Assembly: GCF_037975245.1 (NCBI RefSeq)
Contig: NC_092572.1
Location: 14,636,269-14,700,268, forward strand
DNA from: Apostichopus japonicus
Lineage: Eukaryota; Echinodermata; Holothuroidea; Aspidochirotida; Stichopodidae
Direction: 5' to 3'
Length of the DNA: 64,000 nt
The position numbers and the translations under genes were made by a program. This document shows positions 1-64,000 of this stretch, piece by piece (within the stretch, counting starts at the first letter, position 1; each line of letters begins with the position of its first letter). The notes beneath the pieces are model-generated. The model was given only the letters and a program-made list of their open reading frames with translations. It ran no database searches and had not been told where the DNA came from.

Positions 1-436
1 TTCGAAGACGGTTCAATCGTTGTATTGTCATATTGAAAAATCCCCGGGTACACAGTGAAGCATATATATGCAAATATCATATGATACAAACCTTCAGCAT
101 AACATATTAGCATATGCGCAATGCTTGATTGACTCTTCAGTAAACTGGAAGTAACAGTGTGCTTTTTTTGCAAGTGCGAAACACTAACGTCGCACGCTAT
201 CAGTCTATAAGTGAACGCATTCAAACAATGTGCCAATTAAAGGATGTAAACGAGTACAAACTAGCATAGACAGTGACTGATAGACTGTACGTAACAAAGA
301 CAAGTTTAAATACAGAGACAATGAATTATGTTTCAACGCCGATAAATCATCGAGGCTAAATAGCTGCTACTAAATATCACTATAACCACGGTCAATGCAT
401 TTATGAGACACGAAATTCACTTTGCACAGAGATGGT
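1..436. other. Non-coding left edge, nothing recognised
   Basis: AT-rich unique-looking sequence with no open frame, repeat or RNA gene that I can identify on either strand. Confidence 0.4.
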
Positions 437-750
437 CATGTCTTGCTTATTCATTTGTAACGGCAATATGTCGGAGAAGCGTGCAGTTTGGGGACTGGCA
501 ATTTGTGGATTGGCTGCATTTGTCTTACTAACCGTCTTGTTTGAAAATCAAGAAAATATTGACTTCCGAGCAAAGCAAATTTCAAATTGAGCACAGCCGC
601 TGCTGTATTAAAAGCCAAAGGGGGCAAGACCTTCTTGAGTGATATGCGTCTCGACAACCTTGAATACATCTCCAAACAAGGAACGTTCCGTTGTCGTGAT
701 ACCCTAATACTTATCTTTCGGCCTAATATTCGCCAGTATGACAAATCAGC
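437..750 (+). pseudogene. Possible broken fragment of a type II membrane protein
   Basis: A plus-strand frame opens at ATG 437, with a second in-frame Met shortly after. It encodes a short basic N-terminus (MSEKR), a hydrophobic segment of about 17 residues (WGLAICGLAAFVLLTVL) and a polar stretch, then stops at a TGA near 595. Another frame picks up immediately and reads about 50 residues containing KGGKTFLSDMRLDNLEY before a TAA near 752. A Met-basic-hydrophobic start followed by a soluble stretch is how Golgi glycosyltransferases and sulfotransferases begin, but no family motif is visible. The frame break could be a frameshift in a decayed copy or a missed intron. Function is not assigned. 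Confidence 0.3.
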
Positions 751-3700
751 TTAATATTATCTATCGTGAGCAAAAGACAAAACAATCATAATAATAAACA
801 AGCAATAATTGTTAAAGACATCTTTTTAAATCCATTTTTGATATTTTTCAATGAGATCAAAAGTCTACGTGTATTTAACAATTTCAGATTACAACCGAGT
901 AGCTATATTAATCTCTCTTCTTCAAAAGCTTTAAGCTCCTTGAAAATTTGTGTAGGTGTTGTGTTAAACAGTAACATCGCGTGTGCCCTAAAGTCGTTAT
1001 ATCCATGTAGCTGCACTGATAGACGCTCGCTGTATGTTGGTGCTTACTTCCAGCTCAGAATTCATTTTTTTATATATATATATATATTTGTTTTATAAAA
1101 GCTAGAGTGAACAATAGCCCATGAAGATTGACATATAAGTCAAGAGCTATATAGGCTGTGAGGCACTATAAAATAGATCAACATGGGCCAATCAGTAGTT
1201 CACAGCAGCTTAGGAACTACTGACGGGTGGGGGATTGCTGGCCCCCTCACCCCAGAAGCACACCTAAGCGGTGCGGTGGGAGGTGTGCACTACACATGAC
1301 CTAAACTGAAAGCATCCAGAGATTCAGAACAGTTCGGGCATCCAGATGGCAGATGAACACCTCTCGGTCAAGGATTGGGTGATCAGTGCCTATAAAATAC
1401 ACCAACCACTCCCCTCTAGCCCCCTCATTACATTTGGCATGACCATTGCTCAGGTGCTCATCATCATGAGTATCTATCACCAGATGAAATTCTGACAGAG
1501 GAAATTTAAATTGAAGGTGAAACCTTGCCGTAATGATACTGTGGCACGCCGTTTGTACAATATAACTAAACATTTTTTTCCAGGCTAAAATAAGGGGAAA
1601 CGTTATTTAGTAGGTGCAGCCATCGTAAGTTATCGTTCGTAGCCCGTTCTACAAGATAAAGAGAAAATTAATCCAAACACAACAGATAAGTTCATATTCG
1701 ATCATAGTTATATTTGGAAAATGAGATTAAGACATAATGCGTCATATATGTATATTGCACTACAGATGACAATATGTCAACATTAAATTAAAGGTAAAGT
1801 CAAATAATTTACAAAACCATAAATCAGAATAAGATATTTAACGGAATTGGAGGGAAGTATGGCTTGGAAAGATTCTTACAGAAAATGAAACATAACTTTG
1901 TCATCACATTTGGAAGCACGTTTGCCACTGTACGGAACTTGGATCCAAGATATACCTTGGACTAGGAGATTTCTGTTGTCCTTGCAAGTATGATTACAAG
2001 TCTAACAGAGCAGTCAGGACAGGTTTTGTAAAATGGTGACACCATTGTTCTACACAATCGTGAAGTAATTACTTTGTAGTATAAACTGCCATCAAATTGT
2101 CTATAGATGGCTTAATTACCATTGAAATACCTGTCAGTATACAATAGAGCATATGATTAAATGACATAGTTAATACAGTTGAATTCCTTAATGTTCAAAC
2201 CAACATGCTAGCATAATTAAGTCACCATCATTAAGTCAATATCATTGTTAAAACAAAGTTCAGAAAATGGCTGAGAAACCACATCAAGTGGAAAACTCTA
2301 AGAAATTATCTAGAATTCAAATTTTATAAAGTTTAATTGATGATTTTTTTTTTTTTGGGGGGGGGGGGGATGGGCAAGTAATTACTATCATGAAAATACT
2401 GATTACCATGAAATCAATTCAATTACTATAATGTAAGCTCATGTGAGGTTGATCATTTTAAAGTGCTACTATTGTAAAAGCTAAAATATGGATGAAAAAT
2501 GGAATGTTTGGCTTCTACTTTAAAATTAGCTACAAGACGGTAGAATAGATACTTTATATAGAGTTGAAACAAGTGGTAGTAGAAAAATGAAATTAGAAAC
2601 TACAGTATTAAAAACGTTAGAAAGGTATACTAAATCTACAATACGTTTCCGAAGAACTAAAATTTTTGGTCGATTATAGAAATTTCAATTACATTTGATG
2701 TAATTGACAGCAATATTTTCAAGTATCCATCAAAATTTTCAAATAGAAGCAAAGGAATTTTGGCTTGGAGGGAATTCCAATTAAAGTCTTCAGGATTACA
2801 AATCCTGTCCACTGAAAATTGAACAATAAAAAAATATTATCAAAGTAATGAAAATACCAAGAAAAGAAAAGGAAAACAGAATAAGACGGTCGTGGGAGTT
2901 GTAGAAAATTAAGTACTATAGTAGGAAATGGCAAGTTATTTTGAATGTTCCAAAATAATAATTATCACTACTGATGATAAAACAATCATCAATGGCAAAT
3001 ACAAGTTGGTAACCTGAACTGTCCATAGTTCAATATTCCATTGATCAAAATTGCCATACGCAGAATGGAGTCCACTTCGTTCAAAACAATATTAGTAGGT
3101 GTAGGAATATACGTAACTATAATGTACGCCGCTTATGAGACTGAAACCATCTCACTTGATACCCACTGCACCACTGCCTACACCAAGAATGGAGTAAGCA
3201 CAGTCTATGCTTACAGAAATGCACTGGACAGTTATCTCTGGTGCTATTTCCCCAAGAAGATAATCTTCCTTTCTTTAACCACCCGCTCCCAACGTAAAAA
3301 ACAACAGAGAAGTTTAATAAGATTGTTTCCAATACCAAACTTCTCCTGAATTTAGGTATTTAATGATCTGTTGAAAAATGCCCATGTTCACCGAAATTTG
3401 CTGGAGTGCTCACCTTGCATGTAAACTTCAAAAGATTCAAACTGTTCATTCTTGATTGAAGAATCTGAATATATTCGTTGCAGGAGCAAATGATATTGAC
3501 AACTTCACAGATTAGTTTGTGCAGAGTAGCCAGGACTTGGTACATATGTTTTGCAAGAAGTGATGCAGACCTACATTGCATGTTTAAGGTTTTTTTTAAA
3601 ACTAAAGCAACAAAATTTTGAGAGGTTGGAAGTACGCTCACTCAAGACAATAATGCAATGAAATTAGCACTATAGAAATGATGTTACATAGTAAAAGTAA

Positions 3701-4731
3701 CCAGGTATTCCAAGTAAATCTTCAGATAAATTTGATGCTGACAGATCCCATGGAAGTCTATTTGTATACTAGGCTGAGTGCAAAATATGTAAAAAATAAC
3801 AACTCCACATCAGATAATATGAATAGGCAATAGTATGACTAGTATGACTAGAGGACAAGTTTGGCAGACAAGTAGTACATATACAGGCACTATATAACCC
3901 ATATAGTGATGCAGTGATAAAACATTAATATCATTGCTTTATACATGGTAGAGCAAGAAAGAGTGCAAAGAGTTTTGAGTAGACATGTAAGCATAGAAGC
4001 AAGATTACGTTACATAACACAAACAACCAGCTATATAGCTTCATTAAGCAAGAAAATGAACAAAAAAACCATCAAAGGTGAGATAGCTGAACAAAAAAAC
4101 AAAAGAGCAGAACTTCCAAACAAACATAACAAACGGCTACATAAAAGTTCCTTATGTTATTGAATGACGGGTTGAGTATTTATAAATAACATAAACACAA
4201 AATATCAAAGATAACACCATCATCTGGATTTCACCAAGCAATAAGGGATATCTTTATCAGTTGGATTTTATGTTGTTGTTGGTAATGCCCAGTGGGGGGG
4301 GGGGGGGGAAATGTGTTGTTCATGGTGTAATTAAGCAAATATTTACTTTGGCATGCCTGGCCAAAGCAATGAAGAGTGAGCTGTATAAACTCAAAGACTT
4401 TATTGTCTGTAGTTTAATGTTTTTGGTTTACTTTTTCCTGTTTTCATTGCATTTACAAAATGCATCTAATTACCTGGTACTTCAACATTTAATTTTGATT
4501 TTTCCATAATTTTGTCAAGGTGAACTAATACAAAGTTACATTGATCATAACTTTTCCATTATATAATCCTCATTTTTTTTCATATAAGTTTATCTTTCAA
4601 GAACGAAAGGTGCAGCATTTAGCGATTTAGCAGAATAAATTGACCCCAGTTTCCCTCCAAACAAGTTCTAATGACATATCTCCTATAAAACAGCAAAATA
4701 AATTATCATCGTTAATCAAGCCAACCCCAAA
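751..4731. other. Intergenic region without a supported gene
   Basis: About 4 kb of AT-rich DNA. The short open frames here (for example 1301-1573 minus, 3041-3349 plus, 3945-4163 plus) show no domain, splice pattern or biased composition that supports coding. Visible simple sequence: a TA run near 1070-1090, a 13-T/13-G junction at 2344-2369, and a 15-G run at 4294-4308. Confidence 0.5.
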
Positions 4732-4737
4732 TTTATT
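4732..4737 (-). promoter_or_regulatory. Polyadenylation signal of the JmjC gene
   Basis: A minus-strand AATAAA (plus TTTATT) lies about 30 bases beyond the TGA of the HDEL-tailed gene, a normal spacing for a short 3' UTR. It is the first canonical hexamer after the stop. Confidence 0.6.
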
Positions 4738-4767
4738 ATCTTTGAATAAAAACTTAGAGGTGATAGG

Positions 4768-5139
4768 TCAAAGTTCATCGTGATCATGATGGTCATGCCC
4801 ATGGCCATGGACTTTAGGTTCCTCCTGGGCCTCTTCTTGCTCCTCTTCTTTGTCTTCAGCCTTTGTGTCAGCCTTTTCTTTATCTTCATCTACTTGTTCA
4901 TCTTGTTTCTCCTCTTCATCTTCTTTAACTTGAGTAACTCCTTCTTTGTCTTCTGCCTCTTCTTTGACATCTTCTATCTCCTCCTCCTCCTCCTCCTTGT
5001 ATTCATAGTTTGGTTGTTCTGGTGGAACTGTTGGCAAGTCTACTCTCCTGGCAAATTCTTTAAGTTGTTCTAGGGTTAAGTTTTCTATTTCTTCTTTGGT
5101 TAGGTAATCTTTTTCATCTATGTCAAATTCATAAAATAT
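4768..5139 (-). CDS. JmjC gene exon 8: EF-hand-like loop, acidic tail, HDEL, stop
   Basis: The acceptor AG lies just right of 5139 and the TGA is at 4770-4768. It encodes residues 386-508. It begins IFYEFDIDEKDYLTKEE, which keeps Asp1, Asp3, a hydrophobic position 8 and Glu12 of an EF-hand but lacks the usual Gly6. A long Glu/Lys/Asp run follows, then a tail of alternating His, Gly and Asp, and HDEL. The high Glu/Lys content makes the opposite strand open too, which is a shadow. Confidence 0.9.
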   Translation of the reverse strand: MFYEFDIDEKDYLTKEEIENLTLEQLKEFARRVDLPTVPPEQPNYEYKEEEEEEIEDVKEEAEDKEGVTQVKEDEEEKQDEQVDEDKEKADTKAEDKEEEQEEAQEEPKVHGHGHDHHDHDEL

Positions 5140-8100
5140 CTAGGAAAGCAACAGAAAAAAAACAATATTAAGAGATCAATAAGATACTAACACAAAACAA
5201 ACAAACTTAAGATATCAAATTTGTCATTACATCTTTATACGTGTTTTCTGGAGATAGGTGTGGGGTGAGGATGGAGGAGTGGAGTGGAGTGGTCAGTGAC
5301 TAATTACAAAGCCTTTCATACTGCAAACACTTCAGATACATGAGTGGAATCAGACTGCAAGACAATTACCTATTTGGGCATCAGATTGATTCAACAACAC
5401 AAAAACCCTTTTTCAAATGTTCCTAAAGTGTTTCCCAAGGGTTTCAAAAGCCAAATGAAACAAGTGATGATCGTGGATGAGCAATAGCCTACATCTGCTT
5501 TCTCCTTCTGAAGATTAATACTACCGGTACTTATATATTTTTCTTGGCCAAATCTAGTTCTAATTTCTGAATGAATCTAAACTCATGCATCTAATTAACA
5601 CCAACTTCTACCACTTACATTAGAACACAACTGCACAAGGTAAATGAACTTCATAGTGTAAAACACAAAAGGAAAGTATGTAAAAGTGTCACCCTGTAGG
5701 TCCTACTGCCACAGAAAACTTCTAGGTTTGACAGACTAAGTTTTAAAAATACAACACTTACATCCTTCACTTCCTCTGTGACTCCATACTGTTCACCTTC
5801 CTCTGGGTCGATATCGTATTTGAGATGGTTGAAGTATGGGGCAAAGACTTCAATTCTAAGATGCTCTCTATCTCCAAGCAAGACCAGCAAATTCTGCCTC
5901 AAGGTGTCTACATTCATGTAACCTATTTCAATAACCTAAAGGAGAGAAAAAAATCATAAAACTAAAATAATGGTAAGAGTTACAGCCACAATCCACAATC
6001 ACTAGAAATTGTACCTGTAACGTGAGATCCTGTCTGTGAGTGCTGCATACAAGGCACAAACAACTTTCTTTATCTCTACTGATACCTCTTAATTAATACA
6101 ATAGGCTTTATCTAATGGAGTACCCATAGACTCCCACCATGATGCAACAATATGACATAAATAGAAAATAAAAAGTAAACAGAGGTATGTACACAGCAGA
6201 AAAAACTGAGGGACTAGAGCAGTAATCAAAATTGTTTTCACACTAAACTAGCCTATTCACAAACCAGTGCCATCGGTTTGTGCTTTAATACACTATATAC
6301 AGGGAATACCTTAAGCGTTCAACTTTTGGGTAGCATTTACAAAGGCTCTGACTGTTGTTCTCCCTCAAATAAAGGGTGTGAAGACTCACGCACAAAGAAA
6401 CTTCTCATGCTGGTAATCTGACCTAGTTTTGAATGAGGTGTAACAGAAGTGTTAGACACCATCATCGATCATCCCAGAAAATACACACACACAGCTTGCT
6501 ACCGTCGGTAATTAGACACTAGTGTACAGTCCATACATACAGCAAAGGGTCAATACCCACAGCATAGTGTACATAGCAGCGTGGACATCTCAGGTCTAAA
6601 TAAAAGATAACAAGGTATCACATTTCATTACTGTCTGCATTTTGTAGCGACAAGAAGAAAACGTCATTTGCAAGCAACCGAAAGTTAACTTTTTCAGAGC
6701 GCGGTTTGGGGCGAGTCTTCAATGCCTTTAAGGTTCCTGTGTAGCAAAACTGCTGTACATATTTACACTTGTATTTATACTGACTTTACTATTTTGTATA
6801 ACAATTTGCAATGGGCATTGTATATTTCATTCCCAGCCCTCTACTTTCTTCCTCGATGACACACATTAATGTCCAGTTTGGTAAATAATTTTCCTTCTTC
6901 ACTTATGGGCCATTGTATGTGAATTAACTGTTAACATGCTTGAAAAAAAACGATACACAGTGATCTCTAATTCATCGCTGATGTTACTCATCCCTAGAGT
7001 AAAAACACAGACTTACGGCTTGAGAACGTTCGCATCTAGTGCACCGTGCCTGTGGAAATCACTTCCAGAACATGTAAAAATGGGCAATACTGTGAACGGT
7101 TCCAATCAGCTCTCAAAACGTATCTTTTCACCAAAGCATATATATGTTATAATTGTTATTATTATTTTAAGCGCTACGAGAATTATTTCATAGTTTGTTT
7201 GGCGCTATATAAAAAATTATTTATCATTATTATTATCCCCACAGTCTAAAGTCGAAGAATTAATTGAACTTCTGCTGTTGAGTCTGTCATTGAACATATT
7301 ACATACATATTCAAGTTTCATTTTGTGTTGCAACAATGTCACATTCCAATTTGATATAGGTTGGGAATGGTTGTCTTGTGAACTTCATATTTTGCATGTG
7401 TAAAAGAAAAGCTTGATATGAGAACACTCATACCAGGATGACAGCCAAAATGTTTGGTACTTTGTCTTGCAGTGAAGACAGGAAGAGGAGATTATACTAT
7501 GATTATGCAACCCTTGGTATTCAACCTACCTTGTTACATTTCAAGATGGTCTAGAAAGTAGCTTCCACATTAATATATGGGGAAATGTGCTACTCCCAGA
7601 ATTTTCACTCGTCAGTTACCAGTTCAAAAGGTTTACAGAACGATCCATTGGTCAATAAACTAATACTTCAGTCAGCAAACCAACCCCCCACCCCCTTCCT
7701 CCTGGTCCATAAGATATGGATTGAAACGTTCTGCAAAATGCAGGACTGTGCATTTATCTATACTTGGCCTTCATTTACCTTAATACAGTGGTAGAGAACT
7801 TTTGCAGTGGCAGTTATATTATTGCAAATATTCCTCTGCTACAGTTTTCTAGAACTATTACTACATACATGTAAAAGTAAACCAATTGCCTCCTTCCTAT
7901 ACTGAAATAGTAACACTGTTTAGTTTTGTCACTGCCTTTTTTTCTCAAACAATTCCCAGCAGGAGTGCCTCTACTCGGCAAGTAGGTCAACTAAGGGAAA
8001 ATAAATCAACGCTCTGAATTGTGCAAATTTAACACCAATCAAGCACAGTGCAGGGATGTGCTCACACTGGGTGGCTGCGCCCAGCAGTTCTGAATGCCGC

Positions 8101-11100
8101 ACAGCACAAACAGTATATAAAAAAAAAAATTTTGATGATAATATAACAAATTTTGTCCAGTGGGGAGGGGGTACCCCACCCATGAGATCCCTCTCACAGG
8201 GTATGGATCACACTACCGCACAATCTGCCTGAGCACATCCCTGACAGTGTATTGGTAATATAGTTCTTCTCACCTTGTCACCTTTCTTGTAGGTCCACAT
8301 GACATTCATTTCCTTCATACTAGTGTAAGAGAATGTCTTGTCCTTACAATCTGAATCATCAAACTCTGGATAAGTAGTAAATAACGATGTCGCTGAGATA
8401 CTCCTACCGTAAGACCTCACTTGATGAATATGACCTGAAACAAATATCGAACAAAAATCATGGTAACTAAAATATTACATAGTTGTTTGTGACATACTGA
8501 CACAGATACACACAAAGTTGCTATCTATACAATAAAGTTTATAAAGTTGAAGGGTTACAGTCTTGTTCAAGGACAAGGCACTCTCATACGATTCTACAAC
8601 CTAACCCGGGCCTGGTCATTGGTAACTTGTCACACACCAAAGTGAGCACAATTCAATCAATCTCTCCTGGGGCACCACAAACATGTGTCCCCCGGGGACT
8701 TCCCATAGGGTGCAGCCACAAACTGGAACGCACAACTATATTGACAAGCGTCCTCGCAAGTCCCCATTTATGCACCTGGGTGAAAAGGGGCAATGGAGAT
8801 AAAGTGCCTTGCCCAAGAAAAAAACGTAGGACTCAAACCTTGCAATCCTTAGATCACAAGTCCACTGACTTAACCACTTGACCACAATGCCCCCCAGTAG
8901 ATTCAATAAAGCTTTCAATTCTTATTACAATCTGCTGTGACAAATTTAATGGAAAATTAAAAAATGATGGAAATGCAACATCTTAAATGATGTAACATTT
9001 CATTTCATGATGATCTGTCAACAAGCATAAAACAGACAACAGCCCTACAGCTAACCCCCATCCCACACAATTTGAACTCTTTTTTCTTGGTGTTGCTTTC
9101 AACTTGTTTTGTTGAAAGAAACGACAGTTAAGTCAAACTTTAAATCCAAAGTTTTGAAAATGTTACATAGCAACACTGCCAATTCCAATGTGTGACTTTT
9201 ATTACACTAGTAGGCACAGTAGTAGAATACCGTGACATTATATAAGAACCTACAAATTAATCAAACAATATCTACAAGCCAAAAAGTCACAGCTTGGTAT
9301 GAATAAATGTTTAGCTTCAGACTGCAGTGCCAAACGACATGTTTCTTGTGGATTTAATTCAAATGGCAAGCTTTTTTAAAATTACCTCAGGTCTGCATAA
9401 CTTTCTGGAATATAAAATGTAACATTGGTCCAAGCCTAAATTGTTTCAATGTATTTGCTTCACGAAGGTAAACACACAAATTTAAAACATAGGCTCTTAT
9501 ACTTCCTTGAACCTAAAACTTGGCTTGGCTCAACTTTGTCCTTCCTGCAAACCCCCCCCTCCTCTGTCTCCTCCATCTCCCTAAGGCCCACCCTCCACTT
9601 AGGGTATCAACTGATTTACCAATAAAGGCCAATCATTCCAGGTTTAAAAGAAACAGGTAGCCTGAAAAGATTTAGCCATTGTTGCAAGCTGCTTCTTTAG
9701 TGAATATCCCTTCTGAATATTTTGTTCATTAAGACTTTCATTATAATGACATGCTCTTTGTCAGTTTTCTCAAATGTGACACAGAAATCTGTTGCCTAGC
9801 AGCAAACACTACAACAAACTATGTAAATATATATAACCTCCATATATACAGTGTTACAATAGATTTATACATGCCAGTGAAGTCTACAATCCATTATTGC
9901 AAAAATATCACGTTTTCATGAGAAACTACTAACCCCTTACCCGCCAATCAGAGCTACAAATGAAAATAATGGATTGAAAAGGGTTTGTGGCTATGTGTAC
10001 ATCTTTTTTCTTTTTAAATAAAACTATTACCATCAGCATATATCTCAATAATTTTTTTTTCATAGTTCATATCTGGTAACATCGAAGAACTACTATTTCT
10101 CAATTATTAAGCAAAACAGAGAGAAACAATAATAGATACATTATGGTATTCCTCAGCGTTTGACGACCATGCTGGTAACTTAGGTATTGCAATTAGGCCT
10201 AATTACTCACCTGCGGGTATATAGATGCAGTCACCGGGTCTTAACGTAGCCCAGGTCCATTTGGCTTTGGCAACTTCTCCATGCTGGAACATATTTATCA
10301 TATCAACATCGACCTTCGAGTAACCAGATCCGGTGTTAGGATCCTACCAAAAGGAACATTTAACCACAAAATTAAAATACATTAACCTTGGCATGGTTTG
10401 CAAACTATAAGGTTGCTGTGTGGAAAATATCCTTCAATAATCTACAATTTGCGATTAAATTATCATTTAAGAACATTATGAAATATTACATAAGCCTTGA
10501 AAGGCAAGAATCAGTCAACAGTTATTAACAAAAATCATTTTAAGAGCCTTTCATTCCACAACACCAAGGAAGAAGGACACAAAAAATACTAATAATTGCA
10601 ACTTCAGTTATCTCTTAAAATTGCTTTGTTTCAAGAAATGTCAATGGCCCCTTGCATTATTTAGCTATATTCTTACTTCTGGTGGCTTCGAGCTAGTGCT
10701 GTGAACAGAGTACAGTTTATTGACCTCTAAACAAAATAGCTTCTTTGTAATGTTGTTGAGTGGGGTCACTCATGGATTAATGTGGAGCCTTCACCTATCT
10801 CAATATTTGAGAGAGCGGCCAGAAGCTGCATGGGTAGACTCGCGTACATCCGATGGGTAAATTTAACATGCTTATTATGGGAATTAACAGGAATGGATGC
10901 GACAATTGCATGACTTCAATGTAGATTCTCTGAACATTTGTTGAGAAGAGAAGGCTTGATACAAGTCAGAGTGCATCCATTATCACCGCATGACTTCTCG
11001 TTGGCTAATTCTTAATGTTGAATTGACTATATATTAAACTTAGCTATTAATATTCGTCTCAATGTATTTAGATCCTCCTGCAAGCAGGAACTCGCGAAGA

Positions 11101-14100
11101 AGCCTCATTGGCAAGCTGACCGAAGTCAGTCTCTTACATTCATATTTAACGTCCATGATTATGAATTGTCAACAACTCTGTAACTGGACGACATACATTA
11201 ATCTGACTCGAACAATAGCACATATCTAATATTATTATTGATTCGATGTACTTACATATCTAGCCATGTAGAGTTCCTCTGAGTACATGGGATCAATCAT
11301 AACAAAATCTTTTCTGCCGGACAGTAGACAGTGGAGGTTGTGGTCAGCGTCAAAGTGAATCAGTGACGCAGTCTCTCCGCTACTCATCCACAAATTTGTT
11401 TCTTGGATCGTCTTGGTGAAGGAACCACAATGTAAGCTCTTGGAGGCCTGGATAAAAGGACAGTTGCAAAGATTGATGGGGGTGTTATAAATAACATATT
11501 TGAGTCACACCCTCCCCCCCCCCCCCCCTCCAAGTCACCCCAATTCTATGGTAATATATTTGATTAAAGTTAAAAGCTCATTTACTCAACAACAAAAAAT
11601 TCAAGATTTGTGACATTAGTTTTTAATTTTTTTAATATTTTTTTAGATTTTACCATTCAGAAATATAATCAATTCTTTCTACAATTATTGTTAAGTTCAC
11701 AGACAACATGTAAACATCATTTATTGCATAACGGTACACGATAGCGTTATATTGCACTAGCCCCCTGGCAGGTCGTTCCCCAAAGAGGGGGATGAAAGGG
11801 TATCATAGGATTTATTTCTATCACCCCATTTATCCAAACATTTGCCAACAAATATCCTGGGAAATAACTTGTTTGTGAAGGACATTAGATACCGAGGTAC
11901 ATTCTTTTGTTAATCGAATTCACTTTACATTGGCTATACCCTTACATAATACATTATGGCCTAACTGTGATAATAAAAGTTACAAACTCAACCAGGTGGA
12001 ACAATTTCCTATTTCCTATTTAAAACACTTCATACTTTGCTCTCATGCCAAGCTCCAAAGCACTGGTACTGACAGTGTGAACTGTTCTTAACCTTTATCT
12101 GATTTTAATGCTAATACCACTCTATACTGTCCTCCCATATCATGCTTCAGAGCATTCGTACTAACAGTATGGACAGTTCCTACCCTTTATCTGATGCTAA
12201 TGCTAATACCACTGTATACTGTCCTCCCATATCATGCTTTAAAGCACTTGTACTGACAGTATGAACAGGCTCCTGGTCTTTATCTGATTCTAATGCTAAT
12301 ACCACTCTATACTGTCCTGCACAGCTCCACTATCATGCTTCAAAGCACTCACACTGACTGTATGAACAGTTCCAAACTTTTATCTAATAGAAAATGATAT
12401 TTATACTGTTCACACTGTTAGTACCAGTGCTGTGGACCTGCAAAACTTATGCATGGTAAAGAAAATACTGTCACAACTGGGCAGACAAAATGCAGGAATA
12501 TTTGAATATTCGTGAAATCTCTCCACCAATAAACTTGTAGAAACACTGCAACAAAAGAAATTTCTTCTGCTCCTTGTTTGTGATGCACTGTATCATATCC
12601 AATTGGGAATATGGATAACAGCTGCTGCATGGTACTGTATGTTCTGAAGTTTGATGACCAATAAAATGATGATGATTTGATAAATTACCTTAACTTCTCC
12701 TCTCATTTCATCTGGTAGTACAGAGACAATGTACCAGTCCTCCTTGAGGTACCCCTTTAGAAAAGTAGATAGGGACATCTTCTTTGGCCTGATTGTCCTA
12801 TCTTCTTTCTTGACTTCTACCAGGACATCCAAATCTCCATAACTAATGGAAGAATAAAGAGAAGTTATAACAATCAAACTAGCTTTCTAACTAACTCGAG
12901 CCAGAAAATAAGTAGATGTTAAGGTCCAAATGACCCCTGATCAAGGATAATATATAGCAGGAACAGTTTTTGATATGTTGCTGAAGGCAAAAGGAATCTT
13001 TGTAACTATGCCATTGTGTGTGTATAAACACTTTGTATGTGATGCCTCTAGTTTGTGTGATAGCTCAGACAGTTCAGTTTAGTTGACATTCATACCTGTT
13101 ATGTATAGAAACCCTTTGGTGAGTATACTGTATAAAAGAACCACATTCAAATTGGCTGAAGTTTGAAGGTCATTGAGGTATATAAGCAAATATCAAAGAC
13201 AGGAAAATAATGTTTACATGAGCATCAAGTAAAAAAGTAGCTGACCACTTAGAGTCAACAATGGTAAAAAAAAATAAAAAAGTGTAGGCTATATGGCAAG
13301 GAATCTGTATGTCTGTTGCCTTTCAGATTATATGCTTATATGCCAGCAAATCAACTTTGTCTTTTTATTATTCATATTGATCAAAAAAGAGATCAAAATA
13401 TATTCATATACCTCTTTGTTGCAGTATTGTAGCTCTGTACACTACAAGCACTGTATCTGAGTGTGTCAAACGGCCCCTGGTTAAAATTAGAGGCTTCTAT
13501 ACATTTTGGACAGACCTGTATAAAGGACCTGCTCCCAATGCATTGCCCCCGAGAAAATAACAAAGAGTGGCATGCCGCATGCATACAGCATGAGCTAAGC
13601 GTTTTAAGGCCAGTGACACCGCATTTAACAATACCCCTTTGTTCTTTACTTGCATAATCAGCAAAGGCAAACAAACTTACCATTAGCATAATAAGGGAAG
13701 TAGGTACCACATACAGTTTTCCCAATCACCAGGATTTTTTGATTTATATATATCTACTGTACTGTACCTGATTAATTGCAATAGGCAGGCTACTTCAAAG
13801 TTGTTCACTATACCTACTTTTCATTCATGTACTCATCTGTCCATTTCTTCATAGCCGGTGAATCTGACATGTCGCCCCTATAAACGCATGGTAGCTTCTT
13901 AGATACATGGTCCTGCCAAAACTTCTTAGGATGGAGGGCCTCTTTGTACTCTATGACTGGACCCTCAGGTTTCTTCTGAAAACCTGAAAGAACACAACCA
14001 AAAGTGGGATGACTATCTCACCATTCAAAACTTATAATTACGTACAATAATCCAACCCTGTAAGAGAGCTACAACAGTTTGTAGCAAACAAATTGGTACT

Positions 14101-15398
14101 CATCAGATCAAATGAAGGGGCCAGGCCCTTTATAGAAGGACATCACAACTAGATTCCTACAGTAATTCCAGGATGCATTGTTACCATTTCCCTTGAAAAA
14201 AATAGTAATACTGTACCTAGCCTATTGTGCACAGTCTTGGTTTGTATTTTAAAAACGAAATAAACAGATGAAATAAATCATAGATGTTGTTGCTACAATG
14301 ATACAAAGTAGATCTGTACATTCAACAGAAGTATAGATGGTTGATCAATTGCACAATGCCATTGAATATCCCCTGGTCCATTCATGTGGCACCTGGTTAC
14401 ACAGAAAAGTATGTGGCAATCTTTGCATGGGAAGGTCCCTATAGTGCTGAAACCAACCGGTCTGACCAGACCTGTGGGTTTCAAGTCCGGCTTGTACACC
14501 TGAATAAATATTGACAGGGAATATTTTGTACTCAAATTTTGTATAGCAGTTTTGAAGGCCTGAATGTTGACCATTTACAAAATGCTAACGTTTCCTGTGT
14601 ACATACAAAAACTGCTATATATATACAATTTGCACAGCTTGTATGGCAATTTGCCCACTAATGTGCATAGCATTTTGCCATGCGATACCAGATAAAGTAT
14701 GCCATTCACATGGCTACATTTTGCCTTTAAGATGTACATCAAAAGTAAAAGGGTTTTAAATTAGTACCTAGAGTGCTGAAACCCACCGGGTAAAGATAAG
14801 TACTAGTATACTTCAATAGCATATATAGACACATTACTAAATCTGGTCTTTTAAAATGAAATTAATACCCTAAGTATCAGTGTTCCACAAGGGTGACACA
14901 TATTTCCCCAATGAAGCTTTCAAAGATTTCAGCTTGTACTGTACGTACAATACCCCTAAATTTTTTCATCTAATTATATACAAGTGTAAGTTGCAAGGAA
15001 AATTTATTTTTAATGTTTCCTGTTTTTGTTGTTGTTCAAACAAGTTTTCAAGAAGTCCTATAATTCTCATCTTTGAAACTTGTATATTGTGATGTAATAA
15101 ATCTGAGTGCAGCCTAACTTGTGCCACACATGTACAGTACACGATGTCACAAGCATATCTGTTTCTTCATGAAGTATACCATTCAGAACTTGAAACCTGA
15201 ATTTAATTTTTGATATGTCTTACCAAAGGGTCTCAAGTGACCAACCGGTATAAGTTTGTCTTTCCTACGAGGCACTTTTGGTGGAAATTCATGGTGGTCT
15301 GTGCGTTGATCTTTGGGAAATTCAACATCAGCATGGACGAGGAAAATGGTGAAGAGAAACAGAAGACAAATGTGTTCCATCCTGCTGAGTGGGATCAT
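4768..15398 (-). CDS. ER-lumenal JmjC/cupin-8 domain protein with HDEL tail (eight exons)
   Basis: Joined exons, 5' to 3' on the minus strand: 15398-15224, 13983-13818, 12842-12689, 11447-11256, 10343-10211, 8434-8274, 5935-5762, 5139-4768. All junctions are GT-AG with matching phases and give 508 residues. An in-frame TAA lies two codons upstream of the chosen ATG. Residues about 7-23 are a signal peptide (hydrophobic core CLLFLFTIFLVHA). Residues about 70-290 form a JmjC/cupin-8 fold: HFD with His196 and Asp198 as iron ligands, Lys211 placed to bind 2-oxoglutarate, and His277 in AGHIHQV as the distal ligand, preceded by RPGDCIYIP. Residues about 388-400 resemble a degenerate EF-hand loop. 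Residues about 420-495 are Glu/Lys-rich, then a His/Asp cluster ends in HDEL, an ER retrieval signal. Seen: all these motifs. Known: the family are Fe(II)/2-oxoglutarate hydroxylases or demethylases. Inferred: a protein hydroxylase in the ER lumen. The substrate is unknown. Confidence 0.9.
5140..5761 (-). other. JmjC gene intron 7
   Basis: It starts GTAAGT on the minus strand and ends in a pyrimidine-rich CTAG acceptor. No repeat recognised apart from a short GGAGT-type purine run near 5275-5290. Confidence 0.7.
5762..5935 (-). CDS. JmjC gene exon 7
   Basis: Encodes residues 328-385, phase 0 at both ends, donor GAT|GTAAGT, acceptor TTTAG|GTT. The start VIEIGYMNVDTLRQNLLVLL looks helical. It lies after the JmjC core and may form a C-terminal helical cap. 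No named domain is recognisable. Confidence 0.9.
6369..6731. mobile_element. MITE family A copy 1, TTAA-flanked inverted repeats
   Basis: It starts (a)TAAAGGGTGTGAAGACTC and ends GAGTCTTCAATGCCTTTAA, an imperfect inverted repeat of about 20 bases bounded by TTAA (one base changed on the left). Its interior is about 85-90% alike to the copy at 31547-31915. It carries no coding capacity and lies in intron 6 of the JmjC gene. A TTAA boundary would suit a piggyBac-type mobiliser, which is an inference. Confidence 0.7.
6936..7240 (+). mobile_element. 5'-truncated non-LTR retrotransposon 3' end (CR1/L2-like)
   Basis: The plus frame reads the C-terminal block after a CR1/L2-type reverse transcriptase: IPRVKTQTYGLRTFASSAP, then LWKSLPEHVK, then a degenerate LKTYLF-like helix. 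After it come AAGCGCTACGAGAATTATT, GGCGCTATATAAA and a TTATTATTATT tail. The same 3' end is present in inverted orientation at about 28010-28560. It is 5'-truncated and dead. Confidence 0.75.
7241..8273. other. JmjC gene intron 6, remainder
   Basis: No gene. Around 7990-8230 the motif GCACATCCCTG occurs within a G/C-rich patch that looks like an old repeat, but I cannot assign a family. Confidence 0.4.
8274..8434 (-). CDS. JmjC gene exon 6: distal iron-binding histidine
   Basis: Encodes residues 275-327 after completing Gly274. It carries HIHQVRSYGRS, in which His277 fits the third metal ligand of cupin-8 proteins, followed by ISATSLFTTYPEF, the closing beta strands. Donor AAG|GTGAGA, acceptor TTTCAG|GTC. 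Confidence 0.92.
8535..8890 (-). mobile_element. tRNA-derived SINE
   Basis: The minus strand starts near 8890 with GGCATTGTGGTCAAGTGG, a good A box followed by GTTAAG, and about 35 bases later has the B box GGTTTGAGTCC (plus 8829-8839). The body continues with TTGGGCAAGGCACTTTATC and a G-rich segment to about 8535. A tRNA-like head joined to an unrelated body defines a SINE. It lies in intron 5 of the JmjC gene, same orientation. Confidence 0.75.
8891..10210 (-). other. JmjC gene intron 5, remainder
   Basis: AT-rich intronic sequence. A C-rich patch lies at about 9540-9600. No coding frame, RNA gene or recognisable element. Confidence 0.5.
10211..10343 (-). CDS. JmjC gene exon 5
   Basis: Encodes residues 230-273 plus one base. 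It contains VDMINMFQHGEV and RPGDCIYIPAG, the conserved glycine-aspartate turn before the distal histidine of exon 6. Donor GCAG|GTGAGT, acceptor GGTAG|GAT. Confidence 0.93.
10344..11070 (-). other. JmjC gene intron 4, left part
   Basis: No gene or clear element seen. Confidence 0.4.
11071..11185 (-). mobile_element. SINE body fragment, same family as 32676-32892
   Basis: GCAAGCAGGAACTCGCGAA, then AAGCTGACCG and TTTAACGTCCATG, align in order with the body of the complete SINE at 32676-32892. The tRNA head is missing or too diverged to see, so this is an older partial copy. Confidence 0.55.
11256..11447 (-). CDS. JmjC gene exon 4: iron-binding HxD and 2-oxoglutarate lysine
   Basis: Encodes residues 166-229, phase 0 at both ends. 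NLWMSSGETASLIHFDADHN gives His196 and Asp198. LHCLLSGRKDF supplies Lys211, the position that binds the 2-oxoglutarate carboxylate in this fold. Donor TAT|GTAAGT, acceptor ATCCAG|GCC. This is the most diagnostic exon. Confidence 0.95.
11448..12039 (-). other. JmjC gene intron 3, left part, with 15-C run
   Basis: Contains a C homopolymer at 11514-11528 and otherwise AT-rich sequence. No gene seen. Confidence 0.5.
12040..12400. repeat. Tandem repeat, about 92-bp unit, 3-4 copies
   Basis: Each copy runs through CAAAGCACT, a TACTGACAGTATGAACAG-like segment, CTTTATCTGAT, AATGCTAATACCACTCTA and TACTGTCCT, at intervals of about 92 bases. The copies are clearly diverged (roughly 85-90% alike), so the array is old. 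It lies in intron 3 of the JmjC gene. Confidence 0.8.
12689..12842 (-). CDS. JmjC gene exon 3
   Basis: Encodes residues 115-165 after completing Asn114. YGDLDVLVEV, MSLSTFLKGYLKED and YIVSVLP match the N-terminal half of cupin-8 domains, where a helix and an edge strand precede the catalytic barrel. Donor AAG|GTAATT, acceptor CATTAG|TTA. Confidence 0.9.
12843..13817 (-). other. JmjC gene intron 2
   Basis: The open frames at 13393-13725 on both strands have no recognisable domain and lie inside the intron. No element boundaries seen. Confidence 0.5.
13818..13983 (-). CDS. JmjC gene exon 2
   Basis: Encodes residues 60-113 plus two bases. HPKKFWQDHVSKKLPCVYRG is the typical cupin-8 entry segment, followed by MKKWTDEYM. 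Of two possible donors, AA|GTAGGT keeps the frame into exon 3. The next one downstream would include an in-frame TAG. Confidence 0.88.
13984..15223 (-). other. JmjC gene intron 1
   Basis: No gene. AGTGCTGAAACC occurs twice (near 14443 and 14771), followed by similar ACCGG motifs, but no full repeat unit is visible. Confidence 0.45.
15224..15398 (-). CDS. JmjC gene exon 1: start codon and signal peptide
   Basis: Encodes residues 1-58 plus one base. An upstream in-frame TAA fixes the first ATG at 15398. A second Met at residue 7 is closer to the hydrophobic core and might also be used. The mature N-terminus probably starts near HADVEF. Donor GG|GTAAGA. Confidence 0.88.
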
Positions 15399-15491
15399 CT
15401 TTTAAAGTCTACCTGAGGTACTGTGCTGTATGTAGTGGAAGATGAGTGAGTAGCACCAACTGGACCAAGAGAAGTTATCACTGTGACAGAC
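15399..15491 (-). other. 5' UTR part of JmjC exon 1
   Basis: A strong acceptor (TGCTTTTTTCTTCAG|G) ends at 15492, so transcript sequence probably begins at 15491 and runs into the ATG. A weaker acceptor (CCTCAG|GTAG) lies near 15412. Confidence 0.5.
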
Positions 15492-16408
15492 CTGAAGAAA
15501 AAAGCATGAATAACTGTTACAGAGATATACGAAACGAAACAAAAACTGCTTGCCTAAGAAATACTATTTCAGTTAGTTCAAAATAATTAACAAACTTTGC
15601 ATCATTCTGAGCCAACATGGCCATACAGCCCATACTCATAGGTCTCCCTTTAGCTGTAGCACTATGGCACATCATTTTGTTTTGGCTGAAGGTTTTCCTT
15701 GCCTGTCCAAAATGTCCTACAGTATATAGCCTACATCCCCAGTTGCTGCAGGTTTATATTGTGATGAAAACAAAAATTTCCAAATTGAGAAAGCTACAAA
15801 TCATGAAATTAAATCAGCCTAATGAAGACTATTGCTTAAGCTCTTTTGTTAAATTAATTAAGTTGGGATATTACAATTAGTCTTGTGTCTAAATGCTACC
15901 GAAAAGTGGTGTAGCCGATAATCTGAAACAAAAAGATGGGCCTATCCACACGTCCACAGAGCAAAGAAGTGATTACAATGATGGCTAAATTCAAGTTCAA
16001 CACGAACAAAATCTGGCAAACACCAATCTGCTGTTTATAATCGAAGAAAATGCAAATTTACGAACGTAAATCCTTACACGTCAGTCTTTGTAATTTGTGG
16101 AATCCCAACCAATACCAGACGGTGAATGAAGCTAGGATTACGTGTTACGGTACCAGTTTATATGGCGTTCAATAACTCCAGACGAGCGTTTACATGAACA
16201 TTACACTACGGACGGTATAGCCTACCACTACCAGCAAAATTTCTAAAAGAGATTCCAACTAGGCATAGACTAAAACTTTACTACAATTTGCAGCCACGTG
16301 TTAACTAACACGACTATATGATATGACTGTACTCATTCATATTTACAATATGATAAATGACGAAAGAAAAATCGAACCTTTCATGGATGTACACGTAAAG
16401 ATACTCAC
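15492..16408 (-). other. Probable intron within the JmjC 5' UTR
   Basis: Bounded by the strong acceptor at 15492 and a GTGAGT donor at 16408. No coding or repeat signal beyond one TTACGGTACCAG near 16145, echoed at 16771-16806. Confidence 0.35.
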
Positions 16409-16507
16409 GGAGTTTCTCGCGCTGCACCAAGGCCGCCCACCTGTTGTACTTTGCACACAGTTCTGTCTATAGTTACAATGGCATTTGCAAACAGGTGTGA
16501 GTATTCT
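16409..16507 (-). promoter_or_regulatory. Candidate first non-coding exon and promoter region of the JmjC gene
   Basis: On the minus strand a CG-richer stretch (GGGCGGCCTTGGTGCAGCGC) ends at CTCC|GTGAGTATC, a fair donor. This is the most GC-rich point upstream of the coding start. There is no clear TATA box. The transcription start is inferred only. Confidence 0.35.
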
Positions 16508-16770
16508 GTCAATAAAAGTTAGTGGATTCTTAGTTGAATAAATGGCAATAGCCCGTGATTTCGAAAATGCCAGATTGCCGAGAGAAGCTATACAAACGTT
16601 TTTTTTTTAGCAAACTTGTACAATCTGATAAGAAAGTGAGTAGTTAACTGATATGTGTGCACGACATTCGAGAGTAGCATTTGATAACATGCATTGAGGA
16701 CTTAGTTACCGGTTCAGCTAAATCACATAATATCACGCGGCAACGGACTTCCGGTGTAAATTTTACAGGG

Positions 16771-16806
16771 TACGGTACCAGGTTATGTTACGGTACCAGG
16801 GTATGT
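16771..16806. repeat. 18-bp direct tandem repeat, two copies
   Basis: TACGGTACCAGGTTATGT is followed directly by TACGGTACCAGGGTATGT (one mismatch). It lies about 300 bases upstream of the probable first exon of the JmjC gene. Confidence 0.8.
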
Positions 16807-17058
16807 AATTATCGTTGTTTATGAGCATGACTTGTGTTCATGCTTCTGATCATAAGTTATGCAAATTTAGCGTAAATTGTTTAAATCCGATGTCAAATTG
16901 AAGGGTGTTATAGTGATTATGGTGATGATGGTGACGTCAACGATGATATATGACAATAATGGAGAGGAAGCACAGAAAAAAAATACAACTTTTGTGGCCA
17001 ATTTAACAAAGTCCCTCACGGTGTTTGATTTATTCCATGTTATGAAAGGTTCTGCAAG

Positions 17059-17628
17059 CAGCTGTGGCACGGCCAAGGGGTGGCCTGTGGTACGTGACCT
17101 CCCCCAAAAAATTGTGCTACCCGAGTGCCCATCCCCCCCCCCCAGATGCGATTTGTAGTGTTAAAAAATGCTCAAACAAAAGCTTTTTTACAAAGAGCGG
17201 AACGTATTATGTTCATCAGTAAACTTCTTTCCACCGACCATCACAATAACCGCAGTTGTGATGCACTAGCTAACTATTTTTGTTTTCTCATAATGGATAA
17301 TCACCAGATAGGACAAAATTGCATCAAATGACCCTTAATTACTTAAAAGCATTATCAAAGCAAAAGGTTAATTTCCATTTTTTGTATAACTTTTTTATCC
17401 GCCTCATAATCGGACAGACTAAGCCCGAAAATTCTTGAACATAAAGTTACTTCATGTTGCAAAACATAGCACCAGATTGCATCTAAGGACCCTTGATTAA
17501 TTTAAAATGTCTCCTCTCCCCCTTAGACCCCTCCCCAGGACATTCACAAATATAAACATTGTGCACCCAGAATTAAGTGCTGTGACTCCCCTGTCCCTCG
17601 ATGATTGAAATGTCTGGCGACGCCACTG
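17059..17628. mobile_element. Possible hAT-like non-autonomous element (about 570 bp)
   Basis: The right end is GGCGACGCCACTG (inverted: CAGTGGCGTCGCC), a typical hAT-like terminus. The candidate left end is CAGCTGTGGCACGG. Flanks are TCTGCAAG (17051-17058) and TGTGCAAG (17629-17636), matching at 7 of 8 bases. The termini match each other only loosely, so the left boundary is tentative. Confidence 0.45.
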
Positions 17629-17719
17629 TGTGCAAGGTTACAATGACTAGACTGGAGTCAAACTGATCTTATCCAATTTTTTGGGACACTCTAAAGTCGT
17701 TTCGATTCGACACTGTGGC

Positions 17720-18723
17720 CATAGGCGTACGAGGCGGGGAGGGGGGCAGATTGCCCCCCAAATTTCCAGAGGACAAGAAATTCGGGCAAAAGTCCTGAAC
17801 AATTAGGGCAGCCTAAGAGGAGAAAAAAAATATATATAAGTATGTAGTAGCTTGCCCGAATCTTTTTCATATTTTTGCCCGAAACTTCCGTGAAGAGCGT
17901 TCTGGTGTTATTTTTTTTGTGACATTAATATTAATATAGGCCTAATGATTTTCTTTATTTAGCATCGTGATGCCCGAATATTTCCGTGTAACACCACCGT
18001 AAGCGCAGCTCATCTGGGCTACCACGTTTTTGCACTATCGCCCAAAATTATTTACAGGGAACGCCGCTCACAATCGTGTGACAAGCATGCATGGAGGTTA
18101 GCAGTCTCTGAAGTGAAAAAACCGCAGTAAACATCTTTTTTAACTAGTCAACTGTATACCTGGACATCCCAGACATGAGTGCATATAAGAAACATTTTCT
18201 TTCTCATGGATGGGGGGGGGGGTGCCTACAAGCCTAAAAGTACAGGTTTATCATATTCTTTGTTATTTTTTATACTTTTTTTGTGAGACAAATTGCAGTC
18301 TCACCCGACACAGCGACATTTTCCCGCCTACGTGTCGTTGAACAATGTGTTTTTTCTGGGGGTAGCTGAGTACTGTGTTAAAATAATAAATACCGTAACT
18401 AAATAGGAGTTAAAAAACATACTGTCCTAGTTTTCCCCGTCAAAGTGATGTTACCATTTTTTCTTCTTCTAATTTACCAAATTTTTGGGGAAGTGTAAAT
18501 TTCTAAACGTGAGATTATAAAATAAAGAATGTTTAGATGCAACTTGCAAGGCCTCAGAAGTGTCATTTCCGGCAATCTGAGAGGCATATTTTGCCAAAAA
18601 AATTCTTGTACGCTACGCGCCATCTGATGGTGGCGCTCCGCTTAGATAGTGTCACGGGAAATTTCGGGCACAAAAGTTTCTGCCCCCTCCCCCCCCAAAC
18701 CGAAATGGTCCCGTACGCCTATG
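17720..18723. mobile_element. hAT-like non-autonomous element with perfect 8-bp duplication (1004 bp)
   Basis: Terminal inverted repeats CATAGGCGTACGAGG and CCCGTACGCCTATG share a perfect 12-base core. The flanks are identical 8-mers ACTGTGGC (17712-17719 and 18724-18731), the hallmark of hAT-type insertion. The interior has no transposase frame. The right part contains the shared module described at 18536-18650. Confidence 0.88.
18536..18650. repeat. Shared module copy 1 (inside the 17720 element)
   Basis: Contains GTGTCATTTCCGGCAATCTG, TTCTTGTACGCTACGCGCC and GATGGTGGCGCTCCGCTTAG. The same module occurs at about 21700-21790, 22078-22190 and, inverted, 38575-38697, in elements whose termini differ. 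Confidence 0.75.
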
Positions 18724-18731
18724 ACTGTGGC

Positions 18732-19586
18732 CGACCATGACATCGAAGACATTTGGAAGTTGCCTGGTTGGGGGAGGGGTTGGTTAACAACAAAATAACA
18801 GCAACAATCCTGGAGCACGTACAGGATGAAGCCATCCAACCTATAGAGACCATCAGCGAGAACGCGGAGAGCGAAACCTATCAGTACGTAACATGATAAC
18901 AAAAATTGATAGTATAGTAAACAGATGCAATACAAATTGTTGTCTACAAAACTAAGATTTTAGACTTTTATAAGACTCACTTCACATTGAGACCCAACAA
19001 ACTACAAAAATATATCCCCACTGCAAAACTACGGAAGGGGCATGTACTGGGGAGGATGGGAGGGTCGTTGCACACAGGGTAATGGGTCAGTGATGTCGGA
19101 ATATACCTTCTTCGATGACACAAGTGCAAATATTGATCATTATTATTACCTAGCAAACGCACTATTTTTAAGAAGAAAACTGGGCGTAACTATATGATTG
19201 TTCTAAGACGGTGCTAGAGCGCATTTCCTTCTGAAAGTAGCCTACCAAAAAAAAAAAACACTATAAAATATAATCAAATATTTTGCATTAACATCAGCCA
19301 ATCATCTTTGATTTAACTGTATGATTTTAGAAGTAGACCAGTGCCAAAGCCAGAGCGGCTCGGTCGGCAATGTGCCACCACCCCCACCCCCCCCGCCCCT
19401 CCATCGACGGTCTCAATTTGACCGGGTCTCGTTCATGTAGTGTGTAGCTTATCCTAGCGCATGCCATGCGTTGAAGTTCTAACATGTAATGTCATGTAAA
19501 CCGATATACTATAATTAAGGTGCCCAGGCGTCCCGAAAGTTTTCTAAAACCCCCATAGTATACTTTAGTATCCTCAAAAGGACTGG
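18732..19586. other. Intergenic, nothing recognised
   Basis: Contains an A run near 19248 and a C-rich patch near 19380-19400. No gene or element boundary seen. Confidence 0.4.
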
Positions 19587-19684
19587 CAGTGGCGTAGCTA
19601 GGGGGTCAATGTTTCTTTCAGTAGTGGGTGGGCGCAATTTTCTACTCTTGCACTCGGGCGCCAAAACCTCTAGCTACGCCACTG
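19587..19684. mobile_element. Miniature hAT-like element (98 bp)
   Basis: It starts CAGTGGCGTAGCTAG and ends CTAGCTACGCCACTG, a perfect 15-base inverted repeat. The flanks are AGGACTGG (19579-19586) and AGGACTGA (19685-19692), a 7 of 8 match for an 8-bp target duplication. Confidence 0.88.
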
Positions 19685-19894
19685 AGGACTGAATATGATG
19701 TAAAACTCTTTATTTAAAACTGGCTGTTAAACATAACAAGTTTCGCCTATAGCCCTGAGACCTATTACTAAAGCTTATGAGTCTGAAGTTTTTCTCTCTA
19801 TACTAAAAAATACATTTATTTACAGGCTCAGATATCAGCAAAACTCACTCCTTCTCGTTCGAAATCTTCCCCACTATGGAACGCCAAAAGGACC

Positions 19895-20092
19895 ACAGTG
19901 ACATGTACCACTACTAATTTGACATGTACTACTACTAATTCGAAGTGTACTACTACTAATTTGAAGTGTAATACATGTAAAATGTCGCGTACTACTACTT
20001 ATTCGAAGTGTACTACATCTAAAATGTCGCGTACTACTACTAATTCGAAGTGTACTACATCTAAAAAGTCCCGTACTACTACTAAATTGTAG
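19895..20092 (+). repeat. ACT-rich minisatellite with a Thr-rich open frame
   Basis: About nine degenerate units of 18-24 bases such as AAGTGTACTACTACTAATTC and AAAATGTCGCGTACTACTAC. The open frame (repeated TTTNSKC- and TTTSKMSR-like steps) follows from the unit being a multiple of three. There is no signal peptide, partner exon or promoter evidence, so I call it a repeat. Confidence 0.7.
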
Positions 20093-20423
20093 AGATGGCG
20101 CTATTCACAATCTTTCCGATACCATGTCATCGAGTTGCGCATCTGCATTAAAATAATGATGAAGAAAACATATTCTTCAATACTCTGTTGATTCAAATGT
20201 CTATTTTACAGTTTATACCTTTAAGGTCTGTGGCAAATATAGAAAATAGCATGTACTTTGGCACAGCTGGGGAACAAAAAGCATTCTTGACATTACAATG
20301 ACGGGGAAATTGCTGCTTGTGAATAATAATGTGTATAACAATTTTAAGAGTTAAAAACTGGTGTATTTGATATATATATATATATGTAAAAAACTTGATG
20401 AACATGTCAAAAAAATAGGCGCC
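20093..20423. other. Intergenic, TA microsatellite
   Basis: A (TA)n run lies at about 20371-20388. No gene seen. Confidence 0.4.
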
Positions 20424-20445
20424 CAAACGCAAAATGCTGCTTTAC
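20424..20445. mobile_element. Lone end of MITE family B
   Basis: AACGCAAAATGCTGCTTTA is the inverted form of the TAAAGCAGCATTTTGCGTT end of the element at 26556-27166. The other end is not visible nearby, so this is a truncated or highly diverged copy. Confidence 0.5.
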
Positions 20446-20997
20446 ATTCAGAAAAGACCGGTGAGGTGCTACTGTTAATGTGCTAAAGTTAGGCTTCCTA
20501 GACTTTTTCTATATGCTAGTGCCCCCTGTGCCCCCCCCCCCGGTTCCGCCGCCCTTGATCATTACATCAAATCATGTCGTCGTCATTTGAATTAACATAG
20601 TCATCAGTGTAATAAACGTTGTTATTTGATTTTGCCCTTTCTGCGTTCCATTCCTTCTGAATCAGAGTTCTAACTCATTCCCCATACTTAATAAACAATC
20701 TCCATGCAGGAAAAGTCCAAATGCCTCTTGTGAGTTAATTACTAGCTTAACATATATCTCATCATTATAGATAAATATATATCATTAACTGTAGGTCATT
20801 AATATAACAAGTTTGTATCCTCTTCAATTGTTGCTTTGATGTACATAGAGCTAAGTCATTATAATTTATATAATTCCCAATGATATAATATATATACAGT
20901 ATGACTTTAACTTCAGAGAATTATTGGCTGTGATTTCTTCCATCTTACTTTATAGAAACACCCACTTCCATTTTGCATACACGTAAAGGCCTGCTTA
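20446..20997. other. Intergenic, nothing recognised
   Basis: AT-rich. A C run lies near 20532-20540. No gene seen. Confidence 0.4.
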
Positions 20998-21699
20998 CAG
21001 TGGCGGCGGAACCGGGGGGGCTTGGGGGGGCTCAGCCCCCCCAATGAAAAAGTTGAGGGGGCAAATGCACGATAAGCCCCCCCAATATTTACCAAGACTC
21101 CGAAACGTTCATCTGCCCATTTTTTAATGCATACTTGTCGATCTGTCCGATGCACACGTATACTATATAGGTGTAATAATTAAATATGATAATTGATTGT
21201 CTGTATCATGCCTCATCGAATATTAGTGTTTTAAATAAGAGCGTAATAAGCTAAACGCTACACTCATCAACATTTGCGTTTACACTACGAGTACACGCAA
21301 GGCGTGGAACATGGCTCTATGTTTAAACGCAATCAATTATTCAACGAACAAAAACACAATATTTGCATTTCACCTGTACTGTATAGGGTACATGCATTCA
21401 TGACATGATGAGAGTGCTAGGTCATAGAAATTTGTTGGCAACTGCACATTGTTTTGGAATTACCCATTTGTTGACAGTAAGAAATGCTTTCTGTTTTTTC
21501 TTATGACATTTATTTAATTCAGGGGCGTCGGAGCCGGTACGGGCAGGTCCGGACCAATATTCACGACGCAAAAAAAAAGTAGGATTAAAAAATGGAAAAA
21601 AAAAAATCTCGGAGGTATATGTTTCAATAATTTTCAATAATGATGACGGCAAATAGGTTAAATGTGACTACTCTGGCATGGCAGGAGTCTTGTTTTCAA

Positions 21700-21790
21700 G
21701 CTCGGGAAGTGCCATTTCCTGCAATCGGGGAGGCATATTTTCAAAATTTTCTCCATTACGCTACGCGCCAACCATGGTGGCACCCAGCGT
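21700..21790. repeat. Shared module copy 2
   Basis: CTCGGGAAGTGCCATTTCC, GAGGCATATTTTCAAAA and ACGCTACGCGCCAACCATGG. More diverged than copies 1 and 3, with the final GGCGCTCC segment altered. Confidence 0.65.
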
Positions 21791-22077
21791 AGTTTGACCT
21801 ACCAAACGTCCCCCCGATAATTATGATAGTTGGCCACACTCTGAACCGCCGTACCAATCAAAAATAGCTTCCGACGATCTTGTAATTATTGCATTTAATT
21901 GCGAGTAGTAATTTACTACACTCAAAAACGTCATTGCGAGTACACGTCGAGTTATAGCTACTCTCTTAAAACACCATCGAATATACAAATTACAATGTTT
22001 TTACAGATTTTTACGTGCAATCTGAGAAATTGCAGGCTTGAGACCCATGTTTTAGGGCTAGGTATTCGCAGCATAAA

Positions 22078-22190
22078 ACACTCGGGAAGTGCCGTTTCCG
22101 GCTATCTGGGGCGGTTTGAAAAACCCAAAATTTTCTTGTACGCTGCGCGCCAACCGATGGTGGCGCTCCGCTTAGATAGTCTCCACATAT
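22078..22190. repeat. Shared module copy 3
   Basis: CTCGGGAAGTGCCGTTTCCG, TTCTTGTACGCTGCGCGCC and GATGGTGGCGCTCCGCTTAG, closely matching copy 1 although the host element has different termini. The copy-2 element at 29419 has lost about 55 bases of this part. Confidence 0.75.
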
Positions 22191-22312
22191 TAGCCCCCCC
22201 AATAATTTTTGCGTTCCGCCGCGCCTGCCTGCTTAATTGTGTCTTACTACTACATGTAGCAATTCGTTATAGATCAAAAGTCAAAATGAAGAATTCTTGA
22301 GAGCATTTCCAG

Positions 22313-22457
22313 TTACTCTTTTAACTTGACTTCATACAGGTCTTTCCTGTTCTGTACAGATATTGGTATCTGCTGCCGAATCTCATCCACTCTTCCAAGG
22401 TTTATCTCAGCTGAGACTATCTGTTCTTTCTCATCTGCTTTTGCTATAACATCACCC
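22313..22457 (-). CDS. NIT2: NIT2 exon 9, C-terminus and stop
   Basis: Completes Trp230 and encodes [19 protein letters not shown], then [19 protein letters not shown], ending VKLKE and TAA. Acceptor ATTTCAG|GGG. Only 77 unique bases separate the stop from the target duplication of the hAT-like element. No AATAAA is visible in that gap. Confidence 0.95.
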
Positions 22458-25400
22458 CTGAAATATGCAAAGAAAAAAAGCAGCCCTTAATGTGGTTCTT
22501 AATGTGGATCAACAAAATCATCACATATATGTCAACATAGTAAACAGGGCCAGCTTGAGCTTGTGTGTGTGTGTGGAGGGGGGGGGGGGGCGGGAGGGGA
22601 GGGGCGGAGCATTATGTAGGACCTTTCAAAAGAACCTATTTGGGTAAAGACAGGGCCAGATTTAGCTTGTGGGTATGTGGAGAGAGGGGGAGGGGGCAGA
22701 GCATTTTGTAGGACCTTTCAAAAGAACCTATTTGGGTAAAGACAGGGCCAGATTTAGCTTGTGGGTATGTGGAGAGAGGGGGAGGGGGCAGAGCATTTTG
22801 TAGGACCTTTCAAAAGAACCTATTTGGGTAAAGACAGGGCCAGATTTAGCTTGTGGGTATGTGGAGGGAGGGGGAGGGGGCAGAGCATTTTGTAGGACCT
22901 TTCAAAAGAACCTATTTGGGTAAAGACAGGGCCAGATTTAGCTTGTGGGTATGTGTGGGGGGGGGGAGGGGCAGAGCATTATGTAGGACCTTTCAAAAGA
23001 ACCTATTTGGGTAAAGACAGGGCTAGCTTTAGCTTGTGTGTGTGTGGAGAGAGGGGGAGGGGGCAGAGCATTTTGTAGGACCTTTCAAAAGAACCTATTT
23101 GGGTAAAGACAGGGCCAGATTTAGCTTGTGTGTGTGTGTGTGGGGGGGGGGAGGGGCACAGCATTATGTAGGACCTTTCAAAAGAACCTATTTGGGTAAA
23201 GACAGGGCCAGATTTAGCTTGTGGGTATGTGGAGGGAGGGGGAGGGGGCAGAGCATTTTGTAGGACCTTTCAAAAGAACCTATTTGGGTAAAGACAGGGC
23301 CAGATTTAGCTTGTGGGTATGTGTGTGTGTGGGGGGGGGGCAGAGCATTATGTAGGACCTTTCAAAAGAACCTATTTGGGTAAAGACAGGGCCAGATTTA
23401 GCTTGTGTGTGTGTGTGTGTGTGGGGGGGGGGAGGGGCACAGCATTATGTAGGACCTTTCAAAAGAACCTATTTGGGTAAAGACAGGGCCAGATTTAGCT
23501 TGTGGGTATGTGGAGGGAGGGGGAGGGGGCAGAGCATTTTGTAGGACCTTTCAAAAGAACCTATTTGGGTAAAGACAGGGCAAGATTTAGCTTGTGGGTA
23601 TGTGTTTGGAGGGGAGGGGCAGAGCATTATGTAGGACCTTTCAAAAGAACCTATTTGGGTAAAGACAGGGCCAGATTTAGCTTGTGTGTGTGTGTGTGTG
23701 TGGGGGGGGGGAGGGGCACAGCATTATGTAGGACCTTTCAAAAGAACCTATTTGGGTAAAGACAGGGCCAGATTTAGCTTGTGGGTATGTGGAGGGAGGG
23801 GGAGGGGGCAGAGCATTTTGTAGGACCTTTCAAAAGAACCTATTTGGGTAAAGACAGGGCAAGATTTAGCTTGTGGGTATGTGTGTGTGTGGGGGGGGCA
23901 GAGCATTTTGTAGGACCTTTCAAAAGAACCTATTTGGGTAAAGACAGGGCTAGCTTTAGCTTGTGGGTATGTGTTTGGAGGGGAGGGGCAGAGCATTATG
24001 TAGGACCTTTCAAAAGAACCTATTTGGGTAAAGACAGGGCTAGCTTTAGCTTGTGGGTATGTGTTTGGAGGGGAGGGGCAGAGCATTATGTAGGACCTTT
24101 CAAAAGAACCTATTTGGGTAAAGACAGGGCCAGATTTAGCTTGTGGGTATGTGTGTGTGTGGGGGGGGGGGGGCAGAGCATTTTGTAGGACCTTTCAAAA
24201 GAACCTATTTGGGTAAAGACAGGGCTAGCTTTAGCTTGTGGGTATGTGTGTGTGGGGGGGGGAGGGGCACAGCATTATGTAGGACCTTTCAAAAGAACCT
24301 ATTTGGGTAAAGACAGGGCCAGATTTAGCTTGTGTGTGTGTGGAGGGAGGGGGAGGGGGCAGAGCATTTTGTAGGACCTTTCAAAAGAACCTATTTGGGT
24401 AAAGACAGGGCCAGATTTAGCTTGTGGGTATGTGTGTGGGGGGGGGGAGGGGCAGAGCATTATGTAGGACCTTTCAAAGAACCTATTTGGGTAAAGACAG
24501 GGCTAGCTTTAGCTTGTGGGTATGTGTGGGGGGGGGGAGGGGCAGAGCATTATGTAGGACCTTTCAAAAGAACCTATTTGGGTAAAGACAGGGCTAGATT
24601 TAGCTTGTGGGTATGTGTTTGGAGGGGGGGGCAGAGCATTATGTAGGACCTTTCAAAAGAACCTATTTGGGTAAAGACAGGGCTAGCTTTAGCTTGTGTG
24701 TGTGTGGAGGGAGGGGGCAGAGCATTTTGTAGGACCTTTCAAAAGAACCTATTTGGGTAAAGACAGGGCCAGATTTAGCTTGTGGGTATGTGTGGGGGGG
24801 GGAGGGGCAGAGCATTTTGTAGGACCTTTCAAAGAACCTATTTGGGTAAAGACATGGCCAGATTTAGCTTGTGGGTATGTGTGGGGGGGGGGGAGGGGCA
24901 GAGCATTTTGTAGGACCTTTCAAAGAACCTATTTGGGTAAAGACATGGCCAGATTTAGCTTGTGTGTGTGGGTGGGCAGAGCATTATGAAGGCCCTGTCA
25001 AAAGAACCTATAAGTATAATGACAGTTATTTTAAGTAAGCTAGCATGTAATGGCAGTGTTGTAATATAGGCTGCCAGGCAAATTCTACTAACATACCAAA
25101 GAGGCTTTGTAAACTGTGAGATAGTAGTTTTAAATCGTGGATAAGTGGTCAAACAAAAGCCCATACACACAATACATGTACACAGGTAGGAAATGTAAAC
25201 GGAACATCATCATAGGCTTGTTTTCTCGAGTTTCATGATTTGCTCTGTCTTCCCCTAAAACTTCAGATGGAAATTATACCCTGACTCCTCACAGATCTGT
25301 ATCGAGATGACATTTTGTGAATTAAAGAATTCTAACCTGCCATAGGGAGGCAATGTAGTAAAATAACTTACCAGGGGCTGACAATGGTGCTATGTCCCCA

Positions 25401-28400
25401 TGCAATATATGTAGCATCTACATCTCTTGCTGGTGATACCGTGGCAACATAAAGCTGATTATCAATGGCCCTTCAAAAGAGAAACATATAATTTGACTTT
25501 TGTCTAAAGTCAACAAGTGCAAATCTTTCTGATAGATGAGTTTAGGGATCCAACTCTGTGCACTTCTGATGCCTCATGTCCCACTGCAAATCAGTTATAT
25601 ATACCTGACTTTTGATAGATTAAAGGGTGTGAAGACTCGCGTACAAAGAAACTTCTCATGCCGGTTATCTGACCTAGTTTCGAATGAGGTGTAACAGAAG
25701 TGTTAGACTCCACCACCAATCCCAGAAAATACCCACACAGCTTGCTACCGTTGGTAATTAGACACTAGTGTACAGTCAATACATAAACATACTATAAAGT
25801 GCTTGAATACTAGTCAAATGCCTTACAGACCACCTGTAGTCCTTCATTCCTTTCATCCAATATGACTCAAAATGCATTATGGGAATGATCTGAAGAAGAG
25901 ATTAGACAGCTTTTTGAACAGAGTTACTATTTCAAACCAAAAGATCATCTATGAAATTGCAGTATCTCCTCAAAGTATAATTTTGTCTTATATCATTTTT
26001 AATTTTATTTTTATTGCTATTGTTATTATTTTTAGGTTTTCTTAAGTTTGGTAATTTTATATTCCAGGTATTGGTTTTTTGTACAGTCCTCTTGAGCATG
26101 TTATATTTCATGCTAACAGCACTTTAGTATATGGTATTTATTATTATTATATATATAATGTTAGTTTTGTTATAGTTTAAGAAACAGTAGAGGTATCCAT
26201 GGTACTCACCGGCCCCTCTGTATGGCTTCCCAATGAGCTTCTCCTGTGGTCATGTTGAAGGCCCCTGGATAAACGATTAGCTTACAGCCTGAATGTAGAA
26301 AAGTAGAACAATTAATCTGCGATGATCATTCAATGTTATGAGGATTAAATTAGTTAAGTCTGTCTTTTGCAAATTCTGATATTGATCTTTTGAGGCATAT
26401 CACTACTTTTTCATGCAACTGGGAAGAAAAAATGCTTTTCATGCAATTTTAGGCTACGTCAAGTGTCAGGGAACACTTTCAATAATTTTGGATTCGGACT
26501 CACTGGCATTTCTTTGACCAGTCATATCCACCCCAAAGCTATTCTTCCTCTATTAAAGCAGCATTTTGCGTTTGGTCGCCGTTTTCTACTTTTTTGACAT
26601 GTCCATCGAGTTTTTTTACGTATATCAATCACAAAACAGCAAACTAAGATATTAGCCAAGATTTTCCCTGCCAACAACGTTAATTGGCAAGTAATTAAGG
26701 ATATTTGCAGATAATGCGAAAAGTGTCCACGACAAATTCCACATTTATAATTAATCGCATACAGTTCCCCCAAACCCACTAGTTTGAATTCAACCAATCA
26801 GAGATGCAGGTTTAGTTATGAGCCGTTGCTAAAAATAGATTCAAGACCAGTACAACCAGGAAGTTGTTATGGAACTCCCTGGTACAACTGCCATATAGAC
26901 TGTACACAAATCAGGCATGGTGTTGTATTACATATTGGTCAATGACGTTCGTAGTGTTTAAACATTCATATTATGGGCAAGGTTTATTGGGATCCCAACT
27001 GAAAATATCTTGGAGAAAAACAAAGTTGAAAGTTGCAAATTTTTCGACTTTTATGCCACCATTTGAAGTGAGATTTAAATAGATAAGCTAGTTATGTATG
27101 TCATTATGGCATAGTGGAGTAAGTGAGGTTGAGAAAAATCATAGAAAAGGACGCAAAATGCTACTTAGGGATAGGGACATTTTAAAACTTACCAAGGTTC
27201 TTGTAGATCTGAGCTAGTTCTGCAAACCTCATGTCATAGCAGATCCCTATACCAACTTTACAAAAGGCTGTAAAATATAACAACATGTAATGTGTATATT
27301 TAATAGATGGATTCATCAGTCCTTACTATGAAAATGACCACTCCAACTTTCAGGTAATAAAGAGTACGTCTTTGTCACCTAATTTGGCAAAGTTCATTAG
27401 TGCATTAAAACATACAGTCATAATATTGGCAGGAATCAAACTTTATTTTTATTTTTCGTTATCCAAATTATAGCAGAATCTTTCGGTCTCTTCTCATATA
27501 AAGATGCAGACTCTATTGTTTGCTTTATTCCATCACAGTTGTAACTATGACGACACAGTCTGGAATAATACCGATACATTGTTGTCCTGATTAAAAATAA
27601 AGCTTTGATATACAGATTACAAGACAACAGACTGCAACAGTCCGAACAACATGAAAAGGCAAGAAACAGTACTCACGAGTCTCAAAAGTGGTGAATTTGC
27701 TTCCAGGATGGAGAACTTCTGATTCTTTAAATTTGATCTTGCCTGGAATATCAATATCAAAGAGGTGCATCTACCACAAAGAAAGACAGAAGGAAGATGA
27801 ACAAACAGAGCATTTAGATAATTGACCAATTATTAGCTAAGATACTTTTGTGGAAATTGCCCAGGGTTTTACACGTTTTGGTCAAAAATATAGGCATGTT
27901 GTTAACACATTGCAGAAGCTAGGAGTGTGGGAATTTGGAGTTATCTATTGGACAACTTTGCCGTGCACCATAATTGAACCCATCATGCTATGGGGTAGGT
28001 TTAAATCACAATAATTATAATAATACATAACTTTTATATAGCGCCAAACAAACAATGCAATAATTCTCGTAGCGCTTAACATAATAACAACAGTTATAAC
28101 ATATATGCTTTGGTGAAAAGATATTTTGAGAGCTGATTTGAAACCGGTCACACTATTGCACATTTTTAGACAGGGGCGCTTTGGCAAATGTGTTGAATAT
28201 GTCGATCCATTGTCATGTGATTATCAAAAATGACACCAAGATTGCGGAGATGATCAGTGTAGTTGATACTGATGTCACCGACGGAGACGAGGGGAATGGT
28301 GTGTGTTGGCCTAAACCAAGACCATATATATGTATCACTTCTGTCTTACTATCATTGAGTTTTAATTTGTTTGCTAACATCCAACTTCCTATATCTGACA

Positions 28401-31400
28401 AACAATTGTCCAAACATTGTAATTCTGAGGAGAGATTGCTACCAAAGCTTATATATAGCTGGCTGTCGTTGGCATAACACATGTAAGTAAGTTGGTGTCG
28501 GTGCATGATATCACCAAGGGGCCCCATGTATAAACTAAACAATGTCGGACCCAATCAAGCTTGTTGTATGCTTGATGGAAGCTTCAACAAGCTGGCTGTG
28601 ACTAATGACCGATTCTACCAAACCATATATCACCATATTGGTCATTTCACACTCCCCTTGTTTACAATTAATTACAAGCATTTGCAGTACATTGCTACCT
28701 ATTCAGAAGAAGAAAACAATGACTAAATATTGAAATCAAAGTATAATTGTGATCAGTCTAATTTACTCAGTAATATGACAGGAGATGGTGGTTTTCATTC
28801 AATGAGGAATTAGCAAAAATTTTCCCTATCTTTTTGAATGAAAATTAACTAGTGCGACTAGAGTAATCCTTCCACAACTCTTTCCTTACGTGCACTTTAG
28901 GCTAGAGTTAAGTTACAGGTGATATTTAAAAGAAGAAAAGTTCTATTGGAGGCTCTATGAAATTATCAATATATCTTTTAAGAGTTTAATGACAGAAGAA
29001 GATTTATGGAAAATTAGGAAAAATATCACTTATATGCACTACTATTATTAGTTCATTATCAGATAGCCTCGCTACCTAAACTTTATCTATTAATCAAGGT
29101 ATGACCATCACCTTTCTATGTTTAGCAATCATTTTCCCCTCTGGATCAAAAACTGTGGCAGTGTTGTAGTATTTACCATCCTCTTCCTCAGGAATGGAAC
29201 CTGGAATATTTAAGACAAAAATCATGTGAAAATGAGAGAGATTATAAGGTGAGGAGATAAAGAAGATATAGAGAAAAACAATGCAAATTGACTGATTAGG
29301 TTTTTAACAATAAAAGTAGTCTGTATAAGAATGTAAAATCTTAGACAGTACTGCAAGTTTTACATTGTCCAAGACAGGTTAATATCTTTCAATACAGGTA
29401 CCTTTGCTATTGTTAAACCAGTGGCGGCGGAACCGGGGGCCTTGGGGGGCTCAGCCCCCCCAATGAAAAAGTTGAGGGGGCAAATGCATGATAAGCCCCC
29501 CAATATTTACCAAGGCTCCGAAACGTGCATCTGCCCATTTTTCAATGCATACTTGTCGATCTGTCCGATGCACACGTATACTATAGAGGTGTAATAATTT
29601 TAGTAAATGCTGGGGGGGGATCCTCGGCACGTCCCCTGGCTATAGACCACATTGTCACCCCGACCGCGTCTTCACGCCCCGTGAAAAGTGGAAGCAGTGA
29701 GTGTGAGTACCGGTAAGCGCAACACAACTTCGTCTTAGGCCAATGACTTGCCTCATTTCAGCCAGTTCTCCAACATTCCCTTACTACACTCAAAAACGTC
29801 TTTGCGAGTACACTACGAGTAATAGCTACTCTCTTAAAACACCATCGAATATACAAATTACAATTAATGTTTTTACAGACATTTATGTGCAATCTGAGAA
29901 ATTGCAGGCTTGAGACCCATATTTTAGGGCTAGGTATTCGCAGCATAAAACACTCGGGAAGTGCCTTTCCGGCCATCTGGGGGTTTGAAAATAGATAGTC
30001 TCCACACATTAGCCCCCCCAATAATTTTCCCGTTCCGCCGCGCCTGTGTTAAACTACCCCAGGAACAATCCCTTGACGCTCCCAACCACGATGCCATTCA
30101 ATGTATGTTCACTTCAGAAACTTGTGTGAGCATCTTGGTGTAGAGTTTCGGGGGTAGTTCCTGTTGGTACCTGTGGTGGGAGCCAGCTCTGTCATACTAA
30201 CAGAGTCCAGACAGGTAATCATTGTCGCTTTTAGATACCCAAACCAGGGTGTTTTGGGTGAAAATGAATTAACCCACAATGTTTTGTGCTCATTTTACAT
30301 ATATATAGTACAGGTTTTTAATGGGAGAGTGAATGTGTGTACACAACATTTATCATGTACATCATCAAAGGTCTCGACTGCAATTAACACACCTTTGAGC
30401 ACAACTATATCATGTGATATTATTGCGTTCACATAATGTGCAACTGAAGTTTTAAAATTTGACTACTTTATGAAACATGAATACTACAATGCCTAGCATA
30501 GACCCATTGAAAGATTCTGGGCTCTATATATAAATTATACACCTAGTTTTAGGCCTAATTGTGCCATCGACGCACTAGTTGTTATGGCAATGGAACGTAT
30601 TTAGCCGGATTTTCATTACCTGGAGACAGCTGATACGTTATAAAGTGAATGAAAGATCTCTCGACCGTTGATGTATTTTTAAGGAATTTGACATCTTCCA
30701 CTTCGACTGCTTGAGACTTTGTTAGCAAACTTTGTGCCATATACTGCCTTTAAAGTAGAACAACTTGAGTATGACTTGACTTTAGTTTGCCCAGGGTGTA
30801 TTGTTCAAAATATACTTCAGTGTCAAATTAATATCTGAAAAAAGAGTCTCCAAATTTCAGCCACCAAAATCCATTTAAAAAGAATGTCTGCCTAAAGTTT
30901 AGAGGGACAGAACCAAGAGGAATGTTATGTTTGATCATTTCCAGAAACATTAAAAATAGTACCATCTGGAGTTAATTACTGATGATCTTTAGATAACAAA
31001 GTTACTGACTATAATTTACCTCCAATAACATATGCTTTAGTTTCTTTTGCAATCCTAGACAAGAAGTCTGTTGATTCACCAGGAATCTTCTCTGCATACT
31101 TGGCAAAATATTGTGTCCCATATGGTGAGTTGAAGCATTCCTGTAATACAGAAAAATTGCTATCATAAACATATATAACTGAGTATGAAATTAGATGCTT
31201 TCAGTCATATTAAAGGCATGTATACAATATACATTTCTAACTACATGTATGAACTTTTTAACAAGGGAAACACCCAATTTCCTTCCACACAAAATCCAAC
31301 TAATTATGTAGTATATTAAAGTAAATTTACAAACCAGAAAACACTGACCAGGAAAATATATATACAAAAACATGAAAAGAATCAGGAAATGCACACCTAG

Positions 31401-33575
31401 AATGGGATTAAAAGCCAGTGGCAAAAGGCAAGTTTGATAGAAGCAAAATGACTTGGGTTAATTTTGTACATTTGTTCATTAAGTAGTCTAATGACCTACT
31501 GTAGCAAGGATCCTTTTTATCTACCTAAACCTATACCATGCATTCATTAAAGGGTGTGAAGACTCGCGCACAAAGAAACGTCTAATGACGGTAATCTGAC
31601 CGAGTTTCGAATGAGGTGTAACAGAATTAAGTGTTAGACACCACCATCGATCCCTGAAAATATGCACACAGCTTGCTACCGTTAGTAATTATACACTAGT
31701 GTACAGTCAGGACATATATACAGCTATGGTCAATACCCACAGCACAGTGTACAAACGATACATGGATGGACATCTCAGGTCCACCTAAAGAAAACAGGGT
31801 ATCACGTTTCATTATTGTCTACCTTTTTTAGCGACAAGCAGAATTATTAACTTGCAAGCAGTTAACTTTTTCAGAGCGCCGCACGACATTTGGGGCGAGT
31901 CTTCAATGCCTTTAAATGACAAAAACTGGATCAAATAAATATATGCAGTGACTCAAAACTGATCCATCAATTCATGACTTACTGGAAGAGCGATCACTTT
32001 TGCTCCTTCTTTCACAGCTTGATGAATCAATGCTCCAGCTCTCTCTAAATTCTGTGCCTTATTTGCTGAAACTGCCAGCTGAACAGCAGCAAGACGAAAC
32101 ACTGTGGGAAGAAACAATTGCCTTTTAAAACAGGTCTGTCCAACTACTATACGATAAAGATATAAACATGATTGTGTACACTACAGATACATTCACAAGA
32201 CTTCCAGCAGCCGACAAGCCTACTTTTTCTTCTTTACATTCATCGGCTCAGTAATTATTGTGTGCATCATTCAAAACTAAGAATAGGACACAGCGAAAAT
32301 TAAGATTTGTGTCCACTATTGGCTCGCAGAGGTCATATAGCCTCTTGACGAACAGTTTTCATTACAGATATTTTCCTTATTACACAAAGAAGACACAAAG
32401 ATGGACTCTATCCAAATAGTCAAACACCCGTAAAAAGAATATCACTTATTTCTAGAGTGGTCAACCTGATCTGCATTGAGTGAGACAAGAGCTTCAGTTA
32501 GGAAGGCTTTCAATATCAGGTTGATTAACTGGACATACAACTAATGTGTTAGCAAACACTGTTTTCAGAGCTGTGCATGCAGTATGACCACAAGCCTGTA
32601 ACTTTAATCCCCAAATAATTAAGGGAGATATGCACTGAAATTTGTTGGAAATGTGTGCATTTATATGTATATATAGTGATCTTCCCGCAAGCAGGAACTC
32701 GCGAAAGAAGCCATGGAGGTTTATAGACTCGCATGCTGACCGTAACCAATCTCTCGGCACACATCCATTTAACGTCCATGTCGGGAAGTTGTTATTGAAC
32801 AACACCCTTGCCAGACGACACACATTGCTGTCGGCGGGGAATCGAACCGGGGATCTCATGACTGGGAGACGCCGGCGTTAACCACTAGGCTTTAATTACA
32901 CTTATATATTGACATGGATGATTACATACAGAGTGGAATTTCTCCTGCAGCCTATAATGACAAGTAGAGTGGCGATATCTGTTATCAGAAACAATTTAGG
33001 ATGTGTGGGTAAAGTTGGTAAAGCAAGGTTTATTACTTTCTGATTGACTGAAACTAACCCGCAAAGAATATACGTGACGTAAATTTTCATTCCCATACTT
33101 CATAGTCCTAGCCCGAGCTCAGTTTCCACCCCCTCCTTCCCCTTGGCCTAGTTGGGCAACCTTACCAGCTCTGAGAATATTATTCTTAAGTTACTTGTAA
33201 TGACTGCAAATCTTAGCAAACCAAAAATTAATTAGCAAAACGAGCCTCAAGTGTTTACACACTGTGTAGGCCCTATATTGCTTAGCCAGAGGCGTCTACT
33301 ACGTTGGCTAGCTTTACTGTTTACCACTAGCTATATATTGGGACTCAAACATAGAACATAGTATAGGCCGATGCTAGTAGTCGTATTACACCAAGTTATC
33401 TTAATTGAAGCATCCATTTAGCTGCTGTATTAATTATTGATGTTCTGTATAACTTGCTATTCGATGATGTACTTCAATACCAATTGTGCGAAATATGACA
33501 ACATCACGACCAGGCTACAGATTGTTTAGACTTGATGGAAGAAATATCAGGGTAATATGGAATACCTGAAGCCAT
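22313..33575 (-). CDS. NIT2: Omega-amidase NIT2, nitrilase family (nine exons)
   Basis: Joined exons: 33575-33566, 32101-31983, 31140-31020, 29200-29112, 27770-27677, 27267-27193, 26288-26210, 25470-25372, 22457-22313. All are GT-AG with consistent phases. They give 276 residues, the same length as human NIT2. The carbon-nitrogen hydrolase fold is intact: Glu44 in [10 protein letters not shown], Lys113 in AKHRK and Cys154 in [14 protein letters not shown] form the catalytic triad. Further signatures are [28 protein letters not shown] and VATVSPARD. The enzyme hydrolyses alpha-ketoglutaramate and alpha-ketosuccinamate from glutamine and asparagine transamination, in cytosol and mitochondria (known for the family). 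There is no signal peptide. The introns are loaded with repeats, but the exons look undamaged and functional. Confidence 0.96.
22551..25005. repeat. Minisatellite of about 27 copies, roughly 92-bp unit, in NIT2 intron 8
   Basis: Each unit has a constant core (TAGGACCTTTCAAAAGAACC, TATTTGGGTAAAGACAGGG, CCAGATTTAGCTTGTG) and a variable GT/G-rich linker (GTGTGTG and runs of 7-13 G). Unit length varies from about 81 to 98 because of the linker. The core is almost invariant and the last copy near 24988 is degenerate. Open frames through it on both strands repeat [11 protein letters not shown] or its antisense and are repeat artefacts. The array fills most of intron 8. Confidence 0.95.
25006..25371 (-). 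other. NIT2 intron 8, right end
   Basis: Unique intronic sequence leading to the exon 8 donor. No element seen. Confidence 0.5.
25372..25470 (-). CDS. NIT2: NIT2 exon 8
   Basis: Encodes [20 protein letters not shown] and [11 protein letters not shown], the strand-loop region after the catalytic cysteine that is conserved in NIT2. Donor CCTG|GTAAGT, acceptor TTTTGAAG|GGCC. Part of this exon is duplicated at 37737-37796. Confidence 0.95.
25620..25790. mobile_element. MITE family A copy 2, 3'-truncated
   Basis: It starts TTAAAGGGTGTGAAGACTCG and follows the left half of the 31547 copy as far as TAGTGTACAGTCAATACAT. The right end is missing. It lies in NIT2 intron 7. Confidence 0.7.
25791..26209 (-). 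other. NIT2 intron 7, remainder
   Basis: T-rich intronic sequence. No element or gene seen. Confidence 0.5.
26210..26288 (-). CDS. NIT2: NIT2 exon 7
   Basis: Completes Gly170 and encodes [20 protein letters not shown], then AIQRG, typical nitrilase-fold residues after the active-site strand. Donor CCG|GTGAGT, acceptor ACATTCAG|GCT. Confidence 0.95.
26556..27166. mobile_element. MITE family B (about 611 bp) in NIT2 intron 6
   Basis: The left end AAGCAGCATTTTGCGTTT and right end GGACGCAAAATGCTACTT form an inverted repeat of about 18 bases with three mismatches. The interior has no transposase and no clear hairpin. It ends about 26 bases from the exon 6 donor. A target duplication is not clear. 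Confidence 0.65.
27193..27267 (-). CDS. NIT2: NIT2 exon 6, catalytic cysteine
   Basis: Encodes [20 protein letters not shown]. Cys154 in GICYD is the nucleophile. Donor TTG|GTAAGT, acceptor TTACAG|CCT. Confidence 0.96.
27268..27676 (-). other. NIT2 intron 5
   Basis: Nothing recognised. Confidence 0.5.
27677..27770 (-). CDS. NIT2: NIT2 exon 5
   Basis: Encodes [17 protein letters not shown], then [14 protein letters not shown], characteristic of NIT2. The internal ATG is not the start. Donor CTC|GTGAGT, acceptor GGTAG|ATG. Confidence 0.96.
28010..28560 (-). mobile_element. Truncated CR1/L2-like retrotransposon in NIT2 intron 4
   Basis: The minus frame from 28554 reads a reverse-transcriptase palm: [24 protein letters not shown] (a degenerate catalytic YADD) and [13 protein letters not shown]. 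The frame is then broken and a large piece is missing before the C-terminal FKSALK-like helix. The 3' end (GCGCTACGAGAATTATT, GGCGCTATATAAA) matches 6936-7240. The element is 5'-truncated and dead. Confidence 0.85.
28561..29111 (-). other. NIT2 intron 4, right part
   Basis: No gene or clear element. Confidence 0.45.
29112..29200 (-). CDS. NIT2: NIT2 exon 4, catalytic lysine
   Basis: Completes Gly84 and encodes [20 protein letters not shown], then GKMIAKHRK with catalytic Lys113 at the exon end. Donor AAG|GTGATG, acceptor TTCCAG|GTT. Confidence 0.95.
29419..30046. mobile_element. hAT-like family C copy 2, perfect 8-bp duplication (628 bp)
   Basis: The termini CAGTGGCGGCGGAACC and GTTCCGCCGCGCCTG are the same as the element at 20998. 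The flanks are identical 8-mers TGTTAAAC (29411-29418 and 30047-30054). The middle (about 29601-29780) differs from copy 1 and the shared module has an internal deletion. It lies in NIT2 intron 3, well away from the splice sites. Confidence 0.92.
30055..31019 (-). other. NIT2 intron 3, remainder
   Basis: No gene or element boundary recognised. Confidence 0.45.
31020..31140 (-). CDS. NIT2: NIT2 exon 3, catalytic glutamate
   Basis: Encodes [20 protein letters not shown], then [20 protein letters not shown]. The first residue is catalytic Glu44. Donor GGAG|GTAAAT, acceptor TACAG|GAA. Confidence 0.96.
31547..31915. mobile_element. MITE family A copy 3, complete (369 bp)
   Basis: It begins TTAAAGGGTGTGAAGACTCG and ends CGAGTCTTCAATGCCTTTAA, with TTAA at both ends. 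This is the best-preserved copy and lies in NIT2 intron 2, just right of the middle. No coding capacity. Confidence 0.8.
31983..32101 (-). CDS. NIT2: NIT2 exon 2
   Basis: Completes Val4 and encodes [20 protein letters not shown], then [19 protein letters not shown], the first strand-helix unit of the nitrilase fold. Donor CCA|GTAAGT, acceptor CCCACAG|TG. Confidence 0.95.
32102..32675 (-). other. NIT2 intron 1, left part
   Basis: Nothing recognised. The open frames on the minus strand here run into the SINE and have no domain. Confidence 0.45.
32676..32892 (-). mobile_element. tRNA-derived SINE in NIT2 intron 1
   Basis: The minus strand starts near 32892 with CCTAGTGGTTAACGCC (A box) and has GGTTCGATTCC (plus 32838-32848) as B box at normal tRNA spacing. 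An unrelated body follows (including CATGGACGTTAAATG and TTCGCGAGTTCCTGCTTGC). A partial body copy lies at 11071-11185. Confidence 0.8.
32893..33565 (-). other. NIT2 intron 1, right part
   Basis: No gene or element seen. Confidence 0.45.
33566..33575 (-). CDS. NIT2: NIT2 exon 1, ten coding bases
   Basis: ATGGCTTCAG|GTATTC encodes Met-Ala-Ser and the first base of Val4. The phase joins exon 2 exactly and gives an N-terminus of the same style as vertebrate NIT2. The 5' UTR and promoter lie to the right, about 33576-33800, where no TATA box is evident. Confidence 0.8.
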
Positions 33576-34382
33576 ATCGAGAATGTTTACGATATCTGTC
33601 TTCACTGAGTTATTTTCTTGTCGAAATTGTTCATGACGTCTTTTGATCGGAGGTGGAAAGGTTTATTTACGTGATCGAAATTTTAAGGGTATTCCCCTTA
33701 CCCAGGCGCATTTCGGTGGTACATAGGTAAATCAACTTACTGTACCAGAGTTCTGTTGTGAAAACGCGTTGTACTACTCAAGAAAATGTCAACTCCTTTG
33801 TTATTTTCGTTTATAGTCGACTTAACTGTTACAGTATAGTCGATGAAAACAGATATTCTTTAGTGTTAAAAGTATCGTAGTACTACGGTTTGCTTGCGCC
33901 TAACGAACTACCCTAGAGTGAACGGGATTTCACAATATTTCAAACGTATAAACGTCTACAGGTTACCGTAGGTGATATTGTGTAATTTAAATCGCTGTTA
34001 TTACTTTCGCTTCGATCTACCTTTGGCATCTCACCTTCCCTGCTGAAGGTCTTTCAAGGTATCAATCCATAGCACATGGTCCCTTCCCACCAAATGTGCG
34101 AATTGATTACATGGGATCGCACAAATAATATAAATTTCTAAGTGAGGGGAGGGGGTGAGCGGCGGCCCTCTCTTTCCTTTTTGTTCCTACATCTACGTTT
34201 TAAAGAATTGTTTAATAAACTTTCAAACCATCGTATCATGTTGTTGCATTATTGCATCCCTGATTGGTATGCTTGCTATCTAAATGCTTAGGTTAGTTTT
34301 AGTCTGTAACAGTAGATACTAGATAAAGTAGGTCATCGGACACAGGAAGTGCGGGGAGGGGTTGGGTTGATATGTGTTAAGT
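33576..34382. other. Upstream region of NIT2
   Basis: Presumed promoter side of NIT2. No defined motif can be supported. No other gene is seen. Confidence 0.4.
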
Positions 34383-34495
34383 TTAGTAGAAAAAAGGATC
34401 AGGAGGAAATTCGAGTCCCCATCAAGGACCCTATATGAGATAAAAAAATTGAAGCACCAACACTCAGACCCGATTGCAACACAGTGCTTGTCCAA
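34383..34495 (+). repeat. Dispersed repeat family D, copy 1
   Basis: AAAAAAGGATCAGGAGG, CCCCATCAAGGACCCTATA and AACACTCAGACCCGATTGC recur in the same order on the minus strand at 40366-40475. The A-rich start and small size suggest a SINE or LINE tail, but no promoter boxes are visible. Confidence 0.65.
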
Positions 34496-35578
34496 AGCAT
34501 TCTTAAACCCATTCGCACTACTTGCAAGTACAACTTTCTCAGGCAAACCGCAAACCACACATTCACAACCCTATTAGAAAAACCCTAGTGGACCACAACT
34601 TGGGTTCACGGCCTCGGCTGAACATCTGTTCTAACTGCCATTTAAGAGGAACCCAGAGTTGGTTTTCATTACAAAAGAAGGACACCAATATGTTTGTTAT
34701 ACTATCATATGAGCTCCGATAGAAATGTAAGTTACACCACTGTGTTAAATCGTATTTTCTCATATGCATGGCGGCGAAAAAAAAAATTTCACAAACATTC
34801 ATTTTCATTCATTTATTTCATGTAACCAAATTTAACAGAATTATCAAAGACAAAGTGCAGTGTGTGTATATACAACTGATATTTATATGCTACAGTTATC
34901 TTTGTTATTATAGCTTCGTAATATGGAAATTGAGAAAACAGAACTGTCGTTGTAGCTGAAATTCTCTCAAGATTTGTCTGGAGAGAACTACTGTACACAC
35001 ATGAAACATTTATACATTGGAAATCAACAAATGAGCGAAACAACCTTTAAGAATTAGGAATAACTATAAATACATGAATATTACATAATATAAAGAGAAA
35101 GGATAACAATGGACAATTACATAACAGAAAATTGAAGAAAACTAACATAATGTAATCTTGATTCATCGTACTGAAGACATGATTCTTAGGAAGGCACAAG
35201 CATTTAAATTTCACCTTAAAGGTATTAAAGGCTAAGTGTTAATACTTGCATGGAAACCATGCCAAAGATTGCAGCAGTAATGATTTGGTAGATGTTTAAT
35301 GTATTTGTGTTGCTGCAAGAAGTGAAGAACATGATCATTTTTGTTGTTGTAATATGTAGCCTTCATTGTTTTAATTTTTTTTTTCATTTTCATTACATAT
35401 TTGATCCAATTCAAACAACAAAGTAATAACACAAAGCGGATCAGGATGTACAAAAGGAAACCAAATTCCTGTAGCCCGGAGGCCTGTACACCCTTACATA
35501 AGAGACTTAGAACTAAAATAAATATATAATATTCACAAATAAACCATAAGAAATATAAGAATTACACATGTTATAAAG
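34496..35578. other. Gene-free, AT-rich
   Basis: Overlapping open frames near 34522-34808 look like chance. The stretch from 35100 to 35578 may be the 3' UTR of the LINE remnant immediately to the right, which would be on the minus strand. Confidence 0.4.
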
Positions 35579-36010
35579 CTAAAAAATGTTCCTTAATATT
35601 GCACACAAATGACTGACCCAGTAGGAACCACACAAGAGCAAATTCCTGGTCTCAGGGGGAAGTTCAGACCAAATCCTAGGAAATTGGTTCAAAAAATTCA
35701 TTTTTAAAACATTTGTTCTTGCAAAAGCATGATTAAAACGTAAATTTTCAGTGTGGCCGGAATTTACAGTGATGTTTACAATAGCAGAAAAAGAAAATTT
35801 ACCAAAAAGGCACTTTGTAACGAAAAGAACCAAGAGAAGTTAATAACGATAAGTAAAAGAATACTAACCAAGAATACTTAAACGAGTACTATACTCCATT
35901 TCTTGTCTCCTTAGTCCTTAAATAAAACGAGTTGCACTCCTCTGGACCCCCTCCAGTCTACCTTCATAAGTCAGATTCAAGGGTCCCCAGGGCAGGTAAA
36001 CCATAATCTA
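35579..36010 (-). mobile_element. Non-LTR retrotransposon remnant, reverse-transcriptase C-terminus
   Basis: In several broken minus frames there are PWGPLNLTYEGRLEGVQRS, a TRFI-stop-GLRRQEMEY segment, and near 35700 NHAFARTNVLKMNFLNQFPR followed by WSELPPETRN. This is the order found after the catalytic domain in Jockey/CR1-type elements. Stops and frameshifts make it dead. It is a different family from the two CR1/L2-like fragments, judging by the FARTN block. Confidence 0.75.
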
Positions 36011-36099
36011 AACCTCGTTGTAGTTTTCCCCTAGAGTAACTGTGATGGTCATTTATCAGTTGATCTTTGTTATAGACTCTGGACTGGTTTATGTATTTC

Positions 36100-36950
36100 A
36101 TTCTACTGTACCATGTAACTTGTAATTTCTCTCTCTGAGTTGCGTTCTCTCACTGCTGTATATGCTCTGCCTCTCTTACGTAATTTATCGTATCGTTGTT
36201 TTCTTTGCATCTGTTTCAGAGTTTGAATAGATGGGCTAATTGAGCTCATCTTTTGTCCTGCAGCTTCCATCTCCAGGGCTATGGAGTCTCCAGGCACATT
36301 ATTTGTAATGTGTATGGCACTGGTCCCTGTACTTACCATTGCATGAACATGTGGTGCAATGCTTGAATTTGGTCACCTTCAAAGCATTGACCGACTCTGC
36401 ATTTTGATGAGAAGTCTCAAAAACGAGTGGACCATTATCCTTTGATGTAGGTGCGAGTCTCAGGTAGTTTGTTTAGTTTAGTGCTGTCAGTGTGGCATAT
36501 TGTATTGACAGAGAACACTTTGCTGCTTTTGGCATAAATGGAAATTTGTACTTCATGCTCCTCTTGCATATTTATGATTTCCACCGTAGCATTTTGCAAA
36601 ACATGTTGATAAAGATTTTACAACTTTCAGTGGTCCTATTTGGGGGCTTTCCTGGAAGCAGTCACCTCTGCCTGTATATGGTAGGTCAAGTCCTCTGCAA
36701 AGTGCTTTTGTATCAGTGCTTCTTAGTTATAGTTTTTGCAGGAAACATATCAGAGGAGAGTACTGGTTTAGTCATTGTTCTGCAGAGTGACCTAATTAGT
36801 TGGACCTGGTCTAACAGGTTCTCTGTTTCAGAATAAGTAGCTGGAACCATTATACTACTTAACCCTTTAAATTCCATCATCATAAAAGGCACTTGACCTT
36901 TAGAGGGTTCATACCTGTAAGTAATTTGGTTGCACACATTTTTCCACAAT
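36100..36950 (-). pseudogene. Decayed coding-like region of unknown family
   Basis: Minus frames at 36949-36713 (including QITYRYEPSKGQVPFMMMEF and ETENLLDQVQLIRSLCRT) and 36339-36103 (including PSIQTLKQMQRKQRYDKLRK) have protein-like composition and are separated by segments that read well only after frame changes. No domain is recognised. It may belong to the retroelement next to it, on the opposite strand, or be part of an unrelated dead gene. Confidence 0.3.
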
Positions 36951-36983
36951 TTTGCTCATCTCCGATGTTGACATCTTTCCTTA

Positions 36984-37735
36984 AGTTTGCTGAACAACTC
37001 TCATGGCTGGAACAATGTACCTGTTGACCCCTTCTTCATTCTTTCAAGAGGGCCACAGGCTTCCATGTCATTAGGCTTCCATGGCATTCCACTAGCAAAG
37101 TTCAGCGGGGTATCTTGTGGACCCGGGGGAATGACCCTCAGAGAGTGGCTTGATGAATTTGGACAGATCGCTAGTCCATACAAATTGGAAGAGACTGCCA
37201 AAATGAGAGCATTGTTTGACCATCTGACTGGGGCTGTAAAGGATGAAGTGATGTGCCTTCTGGACTCTAAATGATATGAAGAAAGTTTTTTGCTTTATTT
37301 GATTCAGACAAAGACTGTGCAGAGTATAAGCAGCACATTTCACAATAGTGTCCAGGAAACAGGAGAGTCACTGGCAGACTGATGCACCTGTATGGCCAAA
37401 TGGACAATATTGCAGAAACAGAGAAGGAAGCAGGGGCACTGCAACAGCTTCCAGATGGCGATCTTAAAGAGCAATGCCTTCGCAGAGCCAGCCAGGTTTG
37501 GGTACAACGAGAATTGAGACAAGTGCTATGTCCCAGTCGGAAGATAACTTTGCCTGTATGAGAGAAGAGGCCTCTTCCAGGATTCACGGCCCCCGAGGAA
37601 GACTCGTGTCAGAGAGGTAGTAGCTTGTCCGCACCAAATGGAAGTAGACGAAGGCCATGATGAAGACTTTGTGCAGCAACAGGTGGATGCCATTAAAGAG
37701 GATCATCGAGTGGCACGAGAACGGTGGTGTGATGT
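36984..37735 (+). pseudogene. Frameshifted gag-like remnant of an LTR retrotransposon
   Basis: The plus frame 36987-37274 ends in LREWLDEFGQIASPYKLEET and AKMRALFDHLTGAVKDEV, the pattern of Ty3/Gypsy-type gag (tryptophan, then helices around an L-x-G-x-A motif). It stops at a TGA. The continuation, with a QETGESLA-type motif and later basic and acidic stretches, is spread over other frames to about 37730. There is no protease, reverse transcriptase or LTR next to it. Confidence 0.6.
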
Positions 37736-37736
37736 T

Positions 37737-38025
37737 TAGCATCTACATCTCTTGTTGATGATACCGTGGCAACATAAAGCTGATTATCAGTGGCCCTGCA
37801 AGAGTAATGAAACATCCGATTTGAATACACAATTAAGACAAATAGACAATGAGGCAGCCTTTGGTATTGCATAAACCATTAAGGCTATGAACTTTATGGT
37901 ATGTCACAAATCACGATTTGAATGATACCTTTAAACAAACTGAGTAATTTTGGGTGACTCAATTTGTGCCATTGCAATTTTACTTGTCCCACTGTGAATC
38001 AGTTAGACATGCATGTATCTTCAAT
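37737..38025 (-). pseudogene. Duplicated fragment of NIT2 exon 8 and its upstream intron
   Basis: The minus strand from 37796 repeats the first about 60 bases of NIT2 exon 8, including an acceptor (CTCTTGCAG|GGCC) and codons for DNQLYVATV and TRDVDA with substitutions. Similarity resumes further upstream on the minus strand, where CCCACTGTGAATCAGTTA (near 37987) matches the intron 7 sequence near 25580. The exon is cut exactly where the gag-like region begins, so it cannot encode a working enzyme. Confidence 0.8.
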
Positions 38026-38524
38026 GTGTTAGTTATGCCATTGCATGTAACAGATGTCTAATGGAGTTTTTAAAACACTCATATATATACTTACAGTTTT
38101 CAATATATACTATCACTAGTGAAATGGCATTGGATTTGTATGTAACCAATACACTATGACTGTCACTTATTGGATATCAACTTTGTGAAAGCTCCCCTTA
38201 GGAAATATTAAATCATGCCTTCTGTCTATATAACTCACTTAATTACCCACAGTGAGAGAATCAGATACTATGTACTATGTAAACGACGTCTAAACACATT
38301 TGATATCCAACTACTGTAGCTGGTTTGAATCATCACACAAAACTTAGATACTGTACATATATATTATACACAACTCCATTGCCAGGCACATAGATCAAAT
38401 TATAGACCTAATTTATAGCCTTATGTCACACAATGCATCAATTTAAGTCTTACTCTCTGCTTCAACCTATCGAGGGTTAAACCCTACTCATTGTTTCAAC
38501 CCTGAGTCCACCTCTGGATGGTGT
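38026..38524. other. Gene-free, nothing recognised
   Basis: AT-rich with no open frame or repeat that I can name. Confidence 0.4.
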
Positions 38525-38700
38525 CAGTGGCGGAGCTAGGGGTATTGGTCAGGAGGGGCGAGAATGGTCTGTAGGGGCGCTTTCGACACTATCTAAGTGG
38601 AGCAACGCCACAGGTTGGCGAGTAGCGTACAGATATTTTTTGAGTAAAGATACTCCCTAGATCGCCGGAAATGACCCTCTCCGGGCCTGGCTAATTTGCA
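38525..38700. mobile_element. One-ended hAT-like element with shared module copy 4
   Basis: CAGTGGCGGAGCTAGGGG at 38525 is a hAT-like left terminus. Shortly inside it, inverted, is the shared module: GACACTATCTAAGTGGAGC, GCGAGTAGCGTAC and GATCGCCGGAAATGACCC. No matching right terminus is visible up to about 39100, so the right boundary is unknown. Confidence 0.6.
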
Positions 38701-39667
38701 GATAAACGAAAAATAAATAGGTGTCGCCAAATTACACCAAAAAACTGTGACAAAGGTCAATAGGTAGATGAGAATGCAATAATCGTGAATAAGTAAATAG
38801 TGGTAAAGAGCTGAAAAGGACGCCAGCAGTCCACTTGAGTCTGTCAGGGGGGGTACTTTTAGGTAAATTTTTTGATCTTCCGATGGTCTAGTAGGGGTGA
38901 TTATTGTGTGCTTCATGGTTTTTGCTTTTGTTCCAGCAATTTGAAAGACTTTTGGGAAACATCTTTTTTTATATACATGACATTACTGACATTCTCTTGT
39001 TTGTGATTTGCTTTCTCCATTTCTTTGCCTGTCAAAATTCCAGCCTTGTGACGCAGATCTAAGGCATTACATATTTTAGAATGAAAGCTTGAAAGCTTTG
39101 AAACCTATATATTTTATTGATGAAAGTGATAGCTAGTTCTGTAAAATATATACAACAGGCATCCATGGAAGTGCATGTTTCCACCTGATACGCTACCACA
39201 AGCTATATTCTAAGTGATTGGGCCATGGTCTACATACATGCACATCAGGCAAAGAATTTCACAATTTTAGCTGCTTGCTAAAACTTGTCAGTGCATGATA
39301 AATTTACAGGCTAAAAACAAAATTCAACTTCCATTTTTCTTGAATTGTTGCAAGAGGGAAAGGATAATTTGACATTTTTGAAGAAAAATGACAGGGCATC
39401 ATTTCTCTTCTGGCAAACAGCAAAATCAATTTTATATTTAGCCAGTAAATATCCCAAATTGTGAAGCCTGCATGTACTGCACTCTAGTCCTGAAATAACA
39501 TTGTTGGCTTTTAATATGTTATAATCAAATGTGATGTCAGATTATAAAGTTGCTACTCATTAGGGACAATGTGGCAGAAAAGAACTGTCTAGACGGTTAC
39601 AGAATTTTTAACAAACATAAAGGAAAGCGGGCAAAAGAAAGAAATAATTGTACACTATAATACTTAC
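38701..39667. other. Gene-free region, possible first intron of the orphan exon
   Basis: No second exon matching the one at 39668-39847 could be found. Confidence 0.35.
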
Positions 39668-39847
39668 CACGGGTTTATGTATTGCTTCAATATTATTGAG
39701 AGTTAGCTGGTAACATGTAGTGGATTCTTCAGCATCATCATGCTGTTCATTCACTCTAGGAATCTGGTCAGCATTCTTCTGGAAAAGATCCTGACATTGA
39801 GACTCACTTTTAACCTTGCTGGCTGCTGATAATAGTGACTGCAACAT
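39668..39847 (-). CDS. Orphan first coding exon, unknown protein
   Basis: ATG at 39847, 60 codons, then GTG|GTAAGTATT, a near-ideal donor in phase 0. The peptide begins MLQSLLSAASKVKSESQCQD and ends LTLNNIEAIHKPV. It is polar and probably helical, with no signal peptide or named domain. The next exon should lie to the left, but I cannot find it before the NIT2 gene. It may be a real gene with distant small exons, or a broken one. Confidence 0.4.
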
Positions 39848-40365
39848 GTCTTACTTTGTTCTCAGTTGATTCATAAACATCTTCTGAAAGCTATTTGAAC
39901 ACATTTTTTTTTTCCTCCAACACCTTTTTACAGCAGGGTAGGAATTCAGATTCTCATGTAAATACTAAATATTCATGTCCTGAAAGAAAAAAAGAAAAAT
40001 GGGTAAAAGTTGATCAATATTTATATATAATTTGAAACAATGTACTGTATACAAATAGTACTAATAGGCTATGGTACTGGGTCAAATAATTTTGACTCAA
40101 CCATATACTCGTTACCGTCCACCCTGTGATGTTTATTGATCTGTGCACTTCCATGAATGAATTGATTTTAGAAAAATCTTGTAACCTACTGAATAATCTA
40201 AGAGATACTTCTTTCCCCTTCAAATTTATGCTCAAATTTGATGGCCACAATAAAAGACACATCTCTGACCATTCTGTATCTGGTACGGATGGCCTGTATG
40301 ACGCTATGAGTATACCAGTATGACTTAATGTTAAAATGTTGAGTAAGCCTGGACTAAGCTAATGT
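39848..40365. other. Gene-free; short open frame at 40126-40323 unsupported
   Basis: The plus frame has no domain and no splice context. Nothing else recognised. Confidence 0.4.
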
Positions 40366-40475
40366 AATCGGGTCTGAGTGTTTGTGCCTTCAGTTTTTTT
40401 TTCCCTCTCTCTATAGGGTCCTTGATGGGGACTTAAGTGTCCCTCCTGATCCTTTTTTTTATCTACTTAACTAAA
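40366..40475 (-). repeat. Dispersed repeat family D, copy 2 (inverted)
   Basis: The reverse complement reads AAAAAAAAGGATCAGGAGGG, CCCCATCAAGGACCCTATAG and CACTCAGACCCGATTAC, matching 34383-34495. Confidence 0.65.
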
Positions 40476-40809
40476 CTAAACTAATAAAGCTGTATAATAT
40501 AAGGCTGGGTTTTGCAAAACATCCCTTTCACAACTTAACAGTTGGGGTGACAAAAGCATTGAGGTTAATTATTTTGGCGTGGACCAGTTCCGCGAACAAC
40601 ATGTATTTGTATTCTTTCTCACTTCTCAAGTACTTTTACATCCAATACCCTATATCGTGTTTACAAATTTATGCTTTTATATGCTATGAAATTGGACACC
40701 ATTGAAGCTCATAAAACTTCCAACGAACCCCTATTGGTAATAACACAATATGAATCATAAAAATAAATATTTACCAGTTACAGGGTCACAGATAGCCTAT
40801 ACTGTACTC

Positions 40810-41251
40810 CAATGTTACCAGCGACAGTTGACGAAAAAACGCTAGATTTGCGAAAATAAAACCCCAGAAAACGCTAAATGGTAGTTTCCCTAACTTTCGT
40901 GTTGTTTCGAGTCAATTTAGCACAGATTCGTAGGAGGAATGGTCACCAATCACAAAATAGATTTTGAATAGTTGATTTGAGTAATAGTCTGACCCAGAAA
41001 ATTTGAAAAAATATGGAAATTTTCGGTAGGAAATTCCGAAGATTGGGCAAAAATACTCAAAATAAATTTGGATGGGTCTCCAAGTAAGAATTTGGTCTAA
41101 AAAATCTGAAAATGGTCTATTTTTGGTAAATTTAACTAGTTTTAGGCAAAAAACGCTAGAATTACCAAAATTAGAAAAAACGTACGCTAGAACCCCAGAA
41201 AAGCCAAAAAACGCTAGATCTAGTGTAAAAACGCTAAAGCTGGTAACACTG
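40810..41251. mobile_element. hAT-like non-autonomous element with perfect 8-bp duplication (442 bp)
   Basis: Termini CAATGTTACCAGC and GCTGGTAACACTG (inverted CAGTGTTACCAGC) differ at one base. The flanks are identical 8-mers CTGTACTC (40802-40809 and 41252-41259). The interior contains repeated AAAAACGCTAGA and ACCCCAGAAAA motifs and no transposase. Confidence 0.9.
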
Positions 41252-41259
41252 CTGTACTC

Positions 41260-41818
41260 TGTAGCTTCACCTAACCTTCAGGTGGCATACTCCTATTAGA
41301 GTCTATATCCATCCGCTCGATTGTTCTCCTTCAGGAAAAGTGCTAAAAAAGCAGCAGGAGAACATTTTTTTTGACCTGTTATCAATCATTGTCTAGTTTT
41401 TTGTGGCTTGCATGTTGACGAACATGAATAGAAGTACATGTGGTGAGAAAGTTTGGTCGATTGGGGCAATTTTAAACCCCTTTAGGCCTCCCCGGAGCAG
41501 CGTAGGAAATTTGTTTACCAATCAGTGAAGAGGTTTGTTTACAAGTGACGAAAAGTTCCGGCTCGGAAAGCCAAAAATCTACATGGTCATGATACGGAAA
41601 ATTGATAGTGCCATGAAAGGCCAACTTGTCGGCTATGCGGTGATGGGTAGCGTTTAGCTAGTGGAAACTTCAATCTAGACTTAGAAACCACATTACTGGG
41701 CGTATACTACCAAAGGAACATAGACTTGTCAAATCATTTCCTATGGAACGCCTATGGAACGCCTAAAGACTGTATTTTTGGGATAATTCACTATGTCGTC
41801 GAATATAATTTGAGTGAA
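41260..41818. other. Left flank of the satellite
   Basis: Unique-looking. A CTATGGAACGCCTA duplication lies near 41740-41765. No gene is supported; the open frame at 41726 runs into the satellite. Confidence 0.5.
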
Positions 41819-41840
41819 ACTGAGATATTAGGCCGATTAA

Positions 41841-44800
41841 GAGAGTCTCGATCATCAGCTCGTACAGTGCGCCGAGCCATCGCGCCACTGTATGGACTGA
41901 GATATTAGGTGGATTAACTAATACTTACAGCTCCCCTTGTAGGCACTTGCTGTAAAAGACGTCATCACCCGGGGTTCGAACCACGGATGCAAAAGAGAGT
42001 CTCGATCATCAGCTCGTACAGTGCGCCGAGCCATCGCGCCACTGTATGGACTGAGATATTAGGTGGATTAACTAATACTTACAGCTCCCCTTGTAGGCAC
42101 TTGCTGTAAAAGACGTCATCACCCGGGGTTCGAACCACGGATGCAAAAGAGAGTCTCGATCATCAGCTCGTACAGTGCGCCGAGCCATCGCGCCACTGTA
42201 TGGACTGAGATATTAGGTGGATTAACTAATACTTACAGCTCCCCTTGTAGGCACTTGCTGTAAAAGACGTCATCACCCGGGGTTCGAACCACGGATGCAA
42301 AAGAGAGTCTCGATCATCAGCTCGTACAGTGCGCCGAGCCATCGCGCCACTGTATGGACTGAGATATTAGGTGGATTAACTAATACTTACAGCTCCCCTT
42401 GTAGGCACTTGCTGTAAAAGACGTCATCACCCGGGGTTCGAACCACGGATGCAAAAGAGAGTCTCGATCATCAGCTCGTACAGTGCGCCGAGCCATCGCG
42501 CCACTGTATGGACTGAGATATTAGGTGGATTAACTAATACTTACAGCTCCCCTTGTAGGCACTTGCTGTAAAAGACGTCATCACCCGGGGTTCGAACCAC
42601 GGATGCAAAAGAGAGTCTCGATCATCAGCTCGTACAGTGCGCCGAGCCATCGCGCCACTGTATGGACTGAGATATTAGGTGGATTAACTAATACTTACAG
42701 CTCCCCTTGTAGGCACTTGCTGTAAAAGACGTCATCACCCGGGGTTCGAACCACGGATGCAAAAGAGAGTCTCGATCATCAGCTCGTACAGTGCGCCGAG
42801 CCATCGCGCCACTGTATGGACTGAGATATTAGGTGGATTAACTAATACTTACAGCTCCCCTTGTAGGCACTTGCTGTAAAAGACGTCATCACCCGGGGTT
42901 CGAACCACGGATGCAAAAGAGAGTCTCGATCATCAGCTCGTACAGTGCGCCGAGCCATCGCGCCACTGTATGGACTGAGATATTAGGTGGATTAACTAAT
43001 ACTTACAGCTCCCCTTGTAGGCACTTGCTGTAAAAGACGTCATCACCCGGGGTTCGAACCACGGATGCAAAAGAGAGTCTCGATCATCAGCTCGTACAGT
43101 GCGCCGAGCCATCGCGCCACTGTATGGACTGAGATATTAGGTGGATTAACTAATACTTACAGCTCCCCTTGTAGGCACTTGCTGTAAAAGACGTCATCAC
43201 CCGGGGTTCGAACCACGGATGCAAAAGAGAGTCTCGATCATCAGCTCGTACAGTGCGCCGAGCCATCGCGCCACTGTATGGACTGAGATATTAGGTGGAT
43301 TAACTAATACTTACAGCTCCCCTTGTAGGCACTTGCTGTAAAAGACGTCATCACCCGGGGTTCGAACCACGGATGCAAAAGAGAGTCTCGATCATCAGCT
43401 CGTACAGTGCGCCGAGCCATCGCGCCACTGTATGGACTGAGATATTAGGTGGATTAACTAATACTTACAGCTCCCCTTGTAGGCACTTGCTGTAAAAGAC
43501 GTCATCACCCGGGGTTCGAACCACGGATGCAAAAGAGAGTCTCGATCATCAGCTCGTACAGTGCGCCGAGCCATCGCGCCACTGTATGGACTGAGATATT
43601 AGGTGGATTAACTAATACTTACAGCTCCCCTTGTAGGCACTTGCTGTAAAAGACGTCATCACCCGGGGTTCGAACCACGGATGCAAAAGAGAGTCTCGAT
43701 CATCAGCTCGTACAGTGCGCCGAGCCATCGCGCCACTGTATGGACTGAGATATTAGGTGGATTAACTAATACTTACAGCTCCCCTTGTAGGCACTTGCTG
43801 TAAAAGACGTCATCACCCGGGGTTCGAACCACGGATGCAAAAGAGAGTCTCGATCATCAGCTCGTACAGTGCGCCGAGCCATCGCGCCACTGTATGGACT
43901 GAGATATTAGGTGGATTAACTAATACTTACAGCTCCCCTTGTAGGCACTTGCTGTAAAAGACGTCATCACCCGGGGTTCGAACCACGGATGCAAAAGAGA
44001 GTCTCGATCATCAGCTCGTACAGTGCGCCGAGCCATCGCGCCACTGTATGGACTGAGATATTAGGTGGATTAACTAATACTTACAGCTCCCCTTGCAGGC
44101 ACTTGCTGTAAAAGACGTCATCACCCGGGGTTCGAACCACGGATGCAAAAGAGAGTCTCGATCATCAGCTCGTACAGTGCGCCGAGCCATCGCGCCACTG
44201 TATGGACTGAGATATTAGGTGGATTAACTAATACTTACAGCTCCCCTTGTAGGCACTTGCTGTAAAAGACGTCATCACCCGGGGTTCGAACCACGGATGC
44301 AAAAGAGAGTCTCGATCATCAGCTCGTACAGTGCGCCGAGCCATCGCGCCACTGTATGGACTGAGATATTAGGTGGATTAACTAATACTTACAGCTCCCC
44401 TTGCAGGCACTTGCTGTAAAAGACGTCATCACCCGGGGTTCGAACCACGGATGCAAAAGAGAGTCTCGATCATCAGCTCGTACAGTGCGCCGAGCCATCG
44501 CGCCACTGTATGGACTGAGATATTAGGTGGATTAACTAATACTTACAGCTCCCCTTGTAGGCACTTGCTGTAAAAGACGTCATCACCCGGGGTTCGAACC
44601 ACGGATGCAAAAGAGAGTCTCGATCATCAGCTCGTACAGTGCGCCGAGCCATCGCGCCACTGTATGGACTGAGATATTAGGTGGATTAACTAATACTTAC
44701 AGCTCCCCTTGCAGGCACTTGCTGTAAAAGACGTCATCACCCGGGGTTCGAACCACGGATGCAAAAGAGAGTCTCGATCATCAGCTCGTACAGTGCGCCG

Positions 44801-47800
44801 AGCCATCGCGCCACTGTATGGACTGAGATATTAGGTGGATTAACTAATACTTACAGCTCCCCTTGCAGGCACTTGCTGTAAAAGACGTCATCACCCGGGG
44901 TTCGAACCACGGATGCAAAAGAGAGTCTCGATCATCAGCTCGTACAGTGCGCCGAGCCATCGCGCCACTGTATGGACTGAGATATTAGGTGGATTAACTA
45001 ATACTTACAGCTCCCCTTGCAGGCACTTGCTGTAAAAGACGTCATCACCCGGGGTTCGAACCACGGATGCAAAAGAGAGTCTCGATCATCAGCTCGTACA
45101 GTGCGCCGAGCCATCGCGCCACTGTATGGACTGAGATATTAGGTGGATTAACTAATACTTACAGCTCCCCTTGCAGGCACTTGCTGTAAAAGACGTCATC
45201 ACCCGGGGTTCGAACCACGGATGCAAAAGAGAGTCTCGATCATCAGCTCGTACAGTGCGCCGAGCCATCGCGCCACTGTATGGACTGAGATATTAGGTGG
45301 ATTAACTAATACTTACAGCTCCCCTTGCAGGCACTTGCTGTAAAAGACGTCATCACCCGGGGTTCGAACCACGGATGCAAAAGAGAGTCTCGATCATCAG
45401 CTCGTACAGTGCGCCGAGCCATCGCGCCACTGTATGGACTGAGATATTAGGTGGATTAACTAATACTTACAGCTCCCCTTGCAGGCACTTGCTGTAAAAG
45501 ACGTCATCACCCGGGGTTCGAACCACGGATGCAAAAGAGAGTCTCGATCATCAGCTCGTACAGTGCGCCGAGCCATCGCGCCACTGTATGGACTGAGATA
45601 TTAGGTGGATTAACTAATACTTACAGCTCCCCTTGCAGGCACTTGCTGTAAAAGACGTCATCACCCGGGGTTCGAACCACGGATGCAAAAGAGAGTCTCG
45701 ATCATCAGCTCGTACAGTGCGCCGAGCCATCGCGCCACTGTATGGACTGAGATATTAGGTGGATTAACTAATACTTACAGCTCCCCTTGTAGGCACTTGC
45801 TGTAAAAGACGTCATCACCCGGGGTTCGAACCACGGATGCAAAAGAGAGTCTCGATCATCAGCTCGTACAGTGCGCCGAGCCATCGCGCCACTGTATGGA
45901 CTGAGATATTAGGTGGATTAACTAATACTTACAGCTCCCCTTGCAGGCACTTGCTGTAAAAGACGTCATCACCCGGGGTTCGAACCACGGATGCAAAAGA
46001 GAGTCTCGATCATCAGCTCGTACAGTGCGCCGAGCCATCGCGCCACTGTATGGACTGAGATATTAGGTGGATTAACTAATACTTACAGCTCCCCTTGCAG
46101 GCACTTGCTGTAAAAGACGTCATCACCCGGGGTTCGAACCACGGATGCAAAAGAGAGTCTCGATCATCAGCTCGTACAGTGCGCCGAGCCATCGCGCCAC
46201 TGTATGGACTGAGATATTAGGTGGATTAACTAATACTTACAGCTCCCCTTGCAGGCACTTGCTGTAAAAGACGTCATCACCCGGGGTTCGAACCACGGAT
46301 GCAAAAGAGAGTCTCGATCATCAGCTCGTACAGTGCGCCGAGCCATCGCGCCACTGTATGGACTGAGATATTAGGTGGATTAACTAATACTTACAGCTCC
46401 CCTTGCAGGCACTTGCTGTAAAAGACGTCATCACCCGGGGTTCGAACCACGGATGCAAAAGAGAGTCTCGATCATCAGCTCGTACAGTGCGCCGAGCCAT
46501 CGCGCCACTGTATGGACTGAGATATTAGGTGGATTAACTAATACTTACAGCTCCCCTTGCAGGCACTTGCTGTAAAAGACGTCATCACCCGGGGTTCGAA
46601 CCACGGATGCAAAAGAGAGTCTCGATCATCAGCTCGTACAGTGCGCCGAGCCATCGCGCCACTGTATGGACTGAGATATTAGGTGGATTAACTAATACTT
46701 ACAGCTCCCCTTGCAGGCACTTGCTGTAAAAGACGTCATCACCCGGGGTTCGAACCACGGATGCAAAAGAGAGTCTCGATCATCAGCTCGTACAGTGCGC
46801 CGAGCCATCGCGCCACTGTATGGACTGAGATATTAGGTGGATTAACTAATACTTACAGCTCCCCTTGTAGGCACTTGCTGTAAAAGACGTCATCACCCGG
46901 GGTTCGAACCACGGATGCAAAAGAGAGTCTCGATCATCAGCTCGTACAGTGCGCCGAGCCATCGCGCCACTGTATGGACTGAGATATTAGGTGGATTAAC
47001 TAATACTTACAGCTCCCCTTGCAGGCACTTGCTGTAAAAGACGTCATCACCCGGGTTCGAACCACGGATGCAAAAGAGAGTCTCGATCATCAGCTCGTAC
47101 AGTGCGCCGAGCCATCGCGCCACTGTATGGACTGAGATATTAGGTGGATTAACTAATACTTACAGCTCCCCTTGCAGGCACTTGCTGTAAAAGACGTCAT
47201 CACCCGGGGTTCGAACCACGGATGCAAAAGAGAGTCTCGATCATCAGCTCGTACAGTGCGCCGAGCCATCGCGCCACTGTATGGACTGAGATATTAGGTG
47301 GATTAACTAATACTTACAGCTCCCCTTGTAGGCACTTGCTGTAAAAGACGTCATCACCCGGGGTTCGAACCACGGATGCAAAAGAGAGTCTCGATCATCA
47401 GCTCGTACAGTGCGCCGAGCCATCGCGCCACTGTATGGACTGAGATATTAGGTGGATTAACTAATACTTACAGCTCCCCTTGCAGGCACTTGCTGTAAAA
47501 GACGTCATCACCCGGGGTTCGAACCACGGATGCAAAAGAGAGTCTCGATCATCAGCTCGTACAGTGCGCCGAGCCATCGCGCCACTGTATGGACTGAGAT
47601 ATTAGGTGGATTAACTAATACTTACAGCTCCCCTTGTAGGCACTTGCTGTAAAAGACGTCATCACCCGGGGTTCGAACCACGGATGCAAAAGAGAGTCTC
47701 GATCATCAGCTCGTACAGTGCGCCGAGCCATCGCGCCACTGTATGGACTGAGATATTAGGTGGATTAACTAATACTTACAGCTCCCCTTGCAGGCACTTG

Positions 47801-50800
47801 CTGTAAAAGACGTCATCACCCGGGGTTCGAACCACGGATGCAAAAGAGAGTCTCGATCATCAGCTCGTACAGTGCGCCGAGCCATCGCGCCACTGTATGG
47901 ACTGAGATATTAGGTGGATTAACTAATACTTACAGCTCCCCTTGTAGGCACTTGCTGTAAAAGACGTCATCACCCGGGGTTCGAACCACGGATGCAAAAG
48001 AGAGTCTCGATCATCAGCTCGTACAGTGCGCCGAGCCATCGCGCCACTGTATGGACTGAGATATTAGGTGGATTAACTAATACTTACAGCTCCCCTTGCA
48101 GGCACTTGCTGTAAAAGACGTCATCACCCGGGGTTCGAACCACGGATGCAAAAGAGAGTCTCGATCATCAGCTCGTACAGTGCGCCGAGCCATCGCGCCA
48201 CTGTATGGACTGAGATATTAGGTGGATTAACTAATACTTACAGCTCCCCTTGCAGGCACTTGCTGTAAAAGACGTCATCACCCGGGGTTCGAACCACGGA
48301 TGCAAAAGAGAGTCTCGATCATCAGCTCGTACAGTGCGCCGAGCCATCGCGCCACTGTATGGACTGAGATATTAGGTGGATTAACTAATACTTACAGCTC
48401 CCCTTGCAGGCACTTGCTGTAAAAGACGTCATCACCCGGGGTTCGAACCACGGATGCAAAAGAGAGTCTCGATCATCAGCTCGTACAGTGCGCCGAGCCA
48501 TCGCGCCACTGTATGGACTGAGATATTAGGTGGATTAACTAATACTTACAGCTCCCCTTGCAGGCACTTGCTGTAAAAGACGTCATCACCCGGGGTTCGA
48601 ACCACGGATGCAAAAGAGAGTCTCGATCATCAGCTCGTACAGTGCGCCGAGCCATCGCGCCACTGTATGGACTGAGATATTAGGTGGATTAACTAATACT
48701 TACAGCTCCCCTTGCAGGCACTTGCTGTAAAAGACGTCATCACCCGGGGTTCGAACCACGGATGCAAAAGAGAGTCTCGATCATCAGCTCGTACAGTGCG
48801 CCGAGCCATCGCGCCACTGTATGGACTGAGATATTAGGTGGATTAACTAATACTTACAGCTCCCCTTGCAGGCACTTGCTGTAAAAGACGTCATCACCCG
48901 GGGTTCGAACCACGGATGCAAAAGAGAGTCTCGATCATCAGCTCGTACAGTGCGCCGAGCCATCGCGCCACTGTATGGACTGAGATATTAGGTGGATTAA
49001 CTAATACTTACAGCTCCCCTTGTAGGCACTTGCTGTAAAAGACGTCATCACCCGGGGTTCGAACCACGGATGCAAAAGAGAGTCTCGATCATCAGCTCGT
49101 ACAGTGCGCCGAGCCATCGCGCCACTGTATGGACTGAGATATTAGGTGGATTAACTAATACTTACAGCTCCCCTTGCAGGCACTTGCTGTAAAAGACGTC
49201 ATCACCCGGGGTTCGAACCACGGATGCAAAAGAGAGTCTCGATCATCAGCTCGTACAGTGCGCCGAGCCATCGCGCCACTGTATGGACTGAGATATTAGG
49301 TGGATTAACTAATACTTACAGCTCCCCTTGTAGGCACTTGCTGTAAAAGACGTCATCACCCGGGGTTCGAACCACGGATGCAAAAGAGAGTCTCGATCAT
49401 CAGCTCGTACAGTGCGCCGAGCCATCGCGCCACTGTATGGACTGAGATATTAGGTGGATTAACTAATACTTACAGCTCCCCTTGCAGGCACTTGCTGTAA
49501 AAGACGTCATCACCCGGGGTTCGAACCACGGATGCAAAAGAGAGTCTCGATCATCAGCTCGTACAGTGCGCCGAGCCATCGCGCCACTGTATGGACTGAG
49601 ATATTAGGTGGATTAACTAATACTTACAGCTCCCCTTGTAGGCACTTGCTGTAAAAGACGTCATCACCCGGGGTTCGAACCACGGATGCAAAAGAGAGTC
49701 TCGATCATCAGCTCGTACAGTGCGCCGAGCCATCGCGCCACTGTATGGACTGAGATATTAGGTGGATTAACTAATACTTACAGCTCCCCTTGCAGGCACT
49801 TGCTGTAAAAGACGTCATCACCCGGGGTTCGAACCACGGATGCAAAAGAGAGTCTCGATCATCAGCTCGTACAGTGCGCCGAGCCATCGCGCCACTGTAT
49901 GGACTGAGATATTAGGTGGATTAACTAATACTTACAGCTCCCCTTGTAGGCACTTGCTGTAAAAGACGTCATCACCCGGGGTTCGAACCACGGATGCAAA
50001 AGAGAGTCTCGATCATCAGCTCGTACAGTGCGCCGAGCCATCGCGCCACTGTATGGACTGAGATATTAGGTGGATTAACTAATACTTACAGCTCCCCTTG
50101 CAGGCACTTGCTGTAAAAGACGTCATCACCCGGGGTTCGAACCACGGATGCAAAAGAGAGTCTCGATCATCAGCTCGTACAGTGCGCCGAGCCATCGCGC
50201 CACTGTATGGACTGAGATATTAGGTGGATTAACTAATACTTACAGCTCCCCTTGCAGGCACTTGCTGTAAAAGACGTCATCACCCGGGGTTCGAACCACG
50301 GATGCAAAAGAGAGTCTCGATCATCAGCTCGTACAGTGCGCCGAGCCATCGCGCCACTGTATGGACTGAGATATTAGGTGGATTAACTAATACTTACAGC
50401 TCCCCTTGTAGGCACTTGCTGTAAAAGACGTCATCACCCGGGGTTCGAACCACGGATGCAAAAGAGAGTCTCGATCATCAGCTCGTACAGTGCGCCGAGC
50501 CATCGCGCCACTGTATGGACTGAGATATTAGGTGGATTAACTAATACTTACAGCTCCCCTTGCAGGCACTTGCTGTAAAAGACGTCATCACCCGGGGTTC
50601 GAACCACGGATGCAAAAGAGAGTCTCGATCATCAGCTCGTACAGTGCGCCGAGCCATCGCGCCACTGTATGGACTGAGATATTAGGTGGATTAACTAATA
50701 CTTACAGCTCCCCTTGTAGGCACTTGCTGTAAAAGACGTCATCACCCGGGGTTCGAACCACGGATGCAAAAGAGAGTCTCGATCATCAGCTCGTACAGTG

Positions 50801-53800
50801 CGCCGAGCCATCGCGCCACTGTATGGACTGAGATATTAGGTGGATTAACTAATACTTACAGCTCCCCTTGCAGGCACTTGCTGTAAAAGACGTCATCACC
50901 CGGGGTTCGAACCACGGATGCAAAAGAGAGTCTCGATCATCAGCTCGTACAGTGCGCCGAGCCATCGCGCCACTGTATGGACTGAGATATTAGGTGGATT
51001 AACTAATACTTACAGCTCCCCTTGCAGGCACTTGCTGTAAAAGACGTCATCACCCGGGGTTCGAACCACGGATGCAAAAGAGAGTCTCGATCATCAGCTC
51101 GTACAGTGCGCCGAGCCATCGCGCCACTGTATGGACTGAGATATTAGGTGGATTAACTAATACTTACAGCTCCCCTTGTAGGCACTTGCTGTAAAAGACG
51201 TCATCACCCGGGGTTCGAACCACGGATGCAAAAGAGAGTCTCGATCATCAGCTCGTACAGTGCGCCGAGCCATCGCGCCACTGTATGGACTGAGATATTA
51301 GGTGGATTAACTAATACTTACAGCTCCCCTTGTAGGCACTTGCTGTAAAAGACGTCATCACCCGGGGTTCGAACCACGGATGCAAAAGAGAGTCTCGATC
51401 ATCAGCTCGTACAGTGCGCCGAGCCATCGCGCCACTGTATGGACTGAGATATTAGGTGGATTAACTAATACTTACAGCTCCCCTTGCAGGCACTTGCTGT
51501 AAAAGACGTCATCACCCGGGGTTCGAACCACGGATGCAAAAGAGAGTCTCGATCATCAGCTCGTACAGTGCGCCGAGCCATCGCGCCACTGTATGGACTG
51601 AGATATTAGGTGGATTAACTAATACTTACAGCTCCCCTTGCAGGCACTTGCTGTAAAAGACGTCATCACCCGGGGTTCGAACCACGGATGCAAAAGAGAG
51701 TCTCGATCATCAGCTCGTACAGTGCGCCGAGCCATCGCGCCACTGTATGGACTGAGATATTAGGTGGATTAACTAATACTTACAGCTCCCCTTGTAGGCA
51801 CTTGCTGTAAAAGACGTCATCACCCGGGGTTCGAACCACGGATGCAAAAGAGAATCTCGATCATCAGCTCGTACAGTGCGCCGAGCCATCGCGCCACTGT
51901 ATGGACTGAGATATTAGGTGGATTAACTAATACTTACAGCTCCCCTTGTAGGCACTTGCTGTAAAAGACGTCATCACCCGGGGTTCGAACCACGGATGCA
52001 AAAGAGAGTCTCGATCATCAGCTCGTACAGTGCGCCGAGCCATCGCGCCACTGTATGGACTGAGATATTAGGTGGATTAACTAATACTTACAGCTCCCCT
52101 TGTAGGCACTTGCTGTAAAAGACGTCATCACCCGGGGTTCGAACCACGGATGCAAAAGAGAGTCTCGATCATCAGCTCGTACAGTGCGCCGAGCCATCGC
52201 GCCACTGTATGGACTGAGATATTAGGTGGATTAACTAATACTTACAGCTCCCCTTGCAGGCACTTGCTGTAAAAGACGTCATCACCCGGGGTTCGAACCA
52301 CGGATGCAAAAGAGAGTCTCGATCATCAGCTCGTACAGTGCGCCGAGCCATCGCGCCACTGTATGGACTGAGATATTAGGTGGATTAACTAATACTTACA
52401 GCTCCCCTTGCAGGCACTTGCTGTAAAAGACGTCATCACCCGGGGTTCGAACCACGGATGCAAAAGAGAGTCTCGATCATCAGCTCGTACAGTGCGCCGA
52501 GCCATCGCGCCACTGTATGGACTGAGATATTAGGTGGATTAACTAATACTTACAGCTCCCCTTGCAGGCACTTGCTGTAAAAGACGTCATCACCCGGGGT
52601 TCGAACCACGGATGCAAAAGAGAGTCTCGATCATCAGCTCGTACAGTGCGCCGAGCCATCGCGCCACTGTATGGACTGAGATATTAGGTGGATTAACTAA
52701 TACTTACAGCTCCCCTTGCAGGCACTTGCTGTAAAAGACGTCATCACCCGGGGTTCGAACCACGGATGCAAAAGAGAGTCTCGATCATCAGCTCGTACAG
52801 TGCGCCGAGCCATCGCGCCACTGTATGGACTGAGATATTAGGTGGATTAACTAATACTTACAGCTCCCCTTGTAGGCACTTGCTGTAAAAGACGTCATCA
52901 CCCGGGGTTCGAACCACGGATGCAAAAGAGAGTCTCGATCATCAGCTCGTACAGTGCGCCGAGCCATCGCGCCACTGTATGGACTGAGATATTAGGTGGA
53001 TTAACTAATACTTACAGCTCCCCTTGCAGGCACTTGCTGTAAAAGACGTCATCACCCGGGGTTCGAACCACGGATGCAAAAGAGAGTCTCGATCATCAGC
53101 TCGTACAGTGCGCCGAGCCATCGCGCCACTGTATGGACTGAGATATTAGGTGGATTAACTAATACTTACAGCTCCCCTTGTAGGCACTTGCTGTAAAAGA
53201 CGTCATCACCCGGGGTTCGAACCACGGATGCAAAAGAGAGTCTCGATCATCAGCTCGTACAGTGCGCCGAGCCATCGCGCCACTGTATGGACTGAGATAT
53301 TAGGTGGATTAACTAATACTTACAGCTCCCCTTGCAGGCACTTGCTGTAAAAGACGTCATCACCCGGGGTTCGAACCACGGATGCAAAAGAGAGTCTCGA
53401 TCATCAGCTCGTACAGTGCGCCGAGCCATCGCGCCACTGTATGGATTGAGATATTAGGTGGATTAACTAATACTTACAGCTCCCCTTGTAGGCACTTGCT
53501 GTAAAAGACGTCATCACCCGGGGTTCGAACCACGGATGCAAAAGAGAGTCTCGATCATCAGCTCGTACAGTGCGCCGAGCCATCGCGCCACTGTATGGAC
53601 TGAGATATTAGGTGGATTAACTAATACTTACAGCTCCCCTTGCAGGCACTTGCTGTAAAAGACGTCATCACCCGGGGTTCGAACCACGGATGCAAAAGAG
53701 AGTCTCGATCATCAGCTCGTACAGTGCGCCGAGCCATCGCGCCACTGTATGGACTGAGATATTAGGTGGATTAACTAATACTTACAGCTCCCCTTGCAGG

Positions 53801-56800
53801 CACTTGCTGTAAAAGACGTCATCACCCGGGGTTCGAACCACGGATGCAAAAGAGAGTCTCGATCATCAGCTCGTACAGTGCGCCGAGCCATCGCGCCACT
53901 GTATGGACTGAGATATTAGGTGGATTAACTAATACTTACAGCTCCCCTTGTAGGCACTTGCTGTAAAAGACGTCATCACCCGGGGTTCGAACCACGGATG
54001 CAAAAGAGAGTCTCGATCATCAGCTCGTACAGTGCGCCGAGCCATCGCGCCACTGTATGGACTGAGATATTAGGTGGATTAACTAATACTTACAGCTCCC
54101 CTTGCAGGCACTTGCTGTAAAAGACGTCATCACCCGGGGTTCGAACCACGGATGCAAAAGAGAGTCTCGATCATCAGCTCGTACAGTGCGCCGAGCCATC
54201 GCGCCACTGTATGGACTGAGATATTAGGTGGATTAACTAATACTTACAGCTCCCCTTGCAGGCACTTGCTGTAAAAGACGTCATCACCCGGGGTTCGAAC
54301 CACGGATGCAAAAGAGAGTCTCGATCATCAGCTCGTACAGTGCGCCGAGCCATCGCGCCACTGTATGGACTGAGATATTAGGTGGATTAACTAATACTTA
54401 CAGCTCCCCTTGCAGGCACTTGCTGTAAAAGACGTCATCACCCGGGGTTCGAACCACGGATGCAAAAGAGAGTCTCGATCATCAGCTCGTACAGTGCGCC
54501 GAGCCATCGCGCCACTGTATGGACTGAGATATTAGGTGGATTAACTAATACTTACAGCTCCCCTTGTAGGCACTTGCTGTAAAAGACGTCATCACCCGGG
54601 GTTCGAACCACGGATGCAAAAGAGAGTCTCGATCATCAGCTCGTACAGTGCGCCGAGCCATCGCGCCACTGTATGGACTGAGATATTAGGTGGATTAACT
54701 AATACTTACAGCTCCCCTTGCAGGCACTTGCTGTAAAAGACGTCATCACCCGGGGTTCGAACCACGGATGCAAAAGAGAGTCTCGATCATCAGCTCGTAC
54801 AGTGCGCCGAGCCATCGCGCCACTGTATGGACTGAGATATTAGGTGGATTAACTAATACTTACAGCTCCCCTTGTAGGCACTTGCTGTAAAAGACGTCAT
54901 CACCCGGGGTTCGAACCACGGATGCAAAAGAGAGTCTCGATCATCAGCTCGTACAGTGCGCCGAGCCATCGCGCCACTGTATGGACTGAGATATTAGGTG
55001 GATTAACTAATACTTACAGCTCCCCTTGCAGGCACTTGCTGTAAAAGACGTCATCACCCGGGGTTCGAACCACGGATGCAAAAGAGAGTCTCGATCATCA
55101 GCTCGTACAGTGCGCCGAGCCATCGCGCCACTGTATGGACTGAGATATTAGGTGGATTAACTAATACTTACAGCTCCCCTTGTAGGCACTTGCTGTAAAA
55201 GACGTCATCACCCGGGGTTCGAACCACGGATGCAAAAGAGAGTCTCGATCATCAGCTCGTACAGTGCGCCGAGCCATCGCGCCACTGTATGGACTGAGAT
55301 ATTAGGTGGATTAACTAATACTTACAACTCCCCTTGTAGGCACTTGCTGTAAAAGACGTCATCACCCGGGGTTCGAACCACGGATGCAAAAGAGAGTCTC
55401 GATCATCAGCTCGTACAGTGCGCCGAGCCATCGCGCCACTGTATGGACTGAGATATTAGGTGGATTAACTAATACTTACAGCTCCCCTTGCAGGCACTTG
55501 CTGTAAAAGACGTCATCACCCGGGGTTCGAACCACGGATGCAAAAGAGAGTCTCGATCATCAGCTCGTACAGTGCGCCGAGCCATCGCGCCACTGTATGG
55601 ACTGAGATATTAGGTGGATTAACTAATACTTACAGCTCCCCTTGTAGGCACTTGCTGTAAAAGACGTCATCACCCGGGGTTCGAACCACGGATGCAAAAG
55701 AGAGTCTCGATCATCAGCTCGTACAGTGCGCCGAGCCATCGCGCCACTGTATGGACTGAGATATTAGGTGGATTAACTAATACTTACAGCTCCCCTTGCA
55801 GGCACTTGCTGTAAAAGACGTCATCACCCGGGGTTCGAACCACGGATGCAAAAGAGAGTCTCGATCATCAGCTCGTACAGTGCGCCGAGCCATCGCGCCA
55901 CTGTATGGACTGAGATATTAGGTGGATTAACTAATACTTACAGCTCCCCTTGTAGGCACTTGCTGTAAAAGACGTCATCACCCGGGGTTCGAACCACGGA
56001 TGCAAAAGAGAGTCTCGATCATCAGCTCGTACAGTGCGCCGAGCCATCGCGCCACTGTATGGACTGAGATATTAGGTGGATTAACTAATACTTACAGCTC
56101 CCCTTGCAGGCACTTGCTGTAAAAGACGTCATCACCCGGGGTTCGAACCACGGATGCAAAAGAGAGTCTCGATCATCAGCTCGTACAGTGCGCCGAGCCA
56201 TCGCGCCACTGTATGGACTGAGATATTAGGTGGATTAACTAATACTTACAGCTCCCCTTGCAGGCACTTGCTGTAAAAGACGTCATCACCCGGGGTTCGA
56301 ACCACGGATGCAAAAGAGAGTCTCGATCATCAGCTCGTACAGTGCGCCGAGCCATCGCGCCACTGTATGGACTGAGATATTAGGTGGATTAACTAATACT
56401 TACAGCTCCCCTTGTAGGCACTTGCTGTAAAAGACGTCATCACCCGGGGTTCGAACCACGGATGCAAAAGAGAGTCTCGATCATCAGCTCGTACAGTGCG
56501 CCGAGCCATCGCGCCACTGTATGGACTGAGATATTAGGTGGATTAACTAATACTTACAGCTCCCCTTGCAGGCACTTGCTGTAAAAGACGTCATCACCCG
56601 GGGTTCGAACCACGGATGCAAAAGAGAGTCTCGATCATCAGCTCGTACAGTGCGCCGAGCCATCGCGCCACTGTATGGACTGAGATATTAGGTGGATTAA
56701 CTAATACTTACAGCTCCCCTTGCAGGCACTTGCTGTAAAAGACGTCATCACCCGGGGTTCGAACCACGGATGCAAAAGAGAGTCTCGATCATCAGCTCGT

Positions 56801-59800
56801 ACAGTGCGCCGAGCCATCGCGCCACTGTATGGACTGAGATATTAGGTGGATTAACTAATACTTACAGCTCCCCTTGTAGGCACTTGCTGTAAAAGACGTC
56901 ATCACCCGGGGTTCGAACCACGGATGCAAAAGAGAGTCTCGATCATCAGCTCGTACAGTGCGCCGAGCCATCGCGCCACTGTATGGACTGAGATATTAGG
57001 TGGATTAACTAATACTTACAGCTCCCCTTGCAGGCACTTGCTGTAAAAGACGTCATCACCCGGGGTTCGAACCACGGATGCAAAAGAGAGTCTCGATCAT
57101 CAGCTCGTACAGTGCGCCGAGCCATCGCGCCACTGTATGGACTGAGATATTAGGTGGATTAACTAATACTTACAGCTCCCCTTGTAGGCACTTGCTGTAA
57201 AAGACGTCATCACCCGGGGTTCGAACCACGGATGCAAAAGAGAGTCTCGATCATCAGCTCGTACAGTGCGCCGAGCCATCGCGCCACTGTATGGACTGAG
57301 ATATTAGGTGGATTAACTAATACTTACAGCTCCCCTTGCAGGCACTTGCTGTAAAAGACGTCATCACCCGGGGTTCGAACCACGGATGCAAAAGAGAGTC
57401 TCGATCATCAGCTCGTACAGTGCGCCGAGCCATCGCGCCACTGTATGGACTGAGATATTAGGTGGATTAACTAATACTTACAGCTCCCCTTGTAGGCACT
57501 TGCTGTAAAAGACGTCATCACCCTGGGTTCGAACCACGGATGCAAAAGAGAGTCTCGATCATCAGCTCGTACAGTGCGCCGAGCCATCGCGCCACTGTAT
57601 GGACTGAGATATTAGGTGGATTAACTAATACTTACAGCTCCCCTTGCAGGCACTTGCTGTAAAAGACGTCATCACCCGGGGTTCGAACCACGGATGCAAA
57701 AGAGAGTCTCGATCATCAGCTCGTACAGTGCGCCGAGCCATCGCGCCACTGTATGGACTGAGATATTAGGTGGATTAACTAATACTTACAGCTCCCCTTG
57801 CAGGCACTTGCTGTAAAAGACGTCATCACCCGGGGTTCGAACCACGGATGCAAAAGAGAGTCTCGATCATCAGCTCGTACAGTGCGCCGAGCCATCGCGC
57901 CACTGTATGGACTGAGATATTAGGTGGATTAACTAATACTTACAGCTCCCCTTGTAGGCACTTGCTGTAAAAGACGTCATCACCCGGGGTTCGAACCACG
58001 GATGCAAAAGAGAATCTCGATCATCAGCTCGTACAGTGCGCCGAGCCATCGCGCCACTGTATGGACTGAGATATTAGGTGGATTAACTAATACTTACAGC
58101 TCCCCTTGCAGGCACTTGCTGTAAAAGACGTCATCACCCGGGGTTCGAACCACGGATGCAAAAGAGAGTCTCGATCATCAGCTCGTACAGTGCGCCGAGC
58201 CATCGCGCCACTGTATGGACTGAGATATTAGGTGGATTAACTAATACTTACAGCTCCCCTTGTAGGCACTTGCTGTAAAAGACGTCATCACCCGGGGTTC
58301 GAACCACGGATGCAAAAGAGAGTCTCGATCATCAGCTCGTACAGTGCGCCGAGCCATCGCGCCACTGTATGGACTGAGATATTAGGTGGATTAACTAATA
58401 CTTACAGCTCCCCTTGTAGGCACTTGCTGTAAAAGACGTCATCACCCGGGGTTCGAACCACGGATGCAAAAGAGAGTCTCGATCATCAGCTCGTACAGTG
58501 CGCCGAGCCATCGCGCCACTGTATGGACTGAGATATTAGGTGGATTAACTAATACTTACAGCTCCCCTTGCAGGCACTTGCTGTAAAAGACGTCATCACC
58601 CGGGGTTCGAACCACGGATGCAAAAGAGAGTCTCGATCATCAGCTCGTACAGTGCGCCGAGCCATCGCGCCACTGTATGGACTGAGATATTAGGTGGATT
58701 AACTAATACTTACAGCTCCCCTTGTAGGCACTTGCTGTAAAAGACGTCATCACCCGGGGTTCGAACCACGGATGCAAAAGAGAGTCTCGATCATCAGCTC
58801 GTACAGTGCGCCGAGCCATCGCGCCACTGTATGGACTGAGATATTAGGTGGATTAACTAATACTTACAGCTCCCCTTGCAGGCACTTGCTGTAAAAGACG
58901 TCATCACCCGGGGTTCGAACCACGGATGCAAAAGAGAGTCTCGATCATCAGCTCGTACAGTGCGCCGAGCCATCGCGCCACTGTATGGACTGAGATATTA
59001 GGTGGATTAACTAATACTTACAGCTCCCCTTGCAGGCACTTGCTGTAAAAGACGTCATCACCCGGGGTTCGAACCACGGATGCAAAAGAGAGTCTCGATC
59101 ATCAGCTCGTACAGTGCGCCGAGCCATCGCGCCACTGTATGGACTGAGATATTAGGTGGATTAACTAATACTTACAGCTCCCCTTGTAGGCACTTGCTGT
59201 AAAAGACGTCATCACCCGGGGTTCGAACCACGGATGCAAAAGAGAATCTCGATCATCAGCTCGTACAGTGCGCCGAGCCATCGCGCCACTGTATGGACTG
59301 AGATATTAGGTGGATTAACTAATACTTACAGCTCCCCTTGCAGGCACTTGCTGTAAAAGACGTCATCACCCGGGGTTCGAACCACGGATGCAAAAGAGAG
59401 TCTCGATCATCAGCTCGTACAGTGCGCCGAGCCATCGCGCCACTGTATGGACTGAGATATTAGGTGGATTAACTAATACTTACAGCTCCCCTTGTAGGCA
59501 CTTGCTGTAAAAGACGTCATCACCCGGGGTTCGAACCACGGATGCAAAAGAGAGTCTCGATCATCAGCTCGTACAGTGCGCCGAGCCATCGCGCCACTGT
59601 ATGGACTGAGATATTAGGTGGATTAACTAATACTTACAGCTCCCCTTGCAGGCACTTGCTGTAAAAGACGTCATCACCCGGGGTTCGAACCACGGATGCA
59701 AAAGAGAGTCTCGATCATCAGCTCGTACAGTGCGCCGAGCCATCGCGCCACTGTATGGACTGAGATATTAGGTGGATTAACTAATACTTACAGCTCCCCT

Positions 59801-62800
59801 TGCAGGCACTTGCTGTAAAAGACGTCATCACCCGGGGTTCGAACCACGGATGCAAAAGAGAGTCTCGATCATCAGCTCGTACAGTGCGCCGAGCCATCGC
59901 GCCACTGTATGGACTGAGATATTAGGTGGATTAACTAATACTTACAGCTCCCCTTGTAGGCACTTGCTGTAAAAGACGTCATCACCCGGGGTTCGAACCA
60001 CGGATGCAAAAGAGAGTCTCGATCATCAGCTCGTACAGTGCGCCGAGCCATCGCGCCACTGTATGGACTGAGATATTAGGTGGATTAACTAATACTTACA
60101 GCTCCCCTTGCAGGCACTTGCTGTAAAAGACGTCATCACCCGGGGTTCGAACCACGGATGCAAAAGAGAGTCTCGATCATCAGCTCGTACAGTGCGCCGA
60201 GCCATCGCGCCACTGTATGGACTGAGATATTAGGTGGATTAACTAATACTTACAGCTCCCCTTGTAGGCACTTGCTGTAAAAGACGTCATCACCCGGGGT
60301 TCGAACCACGGATGCAAAAGAGAGTCTCGATCATCAGCTCGTACAGTGCGCCGAGCCATCGCGCCACTGTATGGACTGAGATATTAGGTGGATTAACTAA
60401 TACTTACAGCTCCCCTTGCAGGCACTTGCTGTAAAAGACGTCATCACCCGGGGTTCGAACCACGGATGCAAAAGAGAGTCTCGATCATCAGCTCGTACAG
60501 TGCGCCGAGCCATCGCGCCACTGTATGGACTGAGATATTAGGTGGATTAACTAATACTTACAGCTCCCCTTGTAGGCACTTGCTGTAAAAGACGTCATCA
60601 CCCGGGGTTCGAACCACGGATGCAAAAGAGAGTCTCGATCATCAGCTCGTACAGTGCGCCGAGCCATCGCGCCACTGTATGGACTGAGATATTAGGTGGA
60701 TTAACTAATACTTACAGCTCCCCTTGCAGGCACTTGCTGTAAAAGACGTCATCACCCGGGGTTCGAACCACGGATGCAAAAGAGAGTCTCGATCATCAGC
60801 TCGTACAGTGCGCCGAGCCATCGCGCCACTGTATGGACTGAGATATTAGGTGGATTAACTAATACTTACAGCTCCCCTTGCAGGCACTTGCTGTAAAAGA
60901 CGTCATCACCCGGGGTTCGAACCACGGATGCAAAAGAGAGTCTCGATCATCAGCTCGTACAGTGCGCCGAGCCATCGCGCCACTGTATGGACTGAGATAT
61001 TAGGTGGATTAACTAATACTTACAGCTCCCCTTGTAGGCACTTGCTGTAAAAGACGTCATCACCCGGGGTTCGAACCACGGATGCAAAAGAGAGTCTCGA
61101 TCATCAGCTCGTACAGTGCGCCGAGCCATCGCGCCACTGTATGGACTGAGATATTAGGTGGATTAACTAATACTTACAGCTCCCCTTGTAGGCACTTGCT
61201 GTAAAAGACGTCATCACCCGGGGTTCGAACCACGGATGCAAAAGAGAGTCTCGATCATCAGCTCGTACAGTGCGCCGAGCCATCGCGCCACTGTATGGAC
61301 TGAGATATTAGGTGGATTAACTAATACTTACAGCTCCCCTTGCAGGCACTTGCTGTAAAAGACGTCATCACCCGGGGTTCGAACCACGGATGCAAAAGAG
61401 AGTCTCGATCATCAGCTCGTACAGTGCGCCGAGCCATCGCGCCACTGTATGGACTGAGATATTAGGTGGATTAACTAATACTTACAGCTCCCCTTGTAGG
61501 CACTTGCTGTAAAAGACGTCATCACCCGGGGTTCGAACCACGGATGCAAAAGAGAGTCTCGATCATCAGCTCGTACAGTGCGCCGAGCCATCGCGCCACT
61601 GTATGGACTGAGATATTAGGTGGATTAACTAATACTTACAGCTCCCCTTGCAGGCACTTGCTGTAAAAGACGTCATCACCCGGGGTTCGAACCACGGATG
61701 CAAAAGAGAGTCTCGATCATCAGCTCGTACAGTGCGCCGAGCCATCGCGCCACTGTATGGACTGAGATATTAGGTGGATTAACTAATACTTACAGCTCCC
61801 CTTGTAGGCACTTGCTGTAAAAGACGTCATCACCCGGGGTTCGAACCACGGATGCAAAAGAGAGTCTCGATCATCAGCTCGTACAGTGCGCCGAGCCATC
61901 GCGCCACTGTATGGACTGAGATATTAGGTGGATTAACTAATACTTACAGCTCCCCTTGCAGGCACTTGCTGTAAAAGACGTCATCACCCGGGGTTCGAAC
62001 CACGGATGCAAAAGAGAGTCTCGATCATCAGCTCGTACAGTGCGCCGAGCCATCGCGCCACTGTATGGACTGAGATATTAGGTGGATTAACTAATACTTA
62101 CAGCTCCCCTTGCAGGCACTTGCTGTAAAAGACGTCATCACCCGGGGTTCGAACCACGGATGCAAAAGAGAGTCTCGATCATCAGCTCGTACAGTGCGCC
62201 GAGCCATCGCGCCACTGTATGGACTGAGATATTAGGTGGATTAACTAATACTTACAGCTCCCCTTGTAGGCACTTGCTGTAAAAGACGTCATCACCCGGG
62301 GTTCGAACCACGGATGCAAAAGAGAGTCTCGATCATCAGCTCGTACAGTGCGCCGAGCCATCGCGCCACTGTATGGACTGAGATATTAGGTGGATTAACT
62401 AATACTTACAGCTCCCCTTGCAGGCACTTGCTGTAAAAGACGTCATCACCCGGGGTTCGAACCACGGATGCAAAAGAGAGTCTCGATCATCAGCTCGTAC
62501 AGTGCGCCGAGCCATCGCGCCACTGTATGGACTGAGATATTAGGTGGATTAACTAATACTTACAGCTCCCCTTGTAGGCACTTGCTGTAAAAGACGTCAT
62601 CACCCGGGGTTCGAACCACGGATGCAAAAGAGAGTCTCGATCATCAGCTCGTACAGTGCGCCGAGCCATCGCGCCACTGTATGGACTGAGATATTAGGTG
62701 GATTAACTAATACTTACAGCTCCCCTTGCAGGCACTTGCTGTAAAAGACGTCATCACCCGGGGTTCGAACCACGGATGCAAAAGAGAGTCTCGATCATCA

Positions 62801-64000
62801 GCTCGTACAGTGCGCCGAGCCATCGCGCCACTGTATGGACTGAGATATTAGGTGGATTAACTAATACTTACAGCTCCCCTTGTAGGCACTTGCTGTAAAA
62901 GACGTCATCACCCGGGGTTCGAACCACGGATGCAAAAGAGAATCTCGATCATCAGCTCGTACAGTGCGCCGAGCCATCGCGCCACTGTATGGACTGAGAT
63001 ATTAGGTGGATTAACTAATACTTACAGCTCCCCTTGTAGGCACTTGCTGTAAAAGACGTCATCACCCGGGGTTCGAACCACGGATGCAAAAGAGAGTCTC
63101 GATCATCAGCTCGTACAGTGCGCCGAGCCATCGCGCCACTGTATGGACTGAGATATTAGGTGGATTAACTAATACTTACAGCTCCCCTTGCAGGCACTTG
63201 CTGTAAAAGACGTCATCACCCGGGGTTCGAACCACGGATGCAAAAGAGAGTCTCGATCATCAGCTCGTACAGTGCGCCGAGCCATCGCGCCACTGTATGG
63301 ACTGAGATATTAGGTGGATTAACTAATACTTACAGCTCCCCTTGTAGGCACTTGCTGTAAAAGACGTCATCACCCGGGGTTCGAACCACGGATGCAAAAG
63401 AGAGTCTCGATCATCAGCTCGTACAGTGCGCCGAGCCATCGCGCCACTGTATGGACTGAGATATTAGGTGGATTAACTAATACTTACAGCTCCCCTTGCA
63501 GGCACTTGCTGTAAAAGACGTCATCACCCGGGGTTCGAACCACGGATGCAAAAGAGAGTCTCGATCATCAGCTCGTACAGTGCGCCGAGCCATCGCGCCA
63601 CTGTATGGACTGAGATATTAGGTGGATTAACTAATACTTACAGCTCCCCTTGCAGGCACTTGCTGTAAAAGACGTCATCACCCGGGGTTCGAACCACGGA
63701 TGCAAAAGAGAGTCTCGATCATCAGCTCGTACAGTGCGCCGAGCCATCGCGCCACTGTATGGACTGAGATATTAGGTGGATTAACTAATACTTACAGCTC
63801 CCCTTGTAGGCACTTGCTGTAAAAGACGTCATCACCCGGGGTTCGAACCACGGATGCAAAAGAGAGTCTCGATCATCAGCTCGTACAGTGCGCCGAGCCA
63901 TCGCGCCACTGTATGGACTGAGATATTAGGTGGATTAACTAATACTTACAGCTCCCCTTGCAGGCACTTGCTGTAAAAGACGTCATCACCCGGGGTTCGA
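41841..64000 (-). repeat. 154-bp satellite, about 144 head-to-tail copies, tRNA-like on the minus strand
   Basis: The anchor ACCCGGGGTTCGAACC recurs every 154 bases from 41967 to 63988 (143 intervals minus one base), continuing past the window edge. One 1-base deletion (near 47053) accounts for the single offset. Copies are almost identical. One site (CCCCTTGYAGGC) is mixed, about 65 T and 79 C by my count. Rare changes are seen at 51854, 53446, 55326, 57524, 58014, 59246 and 62942. On the minus strand each unit has TGGCTCGGCGC (A-box-like), a 4-bp GCTC/GAGC D-arm-like pairing, and GGTTCGAACCC (perfect B box), with no matching acceptor stem. The unit length is not a multiple of three and no long frame runs through it. 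Confidence 0.97.

What the first reader, a model, noticed from the sequence alone, without database searches (positions are those of the whole stretch)
41841..64000. Large, highly homogeneous satellite whose unit carries a tRNA-like Pol III head
The sequence shows about 144 near-identical 154-bp units. On the minus strand each has an A-box-like TGGCTCGGCGC, a D-arm-like GCTC/GAGC pair and a perfect B box GGTTCGAACCC. The T arm has mismatches and no acceptor stem pairs, so these are not tRNA genes. The likely origin is a SINE head or tRNA relic that was amplified in tandem. If the boxes still recruit TFIIIC, the array would be a very dense cluster of such sites, which elsewhere act as boundaries or chromatin organisers. 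A TTTT between the boxes would probably stop transcription early.
Basis: partly seen in the sequence, partly recalled or inferred. Interest (0 to 1): 0.75.

Follow-up and report, generated by a model that had tools for sequence, protein, structure and literature searches.

The report
Satellite DNA from tRNA-like mobile repeat

Summary
In detail: window 41839-64000 is 144 nearly identical 154-bp units; by sampling, the array is about 94-102 kb.

The unit belongs to a satellite (type A, 165/154 bp); one 22-mer of it has 28,606 exact copies. On 13 of 23 chromosomes its arrays were found in one region each, with one small outlier, and at the end of a 14th. A sister satellite (type B, ~149 bp) is 55-60% identical.

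Dispersed relatives exist: ~160-bp monomers as few-copy loci or short tandem runs, many inside a ~4-kb non-coding repeat. They are more tRNA-like: of 45 analysable (47 in all), 40 have a perfect A box and 37 a B box; one scores 28.9 bits on Rfam tRNA (cutoff 29), though only 2 of 13 loci gave such a match. A tree makes A and B separate clades among them.

Both satellites have G at A-box position 14, so Pol III transcription is doubtful. Type A keeps its B box; TFIIIC binding is untested. Centromere function is inferred.

The parts
41839..64000 (-). Type A satellite array, 154-bp units, 144 units in the window; by sampling it ends between C12:14,772,000 and 14,780,000
41819..41838 (-). Partial diverged unit at the left edge (AATCGGCCTAATATCTCAGT), the GG variant also seen in type A on C16, C22 and C21
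42031..42041 (-). Best A-box register TGGCGCGATGG of one unit (one mismatch to TRGYNNARNNG: A14 is G)
42023..42033 (-).
41972..41982 (-). B box GGTTCGAACCC that goes with the A box at 42031-42041; T stem 3 of 5 pairs
41991..41994 (-). TTTT between the two boxes, a possible Pol III stop
   Evidence: CTCTTTTGC present in 153 of 163 distinct sampled type A units
41950..41961 (-). Place of the 11-bp difference between the 165- and 154-bp forms; the 165 form has TCTTTTGCCGA followed by TCTTTT, so the 154 form looks like a slip deletion between 6-bp direct repeats (inference)
41940..41940 (+). The one common C/T polymorphism of the array (first unit); first 14 units all T, then mixed

Best explanation
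The array is part of a major satellite DNA (type A) of an echinoderm genome, most likely Apostichopus japonicus. Its monomer descends from a tRNA-derived repeat unit that is dispersed in the same genome, as few-copy loci and as short tandem runs inside a ~4-kb non-coding repeat element. Two lines of this unit, A and B, were amplified into long homogeneous arrays by unequal exchange or rolling-circle amplification. Type A arrays now lie in one region on most chromosomes and most likely serve as (peri)centromeric heterochromatin. The Pol III boxes are inherited: B is still perfect in type A, A is changed at its most constant letter. The satellite is therefore more likely a structural repeat, possibly a dense set of TFIIIC-binding sites, than a set of Pol III genes. 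Shown: array, family, distribution by sampling, homology of A, B and the dispersed monomers, tRNA-likeness of dispersed monomers. Inferred: centromere role, way of amplification, direction of descent, any TFIIIC binding, species name.
For: Abundance: 18,157 + 10,449 exact copies of a 22-mer plus one letter. One region per chromosome: the 98 rare-variant hits, all listed, lie in one region on each of C2, C4, C5, C8, C11, C12, C14, C19, C22; one search adds C9, add C16, C20, C23 (C23 start also read); the right end of C21 has it too. Sister satellite B on C3, C7, C34 and near the left end of C21, aligned over the whole monomer (E 1.5e-5). Dispersed monomers: 635 first-look candidates, 40 scored, 155 matches on 14 contigs. 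Shared element flanks: 3' flank in 15 and 5' flank in 10 of 20 fetched regions, some cut to show one side only. tRNA-likeness: Rfam tRNA 28.9 bits (E 0.022) and 25.6 bits (E 0.17) in 2 of 13 loci; of 45 analysable monomers (47 in all) perfect A box 40, B box 37, T stem mean 3.9 of 5 against 2.2 for permuted strands, D stem 4 of 4 in 30. Tree of 37 rows: A and B each one clade with 100/100 support.
Against: No CENP-A or cytology, so the centromere role rests on position alone. The regions are sampled, not read through: on C5, C9 and C19 the places found are 2.7-6 Mb apart. C1 gave no A, B or C at 19 points and both ends, C10 none at 16 points and both ends; C13, C15, C17, C18 none at a few points near the ends; the starts of C13, C15 and C21 read N. 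A small array lies off its region, C12 9.75-9.77 Mb. Types A and B give no Rfam tRNA match, and 11 of 13 dispersed loci give none for their monomers. The acceptor is weak: 3.3 of 7 pairs against 2.4 permuted. B lies at contig ends on C7 and C21, so it may be subtelomeric there. The fork that joins A with the element monomers is weak (79/84). One C copy on C6 also has G at position 14, so the change may be older than either satellite.
Confidence: 0.72

Rival explanations
1. Active Pol III or TFIIIC satellite: the boxes are kept by selection, recruit TFIIIC (as ETC sites or with short Pol III transcripts), and this shapes the centromere or its borders.
For: B box perfect in the type A consensus; GGTTCGAACCC intact in 126 and GGTTCGANNCC in 140 of 163 distinct sampled units. 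B-box columns are relatively conserved between types (6 of 157 and 8 of 158 circular shifts reach it; both boxes together 8 of 157 and 9 of 158). One region per chromosome.
Against: Position 14 of the A box is G in both satellites although 40 of 45 analysable dispersed monomers keep a perfect A box. Type B has C for T54 of the B box. TTTT lies between the boxes. Within type A neither box ranks among the most conserved windows (43rd and 44th of 154). A-box columns alone are not conserved between types beyond chance (44 of 157 and 53 of 158 shifts; the alignment puts the type B A box 3 columns out of register).
Confidence: 0.17
2. The satellites came first, and the dispersed short arrays are satellite pieces scattered or captured by a repeat element.
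For: Monomers occur outside the element too, as few-copy loci (L180 one copy, L181 and L182 between one and two and a half) and in a 3.5-copy run beside telomeric repeats on C6.
Against: The dispersed monomers are the more tRNA-like and more diverse ones; A and B sit on long stems (0.37 and 0.23) with little inner depth.
Confidence: 0.12
3. The A and B boxes are chance matches in a dyad-rich satellite; hairpins (TACAGTGGCGC/GCGCACTGTA, TTACAGC/GCTGTAA, TATTAG/CTAATA) are what matters.
For: Single-stranded DNA folds better than 196 of 200 shuffles (z -1.99). A plus B as good as observed in 21 of 3000 shuffled units. No Rfam tRNA match in types A and B.
Against: Homologous dispersed monomers are tRNA-like by covariance model (2 of 13 loci) and by boxes and arms. 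RNA of the box strand folds no better than shuffles (z -0.42).
Confidence: 0.05

Closest known systems
Amphibian tRNA-related tandem families: OAX/satellite I (Xenopus), PolIII/TAN (Cynops), Rana/polIII, Hy/polIII (Hydromantes), as told in passages of PMC10702118
   Same: Tandem repeats said to hold a tRNA-like segment (for Hy/polIII that paper doubts it); Rana/polIII is up to 10% of certain genomes.
   Different: That paper calls the published SINE-satellite examples inconclusive. Here dispersed monomers and a carrier element are found in the same genome, the host is an echinoderm, and the arrays lie in one region per chromosome.
SINE-derived satellites (sSats) of squamate reptiles, PMC10702118 (abstract and passages)
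   Same: Tandem repeats that arose from dispersed repeats with tRNA heads, several times over.
   Different: By that paper sSats are less amplified and subtelomeric, and the main snake unit holds only the 3' part of the head with box B. Here the whole head is in the unit, the copy number is satellite-scale, and most regions are internal.
Tetris / TIR-220 of Drosophila virilis, PMC4079207 (abstract)
   Same: Internal tandem repeats of a non-autonomous dispersed element served as building blocks of satellite arrays.
   Different: Tetris is a foldback DNA transposon; its abstract does not call TIR-220 tRNA-like. Here no terminal inverted repeats were recognised and the element class is unknown.
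Schistosoma Sm-alpha SINE-like elements with hammerhead ribozymes, PMC2770079 (passages)
   Same: tRNA-related repeats of very high copy number; a title in its reference list (Ferbeyre et al.) calls them satellite DNA.
   Different: No hammerhead match here.
Pol III-dependent heterochromatin barrier at fission yeast centromere 1, PMC2040200 (listing and start of abstract only)
   Different: Those are tRNA genes (recalled); these are degenerate units and no binding has been tested.

Membership tests
tRNA gene | Cloverleaf found by tRNA programs | tested here: not met
   ARAGORN 0 genes; no Rfam tRNA match in type A or B; acceptor 2 of 7 pairs, T stem 3 of 5 in type A
tRNA-related satellite DNA | Long homogeneous tandem arrays with high copy number | tested here: met
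tRNA-related satellite DNA | Monomer homologous to a tRNA-derived sequence | tested here: met
   Homology A-B-C-D; tRNA covariance score in 2 of 13 loci of dispersed relatives; boxes and arms
SINE | tRNA-derived head with A and B boxes | tested here: met
   For dispersed monomers: 40 and 37 of 45 analysable, 47 in all
SINE | Single insertions with simple-repeat tail and target-site duplications, LINE-like 3' end | tested here: inconclusive
   Three few-copy loci looked at by eye, no tail or duplication recognised; many copies lie in tandem inside a larger element
Centromeric satellite | One region per chromosome | tested here: inconclusive
   13 chromosomes with one region each plus one contig end; one small outlier on C12; type A not found on 9 chromosomes; regions sampled, not read through
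Centromeric satellite | CENP-A occupancy | not testable with these tools
   No ChIP data
Centromeric satellite with CENP-B box | NTTCGNNNNANNCGGGN | tested here: not met
   Best match in each of six consensus units has 3 mismatches; motif recalled
Extra-TFIIIC site | B box bound by TFIIIC without Pol III | not testable with these tools
   Sequence only: B box intact in type A, one change in type B
Hammerhead-ribozyme satellite | Hammerhead core | tested here: not met
   No Rfam match at E up to 10 on type A; no hammerhead among the 5 matches on type B

The most novel reading that the evidence does not exclude
A tRNA-derived mobile unit has twice founded the centromeric satellites of a sea cucumber, and the retained B box makes each type A centromere a very dense TFIIIC platform: Pol III transcription was switched off by the A14 to G change found in both satellites, while TFIIIC binding was kept in type A and is used to organise centromere chromatin.
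Probability: 0.1. Interest if true: 0.85.

Novelty: new variant of a known kind. Interest (0 to 1): 0.58.

Why it matters
Links between tRNA-headed dispersed repeats and full-scale satellites have been hard to show; the reptile paper calls earlier published cases inconclusive. Here several stages stand in one genome: few-copy tRNA-like loci, short runs inside a dispersed element, a 3.5-copy run, and two long satellites. It gives candidate centromere DNA for an aquaculture species; my searches of the held library for sea cucumber, A. japonicus or Holothuria with satellite or centromere terms showed no such report. The A14 change makes a clean test: do satellites lose Pol III transcription while keeping TFIIIC binding?

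Tried and rejected
Rejected: tRNA genes. Hammerhead satellite: the string CTGATGA drew my attention, but I saw no GAAA partner by eye and there is no Rfam match. CENP-B box. Origin from the tandem tRNA-Lys(TTT) cluster on C3, whose 168-174 bp spacing is similar: of the 15 loci compared, the 10 hits printed were all in L062, none in the tRNA-Lys loci. The head at the start of C7 first looked like one dispersed SINE (one match) but is the end of a type B array. Dispersed near-copies of type A: searches gave 40 and 4 hits; by position and by the upstream letters they fit type A arrays or their edges, except C7:26077987 (3 mismatches; the reversed control also gave 3 hits). Most of these places were not read.

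Results against function or against my reading: box conservation within type A, RNA folding of the box strand, no Rfam tRNA in types A and B nor in 11 of 13 dispersed loci, weak acceptor. The between-type conservation tests rest on an alignment that puts the type B A box 3 columns out of register, 12 of 53 rows were dropped for lack of the TATTAG anchor. In one search, 51 of 53 rows could be analysed, which favours rows that have the boxes; 45 of 47 dispersed and type C rows are among them, and all but the C consensus were taken as nearly full-length BLAST matches to the type C query. In one search, 24 of 46 dispersed rows were drawn at random. The anticodon-like loop CTGAAGA (recalled as that of tRNA-Phe) is in 13 of 45 and was not pursued. 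Element ends: the 5' end rests on one pair of copies (C11, C4) and the 3' end on one pair (C11, C22); no terminal inverted repeat or target duplication was recognised by eye, and no frame longer than 140 residues was found.

A slip of mine: one search printed positions 41,701 too high; only its spacings and unit counts are used. One search printed matches for part of its loci only; redid the comparison for 114 sampled loci (13 matched).
Full report
What is there. The window ends in a head-to-tail array, 41839-64000, of 154-bp units: 143.9 copies at 99%, 144 by a site scan with one spacing of 153. Of 139 whole units, 6 different sequences occur. One C/T site carries nearly all the variation; the first 14 units are all T and the rest mixed. 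The left edge keeps 20 bases of a diverged variant. Sampled stretches show array up to C12:14,772,000 and none at 14,780,000, so it is about 94-102 kb if continuous.

Where it comes from. The window is G000:C12:14636269-14700268 of a 671.58-Mb assembly in 35 contigs. It has 23 chromosome-size contigs (lengths) and a 16,099-bp mitochondrial contig whose first half reads cox1-nad4L-cox2-atp6-cox3-nad3-nad4 under the echinoderm code (gene names and the statement that the order is echinoderm-like are mine). The published A. japonicus assembly has 671.60 Mb, 23 chromosomes of 18.21-46.02 Mb and 34 scaffolds (PMC10344927, passages). Here the smallest and largest chromosome contigs are 18.20 and 46.04 Mb, close but not identical. 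I infer that species. That paper reports SINEs at 0.02%; words beginning with satellite or centromere do not occur in its main text.

The family. The unit exists in a 165-bp and a 154-bp form that differ by 11 bp between two TCTTTT repeats. A 22-mer around the B box, with one further letter, has 18,157 forward and 10,449 reverse exact matches, that is at least about 4.4 Mb. To see where the arrays lie I searched for rare variants. In one search all 98 hits (all listed) fell in one region on each of C2, C4, C5, C8, C11, C12, C14, C19 and C22. (134 hits, 100 listed) adds C9; (7 and 40 hits, all listed) add C16, C20 and C23; (371 hits, 100 listed) adds no contig. Extent of the places found: C2 17.15-20.40, C4 10.2-10.95, C5 13.07-16.87, C8 27.6-28.2, C9 21.35-27.3, C11 21.1-22.3, C12 14.68-17.0, C14 19.7-20.0, C16 35.8, C19 9.3-12.2, C20 24.75-25.04, C22 10.2-11.0 Mb, and the first 30 kb of C23. 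These are extents, not proven continuous blocks. The right end of C21 has type A too, but not its 21.0 or 21.3 Mb. One small array lies apart, C12 9.75-9.77 Mb. Type A was not found on C1, C3, C6, C7, C10, C13, C15, C17 and C18. C1 was read at 19 points and both ends and C10 at 16 points and both ends, without A, B or C; the others at few points.

A sister satellite. The first 1.6 kb of C7 is an array of 148-149 bp units that align with type A over the whole unit (E 1.5e-5, 60%). The same type B is at C3 20.02-20.25 Mb and in the 3 kb of C34 that I read; a 156-bp variant is at 60-62 kb of C21. On C7 it reaches 12 kb but not 40 kb; on C3 it is absent at 19.0, 19.7, 20.6, 21.2 and 22.0 Mb; on C21 at 0.2, 0.6 and 1.2 Mb. 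So B is internal on C3 and near an end on C7 and C21.

Dispersed relatives. A third form (C, ~162 bp) is a 3.5-copy run at C6:29.92-30.47 kb beside (AACCCT)n. Searching with it gave 635 first-look candidates; the 40 scored gave 155 matches on 14 contigs: C1, C4-C8, C10-C12, C16 and C19-C22 (not all are listed). I fetched 20 regions at 18 of these loci. Fifteen of 20 share one 3' flank and 10 of 20 one 5' flank (the source copy counted), some regions having been cut to one side; L193, L194, L195 and L200 show neither, L195 being array almost throughout. Longer stretches of three copies put the element at about 4 kb: C11 copy 3034-6985 in my joined coordinates, the run included. It has no frame longer than 140 residues and two further, different A+B-box pairs 3' of the run. 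Shuffles in blocks of two letters gave a mean of 0.0 such pairs in 300.

How tRNA-like. Type A: no ARAGORN gene, no Rfam match, acceptor 2 of 7, T stem 3 of 5. Type B: T stem 5 of 5 and acceptor 6 of 7 on C7, T stem 3 of 5 on C21, and no Rfam tRNA match on C7. Dispersed: of 13 loci scanned, a full copy at a 1.3-copy locus on C6 (L181) scores 28.9 bits on the Rfam tRNA model (cutoff 29, E 0.022) and a run monomer (L189) 25.6 bits (E 0.17); the monomers of the other 11 gave no match at E up to 1. Of 47 dispersed and C monomers 45 could be analysed: 40 have a perfect TRGYNNARNNG and 37 a GGTTCRANNC; the D stem is 4 of 4 in 30 and 3 of 4 in 15; the T stem has 3.9 of 5 pairs against 2.2 for permuted strands; the acceptor in the canonical register has 3.3 of 7 against 2.4 permuted, and 3.5 when shifted by 3. 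So the head is tRNA-derived, with the acceptor its weakest part. In a tree of 37 rows A and B are each one clade (100/100), B beside C and few-copy loci, A beside the element monomers, the last two forks weak (79/84). I read that as two amplifications from a dispersed pool.

Do the boxes still work? Against: position 14 of the A box is G in 235 of 236 type A and 77 of 77 type B units readable by the scan, and in 144 of 144 of the window, while most dispersed monomers keep A; one C copy has G too. TTTT lies between the boxes. Type B has GGCTCGAGACC. Within type A the boxes rank 43rd and 44th of 154 windows in conservation. For: the B box is intact in 126 of 163 distinct sampled type A units, and its columns are relatively conserved between types. 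My reading is relic boxes with possible TFIIIC affinity.

Likely working. One region per chromosome, high homogeneity and a unit near nucleosome length are what centromeric or pericentromeric satellites often show (recalled); this is inference. The unit is rich in dyads and folds as DNA better than 196 of 200 shuffles; as RNA the box strand does not stand out (z -0.42), the other strand slightly (z -1.85).

Compared with what is known. Amphibian Pol III tandem families and squamate SINE-derived satellites are the nearest (PMC10702118, abstract and passages), and Tetris/TIR-220 is the nearest route from element to satellite (PMC4079207, abstract). This is a new variant: tRNA-derived, carried by a long non-coding element, amplified into two satellites, and in type A mostly in one internal region per chromosome. 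That no sea cucumber centromeric satellite is in print rests only in the held library.

Noticed in passing
G000:C3:17760905-17776764 (L065-L076): Large tandem cluster of tRNA-Lys(TTT) genes, mostly 168-174 bp apart, on both strands; up to 17 genes in one 3-kb locus, and lone copies elsewhere on C3 and on C15.
   Followed up: partly
window 22592-24976: 26 copies of a 92-bp G-rich tandem repeat (AGGGGGAGGGGGCAG...), with strong GC skew.
   Followed up: no
window 12052-12385 and 19905-20085: Small tandem repeats of 92 bp (3.5 copies) and 42/21 bp (4.3 copies).
   Followed up: no
window 28213-28554 (-): Reverse transcriptase fragment (Pfam RVT_1, E 1e-7), apparently a LINE remnant.
   Followed up: partly
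window 32848 (-) and 8839 (-): B-box-like sites with an upstream A-box-like stretch (AAGCCTAGTGGTTAACGC...; GTGGTCAAGTGGTTAAG...), perhaps other tRNA-headed SINEs; neither passes the strict A+B scan.
   Followed up: no
L181 1669-1740: A different tRNA-like repeat (Rfam tRNA 53.4 bits) right beside a dispersed monomer on C6.
   Followed up: no
C1 start (L047), C6:22-28 kb (L157), C7 right end (L100): A ~204-bp tandem repeat shared by three chromosome ends (79-97% identical), likely subtelomeric.
   Followed up: partly
C11 element 5' and 3' parts, L064, L206, L207: A ~145-bp repeat (TGACCCCAAATGACCTTTGACC...) near both ends of the dispersed element and elsewhere; its relation to the element is unclear.
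   Followed up: partly
C1:14200000 (L091): A 68-bp tandem repeat on C1, where no type A or B was found.
   Followed up: no
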